A DNA stretch of 64,000 bases, from contig JAFTPT010000011.1 of the NCBI GenBank assembly GCA_017463155.1, positions 1 to 64,000 of the forward strand. The letters run 5' to 3'. The number at the start of each line of letters is the position of its first letter. The first letter of the stretch is position 1. The stretch is from Blautia sp. (GTDB lineage Bacteria > Bacillota > Clostridia > Lachnospirales > Lachnospiraceae). The notes below the pieces were generated by a model. That model had not been told where the DNA came from. It was given only the letters and a program-made list of their open reading frames with translations, and ran no database searches. Position numbers and translations under genes: made by a program. Positions 1-64,000 of the stretch are shown here, in pieces.

Positions 1-1701
1 CAAATGCGCATAGTTGTCCTTTGCAGTTTCTCCAGATACTGCCTCGACAGCCTTCTGGTAATATTCCTGATACCGCGCATCCTCCGGCAAAATCTCTTCA
101 GCCTTCAGTTCGGCATCATTCGGGATTCCTGCATCTTCGCCGTAAGTCACAGTGATTTCCCAGGTGTCGCCCTTCGCGTCAATCACGGTCTTTATGATCT
201 GTGCGTCCGTCACTTTGATCGTGAACACTTCCCCGGTCTTCATGGTGACGGTCAGCGATTCCTCACTCTCGAACGGAAGCATACTGATCAAAGCCCAGTC
301 TCCGCTCTCCACGGTCTGCGCATTAATCTCTTCAATCTGCTCTTCTGTCAGCTCCGCTGAGTACTCACACTCCAGCCCGTTGGCTTCTTTAATCTCGCCA
401 ACCGTGCTGTCAGTTTCAACCTTCCCAACCCAAACCAAATCAGGATTCGAAAACTCAACGCTCTCCACATCCGCGACGAATTTCCTCGTCTCCTCAGAAA
501 CCGTCACATCACTCAGCGTGAGCGCATCTTCGTCCGTTACTTCCGCAGAATTAACGTCATTTTCCCCACTGTTCGTTCCCTCAATTATACCAAGGACTTC
601 TATGAGGTCTGTGAAACTCACAAATCCGCCTCCGGGAAGGCTGAAATCGTACATTTTGCCGTTCACCAAGTACGAGAAGTCCACTGTGAACGCAAACACA
701 GAAAAGCCGTCCGTAGTAAACGTGGCCGTCTCATCATCGCCGATATCGATTCCAAGGTCTTCGATCTTCGTTTCAATACCGTCTACTGTAATGTCGTCTG
801 CAGAAATATCCGTTGCATCCTTCGTAGAAGCAACGTTTTCGATCACTTCTTCTGCCAACGGCAGATGGAAGACATTGACCGAATCCGAACTCTCCGCTCC
901 CATCTGTTCGGAAAGCTGTGCTTTCTTAAAGGAAAAAGCAATCTCGATATCATCATTTTCCGGATGATACTCGACCCGGTTGCCGGTCGGATTTCCTTCC
1001 TCATCCAATTCATCGATCATGAAGGCGATATCATAGAGAAGCGTATTCTCATCAGTATAAGAGGACGCTTTTTCAGAATCCGCAGCCCCCTTGTTCAAAG
1101 CCTCCATATAGGCTTCATAATTGTAGCCTTCGACATCCGGTGTCACACGTGTAACCTTGAACTCAGCGCCATCCGGAACAGCTTCCGGGTGCTTAAGAAT
1201 CGCGGTTACATAGATATTCCGGTCCTCGAATTCATAGAAGGCTTCTTCTTTCGACGATTCTTCTTCTGAAACGATATCTTCGGCATCCGCATCTTCACCG
1301 CAGGAGAGCTCTTCTTCAAACTCTTCATCCGCGTCTTCGGACTGTTCCAGGGAATCATCATCCGGGAAGTCCTCGTTTTCCTGCGGTTCCACGGATTCTT
1401 CGGCTCCGTCTACGGTTTCGCTTTCTTCCTCTTCTTCAATACCGGTATCAAGTGATTCGTCAGCATAATCTGCCAGCTCGGGATCATCCGATTCAAATCC
1501 ATCATCAAGAAGATCTTCCTCTTCGATATCATCGAAGACATTCTCATCAAGCATAGTCTCCTCAAATTCAGACGCTTCGACATACTCTGCCGGCTCACCG
1601 TCATCGATCGAAGAGGCCGACAATGGCGTGGTCGACACGATCACCATCACCAGACTCAGCAGCAGGCTGACCATCCTTTCTGAAAATCTTTTATATTTCA
1701 T
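1..1701 (-). CDS. Large surface adhesin, 5' part only (runs off the window)
   Basis: An uninterrupted reading frame of 567 codons starts at the ATG ending at 1701 and is still open at position 1. A GAGGAG ribosome binding site lies seven bases before the ATG. The product begins with a lysine-rich signal peptide (MKYKRFSERM... to about residue 30), then an Asp/Glu-rich stretch to about residue 150, then two copies of the N-terminal module also found in the 2777-residue protein encoded at 5169-13502. The two genes share long blocks of near identity (for example QMGAESSDSVNVFHLPLAEE), so they are duplicates. The acidic linker and signal peptide point to export and cell-wall attachment; the anchor itself lies outside the window. 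Function as an adhesin is inferred from the paralogue. Confidence 0.85.
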   Translation of the reverse strand, partial: MKYKRFSERMVSLLLSLVMVIVSTTPLSASSIDDGEPAEYVEASEFEETMLDENVFDDIEEEDLLDDGFESDDPELADYADESLDTGIEEEEESETVDGAEESVEPQENEDFPDDDSLEQSEDADEEFEEELSCGEDADAEDIVSEEESSKEEAFYEFEDRNIYVTAILKHPEAVPDGAEFKVTRVTPDVEGYNYEAYMEALNKGAADSEKASSYTDENTLLYDIAFMIDELDEEGNPTGNRVEYHPENDDIEIAFSFKKAQLSEQMGAESSDSVNVFHLPLAEEVIENVASTKDATDISADDITVDGIETKIEDLGIDIGDDETATFTTDGFSVFAFTVDFSYLVNGKMYDFSLPGGGFVSFTDLIEVLGIIEGTNSGENDVNSAEVTDEDALTLSDVTVSEETRKFVADVESVEFSNPDLVWVGKVETDSTVGEIKEANGLECEYSAELTEEQIEEINAQTVESGDWALISMLPFESEESLTVTMKTGEVFTIKVTDAQIIKTVIDAKGDTWEITVTYGEDAGIPNDAELKAEEILPEDARYQEYYQKAVEAVSGETAKDNYAHL

Positions 1702-1808
1702 AGCGTTACTCCTCGTCCCCATTATAATCTTCTACGATCTTACCAGAAATAAGGCCTTGGAACAGTCTCAAAGTTAAAACATGCTTCAAGTCCTGGTACC
1801 GTAGATAC

Positions 1809-1844
1809 TTTATATCACATCGTGTCCAACAAATGTCCAACAAA
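1809..1844 (-). promoter_or_regulatory. Promoter of the partial adhesin gene with a tandem 11-bp repeat
   Basis: On the minus strand TTTGTTGGACA occurs twice in perfect tandem (1823-1844). Eight bases after it lies a TATAAA -10 candidate (1809-1814). No good -35 box is present; the repeat sits where it would be, which suggests an activator site. The same layout precedes the paralogous gene at 13502. Role is inferred. Confidence 0.5.
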
Positions 1845-1927
1845 GCGTCGGTACTTGTTGTAGCATTTGTAATATTATTAATATATCCGTTTTCGTATGC
1901 GATTATATTGGGGACGATAGTTGTTTT

Positions 1928-4900
1928 TTATGCTGCTTTTCTCCGTTTCTTCTGCATTACCAGGCCCGCGCCCGCGAACGTGGCGAGCATGATACCAAGA
2001 AGATAAAGTGCCGTGGTGCCCGGGCCGCCGGTATTCGGAAGGGCCGGAGCGGGTTCGTTTAAGATCTTATATGTGGCGGATGCATCGGTGGTATCATTGA
2101 TGTGATCGTAAATCAAAGAATGCGTTCCATCATAGTCTGTATCATCCAGATTTAACAGTTTTATCGTTGCCTCCTGCATCCAGTTAGACAATACATATGG
2201 ATCCGGTTTTTCCTGCACTGTGCGATTATCGGACACCTTCGTCCATGTGTTATGCCCTGTCATATCAATGATCACCTTCAGTGGCGCAGACAACCTGATA
2301 TATCCGGCAGGGGCTTTTGTTTCCACAAGATAATACGGCTCGTTATCAGACAGCAGCGGGATCGCATCCGATATCACCGTGCCACCATTGGTAGTAAGAG
2401 TCTGTGCCGCGACATAACTACCCGTCAGGCCGGACAAGGTTATTTTTGTCACGGAAGAATCCGCCAGTTCATCGTCAGTCGCCTTACGGTAAAGAACAAA
2501 GGTTGCCGTATCTCTGGTTATCGTATTCCCGTCCTGGTCAGCCTTTACGATTCCCAGCTTCTTGGCAAAGACATTGATTACATGCTCATTCGTGCTGGTC
2601 TCACGGCCGGTAGCATGGCCCTGATACATGGATCCGTAGGTGCCGGTATGGAAATCTGCTGTGCTCTGCCCGCCTTGTCCGACAGGCGTAACGGTGTAGT
2701 CAGGATTGTACTTGACCGTGAGCGTGTACGTCTCCACACCCTCGCCCACGACGGTGGTGTTGTGGCTCGGAATCGGTTCAGTTTCAGTACCAATAGGATC
2801 AGGATTGGTGTTCTTCTCCAACGTAATGACGATATTGCTGCCATCTCCCTCAATGCCATAGAGGTGATAAGGTACGGTGACGCCGCCGGTCTTCAGAATA
2901 TCTTTCAGGAAGTTATCCCAGTTAAGAACCTGTTCATCATCCTCGGTTGCAATATACCTTGCTTTCTGATCTTCAGTCCCTTCGGAAATCAAGCGTTCCA
3001 AGATAACCGGCGCGAGTTCAAACGTTGCCGCTGTTCCAGTATTATCGTCCCTTCGCTCTTTAATACTGTTAGCGGCAGGAGTGTAATGCAAACTTCCATC
3101 TTCGTTGACCACTTCTTCCACAATGAGGCCTTCGTACAGTGCCTTAAGCTGCTCCTCAGGATCAACTTCTGTTCCGAGATATACCGTCCACTCTGTTTTA
3201 TTCTCGGAGAATGTCAGTTCATTGACGTTCACTTTCGGGGACGGCAGTTTCGCGGTGAGGTTCAGCGTATCGCGTACAAGTGTGGTATCAAAAGCAACAT
3301 CATTCCCACCCACACGATATTTCGTTGCAACAATCGATGCCTCTCCATCATTCGTGTTCATGGCGTTTCCGCCAATCAGATCTTCCTGTGCCTTGACATA
3401 GACTGTTCCGTGCCAGCCAGTTACCGAGTCAATAGGCTGATTCTTCCACACGATGGTCTTACCGTCATCCTGCACCACGCCAGCCGCTTTAGATTGATCT
3501 GTCGTCAGGTTGCCCTCGATATCGATCATATTCCCCTTCTTAAGAGGCATACCGGTCGTCTTGTCCACCAGATAGAATCCTTCGCCAACAGTGTCAGTGA
3601 CGTCCCCCAAAACCACGGCATCTTCCATGAGAACCTTTGTAATCTGACGGAAAATGTTCTGCAGATCGCTGCCGCTCTCCGCCATATAGAACATCTTATT
3701 ACCATTACTGTCGAGATCCGCCAAATCATAAAGCAGTCTCTTTCCGGACGTGACATTATCCATGCTCAAACCAACCGTGATGAGCTTGACATGGGAATTA
3801 TTCTTCAGATTGTTTGCAGCAGTTCTGACCCAGGTTTCAATTTGCTCATTGGAAGTCTTACTATCTTCCCCATCCCTGACACCCTGCGGCGCACCGTCAG
3901 TTACCAAAATAACGTACCTATCGGTTGCTGTCAGTTTTCCACTGCTATCAAGCGTATAATCCGCAGTCCAAGAGAAATTTTGCGCGTCATTGAACGCCTG
4001 ATCCGGGCGAGTTCCTCCACCGCTTGAATAGGAAAGATCAACTGTCAAACCGGGAGATGCCGTTTGAAAGTCACTCCGATTCATAGTCCCTAAGTTTTTG
4101 TTAAACGTATTATAGGCAATTTTAACTCCCGGGCTTGCGTCTCCTGCAACTGCAAGCAGGTTTGCAATCGTGTTCAAATCAGTTGAACTGCCACTCAAGC
4201 TTTGATTCAGATATACAAATCTGTTTTTTCCATCATCGCCGGCATCGTAGATCGTGTATGTTGTATTGTCATTATCTCCTTTTGTAAATGGATGCCTTGC
4301 ATCCTGACCATAATTAGTAGTGAAGTCTTCTTGCCCAATCTTAAATGACTTATCACTTTCGGTAGTTCTCGAAGCGTCCTGCGCTTTCCAATATCCGTCC
4401 TTATAATAGATTTTGAAGACTGTGGCTGTGCCAGACGCATCTGCCACCAGATAGTATGGATTATTCCAGCCTCTGCTTGTATCAAGCCAGCCTTGGTTGC
4501 TCCAACCCCTGCCGCTATTATTGATCTGATAGATAGGCATAGGATTGCTATGGTTTGTATCAGCTTCAACCAGAGCCGACGGGAAATACATCGAGTTGGA
4601 TACATCCAGACAGAATGCCATATCGATGTTTCCTGCAAAAGTCTCGAAGTTAGCCTTTGAGGTAAAATCCACCCGATAGATACGGTTCTGGTAATCGTAG
4701 ACTTCCGCAGTCTTCTTAGTTGCCGAACTGTCAAGCGGGATATTGCGGTTTTGCAATCCCTCCAGCCAGACGGCCATATCGTCAATGGATGAGGGCTCTT
4801 TTTCGATTGGAGGAACCACATAATTTGGATTCTGCCTGAAGTAAGCGACAAGATTGCTTCCGTTATGAGGGATTGGCAGTTGATCTGCCTGTATCGTTGC

Positions 4901-5233
4901 CCCATACTGTGCACGATCCAGTGGCAGTCCATCCAATTCCCAGTGGTCAAATTGCCATTTGTTCTGACCCTGGTTCATATGCCGAACTGGCGTTGCCGTA
5001 ATTGTTCCTGCGTTTTTCTTATCGTGATTGGAAGTTGCATCATAATAGTGTGCGACAACAGTTCCTTCATTGTATACCTGTTGCTCTGTTCCGCCCGAAA
5101 CGGTGACAGTACCTCTGATCTCATCTGCAGAGCGCACTGTATAATCATAGGTGGGCAGGCTGTCCATCTCATAGACATGAACCGTTACACCGCACATAAT
5201 TCCAACGTCTTCTCCACAGCAGCATTCCCGCAA
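1928..5233 (-). CDS. von Willebrand A domain LPNTG surface protein, N-terminus missing
   Basis: The frame encodes up to 1101 residues. It carries a VWA domain with a MIDAS-type DVSNS motif near residue 210 and a VTDGAP strand near residue 440, later beta-rich segments, one CnaB-like repeat near residue 930, and a complete sortase signal: LPNTGG, a hydrophobic helix and a KKRRKAA tail. Such proteins are pilus-tip or adhesin subunits in Gram-positive bacteria. There is no signal peptide. The frame opens inside the last codons of the preceding adhesin gene with a TTG at 5233; ATGs follow at 5197 and 5167. The ATG at 5167 lies one base after the upstream TGA, so coupled reinitiation is possible. 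Without a signal peptide the product should stay in the cytoplasm, so the gene is probably a remnant left by a deletion. The true start is unresolved. Confidence 0.7.
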   Translation of the reverse strand: MRECCCGEDVGIMCGVTVHVYEMDSLPTYDYTVRSADEIRGTVTVSGGTEQQVYNEGTVVAHYYDATSNHDKKNAGTITATPVRHMNQGQNKWQFDHWELDGLPLDRAQYGATIQADQLPIPHNGSNLVAYFRQNPNYVVPPIEKEPSSIDDMAVWLEGLQNRNIPLDSSATKKTAEVYDYQNRIYRVDFTSKANFETFAGNIDMAFCLDVSNSMYFPSALVEADTNHSNPMPIYQINNSGRGWSNQGWLDTSRGWNNPYYLVADASGTATVFKIYYKDGYWKAQDASRTTESDKSFKIGQEDFTTNYGQDARHPFTKGDNDNTTYTIYDAGDDGKNRFVYLNQSLSGSSTDLNTIANLLAVAGDASPGVKIAYNTFNKNLGTMNRSDFQTASPGLTVDLSYSSGGGTRPDQAFNDAQNFSWTADYTLDSSGKLTATDRYVILVTDGAPQGVRDGEDSKTSNEQIETWVRTAANNLKNNSHVKLITVGLSMDNVTSGKRLLYDLADLDSNGNKMFYMAESGSDLQNIFRQITKVLMEDAVVLGDVTDTVGEGFYLVDKTTGMPLKKGNMIDIEGNLTTDQSKAAGVVQDDGKTIVWKNQPIDSVTGWHGTVYVKAQEDLIGGNAMNTNDGEASIVATKYRVGGNDVAFDTTLVRDTLNLTAKLPSPKVNVNELTFSENKTEWTVYLGTEVDPEEQLKALYEGLIVEEVVNEDGSLHYTPAANSIKERRDDNTGTAATFELAPVILERLISEGTEDQKARYIATEDDEQVLNWDNFLKDILKTGGVTVPYHLYGIEGDGSNIVITLEKNTNPDPIGTETEPIPSHNTTVVGEGVETYTLTVKYNPDYTVTPVGQGGQSTADFHTGTYGSMYQGHATGRETSTNEHVINVFAKKLGIVKADQDGNTITRDTATFVLYRKATDDELADSSVTKITLSGLTGSYVAAQTLTTNGGTVISDAIPLLSDNEPYYLVETKAPAGYIRLSAPLKVIIDMTGHNTWTKVSDNRTVQEKPDPYVLSNWMQEATIKLLNLDDTDYDGTHSLIYDHINDTTDASATYKILNEPAPALPNTGGPGTTALYLLGIMLATFAGAGLVMQKKRRKAA

Positions 5234-8200
5234 ACAGGGTCAAGATAGAACCAAGAAGATAGAATACCCTGGTTCCGGGGCCGCCGGTGTTCGGAAGGGC
5301 AGCGCCAGGTTCATTTTCGATGGTCACCTGAACAGCTGTGTTACTCGTCTTCTGTTTGAATGTCACCATGTTATTGACATCAGAATACGTGATGTGCCCA
5401 TCCTCATCCTCCGTCCTGCCGGTAACCGTTACAGTTCCGTCAACATTGATCGTGAAGGCAATCTCGTCATCAGTGATGATGTAGCCATCGGGAGCTTTTG
5501 TCTCCTTCAACTTATAATCGCCGTAAATAAGATCATTGATAATTATTTCACCAGGGCTGCCAACCGTGAATGGACCCTTCTTTGCTTTCTCATGCGTCGT
5601 TTTGTTGATTTCAATTTCCTCGAACGCATCATTTTCAAATGAATCGTAGGTTCCACTGCTGTTCTTCCTGGTCAGCTGGAACTCTGCATTAGGAAGTTTT
5701 GTCTCAGTATCTCCCTTCTTCACCTTTATGATTTTGAGAGAAGCCGGAACCAGGGAATTCGTGAAGGCGGCACTGGCGTCATGCAACAGCTCAGCCTGGG
5801 TGTTTTTGCCTGCTGTCACGTGCGCGGTTACGATATTGTTCTCCACGGAACTGCCGCCGGTAGCCGACTTCAGCGTCAGGCCGTTGAAGCCGGTCTCCTC
5901 AACGGTGTAATCACCCTCTTCCAAATCCGGGATGATCAGGCTGTTTGAGATGCCGTTCGTCACCGTGATGGTGAACGGGCTGCCAGCGATGGGCGTCCCG
6001 TCCTTCTTAACCGTAAAGGTGTAGTCACCGTTCAGCAATGCCTTCTTCGCGTCGGTGTCAGCCACCGCGTCGTCGTACATGACATACTTGGTAATCTCCA
6101 AGCCGCCGTGCCGGGGCCTGCGGTTGATGAAGTTGAACGTTTTGTCGCTGTCGGTCGGGTCTCCCTCGCGGTCGGAGAAGACGTATTCCTCGGGCGCATG
6201 GGCCGTCTCGACCACATAATAGTAGTAGGAATCACCGTTCTTGTCATACTTGTCTTGTGCCGGGAAGGTGTAGCTCCATGGACTATTGGTGAGCGTAACC
6301 TGGATATGCTTATCGGTGAACTCACTGTCCACCACGTAATCCGCAGGCGCATTCTCCCACGCATCGACGTCGGCTGCGTTCACCCTGGCGGGAACCTTCG
6401 AGATGCTCAGCATACGGGGTACCGACCGGGAAGCGGTATTTGGCATCATGGCCGGAACGGAATTGGACGGCGCAGCTGCCGACTCCTCCATGCTGAAGGA
6501 ATAGATATTACTGAATCCCCAGCCGCTGACCATGACCAGGTTGTAAGTCGTGTTGTCCTCAGTTGGCTTGAAGGAGAAGCGGTAGGTGCCGTTGTTGAAA
6601 CCGTTCGGATCCAGCGAAGATACGTTTTGGGAATCCAGATCGTGGTTATATCCCTGACCGCTTGTGAAGTCCTCGACCGTATCCCAGTAGAACCACACGT
6701 TGTTCGGGTACATGCCGGCATCGATCGTGGCTACAAAATCGTAGGTCTGATTGACCTTCTTGCCGGGGATCGTTTCAATCAATTCCCAGTTCGTCGGGTT
6801 GCTGTCCTTGCTCTGCTTCTTCCACAGCTTGAATGTCACGTTGCCAGCCGTGGTATTGTTGACAAAGGACACCTGCACTTCCTGGTTCGTCTCGCTGTTG
6901 GCCCGGATCTCGACATTGTTCTGGTCGTCTGCCGGCGTGTAGTCGCCGCCGGCATTGCCCACATCCACCTGATGGACGGTGTATACGCCCTCGTACACAT
7001 TCTCGAAGCGCACGATTCCGTCAGAGCCGGTGGCTCCTTCGGCAATCAGCGCTTCGCCATTCTTCAGCTGGAAGCGCGCACCCTCGATGGGCAAGGTACC
7101 GTCCTTCTTCAGATTGATGACCATGGTGCCCTTACCCTTGAGGTCGTTGGTCTTGCTGCACGTATATTCCTGCTCGCGCCAAGGCTCGTCGACCACATCG
7201 ACGACGGGTGTCACAGCGGGATCACCGGGCATCCTGTAATTATCCGGGGTTCCGGTCTGGATGAACTGATACTGCCCCGGGCCGACCGTAATCTTGATCT
7301 TACCGTCATTGCCAGTCGTATATACGCCGTCTGTCAGTTCACCGTTCTTGTAGAGTACAAACGTTCCGTCCTTGATGGCAGCACCCTGGGTGCCGCTGCC
7401 TGCGCCGCTGTCTGTAAGAGTCAGCTCGATGGTGGCCGCGGTCACAAGGAGCTTGTTCATCAGGTCGTCGGTGGTCACCTCCTGAACGGCCGTAGACGTG
7501 TCGGAAACCGTCAGTTCCGCAGATTCGGTCTTGACTCCGTCTCCCTGCATCGAGTAGGTTCTCGGAGTGGTCTTCTGCACCAGTTTATATTTGTGCGGGC
7601 CTTCCAGTCCGGTGGCGCTCGTCTGGCCGTTCACGTCGGTCGTGAATATTTTTCCGGTCGGCTCGTCGTCGCAGTATAGCTCAAATTCCGCGCCCGCAAT
7701 GGCCGCGCCGTTATCGTCCTTTAACGTGATGTTAATCGTGCCGTTGGTCTTTTTCGCGTAGCGACGCAGCTCAAAGGTAACGCTGGGTTTATCGGAAGGA
7801 TCCGGTTCAGGTTCCCAGCTCTTGCTGACACTGATTTTGACTGTCTCCTCACGATTGTTGGTGAATTCCACCCTTGCTCCTTGGGCCTCGGGCGTATCGT
7901 CTCCGGCCACAACGGTGGCTGTAATCTTCTTCTGCGCGACGTTCCCGTCGTTATTGCCGCCCGAGACGCTCTTGAGCGTCATGTTCTGGGGCTGTTCTGT
8001 CTCGGTGATGGTATAGTCGCCCGCCGTCAAGTCATTAAGGACGACGCTCCATCGGTTGTCAAGGCCGACGACGTTCACCTGATCCTCATTGTCGACCTTG
8101 TACCAGGCCGCCCTGCCATTGGCAAAGTGAATGGTCACACTGTGCCGCTCGTCGGCGGTGGCGGTGCCCGCCATACCTTCGATGCTGAACTTGTAGTCTC

Positions 8201-11200
8201 CGTCGGTCAGGCTTGTAGTGCTGTCCGCGTCGTTCAGGGTGATGATCTTGGTCAGCATCAGGGCGCCCTGGCGCTTGACAGTATTGTTGACGGTCAGGCT
8301 GACGTCCTCATCCTTATAGTTGTCGATGCTGATCATCTGGAGCTTGCCGTTCTCATCGGTACCGATCTCACAGATGGTCTCGGCGTCCGCCTCCAGACCG
8401 GTCTCAACGACGTTCTCAATATAGTAGTAGTACTTGTTTCCGTCGCTGTCGGTGGCGTCCAGATTCATCAGCACGTTATGCCAGGCCTCGGGCGTGTTCG
8501 TCTTATTCAGAGTCATGGTCGTGCCCGTCCAGCTGTCCTTCACGTACTTCTTGAAATCCGGTGCGGCCGGCAACTCAGCGTCGTTGTTCAGCGAGATGCT
8601 GTCTCCCGTGCTGACGGCAAAGGCTTTCAACAGACTCCGGGGCGCGGCGTTGGCGGAGGCGCTGGCCGCCCTGCGGATGTTCCACCCTTTGATAAGATCT
8701 TTGTTGCTGTCATGCTCGTTGACCTTAAACTCGATCGTCTTGTTATTGTCCACCGTGAAGGTGACATCGTACACATAGTAGGCGCTGTTATCACTCTCCG
8801 ACTGCAGATACACATAAGAAGCGTTCGAGACTTGGGGAATATCGTTCTGGTTATTGAGATACATCTTATCTTTGTTGATGTAGAGTGTGACCGTCACTTT
8901 GTCGCCGCTCTTCAGACCCTTGCCATTGATATTTGAAATCTTCTCCTGCATGAAGGTCTTACTGCTGTCGTACTTGTGTACTACTTTGAAGTAACAGTTC
9001 GACACAGCACTACTGTAGTTACTGTTGAACGCCACATTGGTGGTTTGACCCTCTGTGACGACGATATTGCCCAGCGTTGAACCATCACTGGCCACGTTGT
9101 TCAGTTTAACGGTATGCGTCCCCAGCGACCCGTTCGGGTCATCGGGCACATTAAGCGCCCTCACGGAATAGGTGCCGATGGGCAAAGTGAGATTCTTGCC
9201 ACTATTTCCGCTAAGCTCGGCATAGGTCGCGGTGCCCACCTTCCTGCCGTTGGCATCGATGATGGCATAGCGCACGTTCTTGAAATCCGGTTTGGTGGCT
9301 GAACCCGTGACGGAAGCCGTCAGGTGCAGCGTGCCTGTCTTGGCGGTGAAGGTCGTGTCAAACTCTGCCCTCGCGCCGGCGCCCGGATACTCAGCCAAGT
9401 TCACGGTGCGTGTAAAGTTGCCAGGATCGTTGGTCATGTTGTAGCGGTCAGGCGCTCCGCTTCGGATATTCTGCACGATCGTGTATTCGCCGGGCACGGT
9501 GTCGGGAACCTTGTAGATGCCGGATTCAAATGCGGAATAATCCACGCTGATCTGATGTCCGTCGGGATAGGTGACCGTGTAGTCCGCCTGGAACTGATAG
9601 TTGTCTGGCTTACCGTTCAAATCCTGCACGATATACAGGCCGTTGGTCAGATCCACCAGCTTGTAGCGCTTGATGGTCAGCGTAACCTGCGCATCTTCGG
9701 TCACGACATCATGGGTCCAGGTCTTCTCTGCAGGAACATTGATCTTCTCGATCTTGTCGTTGGGGAACACGATGGCGCCGTTCTCCAACGGATTCAGCGG
9801 ATGGCCCTCCTCGTCGATGACCTCCATCACGATGTAGTTGCTGCTGTCCCTGACGATCTTGCCGCTTTCCAGCTTTGGCTTAATCCGGTAGACGTTGGTA
9901 TCCAGCACATAGCCGCTGATGGTCTTTTTCTCCTTCAGATAATAGGTAGTGTTGGCATCGGCGATGGCCAGCTCGCCCAGGGACACTTCGCCATTGGCAT
10001 TGGATGTGCCCTTGCGGATAGGATTGCCCTCGCAGCGACCGTTGTCGAACAGTTCAAACTGCACGCCCTGTAATGGGGTGATCGTGCTGGTATCGCTGTC
10101 ACGCTTTACCACGTCCACCTTTGCCTTGCCCAGTTTGGTAGGAAGGTTGAAGCGGATGGACAGGTTGGAATCGCAGCCGCCGCGCTCCAGGTAGAACACC
10201 TGCAGTGTATGTGGCTCGTCATCGCCCTTCTTCCAGGTCTTGTCGGAGGACGTGGACTTGTTGAACATCTCCTGAATGGTGGTGTCTGGCTGACCGTTCA
10301 CCATCACCACGTCGTTGGAGAAGTTTATGCTGGCCGTCACGGGCTGATGCAGACCGCCCACATCCAGCACGAGCTTGCCGTCGATGAACACCCAAAGGTC
10401 ATCGTCGCCGGAGAACTCGAAGGTAATGGGGTTGCCAAATTCATCCAGGCCGTCCGCCGGCACCGAGAACTCCACCGCCATGTCCATACCAAAGTGATGG
10501 TTCAGATACTTATTGTGGTTCATGCTGACGCCATAGTTTGGATTAGCGTCAGTGCTATGAGCGCCATTGGTATCGGTATCCGGTTCATACGGGTGGAAGG
10601 GGAAGAAGCCGATGGGCTTGCCGTTGCCGGCCTCGTTCTTTCCCGTATGCTGCTGGTAGGTGTGCTCGTAGACCTCGAAGCGGTTCGTATCAGGATTGTA
10701 CCATGCGTAGTTCTGATTGCTGTTGTAGTAATAGTAACCGTTTGATCCCTTCTGGAACAGGCCGTTGGCGTCCTTGTAGGCTTGCACCGCGCCATCGGTG
10801 CTGCTAAACGTGGATGTTGGATTGAAGAGATAGAGCAGATCTTCACTGAAGTTATTCAGTGCGGGCACTTTGATCTTTGCACCACCACTGATCGTTTTCT
10901 CCACCAGGTCGGGCTTCACAATCTCCGGTGACACCGTTGTTCCTGTGTAATCCAGTATTCCCTTGGACCAGTGATTAGATAATTTTCCGCTGTAGCCCCA
11001 GCCAAGGAATTTCAGATAGTGTCCGTTGTTGAGGGCAGTCTTGTAATTAAAATCCTGATTATTGTGATAGATTCTCTTGTTATCCGCATACGTGTAGTCG
11101 CCAGTATTGGAACTGTCGTTTTGACTAACTGTATTCGTATTCCAGCCTGTCCAATAGGCCGCCTTATTAGAGCTCTCATCAAGGGTCTGGCCCTCATCAT

Positions 11201-13502
11201 AATCATACAGGTTGAAGGTGATGCCCTCGTCTGCGTTGTTGACCGTGGACACCGTGTCGGGGGTCTCATGCTGAGTGCCCACCTTGACGTGGATGGTACG
11301 CCCGCCCTCGGTCTTGACATCAAACTCCTTTCCCGCAGCGTCGCTTTTGACCACGATATCGTAGAAGGTATACGTGTGGCCCAGATTGCTGTCGGTAACC
11401 GTACGTGGGGTCACATTGGCAGCAGCCCTTACGGTGCTGTCGTTGCCGGGGTTGATCCAATAGTCGCTCTGATTCGACGGATTGTCCCAGGACCATTCAT
11501 CGTAAGGCCTGAGGACAATGCTGTCGCCAGGGCCGACAGTGATTTCCGTCGCTGACTCATCCAGGAACACCAGCCAGCTGGAGAAGGAATCGGTGGTGAA
11601 GGTGGTCGTGAATTCCTCGGCTGTGATGTTGTCGAAGGTGTCCATAACCTCCGTCTCGCCGTCCGCGGTGTGATGGATGACCTGCAGTTTCTTCTCCACG
11701 CAGCCGTTATCTTCCTGAACAGGCGCGTCGTTGATGAGCAACGGTGTATCCTCGTCGGAGAACAGACCCTTGAGCGCGTCACCGGCAAGCTTCACCTCTA
11801 CCTTGACCTCGCTGCCCTCTGCGGGCTCGATTTCCCTTTCGCCGTCCCAGATGGCAATGTCGAACAGCACGGGCTTCACCGGCTGAATCGCCAGGATGTC
11901 GTCCGTTGCTTCTTCGTTTTGATCCTCCGCGGCCAGCCCCGCTTCGATATTGCCGCGGATTTTCGCGTAATCCTCATCCTCCGGCAGGATCTCCCTGACC
12001 TTCAGCTCTGCGCCATCCGGAATTTCCGCGCTGTCATCATAGGTTACGATCACTTCATACTTTTCACCAGAATCAGAAATCACGTACGTATGGATCTGTG
12101 CATCCGTCACCCGGATCGTAAACGTGTCCCCGTTCTTCATGGTGATTGTCAGCGTCTCTTCGCTCGTAAACGGCTGCAGACTGATCAGTGCCCAGTCTCC
12201 GGCTTTGACCGTCTGTGCGTTGATCTCAGCGATCTGTTCTTCTGTCAGTTCTGCGCTGTATTCACATTCCAGTCCACGGCTATCTTTGATCTGTCCAACC
12301 GTTGTATCTTCTTCAACCCGGCTGACATCTACAAGTTCAGGGCTGCTGAATTCGACCTTCTCTACATTCGAAAGGAATTCGGCCGGATCCTCCGCGATCT
12401 CAAGTGCCTGTACCAGGTCGGAAAGGCTGATGAATCCGCCGCCGGGAATGCTGAACTCGAACGATTGTCCGTTTACTTCGTAGTGGAAGTCTACCGTGAA
12501 GGCAAACACCGAAAGGCCGTCGGTCGTAAAGACAGCCGTCTCGTCGTCACCGACCTCGATCCCAAGATCCTCGATCTTCGTTTCGATACCGGCTACCGAA
12601 ATATCGTCCGCGGTAATATCCGTGGCATCCTTTGTGGAAGCCACGTTTTCGATCACTTCCTCCGCAAGGGGAAGATGGAACACATTAACCGAATCCGAAC
12701 TCTCCGCGCCCATCTGTTCGGAAAGCTGTGCCTTCTTAAAGGAGAACGAGATCTCGATCTCATCTTCGTCCGGATGGTATTCGACTTTGCTGCCGGTCGG
12801 ATTCCCCTCCTCATCCAGCTCGTCGACCATGAACGCGATATCATAGAGGATCGTGTTCTTTTCCGTATAGCTCGGATTATCGAGAGGATCAGTCGAAGGA
12901 TCTGCGGTCTCCGTGTTCAGAGCCTCCATGTAGGCGTCGTAATTGTAGCCGTCCGTGTCCGGTGTCACAGGCGTCACCGTAAACTCGGCGCCCTCCGGAA
13001 CTTTTTCGGGAGCCTTAAGTATCGCGGTTACATAGTTATTTCTGTCCTCAAACTCGTAAAACGCTTCCTCTTCTTCCATCGGGTCCGCATCCGAATCCAG
13101 TTCCTCATCTGCATCCGCCGCTTCGCCGCAGGACAGTTCCTCTTCAGATTCGTTTTCTGTTTCTTCAAACTCTTCGATCAGATCGAGTTCGTTTTCCGGG
13201 TCAGGATCGTAGAACGTTTCGTCTTCGTCCTCTTCCTCATCCGTACCGGAATCGATCATCTCTTCCTCGATTTCCTCTTCCTCAGGATCAGACAGCTCAT
13301 ATCCGTCATCAAGAAACTTCTCGTCTTCATTTCCGTCCCATACTATTTCACTGAATGCGGAATCATCGAGCTCCGATTCTTCGACAAGCTCTGCCGGCTC
13401 ATCATAGAGCGCAGAGGCCGACATGGGAGTGACCGCCGTCATCACCATTGTCGTACTCAACATCAAGCTGATCAGCCTTTCCAGAAATCTTTTCTTCTTC
13501 AT
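5169..13502 (-). CDS. Giant fibro-slime/CnaB LPNTG adhesin (about 2777 aa)
   Basis: The start is the ATG at 13502, six bases after AGGAGG; the longer frame from 13520 only translates that ribosome binding site. Order of parts: signal peptide (1-30); Asp/Glu-rich linker (to about 150); two copies of an N-terminal module (about 150-680); a fibro-slime, PA14-like domain around 960-1120 with GDDDLWVFIDGKLVLDVGG; then many CnaB-type repeats (VQFELFDN, ARFQLKNG, AEFELYCDD and others) that usually form isopeptide-locked stalks; and LPNTGG at about 2736 with a membrane helix. This is a sortase-anchored surface fibre. The normal basic tail is replaced: after LLWRRRW the frame reads eleven unrelated residues and stops inside the next gene's frame, which marks a deletion junction. 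No sortase gene is in the window. Confidence 0.9.
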   Translation of the reverse strand: MKKKRFLERLISLMLSTTMVMTAVTPMSASALYDEPAELVEESELDDSAFSEIVWDGNEDEKFLDDGYELSDPEEEEIEEEMIDSGTDEEEDEDETFYDPDPENELDLIEEFEETENESEEELSCGEAADADEELDSDADPMEEEEAFYEFEDRNNYVTAILKAPEKVPEGAEFTVTPVTPDTDGYNYDAYMEALNTETADPSTDPLDNPSYTEKNTILYDIAFMVDELDEEGNPTGSKVEYHPDEDEIEISFSFKKAQLSEQMGAESSDSVNVFHLPLAEEVIENVASTKDATDITADDISVAGIETKIEDLGIEVGDDETAVFTTDGLSVFAFTVDFHYEVNGQSFEFSIPGGGFISLSDLVQALEIAEDPAEFLSNVEKVEFSSPELVDVSRVEEDTTVGQIKDSRGLECEYSAELTEEQIAEINAQTVKAGDWALISLQPFTSEETLTITMKNGDTFTIRVTDAQIHTYVISDSGEKYEVIVTYDDSAEIPDGAELKVREILPEDEDYAKIRGNIEAGLAAEDQNEEATDDILAIQPVKPVLFDIAIWDGEREIEPAEGSEVKVEVKLAGDALKGLFSDEDTPLLINDAPVQEDNGCVEKKLQVIHHTADGETEVMDTFDNITAEEFTTTFTTDSFSSWLVFLDESATEITVGPGDSIVLRPYDEWSWDNPSNQSDYWINPGNDSTVRAAANVTPRTVTDSNLGHTYTFYDIVVKSDAAGKEFDVKTEGGRTIHVKVGTQHETPDTVSTVNNADEGITFNLYDYDEGQTLDESSNKAAYWTGWNTNTVSQNDSSNTGDYTYADNKRIYHNNQDFNYKTALNNGHYLKFLGWGYSGKLSNHWSKGILDYTGTTVSPEIVKPDLVEKTISGGAKIKVPALNNFSEDLLYLFNPTSTFSSTDGAVQAYKDANGLFQKGSNGYYYYNSNQNYAWYNPDTNRFEVYEHTYQQHTGKNEAGNGKPIGFFPFHPYEPDTDTNGAHSTDANPNYGVSMNHNKYLNHHFGMDMAVEFSVPADGLDEFGNPITFEFSGDDDLWVFIDGKLVLDVGGLHQPVTASINFSNDVVMVNGQPDTTIQEMFNKSTSSDKTWKKGDDEPHTLQVFYLERGGCDSNLSIRFNLPTKLGKAKVDVVKRDSDTSTITPLQGVQFELFDNGRCEGNPIRKGTSNANGEVSLGELAIADANTTYYLKEKKTISGYVLDTNVYRIKPKLESGKIVRDSSNYIVMEVIDEEGHPLNPLENGAIVFPNDKIEKINVPAEKTWTHDVVTEDAQVTLTIKRYKLVDLTNGLYIVQDLNGKPDNYQFQADYTVTYPDGHQISVDYSAFESGIYKVPDTVPGEYTIVQNIRSGAPDRYNMTNDPGNFTRTVNLAEYPGAGARAEFDTTFTAKTGTLHLTASVTGSATKPDFKNVRYAIIDANGRKVGTATYAELSGNSGKNLTLPIGTYSVRALNVPDDPNGSLGTHTVKLNNVASDGSTLGNIVVTEGQTTNVAFNSNYSSAVSNCYFKVVHKYDSSKTFMQEKISNINGKGLKSGDKVTVTLYINKDKMYLNNQNDIPQVSNASYVYLQSESDNSAYYVYDVTFTVDNNKTIEFKVNEHDSNKDLIKGWNIRRAASASANAAPRSLLKAFAVSTGDSISLNNDAELPAAPDFKKYVKDSWTGTTMTLNKTNTPEAWHNVLMNLDATDSDGNKYYYYIENVVETGLEADAETICEIGTDENGKLQMISIDNYKDEDVSLTVNNTVKRQGALMLTKIITLNDADSTTSLTDGDYKFSIEGMAGTATADERHSVTIHFANGRAAWYKVDNEDQVNVVGLDNRWSVVLNDLTAGDYTITETEQPQNMTLKSVSGGNNDGNVAQKKITATVVAGDDTPEAQGARVEFTNNREETVKISVSKSWEPEPDPSDKPSVTFELRRYAKKTNGTINITLKDDNGAAIAGAEFELYCDDEPTGKIFTTDVNGQTSATGLEGPHKYKLVQKTTPRTYSMQGDGVKTESAELTVSDTSTAVQEVTTDDLMNKLLVTAATIELTLTDSGAGSGTQGAAIKDGTFVLYKNGELTDGVYTTGNDGKIKITVGPGQYQFIQTGTPDNYRMPGDPAVTPVVDVVDEPWREQEYTCSKTNDLKGKGTMVINLKKDGTLPIEGARFQLKNGEALIAEGATGSDGIVRFENVYEGVYTVHQVDVGNAGGDYTPADDQNNVEIRANSETNQEVQVSFVNNTTAGNVTFKLWKKQSKDSNPTNWELIETIPGKKVNQTYDFVATIDAGMYPNNVWFYWDTVEDFTSGQGYNHDLDSQNVSSLDPNGFNNGTYRFSFKPTEDNTTYNLVMVSGWGFSNIYSFSMEESAAAPSNSVPAMMPNTASRSVPRMLSISKVPARVNAADVDAWENAPADYVVDSEFTDKHIQVTLTNSPWSYTFPAQDKYDKNGDSYYYYVVETAHAPEEYVFSDREGDPTDSDKTFNFINRRPRHGGLEITKYVMYDDAVADTDAKKALLNGDYTFTVKKDGTPIAGSPFTITVTNGISNSLIIPDLEEGDYTVEETGFNGLTLKSATGGSSVENNIVTAHVTAGKNTQAELLHDASAAFTNSLVPASLKIIKVKKGDTETKLPNAEFQLTRKNSSGTYDSFENDAFEEIEINKTTHEKAKKGPFTVGSPGEIIINDLIYGDYKLKETKAPDGYIITDDEIAFTINVDGTVTVTGRTEDEDGHITYSDVNNMVTFKQKTSNTAVQVTIENEPGAALPNTGGPGTRVFYLLGSILTLFAGMLLWRRRWNYVRCNGSCL

Positions 13503-13622
13503 CGTGCTCCTCCTCATCAAGGGTCATTCTTCTTCCATATTTACAGCAGAAATGCTTACAATAGCCTCCACAATATATAAGGCTGTTTCAAGACAGCATA
13601 ATCTCCCTTTTTACATGATGTT

Positions 13623-13658
13623 AGTATACCACGGCAAGTCCAACAAATGTCCAACGAA
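13623..13658 (-). promoter_or_regulatory. Promoter of the giant adhesin with a tandem 11-bp repeat
   Basis: Minus-strand copies TTCGTTGGACA and TTTGTTGGACT (13637-13658) lie in tandem, eight bases before a TATACT -10 box (13623-13628). This is the same spacing as in front of the paralogue at 1701. Flanking bases have drifted more than the repeat, so it is a likely binding site for an activator, possibly a direct-repeat binder of the LytTR kind. The regulator is unknown. Confidence 0.55.
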
Positions 13659-13782
13659 ACGTCCGCGAAAAGCTGTTCACTTCGTACTAATTATGTTATT
13701 TTTGTATCCATTTTCGTTATCACCGTTCGCAAACAATCCTGTGTGACAAAATTAGCTCTTTTCTGCCAATCTTTCTTAAACG

Positions 13783-13806
13783 AAAAAAGCCCTGCTTTCG
13801 CAGAGC
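13783..13806 (-). terminator. Second intrinsic terminator after the GGGtGRT gene
   Basis: On the minus strand GCTCTGC-GAAA-GCAGGGC is followed by six T residues. It sits behind a first terminator and isolates the adhesin promoter region from transcription of the Fe-S operon. Confidence 0.75.
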
Positions 13807-13837
13807 AATTTCAAAGAAGTATTTAATAAAGCAAAAA

Positions 13838-13884
13838 AGGAGCAGGCTGGTGGCACCTGATTTCAGTGCCCGTCACCTGCTCCT
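13838..13884 (-). terminator. Intrinsic terminator after the GGGtGRT gene
   Basis: AGGAGCAGG pairs with CCTGCTCCT around an inner GGCAC/GTGCC stem, and T6 follows on the minus strand. It lies 25 bases after the stop codon. Confidence 0.8.
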
Positions 13885-13908
13885 GGTTGTGTTCTACTTA
13901 TGCAGTTA

Positions 13909-14919
13909 TCAGAACTTGCCGGCTGTTGCAGCCTCTTCTACGCTGACGGCCACGGCCACGGTCATGCCGACCATGGGGTTGTTGCCGGCGCCGATCAGAC
14001 CCATCATCTCAACGTGAGCCGGAACGGAGGAGGAACCTGCGAACTGTGCGTCGCTGTGCATACGGCCGAGAGTATCGGTCATACCGTAGGAAGCGGGGCC
14101 TGCAGCCATGTTGTCGGGATGCAGGGTACGTCCCGTGCCGCCGCCGGATGCCACGGAGAAGTACTTCTTGCCCTTCTCGTTGCACTCCTTCTTGTAGGTG
14201 CCGGCTACCGGATGCTGGAAACGGGTCGGGTTGGTGGAGTTTCCGGTGATGGAAACGTCAACGCCCTCTTTCCACATGATGGCCACGCCTTCCGGAACGC
14301 TGTTGGCGCCGTAGCAGTTGACCTTCGCGCGGAGTCCGTCGGAATAGGACTTACGGAAGACTTCCTTGACCTCGTTGGTGTAGGGATCGTACTCGGTCTC
14401 CACATAGGTGAAGCCGTTGATACGGGAAATGATCTGAGCGGCGTCCTTGCCAAGACCGTTCAGGATGACGCGGAGCGGTTTCTGACGGACCTTGTTGGCC
14501 TTCTCGGCGATACCGATGGCGCCTTCCGCGGCTGCGAAGGATTCGTGGCCAGCCAGGAAGCAGAAGCACTCGGTCTCTTCTTCCAGAAGCATCTTGCCGA
14601 GGTTACCATGGCCGAGACCGACCTTACGGGTATCGGCAACGGAACCCGGGATACAGAAAGCCTGAAGGCCTTCACCGATGGCGGCGGCCGCCTCGGATGC
14701 CTTGCGGCAGTTCTTCTTGATCGCGATCGCTGCGCCTACGGTGTAAGCCCAGCATGCATTTTCAAAACAGATCGGCTGGATGCCCTTGATCTGGTCATAG
14801 ACATTGAGACCGGCATCCTTGGTGATCTTCTCTGCTTCCTCGATGGAAGCGATTCCATAACTGTTCAGAACGGCGTTGATCTGATCGATACGTCTTTCAT
14901 ATGATTCGAATAAAGCCAT
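13909..14919 (-). CDS. GGGtGRT family protein
   Basis: The 336-residue product carries the motif GGGTGRT near residue 253 that names this conserved Clostridia family. The sequence is soluble, with no signal peptide or membrane helix. Family members are found beside a NifU-like Fe-S scaffold, as here: the scaffold gene ends 32 bases upstream and both share one transcription unit closed by two terminators. Conserved cysteines (FENACW, FCIPGS, ECFCF, NCYGAN) could hold a cluster, but this is inference. The biochemical function of the family is not established. The start has an AGGAGG site in the gap (GAGGAGGTTATAAAGT before the ATG). Confidence 0.85.
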   Translation of the reverse strand: MALFESYERRIDQINAVLNSYGIASIEEAEKITKDAGLNVYDQIKGIQPICFENACWAYTVGAAIAIKKNCRKASEAAAAIGEGLQAFCIPGSVADTRKVGLGHGNLGKMLLEEETECFCFLAGHESFAAAEGAIGIAEKANKVRQKPLRVILNGLGKDAAQIISRINGFTYVETEYDPYTNEVKEVFRKSYSDGLRAKVNCYGANSVPEGVAIMWKEGVDVSITGNSTNPTRFQHPVAGTYKKECNEKGKKYFSVASGGGTGRTLHPDNMAAGPASYGMTDTLGRMHSDAQFAGSSSVPAHVEMMGLIGAGNNPMVGMTVAVAVSVEEAATAGKF

Positions 14920-14951
14920 TACTTTATAACCTCCTCATCAAAAAATCAATA

Positions 14952-15644
14952 TTATTCTTTTCTCGGGTCAATAATCTTCACTGCATCCGCGACACGGCCG
15001 TACTGGCCTTTTGCCTTTTCCCATGCGGTATTCGGGTCATCGCCTTTTTTGATGAAGTCGGTCATTTTGCCAAGGCTTACAAACTGGTAGCCGATGATCT
15101 CGTTGTCGGCGTCAAGAGCGATGCCGGTAACATAGCCTTCTGCCATTTCCAGATAACGTGGTCCCTTTTTGAGGGTTCCGTACATGGTACCCACCTGTGA
15201 ACGGAGTCCCTTGCCCAGGTCCTCAAGTCCGGCGCCCACTGCCAGGCCGTCCTCGGAGAAAGCGGACTGGGAACGTCCATAGACGATCTGCAGGAACAGT
15301 TCTCTCATAGCGGTGTTGATAGCGTCGCAGACAAGGTCTGTGTTCAGTGCTTCCATGACCGTAAGGCCCGGGAGGATCTCGGCGGCCATAGCTGCGGAAT
15401 GTGTCATACCGGAACATCCGATCGTCTCAACAAGTGCTTCCTGAATGATACCTTCTTTAACATTAAGAGACATCTTACAGGCACCCTGCTGCGGAGCACA
15501 CCAGCCGATCCCGTGCGTAAAACCGGAAATATCCTTTACTTCCTTCGCCTGGACCCACTTCGCTTCTTCCGGAATCGGTGCAGCGCCGTGATGCACGCCC
15601 TGCGCAACCGGACACATTTCTTCTACTTCGCGTGAATAAATCAT
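14952..15644 (-). CDS. NifU-like iron-sulfur cluster assembly scaffold protein
   Basis: The 230-residue product resembles the NifU/IscU N-terminal scaffold group of Clostridia that pairs with GGGtGRT proteins. Three cysteine-bearing stretches can be ligands: GWCAPQQGAC near residues 48-56, ETIGCSGMTHSA near 75, and TDLVCDAIN near 105; the GCSG motif is typical of these scaffolds. Such proteins assemble transient Fe-S clusters for transfer to apo-enzymes in the cytoplasm. The ATG at 15644 follows AAAGGAG by eight bases. It is the first gene of a two-gene operon with the GGGtGRT gene. No desulfurase lies nearby, so sulfur supply must come from elsewhere. Confidence 0.82.
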   Translation of the reverse strand: MIYSREVEEMCPVAQGVHHGAAPIPEEAKWVQAKEVKDISGFTHGIGWCAPQQGACKMSLNVKEGIIQEALVETIGCSGMTHSAAMAAEILPGLTVMEALNTDLVCDAINTAMRELFLQIVYGRSQSAFSEDGLAVGAGLEDLGKGLRSQVGTMYGTLKKGPRYLEMAEGYVTGIALDADNEIIGYQFVSLGKMTDFIKKGDDPNTAWEKAKGQYGRVADAVKIIDPRKE

Positions 15645-15805
15645 CTTTTTGACTCCTTTCAGGTTGATGAACTGTTTTGTTGTTATTGAAAAGCATCAAA
15701 CAACTTGTGAATATTTTCTCACACCGCACACGAGTTTGTCTACCCTAACATATTGTCATCAGCATGTATTCTCATACTTTTAAGATACGAATCATTCGGT
15801 TTTGA

Positions 15806-15834
15806 TTGACCTGCGAACAGATTGGAATTATAAT
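15806..15834 (+). promoter_or_regulatory. Sigma-A type promoter of the HTH-AAA gene
   Basis: TTGACC (15806-15811), a 17-base spacer and a perfect TATAAT (15829-15834). It drives the gene starting at 15941 and leaves a leader of about 100 bases. Confidence 0.8.
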
Positions 15835-15856
15835 GAAATTCAAAAGAAGTATCCTT

Positions 15857-15897
15857 ATTCGAATTCGAATGATGCGAAGCCGGATTGCATTCGAATA
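15857..15897 (+). promoter_or_regulatory. ATTCGAAT repeats in the leader, possible operator
   Basis: ATTCGAAT occurs twice, overlapping by two bases, at 15857-15870, and again at 15889-15896. All copies are palindromic and lie just downstream of the promoter. The gene behind them encodes a protein with an N-terminal helix-turn-helix, so autoregulation is a reasonable guess. Confidence 0.4.
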
Positions 15898-15940
15898 CGA
15901 CCGACAGGAAGCTGATCTGCCAGTTAAAGGGGGTATCGGA

Positions 15941-17689
15941 ATGGCTGAGATGATGAATTGTAAAGAAGCTGCCGAAAAATGGAACTTTACCGAACGATGG
16001 GTCTCGATCCTGTGCAAGCAGGGCCGGATCGAAGGGGCCGTGATGGTCGGACACCGCTGGCTTCTTCCCGTGGATACACCCCGTCCGGCCGATACACGTG
16101 TGCGTACGGGTGCCTACAAAAAGGAAACCGCGTCCGTCTCCTCACCCAAGGTACGTCCGCTCCCCCAGGGCATTACGGATTTCAGGCGTCTTTGCAGTGA
16201 CTATTACTATGTCGACAAGACTTCCATGATCAAAGACTTTCTGGACAGGAAGGCGCAGGTCTCCCTGTTTCTCCGCCCGCGCAGATTCGGCAAGACCGTC
16301 AACCTCGACATGTTCCGAACCTTCTTTGAGAACACGGGCGAGGACACTTCCTCCTGCTTTACCGGCAGGAACATCTGGAAAGCCGGCGACGTCTACCGAA
16401 GAGAACAGGGTAAATACCCCGTGATCTTCCTGACCTTCAAAGATGTACGCTTTGATTCCTTCGAAAAAGCCCTCCAGAAGATCCGCACGCTGGTGCAGAA
16501 GGAGTTTGACCGTCATTCGGAGCTCCTTGTGAGTGACAGATGCACTTCCTACCAAAAAGAATTATACCGGAACATGGTACTGAATACGGCGAACGAAGTC
16601 GACCTTTCCTCTTCGCTTTCCTTCCTCTGCGACCTGCTGACGGCGCATTACGGGATCGCGCCCGTCGTGATCATCGACGATTACGATGTTCCCTTCGTAG
16701 AAAGCCAGAGGCATGGCTATGCTGAAGAGATGGGCTCCTTCCTTCGCAATTTCTACTCCGCGGGTCTAAAGGACAACCGTCGCCTTACCTACGGGATCCT
16801 GGCCGGAACGGTACATCTTCCCGATGAAAGCATGATCCTGGATTCCTCCGCGGTCCGCTGCTACGATGTCACCACGCATGACTTCAGCCAGAGTTTCGGA
16901 TTTACCACCGACGAGCTGCAGAAGCTGGCGGAATACTATCACATGGCAGACCGTGCGGAAGCCATGGATGAATGGTACGGAGGCTATCACATCGGTAATG
17001 CTGTGCTGGTAAATCCCTGGTCCGCGGTCGCATGCCTCGCCAATAACGGCCGGCTCAAGGCCTACGATGTCAACGCCGGAGATCTTCATATCCTGGAGCT
17101 CCTGTTCCGTAGCGGTGCCTACGGAAGCATCCGCCATCTTCGCTCCTTCCTGCAGGACCGGTATGTCAAGACCCAGGTCAGCCTGCAGATGCGCGACGTT
17201 TTTGATCCGGACAGCCTCGCCGATATCTACGGTCTCATGGTCAACAACGGATTTCTGACGGTCATGATGCAGAAAGCGCAGCCGAGCGGGATCTACATGT
17301 ATGATGCCATGATGCCGAATATGAACGTGATCACGGCCTGCAAAAAAGAATTCCTCCAGTATCTGACCGGCAACGGGATCCTCCCCAAAGCGCCGGCCGC
17401 AACGCTGCAGGAAGCTCTCTATAACCGTGACGCTCTTTATTTCCAGCAGTCATTAAAACAGCTGATCTACCAGTCCGTCCGGGACAACAGCAGTTCCACA
17501 CAGGACTTTTACCAGGCGCTGATCACCGGACTCATCGTCCTTACCGAAGAATACTATGTGATCACGGACGTGCAGGATGTATCCGGGGATAATTATGATA
17601 TCCAGCTGATCCCCAACACCGAGTCCCTGCCGGGCGTCAAGATCGAGATCAAGGCCGGCAAGACGGTCAAGCTGTTCTACACCAAATAA
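15941..17689 (+). CDS. HTH - AAA-ATPase-like - PD-(D/E)XK family protein
   Basis: The ATG at 15941 follows AAAGGGGG by seven bases; the longer upstream frame runs through the promoter and leader and is rejected. The 582-residue product has an excisionase-like helix-turn-helix at residues 1-50 (CKEAAEKWNFTERWVSILCK), an AAA-ATPase-like domain with a RPRRFGKT Walker A motif near 112-119 and VVIIDDYD Walker B motif near 245, and a C-terminal PD-(D/E)XK-type segment (YDIQLIP then IEIK, near 550-575). Proteins with the last two domains are abundant, often multicopy, in gut anaerobes and their role is unproven. Two oddities: the fused N-terminal DNA-binding domain, and a C-terminus that stops soon after the IEIK motif, so the nuclease-like fold may be shortened. 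traX follows 75 bases downstream. Confidence 0.85.
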   Translation: MAEMMNCKEAAEKWNFTERWVSILCKQGRIEGAVMVGHRWLLPVDTPRPADTRVRTGAYKKETASVSSPKVRPLPQGITDFRRLCSDYYYVDKTSMIKDFLDRKAQVSLFLRPRRFGKTVNLDMFRTFFENTGEDTSSCFTGRNIWKAGDVYRREQGKYPVIFLTFKDVRFDSFEKALQKIRTLVQKEFDRHSELLVSDRCTSYQKELYRNMVLNTANEVDLSSSLSFLCDLLTAHYGIAPVVIIDDYDVPFVESQRHGYAEEMGSFLRNFYSAGLKDNRRLTYGILAGTVHLPDESMILDSSAVRCYDVTTHDFSQSFGFTTDELQKLAEYYHMADRAEAMDEWYGGYHIGNAVLVNPWSAVACLANNGRLKAYDVNAGDLHILELLFRSGAYGSIRHLRSFLQDRYVKTQVSLQMRDVFDPDSLADIYGLMVNNGFLTVMMQKAQPSGIYMYDAMMPNMNVITACKKEFLQYLTGNGILPKAPAATLQEALYNRDALYFQQSLKQLIYQSVRDNSSSTQDFYQALITGLIVLTEEYYVITDVQDVSGDNYDIQLIPNTESLPGVKIEIKAGKTVKLFYTK

Positions 17690-17764
17690 AACGATCCAGC
17701 TGCACGGGCAGGCGTTTTCCCGGAATGACTGCCGCCCATCGGAACAGCTCTTTTGGAGGACACT

Positions 17765-18490
17765 ATGACACAGACAGCAAGGCGGCCGGTCTTTCCCGAA
17801 CAGATGCGCATCATAAGCGGCAGCGGACTCAAGATGATCGCTGTGATCTGTATGCTCATCGACCACATTGGCGTACACCTTTTGAACAATACCACCGGAA
17901 AGACGATCCTGTTCCGTCTGGCCGGTACGGATTACACCCTGTACCGGGTCTCCAGGGATATCGGACGGATCGCTTTTCCGATCTTCTGCTTCCTTTTGAT
18001 CGAGGGATTTACCTACACACACAGCCGGCTTTCCTACGCGCGGAACCTCCTGCTCTTTGCGCTGATCTCCGAGCTTCCCTGGAACTATGTCCACGACGGC
18101 CGTTGGTTCGGCTATGGCAAGCAGAACGTCTGCTTTACGCTTCTGCTCGGATATCTGGGCTGCTGGGCGATCGAATATTTCCGCGAACAGCAGCTTTTGC
18201 AGATCGGCTGCGTACTGGCGCTCCTCGCGGTCTCCTTCAGGCTTTCCGCCGATTACGGCTGGCGGGGGTATATCTTCATCCTCATCATGTACGCATTCCG
18301 GTATGAAGCCGCCACCCAGGCGATCATCGGCAGCTGCTGGCTGTACTATGAATGGAAGGCCTGCTTCGCCTTCATTCCGATCAACCTCTACAACGGAAAG
18401 CGCGGCTTTATCCGTGGAAAATGGTTCAAGTACGCGTTCTACGCGTTCTATCCCGTTCATCTCATGATCCTGGCACTGCTCAAATTCTGA
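17765..18490 (+). CDS. TraX family membrane protein
   Basis: The 241-residue product is strongly hydrophobic with about seven membrane helices and matches the TraX pattern: an early MIAVICMLIDHIG helix, GRIAFPIFCFLLIEG, and a C-terminal YAFYPVHLMIL segment. F-plasmid TraX acetylates the pilin N-terminus; chromosomal homologues in Firmicutes are common and their substrates are unknown, so conjugation should not be assumed. The ATG at 17765 is chosen because GGAGG lies five bases before it; an in-frame TTG at 17753 would include that site. It follows the HTH-AAA gene on the same strand and may be cotranscribed. Confidence 0.85.
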   Translation: MTQTARRPVFPEQMRIISGSGLKMIAVICMLIDHIGVHLLNNTTGKTILFRLAGTDYTLYRVSRDIGRIAFPIFCFLLIEGFTYTHSRLSYARNLLLFALISELPWNYVHDGRWFGYGKQNVCFTLLLGYLGCWAIEYFREQQLLQIGCVLALLAVSFRLSADYGWRGYIFILIMYAFRYEAATQAIIGSCWLYYEWKACFAFIPINLYNGKRGFIRGKWFKYAFYAFYPVHLMILALLKF

Positions 18491-18502
18491 AGAACGGAAC
18501 GA

Positions 18503-18533
18503 GGGGACGGTTCTTGCCCGAAGAACCGTCCCC
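18503..18533. repeat. GGGGACGGTTCTT inverted repeat between convergent genes
   Basis: GGGGACGGTTCTT and its exact complement flank a five-base loop. The hairpin sits between traX and the convergent GlmU-like gene and may end transcription from both sides, although no good T-run follows. The same GGGGACGGTTCT core recurs at 29860, so it is probably a dispersed genomic repeat. Confidence 0.7.
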
Positions 18534-18564
18534 TTGTCTTGCCGAGAACCTTTTCCCGTTTTTC

Positions 18565-19236
18565 TTATTTCTTTTTCATGACGATCTCGTCTCTGGTCTT
18601 GTAGATGTGCTCGGCCGGTACGCATCCTCTGACCGGTGACAGCGGATAGATATTGCTGTTCCGCCCGATCACGGTACCGGGATTCAGGACCGATCCGCAT
18701 CCGACTTCGACAAAATCGCCGAGCATGGCGCCGAATTTTTTGACGCCGGTCTCGATATGCTCATCGCCGTCATGGACCACGACCAGCTTTTTGTCTGATT
18801 TGACGTTGGAGCAGATGGAACCTGCGCCCATATGGGAGCGGTATCCGAGAACGGAGTCGCCTACATAGTTGTAATGCGGTACCTGCACCTTGTTGAAGAG
18901 GACCGCGTTCTTAAGCTCGGTGGAATTTCCGACGACGGCGCCTTCGCCTACGATGGCCTTGCCGCGGATAAACGCGCACTGGCGGATCTCCGCGTCCTTG
19001 CCGATGATGACGGGGCCTGTGATGGAAGCCGTGGGGGCAATCGTCGCTGATTTCGCGATCCAGACATCCTCTGCGGGATGATCATATTCGTCCGGAGAAA
19101 GCGTCGCGCCCAGCTTCAGGATAAAATCGCCGATCTCGGGAAGCACTTCCCAGGGATAGGTCTTTCCCGCGAACAGGTCTGCCGCGATGGTCTGTGTAAG
19201 ATCCAGCATGTTATCGATCGTGTAGTCCTTGATCAT
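18565..19236 (-). CDS. GlmU-like left-handed beta-helix protein
   Basis: The 223-residue product has hexapeptide repeats from about residue 60 to 200 (IAKSATIAPTASITGPVIIG, IRGKAIVGEGAVVG, VGCGSVLNPGTVIG), the fold of the acyltransferase half of GlmU. The uridylyltransferase half is absent: the first 55 residues show no nucleotide-binding motif. Similar stand-alone proteins are labelled UDP-N-acetylglucosamine pyrophosphorylase in Clostridia, but an acyl- or acetyltransferase role on a sugar is the safer reading. The ATG at 19236 is two bases after the topB stop, and its AGGAGG lies inside the end of topB, so the two are translationally coupled. Confidence 0.75.
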   Translation of the reverse strand: MIKDYTIDNMLDLTQTIAADLFAGKTYPWEVLPEIGDFILKLGATLSPDEYDHPAEDVWIAKSATIAPTASITGPVIIGKDAEIRQCAFIRGKAIVGEGAVVGNSTELKNAVLFNKVQVPHYNYVGDSVLGYRSHMGAGSICSNVKSDKKLVVVHDGDEHIETGVKKFGAMLGDFVEVGCGSVLNPGTVIGRNSNIYPLSPVRGCVPAEHIYKTRDEIVMKKK

Positions 19237-19238
19237 GT

Positions 19239-21311
19239 TCAGTTTCCTCCTTTTCTTGCCGTAGGCTTCCTGTAGTACGCCGCGGATGCGTCAAAGCACC
19301 GGAGCAGCATCTGTCTGTTCTGATACCCGTTCTGCTGCACCTGGCTGGTACGGAGCCTCACAAAGTTTTCAAGCTTGTCCATGTATTCCCGGGAGGTGAT
19401 GCTCCCCTCCGCCACATACGTAAGTCCCTTCTCCCAGCTGGCGGTGAGCTCCGGGTTGAGGAGCTGCCGGATGGAAAGGTTGACCACGTCAAAGATCATC
19501 TCGCCGAGCAGTGTCGGCGTAATGATCTGGGTCTTCTTGTTCAGGGCCAGATATTTGTTGCCGAACAGCTTTTTGAGGATCTCGGCCCGGGTCGCGCTGG
19601 TGCCGATCCCGGCGGAGCGGATCTGCGCCCGCAGCTCTTCATCCTCGATCAGCTGTCCCGCGTTCTCCATAGCCAGGATCATCGACCCGGAATTGTACCG
19701 TTTGGGTGGGGATGTCTCGCCTTCCTTGATGGACAGATTTATCACAGGAAGTATATCACCTTTTTTGAGCGTCCGCAAGGCGGAAAGGAGCGCTTCATCG
19801 CAGGAAACGTCCTCCGTCTCATTCGAGCCGTCCGAAGAACCCTCCCCGCTCTTCTCCTCGTCCTTTTTCCCTGCCGTATTCTTTTTTGCGAAGGAGTTGG
19901 TCGCGATGGCGAGCCACCCCTCCGACAGCAGCACCCGGAAGGAGGAGAAGAAGGATTCGTTACCGATCTTCGTCACGAGGTTTACCTTCTGATACTGGGC
20001 TGCCGGGAAAAAGATCCCCAGGAACCGCCGGACGATCGTCTCGTAGACCCTCTGGTGCGTCTGTGAGAGTCCCTTAAGTGCGCCAAGCCCCTGTCCTGTG
20101 GGAATGATCGCGTAGTGATCCGTGATCTGCTTGTCGTTCACGTAGCGCGTCTTCGCGATGTTCTTCCAGGCGCCCTCTTCGAGCACACGCGCCGCGATAT
20201 CCCCGGCGATCTCATAGGACCTGAGTCCGGATATGTTCTTGTTGATCTCCTTGGCGACCGCCGTGGACAGCACGTGCGCGTCCGTCCTGGGATAGGTCAC
20301 CAGTTTCTTCTCATAGAGTTCCTGTACGATCTGCAGCGTCTGGTCCGGGCTGATCTTGAAGAGCTTGGAACACACATTCTGCAGCTCCGCCAGGTTAAAA
20401 AGCATCGGCGGATTCTTTGTCTCTTTTTTCCGTTCGATCTTATCGACCAGGCAGGTGAGCGGATCGCCGGTCTCCCGGAGGATCCGGACCAGCTCCTCGG
20501 CGTCTTTTTTCTCCTTGAAGCCGTTCTCCTTGTAGAGCTTCGGCGACGCAAAATAACGGCTGCCTTCTACGGCGCGCCATTCTCCGTCAAAGTTCTCCCC
20601 CGCCAGGGCGATCGAAGAGAGCACCCGATAGAAGGGGGTCTTTACGAAGGCACGTATCTCCCTCTCTCTTCGCACTACCATGCCCAGCACGCAGGTCATC
20701 ACACGCCCGACGGCGATGGACTGGTATTTTGTCCCGAGATAGCCGGAAAGCTGCCGGCCGTACTGGATCGAAAGCGCCCTGGAAAAATTGATGCCCATCA
20801 GGTAATCTTCCTTGGCCCTAAGATAGGCCGAAGCGCCCAGGTTGTCGTAGGCGGACAGGTCTTTGGCCTCCCGGATGCCCCGGAGGATCTCCTCCTCCGT
20901 CTGTGAATCGATCCAGACACGCTTCTGTTTTTTTCCCTTGACGCCGGCCATCTGCGCGACCAGACGATAGATGTACTCTCCCTCCCGTCCGGAGTCGGTG
21001 CAGACGTAGATCGTATCCACATCCGGCCGGTTGAGGAGCCCCTTGACGATGTCGAACTGGGACTTTACGCCCGGGATCACCTCGTATTTGAACTCAGACG
21101 GCAAAAAAGGCAGGGTATCAAAACTCCACCTTTTGTACTTCATGTCGTATTTTTCCGGATAGCTCATGGTGACCAGATGCCCTACGCACCAGGTCACCAC
21201 ACTGGATTCCGATTCCAGGTATCCGTTACGACGCTGTCCGTTGATCTTGAGTGCTTTTGCGAATTCCTGCGCAACGCTGGGTTTTTCCGCAATGTATAAC
21301 GATTTTGCCAT
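19239..21311 (-). CDS. topB: DNA topoisomerase III
   Basis: The 690-residue product is a type IA topoisomerase. The Toprim domain opens with IAEKPSVA (catalytic Glu) and carries DSGREGEYIYR near residue 107; the active-site tyrosine is Y340 in LVTYPRTDAH. These enzymes cut one strand through a 5'-phosphotyrosine and decatenate replication or recombination intermediates. No C-terminal zinc fingers are present, as is usual for TopB. A Lys/Glu/Ser-rich insert lies near residues 470-500 (KKDEEKSGEGSSDGSNETED). The ATG abuts the stop codon of the formate/nitrite channel gene without a gap, which is odd for a pair of unrelated function but typical of a tightly packed operon. Confidence 0.95.
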   Translation of the reverse strand: MAKSLYIAEKPSVAQEFAKALKINGQRRNGYLESESSVVTWCVGHLVTMSYPEKYDMKYKRWSFDTLPFLPSEFKYEVIPGVKSQFDIVKGLLNRPDVDTIYVCTDSGREGEYIYRLVAQMAGVKGKKQKRVWIDSQTEEEILRGIREAKDLSAYDNLGASAYLRAKEDYLMGINFSRALSIQYGRQLSGYLGTKYQSIAVGRVMTCVLGMVVRREREIRAFVKTPFYRVLSSIALAGENFDGEWRAVEGSRYFASPKLYKENGFKEKKDAEELVRILRETGDPLTCLVDKIERKKETKNPPMLFNLAELQNVCSKLFKISPDQTLQIVQELYEKKLVTYPRTDAHVLSTAVAKEINKNISGLRSYEIAGDIAARVLEEGAWKNIAKTRYVNDKQITDHYAIIPTGQGLGALKGLSQTHQRVYETIVRRFLGIFFPAAQYQKVNLVTKIGNESFFSSFRVLLSEGWLAIATNSFAKKNTAGKKDEEKSGEGSSDGSNETEDVSCDEALLSALRTLKKGDILPVINLSIKEGETSPPKRYNSGSMILAMENAGQLIEDEELRAQIRSAGIGTSATRAEILKKLFGNKYLALNKKTQIITPTLLGEMIFDVVNLSIRQLLNPELTASWEKGLTYVAEGSITSREYMDKLENFVRLRTSQVQQNGYQNRQMLLRCFDASAAYYRKPTARKGGN

Positions 21312-22070
21312 TTATTGATCCGCGCTCATCTTTCTGATCGGCCATGCGAGCAGCACCGCGCCGCCCACCATGTTGCCGATGGTCACAACCAGCATACTCT
21401 TCAGGACTGCCCCGATGGAAAGTCCCGGTACGATGCACATTCCGATGGTAAACACGCCCATGTTGGCGATACAGTGTTCAAAGCCGCTGGCGACAAAGCC
21501 CGTGATACAGAGGGTGATCATCAGGATCTTGCCGACCTCCTCCTTGAGCTTCAGGCCGCAGAGCACGCCCAGGCAAACGAAGAAGTTGCAGAGCACCGCG
21601 CGGAAGAACATCTGTCCGACAGGGATCGCGACCTTGTTGGGAACAAAGCCTTCAAAATAGCTCTGCGTTCCGGAAAGACCCGCGCCTACCCAGATCAGTG
21701 CAAAGATCAGGCAGCCGACAAAATTGCCGATATAGCTGACCAGCCACACCTTGCCGACCTGGCCCCAGGTCACCTTCTTATCATAGGCGCCAAAGGCCAT
21801 GACCAGGTTATTGCCGGTAAATAACTCTCCGCCCACCATGATGATCAGGATGACGGCGATGGAGAACACGACAGCGCTCAGGAATTTGCCGAGCTCCGGC
21901 ATCACGCCGCCCGCGAACATGTTCCCGACCACGTTGCTGAATACCACGGCCACGTCGATAAAGAAGCCTGCCATGATGGCTTTCAGAAAGTATTTAAAAA
22001 TATTGCTGTTGACAAGATTGCTCTTTGCCTTCGCGGCATTTGAAATTTTAGTGACATCTTCGAAATTCAT
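21312..22070 (-). CDS. Formate/nitrite transporter family channel
   Basis: The 252-residue protein has about six membrane helices and the FNT pattern: KAIMAGFFIDVAVVFSN, the GGELFTGNN loop after helix 2, and GFEHCIANM between helices 4 and 5 with the conserved central histidine. FNT pentamers pass formate, nitrite or hydrosulfide. In a fermenting anaerobe formate export is the most likely job and would fit with glycyl radical chemistry elsewhere in the genome, but the substrate cannot be read from sequence here. It lies between asd and topB in the same-strand run; an AGGGGG stretch precedes the ATG. Confidence 0.88.
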   Translation of the reverse strand: MNFEDVTKISNAAKAKSNLVNSNIFKYFLKAIMAGFFIDVAVVFSNVVGNMFAGGVMPELGKFLSAVVFSIAVILIIMVGGELFTGNNLVMAFGAYDKKVTWGQVGKVWLVSYIGNFVGCLIFALIWVGAGLSGTQSYFEGFVPNKVAIPVGQMFFRAVLCNFFVCLGVLCGLKLKEEVGKILMITLCITGFVASGFEHCIANMGVFTIGMCIVPGLSIGAVLKSMLVVTIGNMVGGAVLLAWPIRKMSADQ

Positions 22071-22158
22071 AACTCTATTTTCCCCCTGCGAAACCTCTTA
22101 TGGTTCTATCATGATGATGACGTGTCGTCCGACTCTTGCGGCGCTGTGATCATCTTAC

Positions 22159-23244
22159 TTATTTTGCTGTAATGTACCCCTTCGCCTTCAGCGTCTCGGC
22201 GCAGAGGATCCCGCCGCCGGCAGCGCCGCGGACGGTGTTGTGTGAAAGTCCGACGAACTTCCAGTCATACAGCTTATCTTCACGGAGACGTCCGACGGAA
22301 ATGCCCATGCCGTTCTCAAAGTCCACGTCCAGCTTGACCTGGGGACGATTGTCCTCCTCCATGTACCGGATGAACTGCTTCGGAGCGCTCGGAAGCTCGA
22401 GTTCCTGCGGAAGGCCGCGGAAACTCTGCAGCGCCTCGATCAGCTGCTCCTTGGTTGCTTTTTTGCGAAGCTTTACGAACACGGCGGCGGTATGGCCGTT
22501 CAGCACCGGCACACGGATGCACTGGCAGTCGATCACGGGCGTCTCGGCCGGAACGATCTGTCCATCCTTTACCTCGCCCCAGATGCGGAGCGGTTCCTTC
22601 TCGCTCTTTTCCTCTTCTCCTCCGATGTAGGGGATGACGTTCTCGACCATCTCCGGCCAGTCCTTGAAGGTCTTGCCGGCGCCGGAGATCGCCTGGTAGG
22701 TCGTCACCACGACCTCGTAGGGCTCAAATTCCTTCCACGCGGTCAGGACCGGCGCGTAGCTCTGGATCGAGCAGTTGGGCTTGACCGCGATGAAGCCCCG
22801 GGTCGTGCCGAGGCGCTTTTTCTGGTCCTCGATCACTGCAAAATGCTCCGGATTGATCTCCGGGATGACCATCGGCACATCCGGCGTCCAGCGATGGGCG
22901 CTGTTGTTGCTGACGACCGGGGTCTCGGTCTTTGCATAGGCTTCCTCGATGGCCTTGATCTCTTCCTTGGACATATCGACGGCGGAGAAAACAAAATCCA
23001 CGGTCGCCGCCACTTTTTCGACGTCGCTCACGTTCATAACGACAAGCTTCTTGACTGCCTCGGGCATCGGCGTATCCATTTTCCACCGTCCGCCGACGGC
23101 TTCCTCATAGGTCTTGCCAGCGCTTCGCTGGCTGGCCGCTACGGTCACGACCTCAAACCAGGGATGCCCTTCCAGAAGCGAAATAAAACGCTGGCCTACC
23201 ATACCGGTAGCGCCAAGGATTCCCACTCTCAGCTTTTCACTCAT
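22159..23244 (-). CDS. asd: Aspartate-semialdehyde dehydrogenase
   Basis: The ATG at 23244 follows AGGAGG by seven bases and opens MSEKLRVGILGATGMVGQRF, a Rossmann GxxGxxG. The longer frame to 23541 overlaps argH and is not used. The 361-residue enzyme is the yeast/archaeal-type Asd: the catalytic cysteine is C158 in VKPNCSIQ, and GAGKTF and HTAAVF motifs follow. It reduces aspartyl phosphate to aspartate semialdehyde with NADPH, the branch point to lysine, methionine and threonine. It lies behind argH in a run of biosynthetic genes. Confidence 0.93.
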   Translation of the reverse strand: MSEKLRVGILGATGMVGQRFISLLEGHPWFEVVTVAASQRSAGKTYEEAVGGRWKMDTPMPEAVKKLVVMNVSDVEKVAATVDFVFSAVDMSKEEIKAIEEAYAKTETPVVSNNSAHRWTPDVPMVIPEINPEHFAVIEDQKKRLGTTRGFIAVKPNCSIQSYAPVLTAWKEFEPYEVVVTTYQAISGAGKTFKDWPEMVENVIPYIGGEEEKSEKEPLRIWGEVKDGQIVPAETPVIDCQCIRVPVLNGHTAAVFVKLRKKATKEQLIEALQSFRGLPQELELPSAPKQFIRYMEEDNRPQVKLDVDFENGMGISVGRLREDKLYDWKFVGLSHNTVRGAAGGGILCAETLKAKGYITAK

Positions 23245-23305
23245 GTCCTTACCTCCTGCTGAATGATTTGATTTATGATGACGGATCAGCTCCGTTCCTG
23301 ACACT

Positions 23306-24685
23306 TCAGTTATTCTGCAGATACTCCCGGCACATGGCCAGGACCTGCTGCATGGCCTCCCGTCCGGGAGCGCCGATGGTGTTCCGCGTCTCCACGCAGG
23401 TTTCCATGGAGATCGCTTCATAGATATCTTCCTTGAATACAGGGCAGATCGCCTGGTACTCGGAAATGGGCAGCTCGTCGAGCGAGCAGTCCTTTTCGAT
23501 GCATAAGAGCACCAGCCTGCCGATGATCCCGTGGGCGTCACGGAAGGGCACGCCGTTCTTGACCAGGTAATCGGCCGCGTCCGTCGCGTTGGTAAATCCC
23601 TTTGCCGCGCTCCTCTTCATGACATCCTTCCGGAATCCCATGGTGGAGATCATGCCGGTAAACAGAGCCAGGCATCCTTTTACGGTATCGATGGCGTCAA
23701 AGGTGAGTTCCTTGTCCTCCTGCATATCCTTGTTGTAGGCCAGCGGGAGCCCCTTCATCGTGGACAGCATCTGTGTCAGAGCACCGTAGACCCGTCCGGT
23801 CTTGCCGCGGATCAGTTCGGCGATATCCGGGTTCTTTTTCTGCGGCATGATGCTGCTGCCGGTGCTGTAGGCGTCGTCGATCTCGACGAAGCGGTATTCG
23901 TTGGAATTCCAGATGATGATCTCCTCGCAGAACCTGCTGAGATGCATCATGATGGTGGACAGTGCCGAAAGAAGTTCGATCACGTAGTCCCTGTCGGAAA
24001 CGGAATCCATGCTGTTCCGGGTCGGTCCGTCAAAGCCGAGCAGCTCAGCCGTATACTCCCGGTCCAGCGGGTAGGTGGTCCCCGCCAGAGCCCCTGCGCC
24101 AAGAGGACAGGTGTTCATGCGCCTGCGGATATCATGCATGCGGTCCCGGTCCCGCCGGAACATTTCAAAATAGGCGCCCACATGGTGCGCAAGCGTCACG
24201 GGCTGCGCCTTCTGCAGATGGGTAAAGCCCGGCATCACGGTGCCCGTATGCTCCTCCATCAATGTATAAAGCCGGCGGAGCAGTTCAAGAAGAAGTCCGT
24301 CGATCTCGTCGATCTCGTCACGGACGAACAGTTTCATGTCCAGCGCGACCTGGTCGTTCCGGCTCCGGCCCGTGTGCAGCTTTTTGCCGGCGTCCCCGAT
24401 CCTCTCGGTCAGCACCGCCTCCACAAAGCTGTGGATGTCCTCATATTCGGATGTGATCGAAAGCCGTCCTTCCTTCACGTCCGCAAGGATTCCTTTCAGC
24501 CCTTCGGTGATGGCGTTCATCTCCTCTTCGGTGATGATCCCCTGCCTGCCGAGCATCGCCACATGGGCGAGGCTTCCGCGGATATCCTGCTCGTAAAATT
24601 TCTGATCAAAAGAGATGGACGCGTTGAACGCGTAGACGAGCTTGTCGGTCTCTTTTGTAAAGCGTCCTCCCCAAAGCTGTGCCAT
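23306..24685 (-). CDS. argH: Argininosuccinate lyase
   Basis: The 459-residue product starts MAQLWGGRFTKETDKLV, the usual ArgH start, and has the fumarase/aspartase superfamily signature GSSIMPQKKNPD near residue 280 with its catalytic serine. Other family blocks are SRNDQVALD near residue 110 and THLQKAQP near 158. It splits argininosuccinate into arginine and fumarate, the last step of arginine synthesis. No argG or other arginine genes are beside it. GAGGAG lies close to the ATG. A GCTATGAT direct repeat and an extended -10 (TGCTATGAT) in the 65-base gap before it may be a separate promoter. Confidence 0.96.
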   Translation of the reverse strand: MAQLWGGRFTKETDKLVYAFNASISFDQKFYEQDIRGSLAHVAMLGRQGIITEEEMNAITEGLKGILADVKEGRLSITSEYEDIHSFVEAVLTERIGDAGKKLHTGRSRNDQVALDMKLFVRDEIDEIDGLLLELLRRLYTLMEEHTGTVMPGFTHLQKAQPVTLAHHVGAYFEMFRRDRDRMHDIRRRMNTCPLGAGALAGTTYPLDREYTAELLGFDGPTRNSMDSVSDRDYVIELLSALSTIMMHLSRFCEEIIIWNSNEYRFVEIDDAYSTGSSIMPQKKNPDIAELIRGKTGRVYGALTQMLSTMKGLPLAYNKDMQEDKELTFDAIDTVKGCLALFTGMISTMGFRKDVMKRSAAKGFTNATDAADYLVKNGVPFRDAHGIIGRLVLLCIEKDCSLDELPISEYQAICPVFKEDIYEAISMETCVETRNTIGAPGREAMQQVLAMCREYLQNN

Positions 24686-24750
24686 ATTCTCTCCTCACTT
24701 TTCCTGTCGGTCTTCAGGTTCCTACTATCATAGCACATGTTTCACAAAAA

Positions 24751-25392
24751 TCATAGCGGATTTTTGTGTGTTTTGCCATTATTTTGTTTTGAATACACAC
24801 AGCCGCAGTAGTTCTGCCTGTACAGGTCATATTCCCTGGACAGCTCGATGGAACGCTTGTAGCCGTTTTTCTTTTTGAAATCCGAAGGAAGATGTTCGAC
24901 CTGGTAGATATCTCCCAGCTCCTGCCCGATCTCGTTGATCTTCGCGGCATTCTTAAGCGGACTGATGGAGAGCGTGGTCGTAAAGTAATCACATCCAAGC
25001 TCCCTTGCATAGCGGGCGGCCTCCTCCATCCGGAGCCGGTAGCAGCGGAAGCACCTCTCTCCTCCCTCCGGGACCAGCTCGAGTCCCCGGGCCATCTCGT
25101 AGAATCGTTCCGGCTCATAGGCCCCTTCCAGAAGGTTCACGGGGTGCTGGAATTCCATGGCGCCGATCAGCCTTTTCAGCTCCTCGACCCGTTTATGGTA
25201 TTCCTCCTCGGGCGAGATGTTCGGATTATAATAAAGGACCGTGATCGTAAAGTACCGGCTCAGATATTCCAGCACATAGCTGCTGCAGGGTGCGCAGCAG
25301 CTGTGCAGAAGAAGGTGCGGCACCCGGCCCGAAGACTCGAGCTCACTGATCAGCTTGTCCAGTTCTCTCTGATAATTAACAGGATTGGCCAA
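24751..25392 (-). CDS. queH: Epoxyqueuosine reductase QueH
   Basis: The 213-residue protein shows all QueH cysteine motifs: HSCCAPC (residues 30-36), CFRCYRLR near 113, and NYCGCVYS near 195. QueH performs the last step of queuosine synthesis in tRNA and replaces the cobalamin-dependent QueG, so it needs no B12. The start is probably the TTG at 25392: GGGGGAG lies four bases before it and no ATG is available before the conserved HSCC motif. It overlaps the psd stop by 17 bases, so the genes are translationally coupled. Confidence 0.92.
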   Translation of the reverse strand: MANPVNYQRELDKLISELESSGRVPHLLLHSCCAPCSSYVLEYLSRYFTITVLYYNPNISPEEEYHKRVEELKRLIGAMEFQHPVNLLEGAYEPERFYEMARGLELVPEGGERCFRCYRLRMEEAARYARELGCDYFTTTLSISPLKNAAKINEIGQELGDIYQVEHLPSDFKKKNGYKRSIELSREYDLYRQNYCGCVYSKQNNGKTHKNPL

Positions 25393-26242
25393 TTTTCTCC
25401 CCCATTTTCACGATGGTCTCGTACCCGTTCTCCGTATTGGTAAGAAGATTCTCATCGATCCGGACCCGGCCTTTCTGCAGCAGCAGGACGATCGTGGAGC
25501 CGCCGAACTCGAACATGCCCTTTTCCTCGCCCTTCTGCACCCGGGCGGCGCAGGGCACATGGTTGGTGATCTTCCCGACGATCATCGCCCCGACCTCCGC
25601 CATCAGGACCGTGCCGAGATGCGATGTCCGGATCAGGCAGTATTCGCGGGTGTTCTCCGTGTATACCGGGACGGCCTCATTGGCCGCCGGATTCACGGTA
25701 TGGTAGACACCCTTCAGGTACACCTGGTCCGACTTCATGCCTCCGGCCGGATAACAATAATGATGATAATTATCCACCGTCAGGCGCAGCACCACGGCGT
25801 ATCCTCCCCGGAAGTGCTTTGCCAGATGACTGTTCCGGAGAAATTCCCCGGCTGTGTAGGTCCGTCCTTTCACATAAAAACGGCTGTCATCACCGATCCG
25901 CGAAACAGAAACCTTCCCGTCACAGGGACTCACGAGGATATCCTCTCCCGGTGCTACAGGACGTGCTTCCGGGCGGATCCTCCTTGTAAAAAAGTCGTTG
26001 TAGGAGTGATAATCGGCCTCCTCGTACTCCGTCATATCGATCGAGCTGTTCCTCAGGAAGCCGGGGATCAGATGCCTCGAAATGCCGGAGGACAGAAAAA
26101 TGCCTGCCGCCCGGGTAAGCCAGGGCTTCACAAGCGCCCCGACCGCCAGACGTCCGGCATGATCATTGTAAAGACGGGCAAGAAGCTTGTCCTGCCCGGT
26201 CTCTTCGTTCATGATATTCCCTTTTCGGTCTATGTATTTCAT
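25376..26242 (-). CDS. psd: Phosphatidylserine decarboxylase
   Basis: The 288-residue product has the autocleavage site GGST near 247-250; S249 would become the pyruvoyl group after cleavage into alpha and beta chains. The block VDNYHHYCYP near residue 155 and SPCDG near 105 also fit. It converts phosphatidylserine to phosphatidylethanolamine at the membrane. It follows pssA by 21 bases, so the two steps are encoded together. The ATG at 26242 is kept because MKYIDRKG is usual in this subgroup; an ATG at 26212 with AAAGGG five bases before it is an alternative. Confidence 0.93.
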   Translation of the reverse strand: MKYIDRKGNIMNEETGQDKLLARLYNDHAGRLAVGALVKPWLTRAAGIFLSSGISRHLIPGFLRNSSIDMTEYEEADYHSYNDFFTRRIRPEARPVAPGEDILVSPCDGKVSVSRIGDDSRFYVKGRTYTAGEFLRNSHLAKHFRGGYAVVLRLTVDNYHHYCYPAGGMKSDQVYLKGVYHTVNPAANEAVPVYTENTREYCLIRTSHLGTVLMAEVGAMIVGKITNHVPCAARVQKGEEKGMFEFGGSTIVLLLQKGRVRIDENLLTNTENGYETIVKMGEKIGQSC

Positions 26243-26263
26243 AAATGATACACCTGCGGTTCT

Positions 26264-26881
26264 TTACAGAAGATGGAACATATGGGCCAGCAGGAGGGCT
26301 ATCACTGCCACGATCAGGATGACGCCCGGATTCTGCGGTTTTTTGATCTTGATATTGCTGATGAACAGGATGCCGACGATCAGCACCACAATGTGCAGGA
26401 TCAGCACGAAGCCATGCCTTCCGACATTCCGGAAGAGGTACATGAACGGCAGAACGATCGCCATGGAGGTGATCGGAAGCCCCTGATAGTATTTCCGGGG
26501 GCCTTCTTCGCCGGCCTGACGCTTCGCTTCCATCACATTAAAATAACCCAGCCTGATCACGGACGCGGCCCCGTAGAAGCACAGGATCGCCACACCGATC
26601 GGTCCATGCATGCCCATACAGTAGCTGATCACGATGGGGAATACGCCGAAGCAGACCACATCGCACAGGGAATCGATCTGGATGCCGAAGCTCTTCTCGT
26701 CCTCGGTCCTGTCTTTTTTGGTGCGGGCGATCTTCCCGTCAAACATGTCACATAATCCCGAGATCGCCAGGCACAGGATGGCCCTCCGGAAATTTCCCTG
26801 CATGGCATGTGTCATGCCATAGATGGATATCATAAGGCTGACGTAGGTCAGGACAACGGTATAATCATAAAATCCAAGCAT
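26264..26881 (-). CDS. pssA: CDP-diacylglycerol-serine O-phosphatidyltransferase
   Basis: The 205-residue membrane protein carries the CDP-alcohol phosphatidyltransferase motif with DGKIAR near residue 48 and GIQIDSLCD near 65; the spacer between the two is longer than in the classical motif, as in the PssA2 type. About six further helices follow. It makes phosphatidylserine from CDP-diacylglycerol and serine, the substrate for psd downstream. AAGGAG lies nine bases before the ATG, inside the end of the flippase-like gene. Confidence 0.9.
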   Translation of the reverse strand: MLGFYDYTVVLTYVSLMISIYGMTHAMQGNFRRAILCLAISGLCDMFDGKIARTKKDRTEDEKSFGIQIDSLCDVVCFGVFPIVISYCMGMHGPIGVAILCFYGAASVIRLGYFNVMEAKRQAGEEGPRKYYQGLPITSMAIVLPFMYLFRNVGRHGFVLILHIVVLIVGILFISNIKIKKPQNPGVILIVAVIALLLAHMFHLL

Positions 26882-26887
26882 ATGTGC

Positions 26888-27925
26888 TTACTCCTTTGCT
26901 TCTACTTCGTTTTGATCCTTGATGACCACATGCGCCACACAGGTCATCAGTGCGCTGACCAGCATTTCTCCATAATAGGAGATCCCGCGGCTGAGCAGCA
27001 TGGAAGGCAGCAGCAGGCTGCCGAAAACGGGCTCGAACATGGCCAGGTACAGGGTCTCGCTGATGCCCATGCCTCCGGGCAGCGGCAGCATGTCCACCGA
27101 CACGGAGATCACCGACTGAAGCAGCGTGATCGTAATAAAGCCATATCCGGAAAGGCCGAGGGCCTTGTATACCCAGTAGGTGATCGTAAAGTGAAAGAAT
27201 CTCTGCGCGATCGTGATCAGCAGCACGTTGAAGATCACTCTCTTGTGCGTCGCCCAGAAGGCCGCCGTCTCGTGATACTGGTTCATGGAGGCTTCGAGTT
27301 TCTCCGTCCTGCTCTCCTTATGCTTGAGCAGATGAAGCTTTTCGAGGATCCTGAGCCCCTTGTGCATGATCCACTTGGCAAGTCCGGGGGCAAACACCAG
27401 CACCAGCATGCCCGACACGCAGAACACATTCATGAGAACGCCGACATAGAAGACCCACATGAGATCCCCCAGATAGCCTTCAAGGAAGCTCCGACAAAAC
27501 AGGAATACGGCCACACCGATGATCACCAGTACAGCCTTGTACGTGATGGTGACGATCATCAGGACCAATGTGGTTACCGGGACCGGCAGTTTATCCTTGC
27601 GCATATAGTAGATCTGCATGGGCTGCCCGCCGGTGGCCGACGGCGTGATACAGCTGAAGAAGAACCCCACGAACGAATAAAGAGCGCAATGGCTCATACG
27701 GATATCGGCTCCGAGCGTCTTCATCATATAATAGATGACCGTCGATTCCCCGATGATGAACGTGATCAGGCAGACCAGCGCGATCAGAAGATAGCCGGGC
27801 TTCGCATGGGATGCGACCGCGATGATCTCGCCTACGTCCTTTCCTCTGAACACGAGATAGACCGTGATCCCGAAGATCACTGCCATAAATATGATATTCC
27901 AAAGCATCTTCTTTTTGGATGCCAT
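26888..27925 (-). CDS. Lysylphosphatidylglycerol synthase TM-region (flippase-like) protein
   Basis: The product of about 345 residues is an integral membrane protein with eight or so helices matching the LPG_synthase_TM / YbhN family: GFFFSCITPSATGGQP near residue 90 and MLPLPGGMGISET near 290 are the hallmark blocks. In MprF this part flips aminoacyl-phospholipids; the soluble aminoacyl-transferase domain is absent here, so it is likely a lipid flippase or carrier of unknown cargo. It heads the pssA-psd unit, which suggests a link to aminophospholipids. The ATG at 27925 is preferred over a TTG at 27961, because the -10 box at 27975 would put the transcript start only a few bases before that TTG. 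Confidence 0.85.
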   Translation of the reverse strand: MASKKKMLWNIIFMAVIFGITVYLVFRGKDVGEIIAVASHAKPGYLLIALVCLITFIIGESTVIYYMMKTLGADIRMSHCALYSFVGFFFSCITPSATGGQPMQIYYMRKDKLPVPVTTLVLMIVTITYKAVLVIIGVAVFLFCRSFLEGYLGDLMWVFYVGVLMNVFCVSGMLVLVFAPGLAKWIMHKGLRILEKLHLLKHKESRTEKLEASMNQYHETAAFWATHKRVIFNVLLITIAQRFFHFTITYWVYKALGLSGYGFITITLLQSVISVSVDMLPLPGGMGISETLYLAMFEPVFGSLLLPSMLLSRGISYYGEMLVSALMTCVAHVVIKDQNEVEAKE

Positions 27926-27974
27926 TTTTTCACTCTTTTCAATATTGTATTTAGAACGCAAAATCTCTTTTAGG

Positions 27975-27980
27975 ATTATA
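27975..27980 (-). promoter_or_regulatory. Extended -10 promoter for the lipid gene run
   Basis: TATAAT preceded by TGC on the minus strand, an extended -10 element. No clear -35 box is seen. It lies about 50 bases before the ATG of the flippase-like gene and would serve pssA, psd and queH as well. Confidence 0.55.
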
Positions 27981-28073
27981 GCACATGATACGGCAATATC
28001 CTACTGGTAAAAATGTTATGATTTATTAAAAAAGTCTTAAATATAAAATTTCTATTATTTTCAGAGAATTCCT

Positions 28074-28102
28074 TTGCCTTCAACAGACTGATGTGGTAAA
28101 AT
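28074..28102 (+). promoter_or_regulatory. Promoter of the secreted protein gene
   Basis: TTGCCT (28074-28079), 17-base spacer ending in TGG, and TAAAAT (28097-28102), an extended -10. The start codon is about 50 bases downstream. Confidence 0.65.
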
Positions 28103-28153
28103 GCTTTTGAAGTATTCAAACAAATCTCATAATCTGAGGAGGAGGTTTCTATT

Positions 28154-29764
28154 ATGAAGAAAACTCAGTTCTTTAAGAAGGCCGTCGCCCTGACGGCTGC
28201 AGGTCTTCTGGCGATTGGTCCCGTGCAGGGTGTTCTGGCCGCAGAAGGTTTCTCGGAGGTCATCAGCGGGCAGCTTGACGACAAGGCCGCAGATCTGACC
28301 ACGCAGTACAATACGTATATGGACTCTCTTGAGCAGGCCGCCAAAGGCGCCGTCGCCGACTGGACCGTCTCGCTTGGCGAAACCGGCAAGATGCTGGCAG
28401 GTATGTTCCTTCCGGCCACTTCCGGTGCGCAGATCGATCTCAACTGGTTCAACGATCTCAAGATCCATCAGGAGCAGGCGATCACCGAGGACCAGATGAC
28501 GGCCAATTTCCAGTTCAGCCTGAACGACACGCCGTTTGCCAACCTGAACTCCGCCATGGATATTCCTTCCATGAAGATGTACATGGCTGTTCCGGAGCTT
28601 TTCTCTGACTATGTCGTTGTCGACATGAACAAGGCCATGGAAGAGACCGCCCAGGACACCTCCGGCATCACCGTTTCCACAAACGTTGATCCCGCCTTCT
28701 GGAGCACCTTTATCAAGATCTTCGTGAACGCAAAGGAATATCTGCCGGACGGCGAGACCTTCTCGGCAGTCATCAACCGCTATATGCATATGTTCTTTGA
28801 CCGCTTCCAGGATACCGGATCTGCTGAGCAGACGATTACAGCCGGCGGTATCGCGCAGGATTTCACGGTTTACACCGGTGAGATCAGCAACGCCGATGCG
28901 ATCGCTGCTGTCATTGATATCCTGACTGCTGCCAAGGACGATGAGGATATCAAGGGAATCATCGAAAATATCAGTACCACCCTCCCGGAGGGAACCGACC
29001 TCTACACGCAGTTCCAGAGCGGTATCGACAGCGCGCTTGCCGATATGAATCCGGACGAGGCAGACGGTTCCGTCATGACAGCCGCTCTCAGCGTTGATGC
29101 CGAGGGTGAGGTCAAGGGTACTGCCGTTTCCATCGACGGTGCTCCGATCGTTGACTTCCAGCAGACGGCCGACGGCGATTCCAGAGGCCTTTACTGCAAG
29201 ATGTTCACAGATAACGCCGAGGTCCTCAGCCTTGAGGGTGCCGGTGAGGTCCAGGATGATCTTCTGAACGGTACCTATGCGGTTTCCATCACTTCCGACG
29301 GCGAACCCATGAATCTGGATGTTATCGTCGAGAATTACAAGTATGACGAGAACACCTTCGCAGGCCAGGGTACCTACACGATCTCCATGGCGGCTCCTGC
29401 TGAGGATTCCGAGAGTGATTCCGGAATGGCTTCCATGTTCTCCCAGTTCGGCATCCAGTATGGTTTTGAGACCGCCGAGAATGCCCAGGGCGGCAAGTTT
29501 GATCTCGCAGTTGTGATGGCCGGCAGCCCCGTCCTCTCCATCGCTATGGAGACCCAGGCCGGTGAAGGCCCCGCTGCTGTTGATATCTCCGGCCTCAAGG
29601 CTTATGATATCACCAACGACGCGGATATGCAGTCCTTCATGGCCACGCTTGATATCGGTGGTTTCCTGAACAACCTGGTCAACGCAGGTGTTCCGGAAGA
29701 ACTGATCAACAGCGTTCTTGGAATCGAGGGAAGCGATACCGCCGAGGAGACTCCCGCTGCATAA
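28154..29764 (+). CDS. Secreted protein of unknown function
   Basis: I do not recognise a named family. The 536-residue product has a clear signal peptide (MKKTQFFKKAVALTAAGLLA to VLAAEG) and no LPXTG motif, membrane anchor or lipobox, so it is probably released or loosely bound. The mature part is rich in Asp, Ser, Thr and Ala with alternating strand-like segments (FSLNDTPFAN, GTYTISMAAP) and long acidic stretches, which resembles large beta-sheet lipoprotein-like carriers rather than an enzyme. No catalytic motif is evident. A very strong AGGAGGAGG site precedes the ATG and codon use is highly biased, so it is likely made in quantity. It stands alone between a promoter and a terminator-like stem. 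Confidence 0.8.
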   Translation: MKKTQFFKKAVALTAAGLLAIGPVQGVLAAEGFSEVISGQLDDKAADLTTQYNTYMDSLEQAAKGAVADWTVSLGETGKMLAGMFLPATSGAQIDLNWFNDLKIHQEQAITEDQMTANFQFSLNDTPFANLNSAMDIPSMKMYMAVPELFSDYVVVDMNKAMEETAQDTSGITVSTNVDPAFWSTFIKIFVNAKEYLPDGETFSAVINRYMHMFFDRFQDTGSAEQTITAGGIAQDFTVYTGEISNADAIAAVIDILTAAKDDEDIKGIIENISTTLPEGTDLYTQFQSGIDSALADMNPDEADGSVMTAALSVDAEGEVKGTAVSIDGAPIVDFQQTADGDSRGLYCKMFTDNAEVLSLEGAGEVQDDLLNGTYAVSITSDGEPMNLDVIVENYKYDENTFAGQGTYTISMAAPAEDSESDSGMASMFSQFGIQYGFETAENAQGGKFDLAVVMAGSPVLSIAMETQAGEGPAAVDISGLKAYDITNDADMQSFMATLDIGGFLNNLVNAGVPEELINSVLGIEGSDTAEETPAA

Positions 29765-29798
29765 GACAGTTCGATCTTAACTGAATCAACGTAAGCAA

Positions 29799-29846
29799 AG
29801 ACCTCCTGTACGGTTCCGGATTTCCGGATGTACAGGAGGTCTTATT
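29799..29846 (+). terminator. Long stem-loop after the secreted protein gene
   Basis: AAGACCTCCTGTAC pairs with GTACAGGAGGTCTT around a small CCGG-containing loop. The T-run after it is short, but the 14-bp stem placed 35 bases after the stop codon makes a terminator the likely role. Confidence 0.6.
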
Positions 29847-29859
29847 ATGCCCCGAACGC

Positions 29860-29871
29860 GGGGACGGTTCT
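29860..29871 (+). repeat. Second copy of the GGGGACGGTTCT core
   Basis: Identical to the core of the inverted repeat at 18503. It is flanked by GAACG and CGTTC, a short inverted repeat, and stands at the outer edge of the long hairpin region. Confidence 0.55.
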
Positions 29872-29902
29872 CCGTTCCGTATTTTTCATCTCGTACTTGT
29901 AC

Positions 29903-30094
29903 GCTGCGGTAATGAAGATCTCTCTGTCCGCAAGGGCCCGGGCAACGTCGAGCCGAGCTAATCTCCAACTCCAACTTACAGAACGCTCAGCAAAGGCTTC
30001 GCGTTCTGAGTTTCCGTAGGAGCTGGATCTCGTCTCTCCTAAGGACGCCCTGAAAAGCCCTTGCTTGGCAGAGATGATCTTCATTTACCTGCAG
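29903..30094. repeat. Long imperfect hairpin element 1
   Basis: Both halves of this roughly 190-base segment pair along almost their whole length. Outer arms: AATGAAGATC (29911-29920) with GATCTTCATT (30076-30085); then GCAAGGGC with GCCCTTGC; innermost CAGAACGC with GCGTTCTG near 29972-30010. Small bulges break the stem. No convincing gene lies here: the 79-codon minus-strand frame merely reads through the palindrome. It could be a structured RNA or a non-autonomous palindromic element. Confidence 0.7.
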
Positions 30095-30108
30095 CTGTTC
30101 ATTGCCAG

Positions 30109-30334
30109 TTCGCGAGAATTGCCGCAACACGGAAGGCAGAATATACCGGCTGGTGAAGGACACTTGCAGTCGACGCCCGGGATCGCGAGCATAGCTTCAT
30201 GTGCGGAGGCCGCCGTTTAGCGTAGCTGGCTTGGCCGAAGCACATGATCATAAGCGGCGCAGCGATCCCCAGGAGACAAGCGTGGCCTTCACCAGCCGGT
30301 ATATTCCTGCCTCCGTTAGCGGCATTCAAGCGAA
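30109..30334. repeat. Long imperfect hairpin element 2
   Basis: A second long palindrome lies directly beside the first. Left arm TTCGC...GAATTGCCGC...GAAGGCAG, then ATATACCGGCTGGTGAAGG (30141-30159), pairs with its complement ending GAATGCCGC...GCGAA at 30334. Inner parts GGGATCGC and GCGATCCC, CATGTGC and GCACATG also pair. It ends a dozen bases after the lon stop codon on the lon side, so it would lie in the lon 3' untranslated region. Confidence 0.7.
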
Positions 30335-30345
30335 CGTCATAAATT

Positions 30346-32616
30346 TCACAGCGAAGCCCTTCCCAGCACGTCCTTGACGTTCGTGACGGGAATGATCTCA
30401 AGCCTCTCCTTCACCTCTTCCGCTACATCCTTCAGGTCTTCCTCGTTCTCCTCCGGAATGAACACGGCCTTGATCCCGGCTCTCTGCGCGGCCATCAGCT
30501 TCTCGGGAAGCCCCCCGATCGGCTTGACAACGCCACGGAGCGATACCTCACCCGTCATGGCATACTCCGGATTGAAAGGATGATCGGTCACAAGCGACGT
30601 GATCGCCGTCGTAAGAGCGATACCGGCCGACGGACCATCCTTCGGAACGGCACCATCCGGCACATGGATGTGCAGATCGTTCTTCTCAAAAAGTTCCGCC
30701 TTGTCAGGATACATGGATTTCACCAGGCTGACAGCGATCTGGGCGGACTCCTTCATCACATCGCCCAGCTGGCCCGTGATGATGATCTTACCGTTTCCTT
30801 TGGTAAAGAGCGTCTCGATAAACAGGATCTCACCACCAGCCTGGGTCCACGCAAGGCCGGTGACGATGCCCGGCTTGTTATCCGAAAGGATATGCTCGTG
30901 ACGGATCGGCTTCATGTCGAGGAAGTCCCTGACATGGTCAGGATCGACCGTTACTTTCTCCACGTCACCCTTCACCAGCCGCACAGCTGTCACACGGCAG
31001 AGCGTATCCATGCGCTTTTTAAGGCCGCGGACACCGGACTCCCTGGTATAATCCGAGATGATCTCACGGATCGCCTCATCGGTCACCTCCAGCTGGTCCT
31101 CCCGGATCCCCATGGTCTCCATGGCCCGCGGAAGCAGATGCTTTCGCGCGATCTGGAACTTGTCCGTCGCCGTATAGCCCGGGAACGCGATCATCTCCAT
31201 ACGGTTCAGCAGCGGCTCCGGGATCGTATCCGTGGTATTGGCCGTGCAGATGAACATAACATTCGAAAGATCGTAAGGAACGTTCATATAGTGGTCTGTG
31301 AATGTATGATTCTGCTCCGGATCCAGCACCTCCAGAAGTGCGCTTCCGGGATCTCCGTTGTAGGACGAGGAAAGCTTGTCCACCTCATCCAGGACCATCA
31401 CCGGGTTGCAGACGCCGCTCTTGTGGATCCCGTCCATGATCCGCCCGGCCATGGCTCCGATGTAGGTACGCCTGTGCCCGCGGATATCCGCCTCATCCCT
31501 GACGCCGCCAAGGCTGACACGTACATATTTGCGTCCCAGGGCTTTGGCGATGCTCTGTCCGATACTGGTCTTGCCGGTACCGGGCGCCCCCACGAACAAG
31601 AGGATCGAACCCGACTGCTTCTTGTTCAGGCTCATCACGGCGATCTGCTGGATGATCCTCTCCTTGACCTTTTTGAGGCCGTAATGATCTTCATTCAGGA
31701 TCTGCTCTGCGTCGGTAAGCGAGATCTCCTGTGCCTCCGGCTGCTTCCAGTCCAGTGTGGTAAGGAAATCCAGATAGTCATAAAGCATGCCGTACTCGGC
31801 GCTGTTGCTGCCATCCTGCTTCATCCGTGAAAGGACCTTCCGGGCTTCACGGAGCGCCTCGTCCTTCATTCCGCACTCTTCGATACGCATCTCCAGCTTA
31901 CGGATATCCGACACATTCTCCGGATGCATATCATCCAGTTCCTTCTGCAGGTACTGGATCTGCTTTTTGATGGCGGCCTCCCGGTACGTCTTCTTGTAAT
32001 CGTTCTCCTGTGCACTCTCCGCCTCACTGCTGAGCCGGGAGATCTCCAGGTATTCATAGATGATCTTCTCGATCAGCTCCATACGGGCCTTCCGGCTGTC
32101 CTCCGCCAGCACCGCGTAGCGTTCCTCGTTGGAGGCGCTGAGCCACGGGGAAGCGGCCGCGATGACCTCCTCCGGAGACTGGAACTGCATGATATAATGC
32201 TTGGCGATCCCTTCCCAGCGGGTCCCCTCCATGGCCTTCAGAAGAGATGCCTTCAGGTGGTTCATATGCTCCTTTTCGACATCGGGCTCCAGGTCGGCAA
32301 TGTCAGGCCGCCTTGTCACGGTCAGTTCAAACATGTGGTCGCTCTTGATATGGATCTCATTCAGGCTGATCCTCCCCGTGGTGCGGACGATCACGTAACC
32401 GTTCTCATTCACCTCGGTCACGGAGCCGGACACCCCGATCTTGTAAAAGCTGTCATCGGTAAGGCTCACCTTGCTGTTTTCTTCCTTCATCACCATAAAG
32501 ATGACCCGTTCACCCTCCGCAGGGTCCTTGCCGGCCATCTTCTTATATGCATCCGTCTGCAGGAACACACTGGCATTCGGGACAACAGCCATATTGTATA
32601 CGGGTATTACTGTCAT
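30346..32616 (-). CDS. lon: ATP-dependent protease Lon
   Basis: The 756-residue product is a full LonA: N-terminal substrate-binding domain with coiled coil (1-250), AAA module with Walker A GAPGTGKTS near residue 344 and Walker B VMVLDEVDKL near 407, sensor and lid, then the protease domain with the Ser-Lys dyad S663 (KDGPSAG) and K706 (LPEKLMAA), 43 residues apart as in other Lon enzymes. It degrades misfolded and regulatory proteins in the cytoplasm. It is slightly shorter than the usual 770-810. GGAGGAG lies seven bases before the ATG. Regulation is visible: a consensus promoter followed by a CIRCE operator, so it should be repressed by HrcA and induced by heat. Confidence 0.97.
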   Translation of the reverse strand: MTVIPVYNMAVVPNASVFLQTDAYKKMAGKDPAEGERVIFMVMKEENSKVSLTDDSFYKIGVSGSVTEVNENGYVIVRTTGRISLNEIHIKSDHMFELTVTRRPDIADLEPDVEKEHMNHLKASLLKAMEGTRWEGIAKHYIMQFQSPEEVIAAASPWLSASNEERYAVLAEDSRKARMELIEKIIYEYLEISRLSSEAESAQENDYKKTYREAAIKKQIQYLQKELDDMHPENVSDIRKLEMRIEECGMKDEALREARKVLSRMKQDGSNSAEYGMLYDYLDFLTTLDWKQPEAQEISLTDAEQILNEDHYGLKKVKERIIQQIAVMSLNKKQSGSILLFVGAPGTGKTSIGQSIAKALGRKYVRVSLGGVRDEADIRGHRRTYIGAMAGRIMDGIHKSGVCNPVMVLDEVDKLSSSYNGDPGSALLEVLDPEQNHTFTDHYMNVPYDLSNVMFICTANTTDTIPEPLLNRMEMIAFPGYTATDKFQIARKHLLPRAMETMGIREDQLEVTDEAIREIISDYTRESGVRGLKKRMDTLCRVTAVRLVKGDVEKVTVDPDHVRDFLDMKPIRHEHILSDNKPGIVTGLAWTQAGGEILFIETLFTKGNGKIIITGQLGDVMKESAQIAVSLVKSMYPDKAELFEKNDLHIHVPDGAVPKDGPSAGIALTTAITSLVTDHPFNPEYAMTGEVSLRGVVKPIGGLPEKLMAAQRAGIKAVFIPEENEEDLKDVAEEVKERLEIIPVTNVKDVLGRASL

Positions 32617-32659
32617 GTTATCTCCTCCAGTTTTAGAAAAGTGTCACGTACGTTCCTTA

Positions 32660-32686
32660 CTAGCACTCATTTAATTCGAGTGCTAA
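32660..32686 (-). promoter_or_regulatory. CIRCE operator (HrcA site) of lon
   Basis: TAGCACTC, nine bases, GAGTGCTA: the CIRCE element with exact spacing, 17 of 18 consensus positions over the full TTAGCACTC-N9-GAGTGCTAA. It begins about five bases after the -10 box, so it covers the transcription start. HrcA normally binds it to repress chaperone operons such as hrcA-grpE-dnaK and groESL. Confidence 0.93.
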
Positions 32687-32690
32687 CAGC

Positions 32691-32719
32691 ATAGTAGCAT
32701 AGAATGTATGTTCTGTCAA
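32691..32719 (-). promoter_or_regulatory. Promoter of lon
   Basis: Perfect TTGACA (32714-32719), 17-base spacer, TACTAT (32691-32696) on the minus strand, directly upstream of the CIRCE element. Confidence 0.9.
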
Positions 32720-32765
32720 TACCCAAGTAAAACACTATGATTAATCTCCCGTTTCGGAAATATGC

Positions 32766-32806
32766 ACAAAAAAAGAGCCCGGCGCTAAAGCAGCCGAGTC
32801 TCTTCC
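32766..32806 (-). terminator. Terminator after the transglutaminase-like gene
   Basis: On the minus strand an AGAG-CTCGGC arm pairs with GCCGGG-CTCT, followed by seven T residues. It separates this gene from the lon promoter. Confidence 0.8.
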
Positions 32807-32825
32807 CAGACATTCTTTCATCGTA

Positions 32826-33626
32826 TTACAAAACCCATCTCATTTTTTCTTTATAGCGTGCACTCAGCTTGTAGACCCCGTACCTTACGCCATAATTGTT
32901 GCTGAAGCTTTTCGCCTGGGCGAACAGCGGGTCATAGACTTTTCCGTTGATCTCGGTCCAGGCATGGCCGCCTGCATTCCGGGAATCCAGGCACGCGTAG
33001 ATCTTGGTGTATCCGATGGCCGCGGCAAGGTACGCAAATGCGGTCGCGTCCGAGAGGCATGTCCCGCCCTTGCCCTGGAAATGGTCGTTGGCGTAGAGCG
33101 GCATCCACCCGGCTGCCGTTGTAAACGGTCTCTTGGTGATATAGTACTTGGCCATGACCCATTTGAAGCACTTGAGGAGCTTCTGGCTCTTGCTCATCTT
33201 CTTGGTCGTGATCTTGGCCGCAATGGATCTTGCCGTCAGGAAGGTCGAAAAGTCATACGCGTCCGTCTTGCTCATCTTTCCGCCCTTCGGCCAGTAATAG
33301 GTGCTGCCCTTCTTGTATGCCTGCAGGCGTCCCGACTCCTGGAAATAATAGGTAATTCCCTTCATCGTGTGGGTACCTGTCAGCATATAGCCGTTCTTGT
33401 TAAAATAGTACAGGTTCCCCTTGACGTTGCGAAGCTTGCATTTGACATACTTTCCGTTGACGTAGAACCGTTTTTTGCCATTCTCTGTCTTCCAGCCGCT
33501 ATAGCCCGACGATGCGGCTGCCTTGGTTGTTGCAGCCTGTGCAGGCACAGCTGCTCCCGCGACCAGCAGAAGCAATCCCAGCAGAAGCAGACATCTGAAG
33601 ATCTTCTTAGTTACTCGTTCAGTCAT
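32826..33626 (-). CDS. Secreted transglutaminase-like protein with cell-wall binding repeats
   Basis: The 266-residue product has a signal peptide (1-31, cleaved after AQA). Residues 42-115 hold aromatic/Gly repeats of the choline- or glucan-binding type (KKRFYVNGKYVK, NLYYFNKNGYMLTG, TYYFQESGRLQAYKKGSTYYW). The C-terminal half is a transglutaminase-like fold with the full triad C190 (GGTCLSDATAFAYL), H221 (GGHAWTEI) and D232 (VYDPLF). Such proteins are usually cysteine proteases or peptidoglycan-peptide processing enzymes outside the cell. Attachment is probably non-covalent through the repeats. GGGGAGAGAG precedes the ATG, and a terminator follows the gene, so it is monocistronic. Confidence 0.85.
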   Translation of the reverse strand: MTERVTKKIFRCLLLLGLLLLVAGAAVPAQAATTKAAASSGYSGWKTENGKKRFYVNGKYVKCKLRNVKGNLYYFNKNGYMLTGTHTMKGITYYFQESGRLQAYKKGSTYYWPKGGKMSKTDAYDFSTFLTARSIAAKITTKKMSKSQKLLKCFKWVMAKYYITKRPFTTAAGWMPLYANDHFQGKGGTCLSDATAFAYLAAAIGYTKIYACLDSRNAGGHAWTEINGKVYDPLFAQAKSFSNNYGVRYGVYKLSARYKEKMRWVL

Positions 33627-33818
33627 TTTTTACTCTCTCCCCGTTTATAGTTTATTATTTTTATTCGCTGATCCCGGCTTCGATCAGGTCTGCCGAGAGC
33701 CACGGAAACTTTGTCTCCTGCGGATTTGTGATCCATACAGGCTCATTATACCATTGCCCTGCCGAAATGAAAAGGCTATTATTTATGTCAAGTACCTGAA
33801 AAAACACAAGCGCCGGTC

Positions 33819-33847
33819 TTGTCCGGCAAAGCAAAATATCGTACTAT
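33819..33847 (+). promoter_or_regulatory. Promoter of the diguanylate cyclase gene
   Basis: TTGTCC (33819-33824), 17-base spacer, TACTAT (33842-33847). A short GCCGG/CCGGC inverted repeat overlaps the -35 box. Confidence 0.6.
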
Positions 33848-33890
33848 AGTTATAGCAATCATATAGCAAAAGAAGGAGGGGAAAACAGCC

Positions 33891-35018
33891 ATGACGACCG
33901 CGATCCATATTGAATTCAATACGCTTTGTCTTCTGGTATTGTTCTTTATCTCCTACCAGAGCCGGCACAATGTCAACCAGCAGATGCGCCGGATCCTTTT
34001 CCGCACCGTCATGTACGGCGTGATCGTCCAGCTGGTGCTGGATAACCTGTGGCTTCTGGTGGAAGGCCGGCTTTTCCCCGGGGCCCGGGCCGCCAACCTG
34101 GTGATCAACGCCCTCTTTTTGTCCGCCGGCGTTATTCTCGGATGTTTCTGGTACCTGTATGTCCTGGAGACCCTCGGCTATCCGATGACCTACTATCTGG
34201 AGACCGTTGTCATGCTGCCGGGCTTCCTGTTCACCTTCTACAATATCATCTCCATCTGGACAGGCTGGTCCTTTACCGTCTCACCGGACAACGTCTACGC
34301 CCACGGGCCTCTCTTCAGTATCCAGATGGTCGGAGCCTACGGAATGCTCCTGGTCTCCTTCGTTCATCTGATCCTCCGTCTGTTCACCCGGCGGAAGGGA
34401 GTCCGAAGAAGGGTCGTCTATAAGCTTCTCGGCTTTTATGTCATACCGGTCATCGGCTCTGTCATCAGCCTTTTTTATACCGGTATGCCCGGTACCTGGA
34501 CCTGCGCGGCCATCTCCATCATGCTGATCTATATCGACGATCTTGACAGCGAAGTCCTTCGGGACGGACTGACCGGTCTCAACAACCGCAAGGCGCTGGA
34601 TAATGTCTTTGCCGATTATACCCGGCAGATTTCAACGGACAACAATCTCTATCTCTTCATGATGGACCTGGATCATTTCAAAAAGATCAACGACACGCTC
34701 GGCCATTCCACCGGTGACCAGGCCCTCGTAAACGCCGCAAAGATCCTGTCCGGCTCCCTGCGCGCCGTCAGAGGCATCCTCGTCCGCTACGGCGGCGACG
34801 AATTCCTGATCATGGCCTTCTTTAAGGATGACGCCGAAGCCGATGCCTTCCGGCAGAAGATCAACGACCGGTTCGCCTCCTTTAATGTGGAGCAGGCGCT
34901 TCCCTATCGTCTGGCGGTGAGCATCGGATTTGCTTCATGGTCGGAAGGTGTGGAACTGGGGGCTCTCATCCATCAGGCGGATGAGCAGCTGTACCTGGTC
35001 AAACAGACACGTAGATAA
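33891..35018 (+). CDS. Membrane-bound GGDEF diguanylate cyclase
   Basis: The 375-residue product has a membrane part of about seven helices (residues 1-215) and a GGDEF domain (about 220-375). RYGGDEF at residues 299-305 is intact, as are DHFKKINDTLGH (metal and GTP binding) and GLNNRKAL, so cyclic-di-GMP synthesis from two GTP is expected at the inner membrane face. The product-inhibition I-site RxxD normally five residues before GGDEF is absent (RGIL there), so feedback control may be weak. AAGGAGG lies before the ATG. The sensor part is not a known ligand-binding fold that I can name. The PTS enzyme I gene follows 62 bases downstream. Confidence 0.92.
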   Translation: MTTAIHIEFNTLCLLVLFFISYQSRHNVNQQMRRILFRTVMYGVIVQLVLDNLWLLVEGRLFPGARAANLVINALFLSAGVILGCFWYLYVLETLGYPMTYYLETVVMLPGFLFTFYNIISIWTGWSFTVSPDNVYAHGPLFSIQMVGAYGMLLVSFVHLILRLFTRRKGVRRRVVYKLLGFYVIPVIGSVISLFYTGMPGTWTCAAISIMLIYIDDLDSEVLRDGLTGLNNRKALDNVFADYTRQISTDNNLYLFMMDLDHFKKINDTLGHSTGDQALVNAAKILSGSLRAVRGILVRYGGDEFLIMAFFKDDAEADAFRQKINDRFASFNVEQALPYRLAVSIGFASWSEGVELGALIHQADEQLYLVKQTRR

Positions 35019-35080
35019 GCAAATTCATATACAGAAAGGATGTTCAGTTTGAAATACCTTCAAAAGGATGAAAATCTCTG

Positions 35081-36694
35081 ATGAAACGATTTGAATGCAG
35101 AACAGCCCAGCCTGGATTTGCCGCCGGGCAGGCATTTGTGATACCGTCCGGCCAAACCGGAGAATACCGTCCGGGAACGCCGGAGGAGGAAGCGGCCCGG
35201 CTTGAAAAAGCCGCGGAGGCTATGAACCGGCAGCTGAAAGCCGCTCAGGCACAGGGCGCATCGGTAGATACCGCTCTTATCGACGCCGAGATGATGATCC
35301 TGAACGGCGATGAGTTTCTCGGGGCGGCACGGCGCAGCATCCTGGGGGAGGATCTTAGCGCACCGGATGCCGTGACCCATGCAGCGGATAAGCTGTGCGA
35401 GATGTTTTCCGAAAGTGGTACGGATTATATCCGGGAACGATGCGAGGACATCCGTGGCCTTGCCTCCGCCCTGAACGCGCAGATCACCGGAAATGATTCC
35501 GAAATCCCTTCGGAGCCGTTTATCCTGGTTGGCAGTGAGCTGAGCCCGGGACAGATCCTGATGACCGGGACCGGGTCCATCCGCGGGATCCTCACCGAGA
35601 CAGGCTCTCCCACCTCCCATGTTTCGGTCCTTGCCGGAAATCTCGGTATCCCCTACCTGTTTGGTCTGAAAGACCTTCCCGAAAAAGTACAGGACCGTGA
35701 CTACCTGATCCTGGATGGAGACGACGGCACTGTCTGTGTCGATCCCCCTGAAGAAACGATCCGGGAGGCCGAAAAGCGGCAGGCAGAAGTCCTGCAGGCC
35801 CTGGAAGCCCAGCGTACGCTTGCCGCCGGGGAAAAGACCCGCACGATCATCTGCGCGAACATCTCCCGCGCGGAGGAAGCAGACAATCTTCTGGAGGCCG
35901 GTGCCGACGGGATCGGTCTGTTCCGCTCGGAGCTCCTGTTCCTGAACAGTGAACAACCGCCGTCCGAGGAAGAACAGTTCCTCGCCTACCGGCATGCCGC
36001 CGAGGCCATGAAGGGGCGGAATGTCGTGATCCGGACGATGGATATCGGGTCTGACAAGCATGCCGCCTGGCTTTCAATGCCCGAAGAGATTAATCCTGCA
36101 CTTGGCCTTCGGGGTCTACGTGTATCCCTGGAGCACAAGGAGCTGTTCCGCACACAGCTGCGCGCATTGCTGCGCGCCGCCGTACACGGAAGCATTCAGA
36201 TCATGGTTCCGATGGTGGCTTCCGTATGGGAATTGGATGAAATACAGGAAGAGATCCGGATCGCAGAAGAAGAACTGAAGCAGCGGGACGTCCCGTACAG
36301 GATCCCGGAGCTCGGCGTGATGATCGAGACGCCGGCTGCGGTCATGATCGCACCGGCTCTGGCACAGAAAGCGCGCTTTTTCAGTATCGGCACCAATGAT
36401 CTGACCCAGTATACCCTCGCGGTGGACCGGGAGGCGCGTGGGATGGACCGTTATTTTGATCCGCTGCACGAGGCGGTGCTTCGCATGATCTCCCTGACTG
36501 TCGAGGCCGCACATCAAAAACAGATCCCGGTCGCCGTCTGTGGGGAGCTGGCCGGGGATCCGCGCGCGGTCGAGCAGCTGATCCGCATCGGTGTCGACGA
36601 ACTGTCCGTATCTGCCGCCAAGCTCTCCCGCGTGCGCAGCCAGGCTGCGGAGGCCGAAGAAAAGCTTGCCGAAGAAGCAAAATCCAAAAAGTAA
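35081..36694 (+). CDS. ptsI: PTS enzyme I (phosphoenolpyruvate-protein phosphotransferase)
   Basis: The 537-residue product is a complete enzyme I: the N-terminal domain with active-site H180 in GSPTSHVSVLA, and the C-terminal PEP-binding barrel with GIGLFRSELLF, FSIGTNDLTQY and C487 in VCGELAGD. It takes phosphate from PEP and passes it to HPr. It is slightly shorter than the usual 570. No ptsH or sugar permease lies nearby, and its spacing behind the cyclase gene suggests cotranscription. The frame after its TAA continues as a recognisable EIIA sequence, so it may once have been fused to or followed by an EIIA domain. Confidence 0.94.
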   Translation: MKRFECRTAQPGFAAGQAFVIPSGQTGEYRPGTPEEEAARLEKAAEAMNRQLKAAQAQGASVDTALIDAEMMILNGDEFLGAARRSILGEDLSAPDAVTHAADKLCEMFSESGTDYIRERCEDIRGLASALNAQITGNDSEIPSEPFILVGSELSPGQILMTGTGSIRGILTETGSPTSHVSVLAGNLGIPYLFGLKDLPEKVQDRDYLILDGDDGTVCVDPPEETIREAEKRQAEVLQALEAQRTLAAGEKTRTIICANISRAEEADNLLEAGADGIGLFRSELLFLNSEQPPSEEEQFLAYRHAAEAMKGRNVVIRTMDIGSDKHAAWLSMPEEINPALGLRGLRVSLEHKELFRTQLRALLRAAVHGSIQIMVPMVASVWELDEIQEEIRIAEEELKQRDVPYRIPELGVMIETPAAVMIAPALAQKARFFSIGTNDLTQYTLAVDREARGMDRYFDPLHEAVLRMISLTVEAAHQKQIPVAVCGELAGDPRAVEQLIRIGVDELSVSAAKLSRVRSQAAEAEEKLAEEAKSKK

Positions 36695-36920
36695 AAAGGG
36701 ATCTTCTCTCCCGCGGAGGGAGAGCTGATCCCAATGGAAGAAATCCCTGACCCCGTATTCTCAGGCGGCGTCATGGGGGAATGCGTCGGCATCCGGTCGA
36801 CAGATGGAAGGGGATATCGTCGAGCAGGGCCAGCTGGTCATGGAAGCGGATCTTTCGCTGATCCGGGCCAGAGGCTATGATCCGATGGTTATCGTCGTCA
36901 GGATCACCCCCGATGCATGA
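36695..36920 (+). pseudogene. Decayed glucose-type PTS EIIA relic
   Basis: Right after the enzyme I stop, and in the same frame, the DNA reads KGIFSPAEGELIPMEEIPDP then VFSGGVMGECVGI, the opening strand block of glucose-family EIIA. The frame then ends in nonsense. In another frame, from 36804, it reads MEGDIVEQGQLVMEADLSL and ends VIVVRITPDA with a stop, the closing block of EIIA. About 70 residues between the two, including the phosphorylated HAIG histidine region, are missing. An internal deletion with frameshift is the simplest explanation; the relic cannot carry phosphate. It ends one base before the convergent alpha-galactosidase stop. Confidence 0.8.
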
Positions 36921-39119
36921 TCAGTCCTTCACTGCCTTCAGATGATACAGAAAAGCCGTGTATTCCGGGATCTCACGCGGAACCGGAATGCCGGCATGCA
37001 TAAGCGCGGTGCCGCTCGCGGTTATGACGTTCCCGTCGCCTTCCACGGTATAAAAGAGATCCGGCCTGAGGCCTTTGCATTTGATATATTCCTGCGGACC
37101 GTTCATGGTCACGTTGACCGTCACCACCGTCAGGAGCGCTTCACTCTTATCCTTTGCCACAGTCTCCCACGCGACCAGATTGACCGGTTCAAAGGGGTTG
37201 GACAGCCTGTAATAGTCGCCGAAGAAGTTCAGGTCATAGTACTTGTGGTACTGCTCGCTCATCTTCTTACAGGCGAGGATCTCCTCCTCGCAGAGCTTTG
37301 TCGAGTCAAGCTCATAGCCGAAGGTCCCGCACATGGCGATCGCGGCCTTGGTCTCAAAGGGGACCATCGGGCTTGCCTCCGATACATGCGCGCCCATGCT
37401 GCTGACCGGATAGACGAAGGAGGAGCCGTAATGCAGCTTCAGATTGTCCAGCGGCTTTGTATTGTCAGAACTCCAGTACTGCACAAAATAGGTCAGCATC
37501 GCGGAGTCAAAGCGTCCGCCGCCGCCCGCGCAGCCTTCAAACATGATATCCGGATGTGTCTTGATGATCCCGTCCATGACTCTGTAAAGACCCAGCACAT
37601 ACCGGTGCGACACCTCTCCCTGCTTATCGGCCGGGAGAGAGTTTGACCACAGGTCCGTGATCGCGCGGTTGATATCCCATTTCACATAATAGATATTGGC
37701 ACTGTCCAGGATCCGGTTGACACTCTCTATCAGATAATCCTGGACTTCTTTTCTGCTTAGATCCAGGGCCAGCTGGTTGCGGCTCCGGACCGCGTGCCTT
37801 CCCGGGATCTCCATGGCCCAGTCCGGATGGGCGCGGAACAGATCCGAATCCTCCGACACCATCTCCGGCTCAAACCAGATCCCGAATTTCATATCCAGGT
37901 CATTGATCTGCTGCACGAGCTTTGTCAGGCCGCAGCGGATCTTTTTTTCGTTGACGTACCAGTCTCCCAGGCCGGAATTGTCATCGTCGCGCTTGCCGAA
38001 CCAGCCGTCGTCCATGACGATCATCTCGACGCCCATCTTTTTGGCCGCCCTGGCGATCTCCACAAGCTTTACGTCGTCAAAGTCAAAGAAGGCCGCTTCC
38101 CAGGTGTTTAAGAGCACCGGGCGCCGGACATCCTTCACAAACTTGCTCCTGTTCAGGTTGTTCCGGAAAAAGTCATGATACCTGCGGCTCATCCCGCCGA
38201 GGCCGTCATGTGTATAGGTCATCAGGACCGCCGGCGTATCAAAATCCTCTCCCGCCTCCACGGCGTAGCTGAACAGCCTGTCATTGATCCCCATGACGAG
38301 ACGGGCCTGGTCGTACTGGTCCAGCTCCGCTTCCGCGAGGAAGCTTCCGGAATACATGAGGGAAAAGCCGTAGCACGAACCATACTCCTCATTGGCCGAA
38401 CGGTCCGCCAGCGCGATAAAGGGATTCTGCTGGTGGGAAGAGATCCCCCGTCCGCTTCGGATCTTATGTACGTGGTGAGTCAAAGGCTGACGCTCGACCT
38501 GACGTTCCAGTCCGTAGCGTCCGGGCAGAGAGATCAGATCCATATCCGCCCCGTTCAGGTAATCCATGTTCATGGACATGATCCTTTTCAGCTGAATGGT
38601 CCCGTTTCCGCCGTTATGCACCCTTGCCGCGCGCATGATCATGTCCGCCTCAAAAAAGACGGAATAGAAAAGCGTGACCTGCACCTTTGTCACGGCATCC
38701 TCAAGGACCAGTTCGAGCGTATCCACCGTATCCTGCTCCGTGGCAAACGCCGTGGGCAGGCCCTGCAGGGTAAACGCCCCTTCACAGATCCTGTGGCTCT
38801 TATATCTGCCGTTGAAGGAAAAACTGCCGTCCGCATTCTGGACCTCGATGGAATTGATCCTGAAATCGCCCTGCTGCTGCGTGGTAAATTCCTGCGGCTG
38901 GGCGTCCAGCGAAAATGTACGTTCCTGCAGAGAGTCATAGGGATTTCCCGAAAAGCCCCTGTCATACTGCCTAATCAGGTAGATCAGGTCCTCATCGCAC
39001 ATCTTCGGCCCGTAATAAAGGTGCTTCACGTAATCCAGATTGCCGATCTTCAGCTGATAGGTGGTGTTTTTCGTCTGCAGAGAAAAGGTTTTTCTTTTTT
39101 CGTTGTAAATGATCCCCAT
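36921..39119 (-). CDS. Alpha-galactosidase, GH36
   Basis: The 732-residue product has the GH36 layout: an N-terminal beta-sandwich (1-320), a barrel (about 330-640) and a short C-terminal sheet. Catalytic residues are D482 (nucleophile, YVKWDINR) and D552 (acid/base, WSSDNT); DDGWFGKRDDD and GCAGGGGRFD are also typical. There is no signal peptide, so it acts on imported raffinose, melibiose or similar oligosaccharides in the cytoplasm. Length matches the family (720-740). AGGA lies eight bases before the ATG. It may be the last gene of the riboswitch-controlled unit, although the 171-base gap before it could hold its own promoter. Confidence 0.95.
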   Translation of the reverse strand: MGIIYNEKRKTFSLQTKNTTYQLKIGNLDYVKHLYYGPKMCDEDLIYLIRQYDRGFSGNPYDSLQERTFSLDAQPQEFTTQQQGDFRINSIEVQNADGSFSFNGRYKSHRICEGAFTLQGLPTAFATEQDTVDTLELVLEDAVTKVQVTLFYSVFFEADMIMRAARVHNGGNGTIQLKRIMSMNMDYLNGADMDLISLPGRYGLERQVERQPLTHHVHKIRSGRGISSHQQNPFIALADRSANEEYGSCYGFSLMYSGSFLAEAELDQYDQARLVMGINDRLFSYAVEAGEDFDTPAVLMTYTHDGLGGMSRRYHDFFRNNLNRSKFVKDVRRPVLLNTWEAAFFDFDDVKLVEIARAAKKMGVEMIVMDDGWFGKRDDDNSGLGDWYVNEKKIRCGLTKLVQQINDLDMKFGIWFEPEMVSEDSDLFRAHPDWAMEIPGRHAVRSRNQLALDLSRKEVQDYLIESVNRILDSANIYYVKWDINRAITDLWSNSLPADKQGEVSHRYVLGLYRVMDGIIKTHPDIMFEGCAGGGGRFDSAMLTYFVQYWSSDNTKPLDNLKLHYGSSFVYPVSSMGAHVSEASPMVPFETKAAIAMCGTFGYELDSTKLCEEEILACKKMSEQYHKYYDLNFFGDYYRLSNPFEPVNLVAWETVAKDKSEALLTVVTVNVTMNGPQEYIKCKGLRPDLFYTVEGDGNVITASGTALMHAGIPVPREIPEYTAFLYHLKAVKD

Positions 39120-39129
39120 ATGTAAATCC

Positions 39130-39276
39130 TCATTCCTTCACCGCGATGCGGCCTTGCCCGTAGGGCCCGGCATATTCATCTCCGATGATCCCTTTGTCCA
39201 TTCCTGCGATATATTCCAGCAGCACTTCACTGTCTGTTTCATCTGCTTCCTCCAGTATAACGGCATTGCGGAAGTT
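39130..39276 (-). pseudogene. Orphan C-terminal coding fragment
   Basis: An open stretch of 48 codons ends in TGA at 39130 and is bounded upstream by an in-frame TGA. It has protein-like composition (LEEADETDSEVLLEYIAG, then YGQGRIAVKE) but no start codon in a useful place. It looks like the 3' end of a lost gene. I do not recognise the family. A different frame with GGAGG and an ATG would give a 34-residue peptide, which is less protein-like. Confidence 0.35.
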
Positions 39277-39290
39277 TCAAACAATGATTA

Positions 39291-40097
39291 CTAGCCTCCG
39301 ATCACGCAGGTAAGGCCATGCTTTTCCACGACCGTTTTCAGCTCCCGCATTTTTTCGATGGTCGGTGTCGGGAGATCTCCCATCAGGTACGGCCGTCCGA
39401 GACCGACGTATTTGTCGTATCCCAGCCTGTGATAGGGAAGTATATGCATCTGCGTTACTCCCGGAAGGGACGCCGCAAAAGCCGCGATCGAGTCGATCTC
39501 CGCCGGCGTGTCATTGAAGGTCGGGATCACCGGCGTACGGACGATCAGTCGGCATTTCCCGGACGAGGCCACACGTCTTGCATTCTCCAGGATGGGCCTG
39601 TTGTCCTTTCCCGTGAATTGCTCGTGCTTGACCGGGTCGGTGTGCTTGATATCCATCAGGTACTGGTCCAGGTACGGCAGGACGCCCTCGATGGCAGAAT
39701 AATCAACGCGTGCCATACTCTCGATCGCCGTGGAAAAGCCCGCGTCCTTCGCCGCGTGCAGAAGATCCCGGGCAAAGGCCGGCTGCAGCAGGCATTCTCC
39801 CCCGGACAGCGTAAGTCCGCCCTTGGAGCGGCGGTAATAGATCCGGTCCTGCTCCACAACGCGCATGACCTCCTCCACCGTCGTATCCTCCCCGACCGTC
39901 TTTACCTTGCCGTCCGGCTCTTTCATCGTTTCGATCTCTCCGGACTGAGACTCCGGATTGCAGCACCAGCGGCACCGCATGGCACAGCCTTTTAAAAAGA
40001 CAATGGTACGGATCCCGATCCCGTCATGCACCGAATAACGCTGGATATCAAAGATCCTGCCTTTTGTTTTCAGATACGCAAAGGGTTCTGCTGTCAT
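39291..40097 (-). CDS. Glycyl radical enzyme activase (radical SAM)
   Basis: The 268-residue product has the radical-SAM motif CX3CX2C at C38, C42 and C45 (GCAMRCRWC), then TLSGGECLLQP for SAM binding near residue 97. It uses SAM to abstract hydrogen from the glycine of its partner, here the glycyl radical enzyme 21 bases upstream. It lacks the extra eight-cysteine ferredoxin insert that most dehydratase activases carry after the first motif, so in this respect it resembles the pyruvate formate-lyase activase. GGGGAG lies before the ATG. It is cotranscribed with the enzyme under the B12 riboswitch. Confidence 0.93.
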   Translation of the reverse strand: MTAEPFAYLKTKGRIFDIQRYSVHDGIGIRTIVFLKGCAMRCRWCCNPESQSGEIETMKEPDGKVKTVGEDTTVEEVMRVVEQDRIYYRRSKGGLTLSGGECLLQPAFARDLLHAAKDAGFSTAIESMARVDYSAIEGVLPYLDQYLMDIKHTDPVKHEQFTGKDNRPILENARRVASSGKCRLIVRTPVIPTFNDTPAEIDSIAAFAASLPGVTQMHILPYHRLGYDKYVGLGRPYLMGDLPTPTIEKMRELKTVVEKHGLTCVIGG

Positions 40098-40118
40098 AAG
40101 TGCTCCCCATTCCTTCCA

Positions 40119-42647
40119 TCAGAATTCATAGCCCTGCTCCGTACGGTTGATGATGTCATCCTGCAGCGACTTTGACAGGGTGGTAAACAGTGCGGAGTAA
40201 CCGGCTACCCTGACCACAAGATAAGGATATTTCTCCGGATGCGCCTGTGCATCCAGAAGCGTCTGCTTGTCGACGACGTTGAACTGCATGTGCATTCCCT
40301 TCTGGTCAAAGTAGGTACGGATCAGGGATTCAAAATCATTGAGGCCCTTCTCGCCCGCCAGTGCGGACGGATGGAACTTCTGATTCAGAAGTGTCCCGTT
40401 GGAAGCGATCATGTGGTCGATCCTTGCCACGGAGTTGGCTGTCGCGGTCGGACCCTTGCGGTCATGGCCTGCCATGGGACCGATCCCGTCCGCCACCGGC
40501 GTGTGGGCAAAACGGCCGTCCGGAGTTGCCCCCGTCTGCTCTCCGAGAGGAACATTCGCCGATACGGGATAAATGCCGGCATGGAACTGTCCGCCCCGCG
40601 GATTTTTGTACTTCTGGATCGGGCGTGTATACAAATAGGCGACCTCCCTGGCGAAATAATCCACCTCCGGGATGTCGTTTCCGTATTTCGGAACCTCCTC
40701 GATCATCTCAAGGAGCTCCTCGCAGTGTTTCCTGAGGTCTGCCGGGATCGACGACGTCTTCAGATCCGCCACGATTTTCTGGATCTCCTCCTCCGACACT
40801 TCTCTTCCGTTCTGCTTCATCGTATTTACGATGGTGAAGGTCATATCCTTGATGGACGCGTCATCCAGACCCTTTCCGAAGTTCAGGTCCAGTGCCTGCT
40901 TATATTCTTCCAGCGTAAGCTTCTTCTGCTCGTACACGAGCTGTTTTACGGCGTACAGAGAATCGGAGACATTGGCGATCCCGAAGCACTGCGGGCCGGT
41001 AAAATTGTAGATGGCGCCGCCCTGTTCCGTTGTCTTGCCGGCTTTGATACAGTCATCGACCATGCAGGAGAGCCAGGGAAGCGGCACCCGCTCGGCGTGC
41101 GCACAGTCAATGGCATTGTCCGCATTGACCAGCAGGCCGATCTGGTATTCCATCTGCTTTTTGTAGGCATTCCAGAAATCCTCGAAGGTCCGAAGCTCCG
41201 AAAGCTCTCCGGTGCGAAGTCCCACCTGGACGCCCTTGTCCATTCCATTGGAGAAAACCATCTCCAGGGGACGGCACATGTTGAAGAAAGCCGCGTCATG
41301 CCAGCCCATCATCTTGCCGGGTACATGCGGCTCCACGCAGCCGATAATGCTGTAGCAGCGGGCATCCTCCAGGCTGATCCCGCGGTTCATGAGCGCGGGA
41401 ATGATCACCTCATCGTTATAGTAGGCCGGCAGACCGATCCCGGTACGGGTAAGGCGGCAGGCTTCATGCATCAGGTCGTGCGGGGAAAGATTCCACACAC
41501 GGATGGAAAGGGACGGGGCCGGAAGTCCTACGTGATCCGAGGCCCAGATGCACATAAAGGAGAGATCGTTGGTCACGTCCTTTCCCTCGGCATTCTGGCC
41601 GCCGACGATCAGGTTCTGGAACAGGCTGTAGCCGGCAAAGCCCCTTGCGGAGGCCGCGTCCCGGCACTTGTTCAGGTCGTTCAGTTTGACGTAGATGCAG
41701 TCGATCAGCTCCTGCGCCTTGTCCCTGGTGATATTCCCGGCCTGCATGTCTTTCTCATAATACGGGAACATGTACTGGTCGAACCGTCCGGGCGAGATGG
41801 AATGACCGCTGGACTCCATCTGCAGAAGCTGCTGGATGAACCAGAAGCTCTGACAGGCTTCCCAGAAGCCGTTGGCGCCTCTTCGCGGGACATTGTGGCA
41901 GTTGCGGCTGATCGTAAGAAGTTCTTCCTTGCGGACCGGATCGGTTTCTTTTTCCGCCATGGAAGCTGCAAGTACGCTGTATCTTTCGGCGTAGCGGATC
42001 ACGCCCTCACAGGACAGGATCATTGCCGTCAGAAGACGCTCCTTTGTGCAGTAATCGGCATCACCGACATCCATACCGGAGAGCTCCCGGCGGATCTTCT
42101 CGATGATCCCTTCAAACCCGTATTCGAGGACCTCCCAGTATTTGACGCACACGTGCCCCACCCCGTTGTAGAAATAATTCCCCGGGGTAAAGACATTGTG
42201 GTCGATCGCGGTGAGGGTGGCTTTGCTCATATAGGAAGTAGCCAGCTCGCTGCTGGTGCGCCCGGCCCAGTAAGGATGGACCGACCGCAGAGCTTCTTTG
42301 GTCTCCTCGGAGATAAAGAACGGATCCGCTTCACGGTGTTCCACCGTCTCGAACTCGTCATCCAGCCATGTATAGGAAAACTCCGGATAGGTCTGGCACC
42401 CTCTCGGCGCGAGCGTGGAGCTTCCCACGATCAGTTCCTCCGGCCGGATCGTGATGGGAATATTGTCCAGAATATGCGCGAACGCAAGCGCTCTGCGCAT
42501 GACCATCGGCTGCCCTTCCGTCCCGAGGTAGGATTCGGTCAGGAGCAGCGCGCGGGAAGCTTCGATCTCGGGCATCTTTGCGTACAGGTGCTCGACAAGC
42601 CTCTGGATCCTTGGACTCTTCTCCGTGGGTGAAGCATTATAACTCAT
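40119..42647 (-). CDS. Glycyl radical enzyme, diol/glycerol dehydratase-like
   Basis: The 842-residue product has the two hallmark sites: thiyl C437 in IIGCVEP and the radical glycine G816 in RVAGYSA. The GCVEP loop with Glu two residues after Cys marks the eliminase/dehydratase group, not pyruvate formate-lyase. The Asp fourteen residues after the Cys (GWHDAAFFN), and the histidines in NGVGHV and SGHSISPGRF, correspond to the catalytic Asp and His residues of the B12-independent glycerol dehydratase as I remember them. Glycerol or 1,2-propanediol is thus the likely substrate; choline or hydroxyproline cannot be excluded without alignment. No microcompartment shell genes are present in the window. 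AAGGAGG precedes the ATG. Expression is under a cobalamin riboswitch. Confidence 0.9.
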   Translation of the reverse strand: MSYNASPTEKSPRIQRLVEHLYAKMPEIEASRALLLTESYLGTEGQPMVMRRALAFAHILDNIPITIRPEELIVGSSTLAPRGCQTYPEFSYTWLDDEFETVEHREADPFFISEETKEALRSVHPYWAGRTSSELATSYMSKATLTAIDHNVFTPGNYFYNGVGHVCVKYWEVLEYGFEGIIEKIRRELSGMDVGDADYCTKERLLTAMILSCEGVIRYAERYSVLAASMAEKETDPVRKEELLTISRNCHNVPRRGANGFWEACQSFWFIQQLLQMESSGHSISPGRFDQYMFPYYEKDMQAGNITRDKAQELIDCIYVKLNDLNKCRDAASARGFAGYSLFQNLIVGGQNAEGKDVTNDLSFMCIWASDHVGLPAPSLSIRVWNLSPHDLMHEACRLTRTGIGLPAYYNDEVIIPALMNRGISLEDARCYSIIGCVEPHVPGKMMGWHDAAFFNMCRPLEMVFSNGMDKGVQVGLRTGELSELRTFEDFWNAYKKQMEYQIGLLVNADNAIDCAHAERVPLPWLSCMVDDCIKAGKTTEQGGAIYNFTGPQCFGIANVSDSLYAVKQLVYEQKKLTLEEYKQALDLNFGKGLDDASIKDMTFTIVNTMKQNGREVSEEEIQKIVADLKTSSIPADLRKHCEELLEMIEEVPKYGNDIPEVDYFAREVAYLYTRPIQKYKNPRGGQFHAGIYPVSANVPLGEQTGATPDGRFAHTPVADGIGPMAGHDRKGPTATANSVARIDHMIASNGTLLNQKFHPSALAGEKGLNDFESLIRTYFDQKGMHMQFNVVDKQTLLDAQAHPEKYPYLVVRVAGYSALFTTLSKSLQDDIINRTEQGYEF

Positions 42648-42671
42648 GTGATATCCTCCTTGTTTATTTCC

Positions 42672-42710
42672 TTAACAAAGAAAGCTGAGGCATCAAAAAA
42701 ATGCCACAGC
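42672..42710 (-). terminator. Intrinsic terminator in the leader (riboswitch expression platform)
   Basis: GCTG-GGCAT pairs with ATGCC-CAGC around a T-rich loop, then TTTCTTTGTT. It sits between the cobalamin aptamer and the start codon of the glycyl radical enzyme, where a ligand-controlled terminator is expected. Confidence 0.75.
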
Positions 42711-42769
42711 CGTATTTCTGTGATTAAAATGAACAAGACCAGTGAACCGCTGTCTGTCCATGCCGGGCT

Positions 42770-42968
42770 CTCAGCAGGTCTCCTGACTGGTGCTTCCGGC
42801 AGATAAAGCTGCCGGGACCTGGTCCGGCCTTCTCGGCAGTAAAGCCAATGGCGGGCAAAAGCCCCGGACCGGTCCGAAACACTCACAGTGGCGGCACCGT
42901 TCATGATTCTCACATGATTCCCTATTATCCTGCGAGGCTGCATCCCCACAGGCACTGAGTAAGCCTTC
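42770..42968 (-). promoter_or_regulatory. Cobalamin riboswitch
   Basis: The minus strand shows the conserved core of the AdoCbl class: GTGCCTGTGG start, AGGGAATCATGTGAGAATCA, then GAACGGTGCCGCCACTGTGA, a variable stem, and the closing GTCAGGAGACCTGC (B12 box region). Order and spacing match known cobalamin riboswitches. It lies about 120 bases before the glycyl radical enzyme ATG, between a strong promoter and a terminator, so cobalamin should switch the operon off by early termination. The 103-codon frame through this stretch is an artefact. Confidence 0.93.
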
Positions 42969-42982
42969 TGTTTATCAATAAA

Positions 42983-43011
42983 ATCATACCATTCAGGAGT
43001 ATTTCTGTCAA
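42983..43011 (-). promoter_or_regulatory. Promoter of the riboswitch-controlled operon
   Basis: TTGACA (43006-43011), 17-base spacer ending in TGG, TATGAT (42983-42988). The aptamer begins about 15 bases downstream. Confidence 0.9.
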
Positions 43012-43131
43012 TAAAAACGGACCACCCTTATCTGTATTTCTTTGTCCTGTCAGATCATGTTCTTCCGATAAGTTCTTGCATCATATCCACGTTTGGATAT
43101 CCGTTTTCATGTTATTCTGTCCTCTCAGTGT

Positions 43132-43932
43132 TTACAGTCTGTCTTTGATCCTGCCGAAATCGATCTCACACTTTCCGCCCGAGATGGCGATGGGGATCCT
43201 TTCGGTGAACGGATAACTCTTCGGCGTCAGCGATTCGTCCGAAAAATCATAGACCTGGACACGCTCTTCCTTCGGATCAATGATCCAGTATTCACGAACG
43301 CCTGCGTTCTTATATTTGTAGGTCTTGAGAAGCATGTCCTTGGCCCTGGTGGAATCCGAGAGGATCTCCACCGTCAGATCCGGGGCGCCTGAGAAGCACC
43401 TTTTTGTCCGGTCAAATTCCGTGCAGACCACAAACAGATCCGGTTGGACCATGGTCTTGTCATCATTATCAAGCTGCACATCGCAGGGCGAAAGAAACAC
43501 CCGGCAGTCCTTTCCGTGCGCGTCCGCACAGGCACGGAACTGCAGATGCAGCTCACCAAGGATCGTCTGGTGAGTGAGCGAAGGTGCCGCCATGTCAAAG
43601 ATCTCCCCGTCGATCAGCTCCACCCTTCTCTCATCCGGAATGGCGTAGTAATCCTCCAGGGTATATTCACCCCGGCGCTTTTTACCATACGCAGGGGCAG
43701 CCTCCTGCACCCGGCCGGGCTGTGAAAGGCTGCCATTGGAATAATACATGCCGGATCGTTCTTCTTTACGCAGTACCCGCTCGAGAGCCTGCAGGGTCCG
43801 CTGCCGTGGAGAATCCGTTGCGCCTGAAAAGATCTTCTGTACCGTACTGAAAGGCACACCGGAAAGCTTTGCCAATGCTTCATTGGACAGTCCAAGTTCC
43901 TTTTTCCTGTCCCTCATCTCCTGAATGGTCAT
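43132..43932 (-). CDS. HTH - Uma2 family (DUF820) nuclease-like protein
   Basis: The 266-residue product has an N-terminal XRE-type helix-turn-helix (residues 1-57: LSNEALAKLSGVPFSTVQKI) fused to a Uma2/DUF820 domain (about 88-260) of the PD-(D/E)XK superfamily. Visible active-site pieces are GEIF, VQPDLFVVC and PDLTVEILS, with a lysine-bearing KYKNAGVREYWIID after it. Uma2 proteins are numerous in cyanobacteria and Firmicutes and their function is unproven, though a nuclease fold is established. Its own promoter carries an inverted repeat that may be bound by the HTH part. AAAGGAG lies seven bases before the ATG. Confidence 0.88.
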   Translation of the reverse strand: MTIQEMRDRKKELGLSNEALAKLSGVPFSTVQKIFSGATDSPRQRTLQALERVLRKEERSGMYYSNGSLSQPGRVQEAAPAYGKKRRGEYTLEDYYAIPDERRVELIDGEIFDMAAPSLTHQTILGELHLQFRACADAHGKDCRVFLSPCDVQLDNDDKTMVQPDLFVVCTEFDRTKRCFSGAPDLTVEILSDSTRAKDMLLKTYKYKNAGVREYWIIDPKEERVQVYDFSDESLTPKSYPFTERIPIAISGGKCEIDFGRIKDRL

Positions 43933-43985
43933 TTTGCACTCCTTTCAGCCAAATATGGTCTATGATATCTTATACCTATTTATAT

Positions 43986-44034
43986 CATTCCATTTATGTG
44001 CCTTAACAATACCGTATATGGAATGTTTTGTCAA
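43986..44034 (-). promoter_or_regulatory. Promoter of the HTH-Uma2 gene with inverted-repeat operator
   Basis: TTGACA (44029-44034), 17-base spacer, TATTGT (44006-44011). CATTCCAT (43986-43993) and ATGGAATG (44018-44025) form an inverted repeat centred on the -10 box, a classical repressor site position. Autorepression by the encoded HTH protein is inferred. Confidence 0.75.
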
Positions 44035-44111
44035 TCATTTTCAATATCAAAAGGATCTCCAGAGAACAATTTGGATCATGCAGACTGTCCCGGCAATCCT
44101 TACCAGCAAAC

Positions 44112-44148
44112 GAGAAGGCCGCACCCGGTTCATCGCCGGATACGGCCT
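44112..44148 (-). terminator. Possible terminator after the giant repeat protein gene
   Basis: AGGCCG pairs with CGGCCT around an inner CCGG/CCGG stem; a weak T-rich tail (TCTCGTTTG) follows. It lies about 80 bases after the stop codon. Confidence 0.45.
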
Positions 44149-44226
44149 ACTCTCTTCCATCCTGCTCCGGAACAGGTGCTCCGGGTCAGGTATTCTGCCA
44201 GCGTTTGGCGGCAGGTTTGTTCATTT

Positions 44227-47200
44227 TCATTTCTGCTTCTTCCTGAGCGTCAGCCCGGTGACCATGATGGCCGCCATGGACAAAAGCAGGAGCATCAGCC
44301 ACTGGAACGGCTGGCTGTCGTCGCCGGTCCTGGCGGCACCTGCGTCCGCATCGTCCGAGAGCGACGAACCAGAACCTCTTCCTGTGCTGCCGCTATTGTC
44401 GTCGTCCGAACCCGAATCATCCGAGGAGTCCGTAGTCACCCGGAACTCTGCCTCCGCGGATCCGTCCGTAAAGAGTGCCTTGATCGTATGTTTCCCTTTC
44501 GACAATGTCTTCAGGTAGGACGGCTTCAGGCTGATCTTAACACTGCCGGCCTCTGCATCATAGTCGTCCGCAGAAACTTCGTCTCCGTCGATCTCAATAC
44601 CGGTAAACAAGGAGAACGTCTGGCTGTCATCCTCGTTTCGTTTAACGACAAAGTCAAGCGTTGCCGTACTGCCCTTCTTCCACTTGCCGCCGTCACCGGA
44701 CACAAATGTGTAGGTGATTTCCTCCGGCTCCTCGGTCGGCGTCGGCGTGACCGTATCCTCCGGTGCTTCTGTCGGTGTCGGTGTGACGGTATCCTCCGGT
44801 GCTTCTGTCGGTGTCGGTGTGACGGTATCCTCCGGTGCTTCCGTCGGGGTCGGGGTGACCGTATCTACCGGTTTATCCGTCGGGGTCGGGGTGACCGTAT
44901 CTACCGGTTTATCCGTCGGTGTCGGGGTGACCGTATCCTCCGGTGCTTCTGTCGGTGTCGGCGTAACGGTATCCTCCGGTGCTTCTGTCGGTGTCGGCGT
45001 GACGGTATCCTCCGGTTTCTCCGTCGGTGTCGGCGTAACGGTATCCTCCGGTGCTTCCGTCGGCGTCGGTGTGACCGTATCTTCCGGTGCTTCTGTCGGT
45101 GTCGGCGTAACGGTATCTTCCGGTCTCTCCGTCGGGGTCGGGGTGACGATATCCTCCGGTTTCTGCGTCGGCTCCGGCTTCTCCGTCGGGGTCGGGGTGA
45201 CGGTATCCTCCGGTTTCTGTGTCGGTTCAGGCGCTTCCGTCGGCGTCGGTGTCGGCTTCGCCGTGATGGTCAGGTCTGCACCGGTGTAGGCGATGGTATA
45301 ATTCGCCCCGGCATCCAGCGTTCCCTGCAGGATCGCGTATCTGCCTGCAGCCTCGCCTGATTCACGGGCAAGGGCTCCACTGAGCGTATCTCCTTCGACC
45401 AGGTTCTCTGCCGTGTAGGTCAGCGCCGGATCGACATTCCCCTCAGTCTTGGTCTTCGGGTCCGCCGTGACCGTAACCGTACGCTTGTTGATCGTCAGGT
45501 CGGCGCCTTCGTACATGATCGTGTAATTCTTTCCGGCGTCCAGGGTACCCTGCAGGATCGCATAGCTGCCCACGTTCTCGCCGGCTTCGCGGTCCAGTGC
45601 TCCGGTCAGTGTATCGTCGTACTCAAGGCCTTCAACCGTATAGGTCAGTTCAGGATCCTTGTCCCCGTAGGTCTTCTCTTTTTCATCAGCCGTGACCGAC
45701 AGTTCCTTCGGTTCGATGACGATCTCCTTGCTGCCGGATACGAACATGCCGTCGTCCAGCATAACATAATAGTAGAACGTGTATGTGCCTGCGTCCTTAC
45801 CGCCATAGCTGTCCCCGCTGTGGGCGGCGGCATACTCTTTGACCTCCTGCAGTGTGTCAAGCTTTTCATCCGCAAAGATGATCTCCGGGTTGCCTTTGGT
45901 CACTTCGACTTCGATACCATGCTCGACGCCGTCGTAAGCCCCGCTGTACCCGTGGGCTGTGAATTCCACGTCTTCATGGACCGTATATTTTCCATTCACG
46001 GTCGTGATGTCGTAGTTCGCGTTCGGCGCGCAGGAAACCTCGATCGGGTAGACCTTCGGCAAAGTGTCCTCCGATGTGCCAAGCTGCAGCTGTACCTGCA
46101 GGCCGGCACGGTCTTTTTCGACCAGGTCTCCGCTGATCTCGTAGTCCAGCGAGGAGGCATCCGTGATGTCCGGTCCCATGCCGTCATTCGCGGTGATGGT
46201 GATCTTTGCGGGCTTAATGGTCAGCGTGCCGTTCTCCTTTTTGACATTGGTGAAGCAGGCTGTCACATCCTTGCCCGCGGCGTTTTTGATCACATAGCCG
46301 TCGCTTACCACGTTCTCCGCCTGTCCGGCATTGGTAATGCTCCCGGCTGCGGCTGCACTGACGGTAAAGCCCTCCGGAAGGCCGCTTGCCGTCACAGTGC
46401 TTTCGGACAGCGGCGTGCCGTCGTATGTCTTCTGCGCGGAAGCCGCCGTCAGGACGATCTCCGCGTCGTTTTTCGTCACGGTCAGTGTGCCGAGGTCTTC
46501 CTTCGTAACCTTGTAGTTGGAGGCTTTCGCAGTGCCCCAGGTGAGCTCATAGGTATTGTCACTGCTCCCCACCTCGGTCCGGCTTCCGTTCGCTTTCACA
46601 TCGGCGGTCTCGCTCTTCACAAGGCCGTTGATCTTTGCGCCGTCCGTCTTCACAAGCGCTGTGCCGTCATAAGGCTTGGACGCGCTCGCGGTCGTGACGG
46701 TCAGTTCCTTCGGAGCGATCGTGAACGCATGGGTGGTCACGCTCTTGTCCTCCGGCAGCGCATAGTTGCCGGCTTTTTCACCGGTCAGGCTTTCTGCCTT
46801 GACCGTGTATCCTTCGCCTGCGGCGACCTCGGCGCCGGTCACCGTGACTTCGACCGCATCACTGTTCACAAGGCCCGTAACGACAGCCTTGGGTGCCTGG
46901 CTCTCTCCGTTGTAGGTAAACGCATCGCCCGTCCAGGTAAGGCCGACCGTACGCTTTTTGATCGTCAGGTCCGCACCGGTATAGACAATGGTGTAATTCT
47001 TTCCTGCGTCCAGGTTGCCCTGCAGAACAGCGTAGCTGCCCACATTCTCGCCCGCTTCACGGGTCAGAGCGCCGGTCAGCGTGTCGCCGTCCTCCAGCCC
47101 TTCGGATTTGTACGTCAGCTCCGGATCCGTATCCCCGTAGGTCTTCTTCTTCGCGTCCGCCGTGACCGTCACGATCTTCGGCGTGATGACGATGTCCTTG

Positions 47201-50200
47201 CTGCCGCTGAAGAACTCAGCATCTGTAACGACGTAGTAGTACACCGTCGTCGTGCCCACATCCGTGCGGGAATGGTCCTCATCCGGATGAGCCTTCAGGT
47301 ATGTCTCCAGTTCCTCCCTGGTGTTCAGCTTTTCGTTCGCGAAGAAGATATCAAAGCCCTCGGTGTCCTGGGTCTCCACGTCGATACTGTGCGGTACGCC
47401 GTCATACACGCCGCTGTAGCCGTGCGCCGTGAAGCCCCCGTTCAGGGAGACCGTATATTTTCCGTCGACGGTCGATATCTCGTAGTTGTCATCCGGCGTA
47501 TAGATGACCTCGACCGGATAGGTCTTGAGTGTCCCGCCCGCCGGCGTTCCAAGGACCAGCCTGATCCCGAGAGCATCCTTGTCGGCTTCGACGATGCCGC
47601 CGCTGATCTCATAGCCCAGCGAGGAGGCGTCCGTGATGTCCGGGCCCATGCCGTCATTCGCAGTGATGGTGATCGCGGCCGGAACGATCGTCAGTGTGCC
47701 GTTCTCCTTCCGCACATTGGTAAAGGAGCTCGTCACATCTTCGCCCGCGGCGTCTGTGATCACCGGATCACCGGCCACGTTGTCCGCCTGTCCGGCATTG
47801 GTCAGGCTGCCGGCAGCGCGTACGCTGATGGCAAACCCGTCGGGCAGTCCGGTAACGGTGACGCTGTCATCGGACAGCGGTGTCCCGTCGTAGGTCTTCT
47901 GTACGGAGGCTGCGGTCAGGACGATCTCCGTGTCGTTAGCCGTGACAGTCAGCGTCCCCAGGTTCTCCTTCGTGATCTTGTAGTTGGAAGCCTTTGCGCT
48001 GTCCCAGGTGATCTCGTACGTGTTGTCGCTGCTTCCAACCGCGGTCCGGCTGCCGGTGGCGGTCACAGTCGCTGTCTCGCCCTCAACCAGGCCTTCGATG
48101 GAGGCGCCATCCGTCTTTACAAGCGCCGTACCGTCGTAGGCTTTGGAGGCGCTCGCGGTCGTGACGGTCAGCTCCTTCGGTGCAATGCTGAAGGAATGGG
48201 TCAGTACGCTGCCATCCTCCGGAAGCGCATAATTGTATGCTTTGTCGCCGGTCAGGCTTCCGGCCGTGGCCGTGTAGCCTTCACCTGCGTCGACCTCGGC
48301 GCCGTTCACCGTGACTTCAACTGCATCCTCATTCACAAGCCCCGTAACGGCGGCTGACGGTATCCGGCTCTTCCCGTTGTAGGTGAACGTGTCATCCGTC
48401 CATTCCAGTCCGACCGTTCGCTTATCAATGGTCAGATCCGCACCTTTGTATGTGATCGTGTAGTTATTTCCACCGTCCAGGGTGCCCTTAAGGATCGCGT
48501 AGCTGCCCACGTTTTCACCCGCTTCACGGGTCAGGGAGCCGGTCAGTGCGTCGTCGTACTCAAGGCCCTCTACGGTGTAAGTCAGCTCCGGATCTGCAGC
48601 CCCGTAGGTCTTCTCCTTCGCTTCCGCGGTCACGGTCACGTTCTTCGGGGTGATGACGATGTCCTTGCTGCCGCTTAAGAATTCATCCTCTGTCACGACA
48701 TAATAGTACACCGTGGTCGTGCCCACATCCGTGCGGGAATGGTCCTCATCCGGATGGGCTTTCAGGTATGCATCCAGCTCCTCTTTGGAGTTCAGCTGTT
48801 CGTTTGCAAAGAGTATATCAAAGCCCTCGGTGTCATGCGTCTCCACATCGATGCTGTGCGGTACGCCGTCATACACTCCGCTGTAACCATGGGCCGTAAA
48901 GCCGCCGTTCAGGGAGACCGTATACTTTCCGTCGACGGTCGATACCTCGTAGTTGTCATCCGGCGTATAGACGACCTCGACCGGATAGGTCTTGAGCGTC
49001 CCGCCCGTCGGCGTTCCAAGGGTCAGCCGGATGCCGAGCCCTTCCCTGTCGGCTTCGACGATGCCGCCGCTGATCTCGTAATCCAGCGAGGAAGCGTCCG
49101 TGATGTCCGGTCCCATGCCGTCATGGGCGGTGATGGTGATCTTTGCCGGATCGATCGTCAGTGTGCCGTTCTCCTTCGTGATATTGGTAAAGAAGGTGGT
49201 CACGACCTCGCCCCGGGCATTTTTGATCACGTATCCGTCATTAACGACGTTCTCCGCCTCTCCGGCGTTCGTGATCGTCCCGACGGCACTGGCACTGATG
49301 CTAAAGCCCTCCGGAAGTCCGCTCACGCTCACGCTGTCATCGGACAGCGGTTCTCCGTCATAGGTCTTCTGCGCGGAAGCCGCGGTCAGGATGATCGCGG
49401 TATCATTCCCGGTAACCGTCAGCGTTCCTGTGGTTTCTTTTGTGATCGTGTAGTTGGACTCCTTCGCGCTTTCCCAGTCGATCGTATAGGTGTTGTCGCT
49501 GCTTCCTACCGGAGTCTGGCTTCCGGTGCAGACAATGGATGCCTTCTCGCCGTTCGCCAGGCCTTCGATGGAGGCCCCGTCGGTCTTGACAAGCGCCGTG
49601 CCGTCATAGGGTTTGGAAGCGCTTCCGGTCGTGACGGTCAGCTCCTTCGGCGCGATGGTGAGTGTACCGGGCACCAGATCCGTAACCATGTAACGGCCGC
49701 TGGTATCGATGGTCTCACCCGGCGTCACGCCGGCAAAGGTAACGTCATAGTCTCCTGCGTCGATCCCGCTTCCTCTCGCGCTTACGTCCTTGAACGAAGC
49801 TTCAACAGCTGTGCCGTCAGGGAGTCCTGCGGTATACCCTTCCGCCGTCTGTGTTTTTCCGGTATAGATACCATCCGCCGTAGTGGCCGTCAATGTCACA
49901 TGCAGGTACCACTGGGCATACAGGGTCGTGTCCTCTTCAAATGCGGCCGAAGCCTTGTCATCGTAGGCCGTACCGCTTCCATCGGCCTTTGTGTTCCATC
50001 CCTTGAAGGAAGCATCCTCCCGGGTGAATGTGTTGGCACGAAGCACTCTCTGCTCACTAATGGGCAGGACCTGCTTTTCCATGGAACCTGTGCCGCCGTT
50101 TGCCTCGAAGGTGACAGTGACTCCCTTGACCAGGCGGGCCTCTCCCTGGTCGTTTTCGCTCACCGCATAGGCGGTATCATCGCTCGTGAAGTTTTCCTCC

Positions 50201-53200
50201 GAGCCATTGCCGGGAAGACCGTCGGTGAACACGCCGGGCTCCTGCATGGAAATGCCGATGGGATCACTGTTTGCCAGCGCATCGTCCACGGTGATGAGCG
50301 TGTCTTTTTCCAGGTAGACGTTGCTGTCCCCCTTGTCATCCATGTTGTCCGTAATGACAGAATTGCCGGAAAGCTTGAACGTGTTGCCCGATTCTATATA
50401 GACTCCTCCGCCTCCGGCATCCTCCTCAAGCTTGTCAGGATTAATGATGCGATTGCCGGTGATGCGGCCGCCGCTCATGGTAAAATCGCCGTCGCACTCT
50501 ACACCGCCGCCCACATCGTTGGCGGTATTCCCGGAAATTTCACCGTCTTCCATGGTGAAACTCGACTCGGTGTAAACACCGCCTCCTCCGACGCTGGCTT
50601 TGTTGCCGGAGATCACACCGCCCGTCATAATGAACTGACTATCTCCATAGGAAGCCACTCCACCGCCTCTTTCATCAGAGATATTATCACTGATGCTTCC
50701 GCTGTTCATGGTAAAGCTGCTCTCATCACCGATAATCACGCCGCCGCCATCTACATCGGCGGTATTTCCGCTAATGCGGCTGTTCGTCATAACAAGCGAA
50801 CCGGATCCCTTGATGCTCACGCCGCCGCCATACCAGTCCGCATAGTTGCCGCTGATCTCGGCGTTCGTAAGTGTAACGTCGGCCTCGCTGTATACACCGC
50901 CGCCCTCTCTCTCAGCTTCATTCTCACTGATGGTGCCGGTTTCCATGGTAAAGCCGTCTTCGCAATAAACGCCGCCGCCGTATCCGGCTGTATTCCCGCT
51001 GATGACGCCGCCTTTCATGGACTCGCTGGTGGTACCTGCTTCCATTGTGAATTCGCCCTCGTTGAACACGCCGCCGCCATATGCATAATGGCGACCTGTT
51101 GCATCCGTAGCGGAATTATCAGTAATGCTGCCACCCTTCATGACAAACACGCCGTCATATGAAACAAACACGCCACCGCCGCTGCAGCCGGGTTTGGTAT
51201 ACGGTTCAGCCTTCTCGAACAAGGCATTGTTTTCTGTGATGCTGCCGCCATTCATAATGAATTCGCCAACATCAACAAATACGCCTCCGCCATACGCTGC
51301 CTGATTTTTACTGATGATAGCGCCTGTTTCCATCGTGAAGGCAGACTTATCATCGATGATATACACACCGCCGCCACAATAGTCGGAGGTGTTGCTGCTG
51401 ATGCTGCCGCCGGTCATGGTGAAGCTGCCTTCCAGAATCGACACACCACCGCCGTCACCACCAGACTTGTTATCCGTGATACTGCCGCCGGTCATGGTGA
51501 AGGTACTCGCATCCTTTTCCATGTACACGCCGCCGCCTCGGTCCCCGGCTGTATTGCCGGTGATACTTCCGCCGTTCAGGATCAGCGAGGCTCCGTCCAT
51601 GATGATGCCGCCGCCGTCTTCGAGATTATACCCTCCGGTGATCATGCCGGTCTTTTCAGCAGAAGAATCCTCCACGGTCAGGCTGCCCTTGACGGTGATA
51701 ACATTGCCGTCCTCCTGTGCCTCGGTAAGGCCACGGTCAAGCGTATAACCCGCCATATCAAGAGTGATGCTCTTGCCCTCGGGGATCAAAAGCGCAACAT
51801 CGTCCTCTTCCGCCGTCACAGTGTCGGTCAGCGTGATGGTCGCGCCGCTTTCGGCCTCATCGATCTCTTTCTGCAGGAGTGCCCAGGGGGAGAGCCACTT
51901 CGCCTTCAGGGTGGTGTCAGACATCATGGGACCGTCAAAGTTGTACGTTCTGCCGTTCAGCTGCCACTCCTTGAAGCCGTAGCGTTCCCTGGTGGGATCC
52001 TCCGGCCGGACAGGCACCGCGCCCTTGATGAGCTTCTGCGGCTCCACCTCGCTGCCGCCGTTGCTGTCGAAGGTGACCGTAACGGCTGTATCCAGATAGG
52101 CCTCGTTCGCTTTGATGCCCACTGTGTAGCGTTCGTCGTCGCTGGTGAAGTTATCCGCCGTGCCTTTTCCGGAGAGTCCTGTGGTGAACACGCCGGTCTG
52201 CGACGCCATGGTCACGCCGACACTTGCGGTATCATCCAGTTTGCCGGCAATCCTGATCTCTGCATCGGATTCCAGCTTGACGTTTTCGGTTTTGCCATTG
52301 GCCGTATTGTCCTGAATGACGGGACTGCCGGACAGGTTGAAGGTGCCGAATTCATCACACAGCACTCCGCCGCCGTAGGTCGCTTCGTTTCCGCTGATGG
52401 TACCGCCGCTCATGGTGAATGTCGCGCCGAAACCGATCTGCACGCCGCCTCCGTAGGTGCCCTTGTTGCCGGAGATCGTGCCGCCGTCCAGGGTGAACGT
52501 ACCTTCCACAAATATACCGCCGCCTGTGCCGGTATTGCTTCCGCCCGTGATGACACCGCCGCCCACGGAATCGGTGACAGTCAGACCGCCGTTGACGGTG
52601 ATGACGTTGCCTTCCTCCTCTGCCTCGTCGAGGTTACGGTTCAAGGTGCAGCCGGCCAGGTCGATCGTAATACTCTTGCCATCGGGGATCGTGAGAACAA
52701 CATCATCATCCCGCGCCGTCACATTGCCGGTCAGCGTGATGATCGCGCCGTCCTCGGCCTCGTCAATTTCTTTCTGCAGATCGACCCACTCATTGCTCCA
52801 ATGCGCCACCAGTGTGATATCCCTGGTGATCGGGGTATTTTCAAAATCAAAGTCCTCGCCATCAAGCCGCCAGCCCAGGAACTCCCTTCCCTCCATAGTG
52901 GGTGCGGGAACGGGGACCATGGCGTGCGCGCCTTTCAGCGCATGCTGGTTGGAAACCTTGCTGCCTCCGTAGGAATCAAAGGTGATGGCATACTCCGGGC
53001 GCTCCCAACGGGCCGTGACGGTCGTATTCCCCTCGACGGTGATGGTCTCCAGCGGCTGCTTCAGGTGATCCTGATCCAGGCCTACCTGCCAGCCGACAAA
53101 ATCATGCCATTCCGGTTCGGTGAATTTGCAGGGCGGCAGGGGGTATTTTTCTCCCACGCCTGCCTCGCCGGGCTCCATTTCGCCGGTACCATCGCCCGGA

Positions 53201-56200
53201 TCAAAGGTGATCACATAAGGTGCTTTCCACTGGGCGACAGCGGTCACGTCCGCATCGATGGTAACGGGCTCCGCCTCCTGATAGGTCTTCTCACCGATCT
53301 TCCAGCCACTGAAGATCCTGCCATCCGGGCCGGTAAAGAGGCACTCGGGCAGCGCCATTGCCCTTCCTTTCGCGATAAACCTGTCTTCCATGGCACCCGT
53401 GCCGCCGTTCGCGTCAAAGGTAATGCGGTTTCCGTCCTCCTGATAACCACAGACCATGCACACGCCTGCATCGTCAAAATCGTGCGCTTCGCCTGCGAAC
53501 ACCTGGTTGCAGTATGCGCAGGGCGCACGCAGGTGCCACGTTTTCGTGATCTCGGTAAAGCGAATGGTCTTAAGCTCGCTGTCCTTGACCGGCTCCCACG
53601 GATGATCGCACTCCCCGTCGATGCGGGCATAGTGTCGGTACTGGCAGGCCGACTCCCGTCCTTCCGCGGTAAACGGGTCGTTTTTGAGGGCTTCCTCTTC
53701 ACTCCAGCCGGCATGCACCCACATGCCGTTCTTAAATTTGATATGCCCGTATTCTTTGTCGTTATCACCATGGCCAATGGCGCTGCTTTTGCCTCCGCCG
53801 GACTGGGCGATCACAACGCCTCCGTTGATCTGTACCTCGTCGCAGCCCTCGCCGCCGCCGCCCCAAAATCCCTCCGCGCCGCCGCCGATACCCGCCGCCT
53901 TGGGACCGCCTTTGGCGATGACGGTACCGCCGTTGATGATGACATGGGTAGTCGTGCCACTACAGCTATAATTACCGCCGATACCTGCGCCGCCACAGCC
54001 GTCCTTTCCGCCACCTGTCGCCTTGAGCATGCCGCCGTTGATGGTCAATGTTCCGTTGGCGGCGAGACAGATACCAGCGCCGCCGTTGTCCTTATGGCTG
54101 CTATTGGATGTATGCGTACCTCCTTGCGCGGTGACATCGCCTCCATTGATGGTCAATCTTTTGCTTTGAATGCCGGGATATTCATGGTTCGCGCAGGTTG
54201 ATATCACTTCGCCGCCATTGATCGTGACTTCCGTGACGTATATACCCGCTATTGCGCCAAGAGCATTGACCGTCCCCTCTCCATCGATGGTGAGCTTTAT
54301 ACCGTTGATGCCGGCACCTGAACGCCCTGTGAGTCTGATCAGACTCTCCTTTTTCTTCCCCCCGTCGATGGTCACTTTATTCGTGCTGCTTATGCCATAA
54401 GTATATCCTACGACTGTCACTTGACTGGATGTGATCTTCACCGTATCAACCTGAATCCCACATTGTTTCGTACTTGTGACATTCACCACGGCGTTCTCGA
54501 TCGTAAGAGAGACACTACCTTCACTATAATAGCCAAGGCCGATGCCCGTATCTCCGCCTGTCACCGTGACATCGCCGCCGGTGATCTTGATGATCAACTC
54601 CCCGCTGTACGTACAATGACTTCCACCGCCGATGCCCGCTCCCCCATATATTCTTCCTGCTCCACCGGTCACCGTAACCGTACCGCCGGTAATCTCGATC
54701 GGGCCCATCGATGTGGTTTTTTCTGTTCCACCGATTCCCGCAGCACGACAAGAACCCAAAGCTTCCACCACTCCGCCGTTGATCGTAATGCCGGTATAGC
54801 CGGGTCCATTTTTACCAGCGCCGATGCCCGCGCTGCCCGGGTGATCAATATATCTACGCGCCTTGGCCGTGATATTGCCGCCGTTGATGGTGATGGCTCC
54901 GGCAAACTTGTCATCCTTTCCGCCAATGGCCGCGTAATCGTAGCTGCTGGTTATATCTGCCACCAGCTTGCCCATATCCTTGCCTGTACTCTGGGCCCAT
55001 ATGGTCAGCGAGGCGTCCTGCTTGACGTAGATGCCCAGGTTGGGCCTTAAGGTCTTGCCGTCGCACAGGATCAGGTTGACGTTTCCGGAAACCTCCATGT
55101 TTTCGGAGAAGGACACGTCCTCTGTGACCGCGTACCAGCCATTGTCCAGATTCTTCTCCGTGACCGGTCTGCAGTCCACGGGGCCTTTCGCGTTACCCTT
55201 CGCGTCCACATAGCTGATGGATACGGTCTGGCCGGCGCCCACGGCCGCCAGCGTCACATTGTACAGAGAAAAGCTGTCGGTCAGCGCCGTGACCGTGTCG
55301 CCGGATTCGCTCACGATGTCCAGTGTCTCGGCGGTCATGCCGCCGTCGTCTTCATGGATGTGGTACACACTGGCTTCGATGCCTTCCTCTGCCGCTTCGG
55401 CAAGTGCGAAGGAAACCTGGACGTCAAAGCCCTCGGCGGGCTGCAGCTCGCTGCCCTCCGGGTCCAGCATACTGATGTCAAAGGTGTAGGAAGCGATCAC
55501 ATCCTGTTCATCGCTTTTTGTCTCGTCGCTGTCCTGCCCGTCCTGTTCTTCCCGGACGTCCGCCACTGCCTCGTCCACAGCGCCTGCCGTCTCGGCGGAG
55601 ACCTTTTTTACGGACAGCTCCGCGTCCTCGGGGAACGCGCCCGCCTCGTAGCGCACCGTAACGGTCACGCCGCCCACGGTCGCGGATTGTTCGAGAACCG
55701 CGGCCTCCGAAGGATCTGCTCCGGCGAGGGAGACGATCTCCTCCGGTGCTTCGGCCGTCTCCGGCATATAGATCACAGTCATAAGGTCATACACCGTCAG
55801 CGAAGACAAAGTAAACGCCGCCTGATCCTTCTGAACATCGATATCGGCAGGGATGATCTCCACGTCTTCCAGCTCGCTGTCCCACCTGTACAGACAGGAG
55901 GAGATCTCCGAATCCGGATACTCTTCCTGAAGTTCGGACAGCCCTGCTTCCTCGATCAGCACATTCGCGGAACCGTTCATCTCCGCGCCGGAAAAGCTGT
56001 ACAGACTATGCTGAACGATCGTCTGCTCTGCGGGAACAATGCCTTCCGCAGCTTCCACCTTCTGCGCGATCTCCTCGTCAAAGACCTTTTGGATGACCAG
56101 GACGGTCCCCGGAGCAAAAACACCCGCGTCCGCCGTGACGCTGAACTGCACGTCTTCAATCCGTACCGTCTGTTCGAACGGCACCGGTTCTTCATCTGCG

Positions 56201-56532
56201 TCTGGCTCCGCTTCCGACGTGAGTCCATCCGAAAGAAGCTCTTCTTCGCCCCATGCCTGAACATCCGCCGCGTTATCATCCGCCTCCGGCTCCGCGGGCA
56301 GGTCATACTGCACCTCATCGCCCGTCAGATCACCGTTTGCCGGGACGGTCTCTTCGTTCCGGAATGGCGCCTCTTCGTCCGTCAGGACAGCTCCTTCCGT
56401 ATCGATTTCCTCCGCGTCGGCCGCTGCGGATGAATAGCTTTCCGCATAAGCTGTAAGTCCGGGATTGCTGACCGCAAGCAGTCCACTCAGCATCATGGCC
56501 GGGATACGTCTTATCAACATCTCTTTCGTCAT
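44227..56532 (-). CDS. Giant repeat-built surface protein (about 4101 aa)
   Basis: The ATG at 56532 follows AAAGGGGAA and opens a signal peptide (MTKEMLIRRIPAMMLSGLLA to LTAYA); the longer frame to 56610 is leader. Parts in order: acidic linker; the N-terminal module shared with the other adhesins (about 120-500); a parallel beta-helix rich in INGG and AGIGGG (about 510-940); Listeria-Bacteroides (Flg_new) repeats with ITFDANGGTG (about 1030-1245 and again later); a second long beta-helix of GGGVYxEx...FTMxGGxISGN turns (about 1290-2080); three MBG-type modules with YDGTALVKTDG and HGYSGVYDGV (about 2210-3750); a Pro-Thr stalk (about 3750-3940); a small beta domain; and a C-terminal ARTGDDS, helix and RKKQK. 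That last motif is an atypical sortase signal, not LPXTG. It is a wall-anchored fibre, presumably adhesive. Monocistronic. Confidence 0.9.
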   Translation of the reverse strand: MTKEMLIRRIPAMMLSGLLAVSNPGLTAYAESYSSAAADAEEIDTEGAVLTDEEAPFRNEETVPANGDLTGDEVQYDLPAEPEADDNAADVQAWGEEELLSDGLTSEAEPDADEEPVPFEQTVRIEDVQFSVTADAGVFAPGTVLVIQKVFDEEIAQKVEAAEGIVPAEQTIVQHSLYSFSGAEMNGSANVLIEEAGLSELQEEYPDSEISSCLYRWDSELEDVEIIPADIDVQKDQAAFTLSSLTVYDLMTVIYMPETAEAPEEIVSLAGADPSEAAVLEQSATVGGVTVTVRYEAGAFPEDAELSVKKVSAETAGAVDEAVADVREEQDGQDSDETKSDEQDVIASYTFDISMLDPEGSELQPAEGFDVQVSFALAEAAEEGIEASVYHIHEDDGGMTAETLDIVSESGDTVTALTDSFSLYNVTLAAVGAGQTVSISYVDAKGNAKGPVDCRPVTEKNLDNGWYAVTEDVSFSENMEVSGNVNLILCDGKTLRPNLGIYVKQDASLTIWAQSTGKDMGKLVADITSSYDYAAIGGKDDKFAGAITINGGNITAKARRYIDHPGSAGIGAGKNGPGYTGITINGGVVEALGSCRAAGIGGTEKTTSMGPIEITGGTVTVTGGAGRIYGGAGIGGGSHCTYSGELIIKITGGDVTVTGGDTGIGLGYYSEGSVSLTIENAVVNVTSTKQCGIQVDTVKITSSQVTVVGYTYGISSTNKVTIDGGKKKESLIRLTGRSGAGINGIKLTIDGEGTVNALGAIAGIYVTEVTINGGEVISTCANHEYPGIQSKRLTINGGDVTAQGGTHTSNSSHKDNGGAGICLAANGTLTINGGMLKATGGGKDGCGGAGIGGNYSCSGTTTHVIINGGTVIAKGGPKAAGIGGGAEGFWGGGGEGCDEVQINGGVVIAQSGGGKSSAIGHGDNDKEYGHIKFKNGMWVHAGWSEEEALKNDPFTAEGRESACQYRHYARIDGECDHPWEPVKDSELKTIRFTEITKTWHLRAPCAYCNQVFAGEAHDFDDAGVCMVCGYQEDGNRITFDANGGTGAMEDRFIAKGRAMALPECLFTGPDGRIFSGWKIGEKTYQEAEPVTIDADVTAVAQWKAPYVITFDPGDGTGEMEPGEAGVGEKYPLPPCKFTEPEWHDFVGWQVGLDQDHLKQPLETITVEGNTTVTARWERPEYAITFDSYGGSKVSNQHALKGAHAMVPVPAPTMEGREFLGWRLDGEDFDFENTPITRDITLVAHWSNEWVDLQKEIDEAEDGAIITLTGNVTARDDDVVLTIPDGKSITIDLAGCTLNRNLDEAEEEGNVITVNGGLTVTDSVGGGVITGGSNTGTGGGIFVEGTFTLDGGTISGNKGTYGGGVQIGFGATFTMSGGTISGNEATYGGGVLCDEFGTFNLSGSPVIQDNTANGKTENVKLESDAEIRIAGKLDDTASVGVTMASQTGVFTTGLSGKGTADNFTSDDERYTVGIKANEAYLDTAVTVTFDSNGGSEVEPQKLIKGAVPVRPEDPTRERYGFKEWQLNGRTYNFDGPMMSDTTLKAKWLSPWALLQKEIDEAESGATITLTDTVTAEEDDVALLIPEGKSITLDMAGYTLDRGLTEAQEDGNVITVKGSLTVEDSSAEKTGMITGGYNLEDGGGIIMDGASLILNGGSITGNTAGDRGGGVYMEKDASTFTMTGGSITDNKSGGDGGGVSILEGSFTMTGGSISSNTSDYCGGGVYIIDDKSAFTMETGAIISKNQAAYGGGVFVDVGEFIMNGGSITENNALFEKAEPYTKPGCSGGGVFVSYDGVFVMKGGSITDNSATDATGRHYAYGGGVFNEGEFTMEAGTTSESMKGGVISGNTAGYGGGVYCEDGFTMETGTISENEAEREGGGVYSEADVTLTNAEISGNYADWYGGGVSIKGSGSLVMTNSRISGNTADVDGGGVIIGDESSFTMNSGSISDNISDERGGGVASYGDSQFIMTGGVISGNKASVGGGGVYTESSFTMEDGEISGNTANDVGGGVECDGDFTMSGGRITGNRIINPDKLEEDAGGGGVYIESGNTFKLSGNSVITDNMDDKGDSNVYLEKDTLITVDDALANSDPIGISMQEPGVFTDGLPGNGSEENFTSDDTAYAVSENDQGEARLVKGVTVTFEANGGTGSMEKQVLPISEQRVLRANTFTREDASFKGWNTKADGSGTAYDDKASAAFEEDTTLYAQWYLHVTLTATTADGIYTGKTQTAEGYTAGLPDGTAVEASFKDVSARGSGIDAGDYDVTFAGVTPGETIDTSGRYMVTDLVPGTLTIAPKELTVTTGSASKPYDGTALVKTDGASIEGLANGEKASIVCTGSQTPVGSSDNTYTIDWESAKESNYTITKETTGTLTVTGNDTAIILTAASAQKTYDGEPLSDDSVSVSGLPEGFSISASAVGTITNAGEAENVVNDGYVIKNARGEVVTTFFTNITKENGTLTIDPAKITITAHDGMGPDITDASSLDYEISGGIVEADREGLGIRLTLGTPTGGTLKTYPVEVVYTPDDNYEVSTVDGKYTVSLNGGFTAHGYSGVYDGVPHSIDVETHDTEGFDILFANEQLNSKEELDAYLKAHPDEDHSRTDVGTTTVYYYVVTEDEFLSGSKDIVITPKNVTVTAEAKEKTYGAADPELTYTVEGLEYDDALTGSLTREAGENVGSYAILKGTLDGGNNYTITYKGADLTIDKRTVGLEWTDDTFTYNGKSRIPSAAVTGLVNEDAVEVTVNGAEVDAGEGYTATAGSLTGDKAYNYALPEDGSVLTHSFSIAPKELTVTTASASKAYDGTALVKTDGASIEGLVEGETATVTATGSRTAVGSSDNTYEITWDSAKASNYKITKENLGTLTVTANDTEIVLTAASVQKTYDGTPLSDDSVTVTGLPDGFAISVRAAGSLTNAGQADNVAGDPVITDAAGEDVTSSFTNVRKENGTLTIVPAAITITANDGMGPDITDASSLGYEISGGIVEADKDALGIRLVLGTPAGGTLKTYPVEVIYTPDDNYEISTVDGKYTVSLNGGFTAHGYSGVYDGVPHSIDVETQDTEGFDIFFANEKLNTREELETYLKAHPDEDHSRTDVGTTTVYYYVVTDAEFFSGSKDIVITPKIVTVTADAKKKTYGDTDPELTYKSEGLEDGDTLTGALTREAGENVGSYAVLQGNLDAGKNYTIVYTGADLTIKKRTVGLTWTGDAFTYNGESQAPKAVVTGLVNSDAVEVTVTGAEVAAGEGYTVKAESLTGEKAGNYALPEDKSVTTHAFTIAPKELTVTTASASKPYDGTALVKTDGAKINGLVKSETADVKANGSRTEVGSSDNTYELTWGTAKASNYKVTKEDLGTLTVTKNDAEIVLTAASAQKTYDGTPLSESTVTASGLPEGFTVSAAAAGSITNAGQAENVVSDGYVIKNAAGKDVTACFTNVKKENGTLTIKPAKITITANDGMGPDITDASSLDYEISGDLVEKDRAGLQVQLQLGTSEDTLPKVYPIEVSCAPNANYDITTVNGKYTVHEDVEFTAHGYSGAYDGVEHGIEVEVTKGNPEIIFADEKLDTLQEVKEYAAAHSGDSYGGKDAGTYTFYYYVMLDDGMFVSGSKEIVIEPKELSVTADEKEKTYGDKDPELTYTVEGLEYDDTLTGALDREAGENVGSYAILQGTLDAGKNYTIMYEGADLTINKRTVTVTADPKTKTEGNVDPALTYTAENLVEGDTLSGALARESGEAAGRYAILQGTLDAGANYTIAYTGADLTITAKPTPTPTEAPEPTQKPEDTVTPTPTEKPEPTQKPEDIVTPTPTERPEDTVTPTPTEAPEDTVTPTPTEAPEDTVTPTPTEKPEDTVTPTPTEAPEDTVTPTPTEAPEDTVTPTPTDKPVDTVTPTPTDKPVDTVTPTPTEAPEDTVTPTPTEAPEDTVTPTPTEAPEDTVTPTPTEEPEEITYTFVSGDGGKWKKGSTATLDFVVKRNEDDSQTFSLFTGIEIDGDEVSADDYDAEAGSVKISLKPSYLKTLSKGKHTIKALFTDGSAEAEFRVTTDSSDDSGSDDDNSGSTGRGSGSSLSDDADAGAARTGDDSQPFQWLMLLLLSMAAIMVTGLTLRKKQK
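44714..45262 (-). repeat. 36-bp tandem repeats coding a Pro-Thr-Glu stalk
   Basis: Eleven or so 36-bp units encode APEDTVTPTPTE and variants (KPEDTVTPTPTE, KPVDTVTPTPTD), preceded by two longer EPTQKPEDTVTPTPTE units. Such stalks span the peptidoglycan. Copy number is likely to vary between strains and may be wrong in a short-read assembly. Confidence 0.9.
45270..49665 (-). repeat. Three tandem MBG-type modules of about 1.47 kb
   Basis: Long blocks such as KAHPDEDHSRTDVGTTTVYY, ITANDGMGPDITDASSL and HGYSGVYDGVPHSIDVET recur three times (the third more diverged). DNA identity is high, so gene conversion or copy-number change by recombination is likely. The encoded modules are immunoglobulin-like stalk domains. 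Confidence 0.85.
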
Positions 56533-56628
56533 CTCAAATTCCCCTTTTTGTCTATAGATTTCAAGCAAAAAACCATATAAAATGATCACTTCAGCACTAA
56601 AAAAGGGCACAAAATCCCTAGTGTGGAT

Positions 56629-56657
56629 ATTATACCATACAACGCCCGATAATGCAA
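56629..56657 (-). promoter_or_regulatory. Promoter of the giant repeat protein gene
   Basis: TTGCAT (56652-56657), 17-base spacer ending in TGG, perfect TATAAT (56629-56634) on the minus strand. Unlike the adhesins at 1-13.5 kb there is no TTGGACA tandem repeat. Confidence 0.75.
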
Positions 56658-56682
56658 ACTTCTCCGATGGAATTGTACAGCG

Positions 56683-56713
56683 AAAAAGGCTGCCGCACTT
56701 TCGTGCGGCAGCC
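56683..56713 (-). terminator. Terminator after tsf
   Basis: GGCTGCCGCAC pairs with GTGCGGCAGCC around GAAA, then T5 on the minus strand; a near-perfect intrinsic terminator. Confidence 0.92.
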
Positions 56714-56756
56714 TCCGGTACACTGCTTTTAAACCCTTATGAAACGGAATCCTTTA

Positions 56757-57698
56757 TCAGTTTCCGGCCATCTGCTTGGCAACTTCTTCTGCGAAGTTTT
56801 CCTGCTTCTTCTCGATGCCTTCACCGGTCTCGTAACGGACAAAGCCCTTCACATTGATCCTGGCGCCCTCTGCCTTGGCGACCTCTTCCACATACTTGGA
56901 AACGGTCTGCTTGCCGTCCTCAGCCTTTACATAGACCTGATCCAGGAGGCAGATCTCCTTCAGCTCTTTGTTGATACGGCCGTTGATCATGCCCTCGATG
57001 ACCTTTTCAGGCTTCTGGGATTCCTTCGGATCATTCTTGATCTGTGCAAGAAGGATCTCTTTTTCATGGGCGATGTACTCTTCGCTGATCTCGCTGCGGT
57101 TGGTGTAGAGCGGCTTCAGGGCAGCGACCTGCATGGCGATGTTCTTGGCCATCTCCTTGACAGCGTCGTTGACGACATCGGTCTCGACGTCGACGAGGAC
57201 ACCGATCTTGCCGCCCATATGGATGTAGGAAGCGACAAAGCCGTTCTCTTCGACGATCTTGTCAAAGCGGCGGATGTTCATGTTCTCACCGATCACGGCG
57301 ATCTGTCCCGCCAGTGCTTCCTTGACGGTCTTGGTGGTATCGAGGGCCCACGGCTCCTCCATGAATGCTTCGATATCGGCTGCGTTTGTATTCAGAGCCT
57401 GCGCGGCAACATCCGCTACGTAGGTCTGGAACTTTTCATTCTTGGCAACAAAGTCTGTCTCGGCGTTTACTTCGACGACAACAGCCTTTTTGCCATCCTC
57501 AGATACGAGGGTACGGCAAAGACCTTCTGCCGCGATACGGCTGGCCTTCTTCTGTGCGGTGGCAAGGCCCTTCTCACGAAGGAACTCAACTGCCTTATCC
57601 ATATCGCCGTCGGTAGCGGTAAGAGCCTTTTTGCAATCCATCATACCGGCGCCGGTCATTTCACGTAATTCTTTAACCTGTCCTGCTGTGATAGCCAT
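56757..57698 (-). CDS. tsf: Translation elongation factor Ts
   Basis: The 313-residue product starts MAITAGQVKELREMTGAGMM with the EF-Ts signature (LREMTGAGMMDCKKAL) and continues with NAETDFVAKNEKF. It recharges EF-Tu by GDP-GTP exchange. The length is at the upper, two-subdomain end for bacteria. It follows rpsB by three bases, the conserved order, with GAGGAGG overlapping the rpsB stop, and ends at a strong terminator. Confidence 0.97.
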   Translation of the reverse strand: MAITAGQVKELREMTGAGMMDCKKALTATDGDMDKAVEFLREKGLATAQKKASRIAAEGLCRTLVSEDGKKAVVVEVNAETDFVAKNEKFQTYVADVAAQALNTNAADIEAFMEEPWALDTTKTVKEALAGQIAVIGENMNIRRFDKIVEENGFVASYIHMGGKIGVLVDVETDVVNDAVKEMAKNIAMQVAALKPLYTNRSEISEEYIAHEKEILLAQIKNDPKESQKPEKVIEGMINGRINKELKEICLLDQVYVKAEDGKQTVSKYVEEVAKAEGARINVKGFVRYETGEGIEKKQENFAEEVAKQMAGN

Positions 57699-57701
57699 TC
57701 T

Positions 57702-58445
57702 TTATTCCTCCTCTGCTGCGAACTCTTCGGATTCTGCCTCGATCGCGCCTTCTACGTTGGCGGTTCCCTGGTTGGCCTCGATGACGGCGTCAGCCATCTT
57801 GGAGACGATCAGCTTGACGGCACGGATCGCGTCGTCGTTGCCCGGGATCACATAGTCAAGTTCTTCCGGATCGCAGTTGGTATCGCAGATACCGATCAGC
57901 GGAATACCCAGCGTATGCGCTTCCTGTACGCAGATCCTTTCCTTCTTCGGGTCTACGATAAAGATCGCATCCGGAAGGCCGTGCATCTCCTTGATGCCGC
58001 CCAGGTTCTTCTGCAGCTTCTCAAGTTCCTTGCGAAGAGCGATGACTTCCTTCTTGGGAAGAACATCGAACGTCCCGTCCTGCTCCATGGCCTCGATCTG
58101 TTTCAGTCTGGCAATACGGCTCTGGATGGTCTTGTAGTTGGTCAGCATACCGCCGAGCCATCTCTCGTTGACATAGAACTGTCCGCAGCGCTCTGCTTCG
58201 GTACGGATGGCATCCTGTGCCTGCTTCTTGGTTCCGACAAAGAGGATCTTGCCGCCGTTGGCAACGATGTCCGCGATCGCATTGTACGCGTCGTCCACCA
58301 TGCCGACAGACTGCTGCAGGTCGATGATGTAGATACCGTTACGCTCGGTGTAGATGTACGGAGCCATCTTGGGGTTCCATCTTCTGGTCTGATGTCCGAA
58401 ATGGACACCTGCTTCAAGAAGCTGTTTCATTGAAATTACGCTCAT
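57702..58445 (-). CDS. rpsB: 30S ribosomal protein S2
   Basis: The 247-residue product starts [20 protein letters not shown] and has the S2 blocks RRWNPKM and [12 protein letters not shown]. It binds the 30S head-body junction and holds S1 where present. It is the first gene of the rpsB-tsf operon; AAGGAG lies before the ATG. The leader of about 130 bases contains GC-rich stems (CCCGGGAGGCCGGG) that could serve autogenous control, which is only a suggestion. Confidence 0.98.
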
Positions 58446-58587
58446 GTTTTCTTTCTCCTTTTTGGTTTTTTCTTCCGCGAAGGTCCTCTTCCATCCGGAC
58501 CCGGCCTCCCGGGCACCTCCATGGGAATCACTTCACGTGTTTTTTCAGTTCTGCAAAGAGCAGGTGCAAAACCGTTGCAACTTCTGA

Positions 58588-58616
58588 ATTATAGCATACG
58601 AAAAGCCCCGTGTAAA
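58588..58616 (-). promoter_or_regulatory. Promoter of rpsB-tsf
   Basis: TTTACA (58611-58616), 17-base spacer, perfect TATAAT (58588-58593). The -35 box lies in the loop of the terminator of the upstream rsuA gene. Confidence 0.85.
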
Positions 58617-58625
58617 GGGGCTTTT
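58601..58625 (-). terminator. Terminator after rsuA, overlapping the rpsB promoter
   Basis: AAAAGCCCC pairs with GGGGCTTTT around a seven-base loop, with T4 tail on the minus strand. It lies 25 bases after the rsuA stop codon. Confidence 0.8.
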
Positions 58626-58649
58626 TCGGGTTATTTTCCATGTTTTTGA

Positions 58650-59372
58650 TCAGGCTCTTCCATGCCTCTTCAGTATCCCGAGTTCCTCCGGCGTAAGAGC
58701 CCGGTACTCCCCGGCCATAAGGTCCTCCGGCAGGGAAATCCCGCCCATGGAGATCCTTTTGAGATACAGGACCTTCCTTCCCACCGCCTCGAACATCCGC
58801 TTGACCTGGTGGAACTTTCCCTCGCAAAGCGTTATATGGGCTTCCGTGCCGGGCGGCAGGATCTCAAGCAAAGCCGGAAGCGTCGGCTTCTTTTCGCCGA
58901 TGTCCAGCCCCTCTTCGAAGCGCCGCACCATCTCTGTATCAAGCAGTCCGTCAAGCCGTGCATAGTAAGTCTTTTCCACGTGCCTGGCCGGAGACAGAAG
59001 CCGGTGCGCCAGCATCCCGTCATCCGTCATGAGAAGAAATCCTTCCGTATCCTTGTCGAGTCTCCCGACAGGGAAAACGCCCTCCCGCACGCCGGGCATC
59101 AGGTCAAGAACGGTCGGCGCATGCCGGTCCTCCGTCGCGGACAGATACCCGGCCGGCTTGTTGAGAAGGTAATAGACGAACTCTTCGGGTTTTTTGACCT
59201 CCTCATCCATGAACAGGATCCGGTCGGTATCAGGGTCGATCTTCAGATCCGGCGCCTTTGCCGTTTCTCCGTTCACGCGGACCTGGCCTTTTTTTACGGC
59301 CTGCTTTACTTCACTCCGTGTTCCACAGCCTGCCCCGGCCAGAAAACGGTCCAGTCTCACAAGGCTGCCCAT
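58650..59372 (-). CDS. rsuA: Pseudouridine synthase, RsuA family
   Basis: The 240-residue product has an S4 RNA-binding domain (residues 5-65) and the RluA/RsuA catalytic block GRLDKDTEG near 103-111 with the essential aspartate, followed by KTYYARLDG and HQVKRM. RsuA makes pseudouridine 516 in 16S rRNA; members of this family can also act on 23S rRNA, so the exact target is inferred. AGGAGG lies before the ATG. It sits between the CPBP gene and rpsB. Confidence 0.9.
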   Translation of the reverse strand: MGSLVRLDRFLAGAGCGTRSEVKQAVKKGQVRVNGETAKAPDLKIDPDTDRILFMDEEVKKPEEFVYYLLNKPAGYLSATEDRHAPTVLDLMPGVREGVFPVGRLDKDTEGFLLMTDDGMLAHRLLSPARHVEKTYYARLDGLLDTEMVRRFEEGLDIGEKKPTLPALLEILPPGTEAHITLCEGKFHQVKRMFEAVGRKVLYLKRISMGGISLPEDLMAGEYRALTPEELGILKRHGRA

Positions 59373-59389
59373 ATCGATCCCTCCTGTTT

Positions 59390-60337
59390 TTACTCTATAC
59401 TCCTGCTTCTTCTCCGGAACACGTTCGTTCCCCCGACGATCGCGAACATCAGGACAAAATAGACGAGCAGGACCAGATACTCGTTATCCATGCCGAAAAA
59501 GACCGTCCCGAATTCCGAGATCAGCAGGGAAAAGCAGTTGGCCCCTATATGCAGAAGGACCGACGTCCACAGATTGCCGGACCATTCCTGAAACAGCGCG
59601 AAAGCGGTCCCCAGGATAAACGCGTAGACTCCCTGAAGAATGTTCAGATGGTAGATCCCGAAGACCAGTGCCGACAGAAGAACGGCCGGCATCTTTCCGA
59701 GATAATCCCGGAGCCGGTAATAGAGCAGCCAGCGGAAGACCATCTCTTCGGTTATGGGGCTGAAGATCCCGAGGATCAGGATCAGCATCGGAAAGCTGTA
59801 GCCCTCCATGTAGGCGCCAAGAGGATCCACGCCCGGAAGGAGTCCCAGCATCTGAAGCCAGCCGAGCAGTACATTACAGTACAGGGCCAGCCCGGAACCT
59901 ATAAGAAGCAGCAGGACAAAGTCCTGCATGGTCAGTCTGAAGCGGTCCCCCTTCTTTTCGAAGCCTCCGATCTGTCTTGACAGGTACCTGTTCCCGTACC
60001 GCTTCTGGTCCTTCTTAAAAAAGGACAGGGCAGGGATCATGGCCAGCAGATTGCCGAGGCCCGTCAAAAAGATCACCTGCCGGCTGAAGGCCTCCGTCGG
60101 ATCCTTGGCATGGTTCATGTACCAGTAAAGCGCCGTACCGGAAACCAGCTGCGAGATCGTAAAATGGACCAGGACCGGATAGACAACCCTCCACAGACGC
60201 AGCAGGGGGGATTCCTGCCGCGCGAGAGGGCTTACGCGAAAAAAGCCGCGACCTCCGCGGGAGAAGCCGCGATCGCGGCAGGCCCTGCCGCGGTCAGTTC
60301 CTCCATCGACCCATAGCCGTAGGATACGGCCAGACAC
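59390..60337 (-). CDS. CPBP family intramembrane glutamic protease
   Basis: The membrane protein has about eight helices and the CPBP (Abi) motifs in order: EEMVFRW (EExxxR), FGIYHL (FxxxH) and LLHIGANC (HxxxN), the predicted catalytic site. Relatives process prenylated proteins or act in bacteriocin immunity. The start is uncertain. The frame opens with a GTG at 60337, 106 bases inside the HAD gene, and gives an Arg/Gly-rich lead of about 50 residues before the first helix. No ATG lies between; a CTG near 60200 preceded by GGCAGGAA is another option. Confidence 0.82.
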   Translation of the reverse strand: MSGRILRLWVDGGTDRGRACRDRGFSRGGRGFFRVSPLARQESPLLRLWRVVYPVLVHFTISQLVSGTALYWYMNHAKDPTEAFSRQVIFLTGLGNLLAMIPALSFFKKDQKRYGNRYLSRQIGGFEKKGDRFRLTMQDFVLLLLIGSGLALYCNVLLGWLQMLGLLPGVDPLGAYMEGYSFPMLILILGIFSPITEEMVFRWLLYYRLRDYLGKMPAVLLSALVFGIYHLNILQGVYAFILGTAFALFQEWSGNLWTSVLLHIGANCFSLLISEFGTVFFGMDNEYLVLLVYFVLMFAIVGGTNVFRRRSRSIE

Positions 60338-60882
60338 GAAAGAGAAGCTTTCCTCGCACCTTCCACATCATGCATGCGGTCTCCGATCATCATGACCTCG
60401 TCCCGTCTATCCTGCATGCCAAGCTCCTCGAGCGCCGCCTCGATGACTTCCACCTTTTCGGTACGCCGTCCGTCCATCTCGCTTCCAATCACAACATCGA
60501 AGCAGGACAGAAGGTCAAAATGCTCCAGTACCTTCCGCACGAACACGGTCGGTTTGGAGGAGGCGACGGCCAGAAGATAGCCTCTATCCTTCAGTTCCCT
60601 CAGCATTTCAGGAACGCCGTCGTACACTTTGTTCTCATAGAGGCCGACGGGTGTGTAGCGTTCCCGGTAATAGGCAACAGCCTGCCTGCCCTCCTCTTCG
60701 GTAAGAGAAGCATAGCTCATGAACTGTTCCATGAGCGGCGGGCCAACAAATATGCGCAGCTTTTGAAGGTCCGGTTCCGGCTTTCCAAGCTTTTCAAGCG
60801 CATACTGGACGGACTTGGTAATACCCTCGCCGGAATCCGTCAACGTCCCGTCCAGATCAAATAACAGTGCGCGGTATTTCAT
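60232..60882 (-). CDS. HAD family phosphatase (phosphoglycolate phosphatase-like)
   Basis: The 216-residue product has all HAD motifs: DLDGTL with D9 and D11, the cap domain (18-85), SSKP (motif II), KVEVIEAA with the motif III lysine, and GDRMHDVEGA (motif IV). Closest in pattern to Gph-type phosphatases that hydrolyse small phosphoesters. GAGAGGAG precedes the ATG. It lies 15 bases after argS and overlaps the CPBP frame. Substrate is not readable. Confidence 0.9.
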   Translation of the reverse strand: MKYRALLFDLDGTLTDSGEGITKSVQYALEKLGKPEPDLQKLRIFVGPPLMEQFMSYASLTEEEGRQAVAYYRERYTPVGLYENKVYDGVPEMLRELKDRGYLLAVASSKPTVFVRKVLEHFDLLSCFDVVIGSEMDGRRTEKVEVIEAALEELGMQDRRDEVMMIGDRMHDVEGARKASLSCLAVSYGYGSMEELTAAGPAAIAASPAEVAAFFA

Positions 60883-60897
60883 CGGTCGGCTCCTCTC

Positions 60898-62664
60898 TCA
60901 CATACGGTCCGGTGCGGAAAAGCCCAGCAGGTCAATGCTGCTCTCCAGCACGCCCCTTGTCAGGACCAGGAGCCGGATCAGGGACTGCTTCTGCTGCTCG
61001 TCCTCCTGTCCGAGGATCTTTGTCTCGTGATAGAAGCTGTTGAAGGCGTTCGCGACATCATAGATGTACGCGCATACCTTGTGCGGGGCCTTCTCAAGAA
61101 AAGCCGTCTCCACCATGCTGTTGAAGCCTGCGAGCTGCAGCATCAGTTCCTTCTGGCTCTTGTTGAGGGGCGCAGCGATCTCACCTTTCGTGACGTCTCC
61201 GCCCTCCTCACAGAACCTAGTCAGGATCGATTTGATCCGCACGATCGTATAGAGAATATAGGGGCCGGTGTTCCCTTCAAAGGAGGTGAACCGGTCCACG
61301 TCGAACACGTAGTCCTTGGTCGCCTGGTTGGAGAGATCTCCGTACTTGATGGCCGAAAGGCCGACGATCCTGGCCGTCTCCTCGGCGTCCTTGTCCTTGA
61401 CGCTCTTGTTCGCCACGATCTTCCGGAACATTTCCTCGTTGATATCGGCGATCAGGTTCTCGAGCCGCATCACGCCGCCCTCACGGGTCTTGAAGGGCTT
61501 GCCGTCCTTGCCGTTCATGGTGCCAAAGCCAAGGAAAAAGAGCCCCGTGGTATCCTTGACAAGGCCGGTCTTTCTCGCACAGCGGAATACCTGCTCAAAG
61601 TGCAGCTCCTGCCGTTTGTCCACCACGTAAAGGATCTCATCCGGATCGTACAGCTTCATCCGTTCGACGATGGTCGCAAGGTCCGTGGTCGTGTACAGGG
61701 AGGCGCCGTCGGATTTCAGCAGCATGCAGGGAGGGATCTCCTTGGTGTCGCTCTCCTCCTTCACGTCCACCACCAGGGCGCCCTGGTCTTCGTAGGCATA
61801 GCCTTCGTCCCGCATGCGCTGTACCATGTCGGGAATGTACGGCTGCGCGTCGGACTCCTTTTTCCAAAGGTCAAAGGACACGTCGAGCTTTTCATAATTC
61901 CTCTTAAGGTCCGTCACGGAGACGTTCATGATCTGGTTCCAGAGCGCCATGTATCCGCGGCGTCCGTTCTGCAGCTCATGGGTCGCCTGCAGCGCCTCCT
62001 CGCGGTAGGCTTCGTCCTCCTTGGACTTTGCGCTGGCGGTCGGGTAGATCTCCTCCAGTTCACCGATGGTGAAGGGCGCCTCCTCCGGGTACTCCCCGGT
62101 ATAGCTTTCGTCAAAGTAGACCAGCTCCGGACTCCTGTGCCTGAGCTCCGTGATGATCAGGCCCATCTGAAGGCCCCAGTCGCCCAGATGCACGTCGCCG
62201 ATCACCCGGTGTCCCATGTAGCGGCCGATCCTCTTGATGCTCTCGCCGATGATCGCCGAGCGCAGATGTCCCACATGAAGCGGTTTGGCAACGTTGGGCC
62301 CGCCGTAGTCGATGATGATCGTCCTGGGCGCGGGAGCCTCTTCAACGCCGAATTTCTCCGCTTCTTCCATCTGTCCGAGGTAGGAAGCAAGAAAAGCCGG
62401 GGCAACATTCAGGTTGATAAAGCCCGGCCTGACCACCTCGACACCTGAAAACACGGAAGTGCCGGCAAGATTCGCCGCCACCTCGTCCGCGATCATAAAG
62501 GGGGCTTTCTTGTACTTTTTGGCACCCGCCATGGCGCCGTTGCACTGATATTCACACAGATCCGGCCGGCTCGAGACGGACACCTTTCCAAGCGCGGGAT
62601 CATACCCGGCTTTTTCAAATGCCGCCGCCAGCTCCTCTGTCAGACAATCCATCAGTTTCTTCAT
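60898..62664 (-). CDS. argS: Arginyl-tRNA synthetase
   Basis: The 588-residue class I synthetase has the HIGH-type motif as HVGHL near residue 129 in PLHVGHLRSAIIGESIKR, preceded by YGGPNVAKP, and the C-terminal DALR anticodon-binding domain. As in many ArgRS the KMSKS motif is degenerate (GGVMRLENL region). It charges tRNA-Arg. It precedes the HAD gene by 15 bases. No T-box leader fits in the 63-base gap before it. Confidence 0.97.
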   Translation of the reverse strand: MKKLMDCLTEELAAAFEKAGYDPALGKVSVSSRPDLCEYQCNGAMAGAKKYKKAPFMIADEVAANLAGTSVFSGVEVVRPGFINLNVAPAFLASYLGQMEEAEKFGVEEAPAPRTIIIDYGGPNVAKPLHVGHLRSAIIGESIKRIGRYMGHRVIGDVHLGDWGLQMGLIITELRHRSPELVYFDESYTGEYPEEAPFTIGELEEIYPTASAKSKEDEAYREEALQATHELQNGRRGYMALWNQIMNVSVTDLKRNYEKLDVSFDLWKKESDAQPYIPDMVQRMRDEGYAYEDQGALVVDVKEESDTKEIPPCMLLKSDGASLYTTTDLATIVERMKLYDPDEILYVVDKRQELHFEQVFRCARKTGLVKDTTGLFFLGFGTMNGKDGKPFKTREGGVMRLENLIADINEEMFRKIVANKSVKDKDAEETARIVGLSAIKYGDLSNQATKDYVFDVDRFTSFEGNTGPYILYTIVRIKSILTRFCEEGGDVTKGEIAAPLNKSQKELMLQLAGFNSMVETAFLEKAPHKVCAYIYDVANAFNSFYHETKILGQEDEQQKQSLIRLLVLTRGVLESSIDLLGFSAPDRM

Positions 62665-62697
62665 AATGATCGGTCTCTCCTGTTTTCTGCATGAGAT

Positions 62698-62721
62698 ACG
62701 GGCCAGAAGCTTCTGACCCGT
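62698..62721 (-). repeat. Palindrome between degV and argS
   Basis: ACGGGTCAGAAG pairs with CTTCTGGCCCGT (one G-U pair) directly after the degV stop. No T-run follows, so it may be only a transcript-processing or weak pausing stem. Confidence 0.4.
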
Positions 62722-62727
62722 TCATGG

Positions 62728-63600
62728 TTATATGGTTACTTTTTTGGCACACGCAATGGCCAGTGCTCCCTGCCCGATATGGCAGGACACACTTAAGGAC
62801 AGCGGATCCATGTGCACCTCCGGAAACTCCGGAAAGCTCTCGAGTATCTCCTGCTTCCATTCTTCAGCTTCCGCGGGATTGCCCGCATACGCGGCCATCA
62901 GGCACATCTCTCCTCTCGAGACGTATTCGGCAAACCGCGTGTCCATATCCTGGCGCATCGCCTTCAGCATCACCTTTTTGGCCTGCTTTTTGCCGCGTAC
63001 CTTGGAGTAAGCGTCCAGCTTTTCCCCCTGGATCTGCAGCACGGGCTTCAGGTTCAGCACGGTGCCGATGGCTGCGGCGGCCGGCGTGATCCTGCCGCCC
63101 TTTTTGAGATATTTGAGGGTCTCCAGCGTGATATAGATGCTGGATTCCATTTTTTCTTTTTCGAGGATCTCCCGGATCTCGGCCGCCGACCTCCCCGCGT
63201 CACGGAGAGCCAGCGCGTCCAGTACGGACTGGCGCATGGTCACGGAGATCCGCTGGTTGTTGACAACCTGGACTTTTCCATCGTAATCCTGCGAAAGGCC
63301 GATGGCCGTCGCGCAGGAAGTGGAAAGACCGCTTGACATGGGAATGTGGACGATCTCGTCATACTCCGTAAGCAGGCTGTCCCACAGTTCGATAAGGTCG
63401 CCGGGGCTCGGCTGGGAGGTGGAGATCGGTTCGTCGTTCTTGAGTTTTTCGTAGAACTGCTCCTGGGACAGGGTTATCTCCTCGAGAAACAGTTCTTCAT
63501 TGATGAAGAACGGCATGGGGATCACTCTGATCCCGAGCTCCTTGCCCTGCTGTTGTGTGATTCCGCTGTTGCTGTCGGTGACAATGGCAATTTTGCCCAT
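62728..63600 (-). CDS. DegV family fatty-acid binding protein
   Basis: The 290-residue product starts MGKIAIVTDSNSGIT and has the DegV blocks TSQPSPGD near residue 61, HIPMSSGLSTSC near 87 and LKYLKKGGRI near 163. DegV/FakB proteins hold a fatty acid for phosphorylation by a FakA kinase, feeding phospholipid synthesis; no fakA is in the window. It follows the ABC permease by 37 bases. Confidence 0.92.
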   Translation of the reverse strand: MGKIAIVTDSNSGITQQQGKELGIRVIPMPFFINEELFLEEITLSQEQFYEKLKNDEPISTSQPSPGDLIELWDSLLTEYDEIVHIPMSSGLSTSCATAIGLSQDYDGKVQVVNNQRISVTMRQSVLDALALRDAGRSAAEIREILEKEKMESSIYITLETLKYLKKGGRITPAAAAIGTVLNLKPVLQIQGEKLDAYSKVRGKKQAKKVMLKAMRQDMDTRFAEYVSRGEMCLMAAYAGNPAEAEEWKQEILESFPEFPEVHMDPLSLSVSCHIGQGALAIACAKKVTI

Positions 63601-63637
63601 GATGATGTGAAACTCCTTTCCTTCTTAGCGCACTCTG

Positions 63638-64000
<363 letters not shown>

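Follow-up and report, generated by a model that had tools for sequence, protein, structure and literature searches.

A cobalamin riboswitch lies directly upstream of a gene for a putative B12-independent, glycyl radical 1,2-propanediol dehydratase (GRE) in the window analysed here, the whole 64,000-nucleotide stretch of Blautia sp. DNA, and the B12-dependent counterpart of that enzyme is encoded on another contig of the same genome. The best reading of this arrangement, to which we assign a probability of roughly 75%, is that propanediol fermentation switches between two isozymes depending on B12. Binding of adenosylcobalamin or a related corrinoid to the leader would favour early termination, so that the GRE and its activase would mainly be made when B12 is scarce, while PduCDE would take over in the presence of B12. 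Either enzyme would convert 1,2-propanediol, derived from fucose or rhamnose, to propanal.

The glycyl radical dehydratase and its leader

The dehydratase gene (40119..42647, minus strand) encodes 842 residues and contains the PFL-like (PF02901) and Gly_radical (PF01228) domains. Its top phmmer match among solved structures is the diol dehydratase 5i2a/5i2g (1316.9 bits, residues 2-839), which we take to be the B12-independent diol dehydratase of Roseburia inulinivorans, followed by 9rco, a glycyl radical protein, with 970 and 1r8w, a B12-independent glycerol dehydratase, with 967.7. The protein scores above the cut-off of the subfamily model TIGR01774 (777.8 against 678.2), the only model to be passed; none of the NCBIfam equivalogs for different GRE activities reached its cut-off. 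Residues H165, S283, C437, E439, D451, and G816, presumably the GRE catalytic set (the glycyl radical together with Cys, Glu, Asp, and His), are all present and align with those of 5i2a and 1r8w. A radical SAM GRE activase of 268 residues (39291..40097, minus strand) follows on the same strand after 21 nt and is recognized by TIGR02494 (279 against a cut-off of 174.35) and PF04055. The first-pass annotation had named the pair a glycyl radical dehydratase and its activase, and these matches bear it out. The activase is shorter than the GRE activase models and is matched in two stretches, as if a ferredoxin-like insert were missing.

From this homology we infer that the substrate is 1,2-propanediol. 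The R. inulinivorans propanediol dehydratase (5I2A/5I2G; PduC2/PduD2) is a close homologue that likewise comes with an activase, and the available part of PMC9403272 describes it as confirmed on 1,2-propanediol; the Blautia gene differs from this system in that it lies outside a BMC locus and behind a riboswitch. Were the substrate a different one, such as glycerol, the two dehydratases would not be isozymes and the B12 control would have some other reason. The location outside the BMC locus and the catalytic residues held in common with 1r8w would both suit this alternative; however, the solved relative 5i2a outscores 1r8w by a wide gap, and the relatives' GRE genes sit in propanediol-type BMC loci beside an aldolase and PduCDE, and we therefore regard it as unlikely.

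All elements of the leader are on the minus strand. The sigma-70-type promoter TTGACA-17-TATGAT that the first-pass annotation had reported is real, reading from 43011 to 42983 with 11 of 12 consensus matches, and the equivalent position in G355, a relative of the same genus, holds TTGACA-17-TACAAT. A promoter scan of 501 bases found two promoter-like sites against a shuffle mean of 0.7. From the position of the promoter, transcription is expected to start at about the beginning of the aptamer. The aptamer itself (42756..42974) matches RF00174 over the full length of the model (1-189) and scores 83.9 bits where the gathering threshold is 31.5, in agreement with the cobalamin core recognized in the first-pass annotation and with the Rfam check proposed there, and it is the sole gathering-level Rfam match in the window. 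It shares 85.1% identity over 208 columns with its counterpart in G355.

Between the aptamer and the GRE start codon lie 108 nt. A possible P13/L13 hairpin, CAGCGGTTCACTG (42740..42752), is the same in the source genome and G355 while its flanks differ; inspection of the source leader by eye identified no L5-L13 kissing complement. Next is a terminator-like hairpin, T1 (42704..42723), with six pairs, three of them GC, followed by CAT7. T1 is kept in G355, and the form common to both leaders is UCACAG..CUGUGG followed by CAU6-7. A second hairpin, T2 (about 42684..42710; -14.1 kcal/mol alone), overlaps T1 and, from the fold probabilities, is mutually exclusive with it; its common form is GGCUGUGGCAU..AUGCC, and its G355 counterpart is an 11-pair stem followed by T7. 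The intrinsic terminator of the first-pass annotation thus corresponds to the 6-bp stem at 42723-42704 with its CAT7, but it is a modest terminator, overlapped by the longer T2. A Shine-Dalgarno sequence, AAGGAGG (42655..42661), ends 7 nt before the start codon.

Just upstream of the promoter, the window encodes a protein that joins a helix-turn-helix domain to a Uma2 nuclease-like domain (43132-43932, minus strand). Beyond it lies a 4127-aa ORF (44227-56610, minus strand) that looks like a secreted surface protein rich in repeats and has a proline-threonine repeat close to its C-terminus.

The probable sign of the proposed switch

We consider it most likely that B12 turns the GRE off, because the prior from the riboswitch class is strong. 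In the available text of PMC10653944, A. halodurans cobT is the first activating corrinoid riboswitch and the other known corrinoid riboswitches repress. In PMC9600662, as far as its text was available, 38 of the 86 reporters tested were repressed, and a terminator is predicted in 37 of the 38 responding elements.

The fold of the leader is compatible with either hairpin. T1 forms with a probability of 0.97 in the shorter transcript and T2 with 0.99 in the longer one, and forcing P1 and P13 hardly changes these values (0.99 and 1.00, respectively), so that thermodynamics alone shows no switching. The alignment of the source and G355 leaders holds 0 compensatory pairs of 90, and both T1 and T2 are terminator-like in G355. 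With the opposite sign, corrinoid binding would form T1 and thereby block T2, the real terminator, and the GRE would be made when B12 is present. T2 is indeed the stronger hairpin, with its 11 pairs and T7 in G355, and T1 uses the 5' arm of T2; in the consensus fold, moreover, CUGUGA of the aptamer pairs with UCACAG of T1 over 6 bp, and cobT provides the one known precedent for activation. Against this stand the repression seen in the rest of the class, the uninterrupted T7 that follows T1 in the source leader, and the lack of an evident use for a B12-free enzyme under plentiful B12. On balance we judge activation by B12 to be quite unlikely, and repression remains the preferred sign.

The B12-dependent counterpart and other cobalamin riboswitches

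The source genome (3.07 Mb in 55 contigs, 92% complete) contains one match to PF02286, the B12-dependent diol dehydratase PduC, at C20:14352-16004. By Pfam, its neighbours include the medium and small subunits (PF02288 and PF02287), a reactivase pair, and proteins with BMC shell domains, so the B12-dependent counterpart that the first-pass annotation had suggested searching for, as pduCDE, does exist in this genome. An aldehyde dehydrogenase and a phosphate propanoyltransferase (PduL) of the same operon exceed their NCBIfam cut-offs; EutS-, EutP-, aldolase-, RnfC-, DeoR-, and iron-ADH-like proteins fall below the curated cut-offs. The operon encodes a putative class II aldolase, and its gene order equals that of the relatives' hybrid loci minus the GRE and the activase.

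The promoter of this BMC operon (3460-3488, 11 of 12 matches) lies just before EutS. Upstream of it is a AAACAACA motif that also occurs near the GRE promoters of several relatives and that, as a guess, could be an operator. A cobalamin riboswitch is present on the same contig (C20:1650-1836), where it precedes a Cys-rich small protein (PF04071) and is separated from the BMC operon by an opposite-strand ORF (2452-3183). The scan found no plus-strand terminator on C20 between 2447 and the operon promoter.

The genome has ten RF00174 matches in total. B12-related genes named by Pfam follow two others, a Peripla_BP_2 protein behind R9 and a CbiK-domain protein behind R2. Parts of oligopeptide/nickel-type transporters are next downstream of R4 and R6 (PF00528), R10 (SBP_bac_5), and R1 (by eye), and the next downstream ORFs of R3 and R7 are secreted proteins for which no Pfam match was obtained. 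In four of the ten cases (contigs C2, C19, C34, and C16; loci L016, L018, L020, and L022) the riboswitch thus precedes genes of an oligopeptide/nickel-type ABC transporter, which perhaps serves cobalt or corrinoids. A cobalamin riboswitch is followed by a gene (L017:7434-8645, minus strand) for a protein with a CbiK (cobalt chelatase) domain and a signal-like N-terminus, and a similar-looking protein start is found behind the second riboswitch of G355.

The first-pass annotation had also pointed to QueH as another B12-sparing choice. The gene is real (24751-25392, minus strand; PF02677, 242.3 bits; NCBIfam gave no family), but it bears little on the proposed B12 switch.

Riboswitch-dehydratase linkage among relatives and known systems

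Direct linkage of a cobalamin riboswitch to this dehydratase is rare. A GRE match at 1e-100 was obtained in 81 of 299 sampled genomes of the family, and 59 of these have this GRE type, defined as at least 53% identity; PduC is present in 13 of the 59, and a riboswitch directly upstream of the GRE in one, the source genome itself, under a riboswitch search with stricter filters that lose weak matches. Within the genus, this GRE type occurs in 40 of 64 genomes, 37 of them with some RF00174 match and 22 with PduC. Although in 21 of the 40 a riboswitch on the same strand precedes the GRE by no more than 12 kb, the distance is at most 200 nt in only two, and these are the directly linked source genome (108 nt) and G355 (99 nt). 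Among named loci, where the best 80 of 579 were examined with a profile built from 24 riboswitches, one has a direct, same-strand riboswitch before the GRE and four have a riboswitch 1.7-4.5 kb away; three of the 80 have less than 300 nt of upstream DNA. The directly linked locus, L133 (JAJGAH010000144.1, 'Eubacterium sp. UW_Xyl_LCO2'), has a gap of 163 nt between its riboswitch (RF00174, 115.9 bits in Rfam) and the GRE, and this gap holds a 15-pair terminator unlike the source and G355 hairpins. A scan of the L133 leader found no promoter-like site. Its genome carries PduC at a contig end. Chance neighbourhood was considered as an explanation and rejected: when the 101 PF02901 rows of the 40 genus genomes, pieces and weak rows included, were compared by eye, the riboswitch was directly upstream on the same strand for the source genome and G355 only.

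Hybrid loci also occur in the genus. GRE and PduC are on one contig and strand, 13.4-14.6 kb apart, in 14 of the 40 genomes. In seven genus loci mapped with tblastn, the GRE and activase are followed by genes for the aldolase, the aldehyde dehydrogenase, shell proteins, and further BMC components, and five of the fetched stretches include PduC. We also weighed read-through, by which the nearest riboswitch of a hybrid BMC locus would control the GRE as well, and do not favour it: in the three hybrid loci scanned for promoters and terminators (G322, G333, and G337), a 12/12 promoter stands before the GRE. A terminator follows the Cys-rich gene in G322 and G337, and the scan found none there in G333. 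A GRE and a B12-dependent propanediol dehydratase also share one microcompartment-type locus in L112, L113, L128, L118, and L129, and in L085, L086, and L087. In L112, a Clostridiales-1 RNA (RF01699, 61.7 bits; 2659-2864, plus strand) separates the GRE from its promoter.

In a midpoint-rooted GRE tree of 41 chosen rows, the source genome falls in a clade with 100/100 support together with G355, G356, G316, G319, G345, G346, G350, G351, L133, and L134. PduC is present in all three linked genomes (source, G355, and L133) and in one of seven unlinked clade members (G351, but not G345, G346, G350, G316, G356, or L134). G319 (37 nt upstream) was left out of this count and G315 (a partial gene) is absent from the tree; both are without PduC. 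The association has a one-sided Fisher value of 0.033, which ignores kinship (G346 and G350 are near-copies) and comes from a set of 10 relatives whose genomes are mostly incomplete (66-94% for those with a stated value). This result fits the isozyme hypothesis but falls short of proof. Because all three directly linked genomes carry PduC, the isozyme-switch interpretation of the first-pass annotation gains support from these sequence comparisons. G351 has PduC and lacks the linkage. The linkage label requires three changes on the tree, and the L133 aptamer is only 58.3% identical to the source aptamer and 60.1% to its nearest, R2; this dissimilarity suggests that the GRE possibly acquired a riboswitch more than once.

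The aptamer could instead be a remnant, or serve a short attenuated RNA only, with GRE expression independent of B12. G356, the sister of the source in the GRE tree (93% GRE identity), has no riboswitch at its GRE, so the linkage is not essential to the gene, and Listeria cobalamin riboswitches act via RNAs and not on a downstream ORF (available text of PMC7377500). Yet the source and G355, which differ elsewhere in their upstream DNA, keep the aptamer, both hairpins, and their spacing at 85% identity, the layout of L133 is alike, and the scan found no second minus-strand promoter between aptamer and GRE. We hold this explanation to be very improbable and retain the isozyme switch.

That cobalamin riboswitches can precede genes of B12-independent isozymes is established (accessible parts of PMC3766115, PMC2211319, and PMC9600662). 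A close parallel is the metE riboswitch, for example in Priestia megaterium (metE/metH; PMC9600662, in part), where a corrinoid riboswitch likewise stands before a B12-independent enzyme with a B12-dependent counterpart in the genome. MetE is a biosynthetic enzyme, whereas the gene here encodes a fermentative glycyl radical dehydratase with its activase, and the sign is inferred from the riboswitch class. The Listeria cobalamin riboswitches Rli39 and Rli55 (pdu and eut) also tie B12 to diol or ethanolamine catabolism, and through their RNAs the B12-dependent pathway runs when B12 is present (PMC6873790 and PMC7377500, in part); the source riboswitch differs in having the B12-independent enzyme directly downstream. 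Both dehydratase types are described in the available text of PMC6620236, and that of PMC9403272 lists PduCDE and PduC2 together in 28 Clostridiales genomes; riboswitches have 0 occurrences in that paper. A GRE dehydratase is nowhere placed under a cobalamin riboswitch in the available portions of PMC6461909, PMC6873790, PMC8149966, PMC6620236, PMC3766115, PMC9600662, PMC2211319, PMC3543383, PMC12016505, PMC7377500, PMC11170127, PMC10653944, PMC2667541, PMC7689651, or PMC9403272, although an earlier listing of this target elsewhere is possible.

It seems reasonably probable that two radical chemistries, glycyl and adenosylcobalamin, are swapped by B12 supply for a single catabolic step in this organism, and that the GRE and activase left a hybrid GRE and PduCDE BMC locus and came under riboswitch control in the source lineage. 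Among the main products of gut and rumen communities, in which B12 is contested, is propionate formed from fucose and rhamnose. If the proposal holds, one cell would use either of two unrelated radical enzymes for this step, depending on its B12 supply. This would also offer a rationale for the retention of both enzymes by some Lachnospiraceae, a co-occurrence that the available text of PMC9403272 gives without a regulatory explanation.
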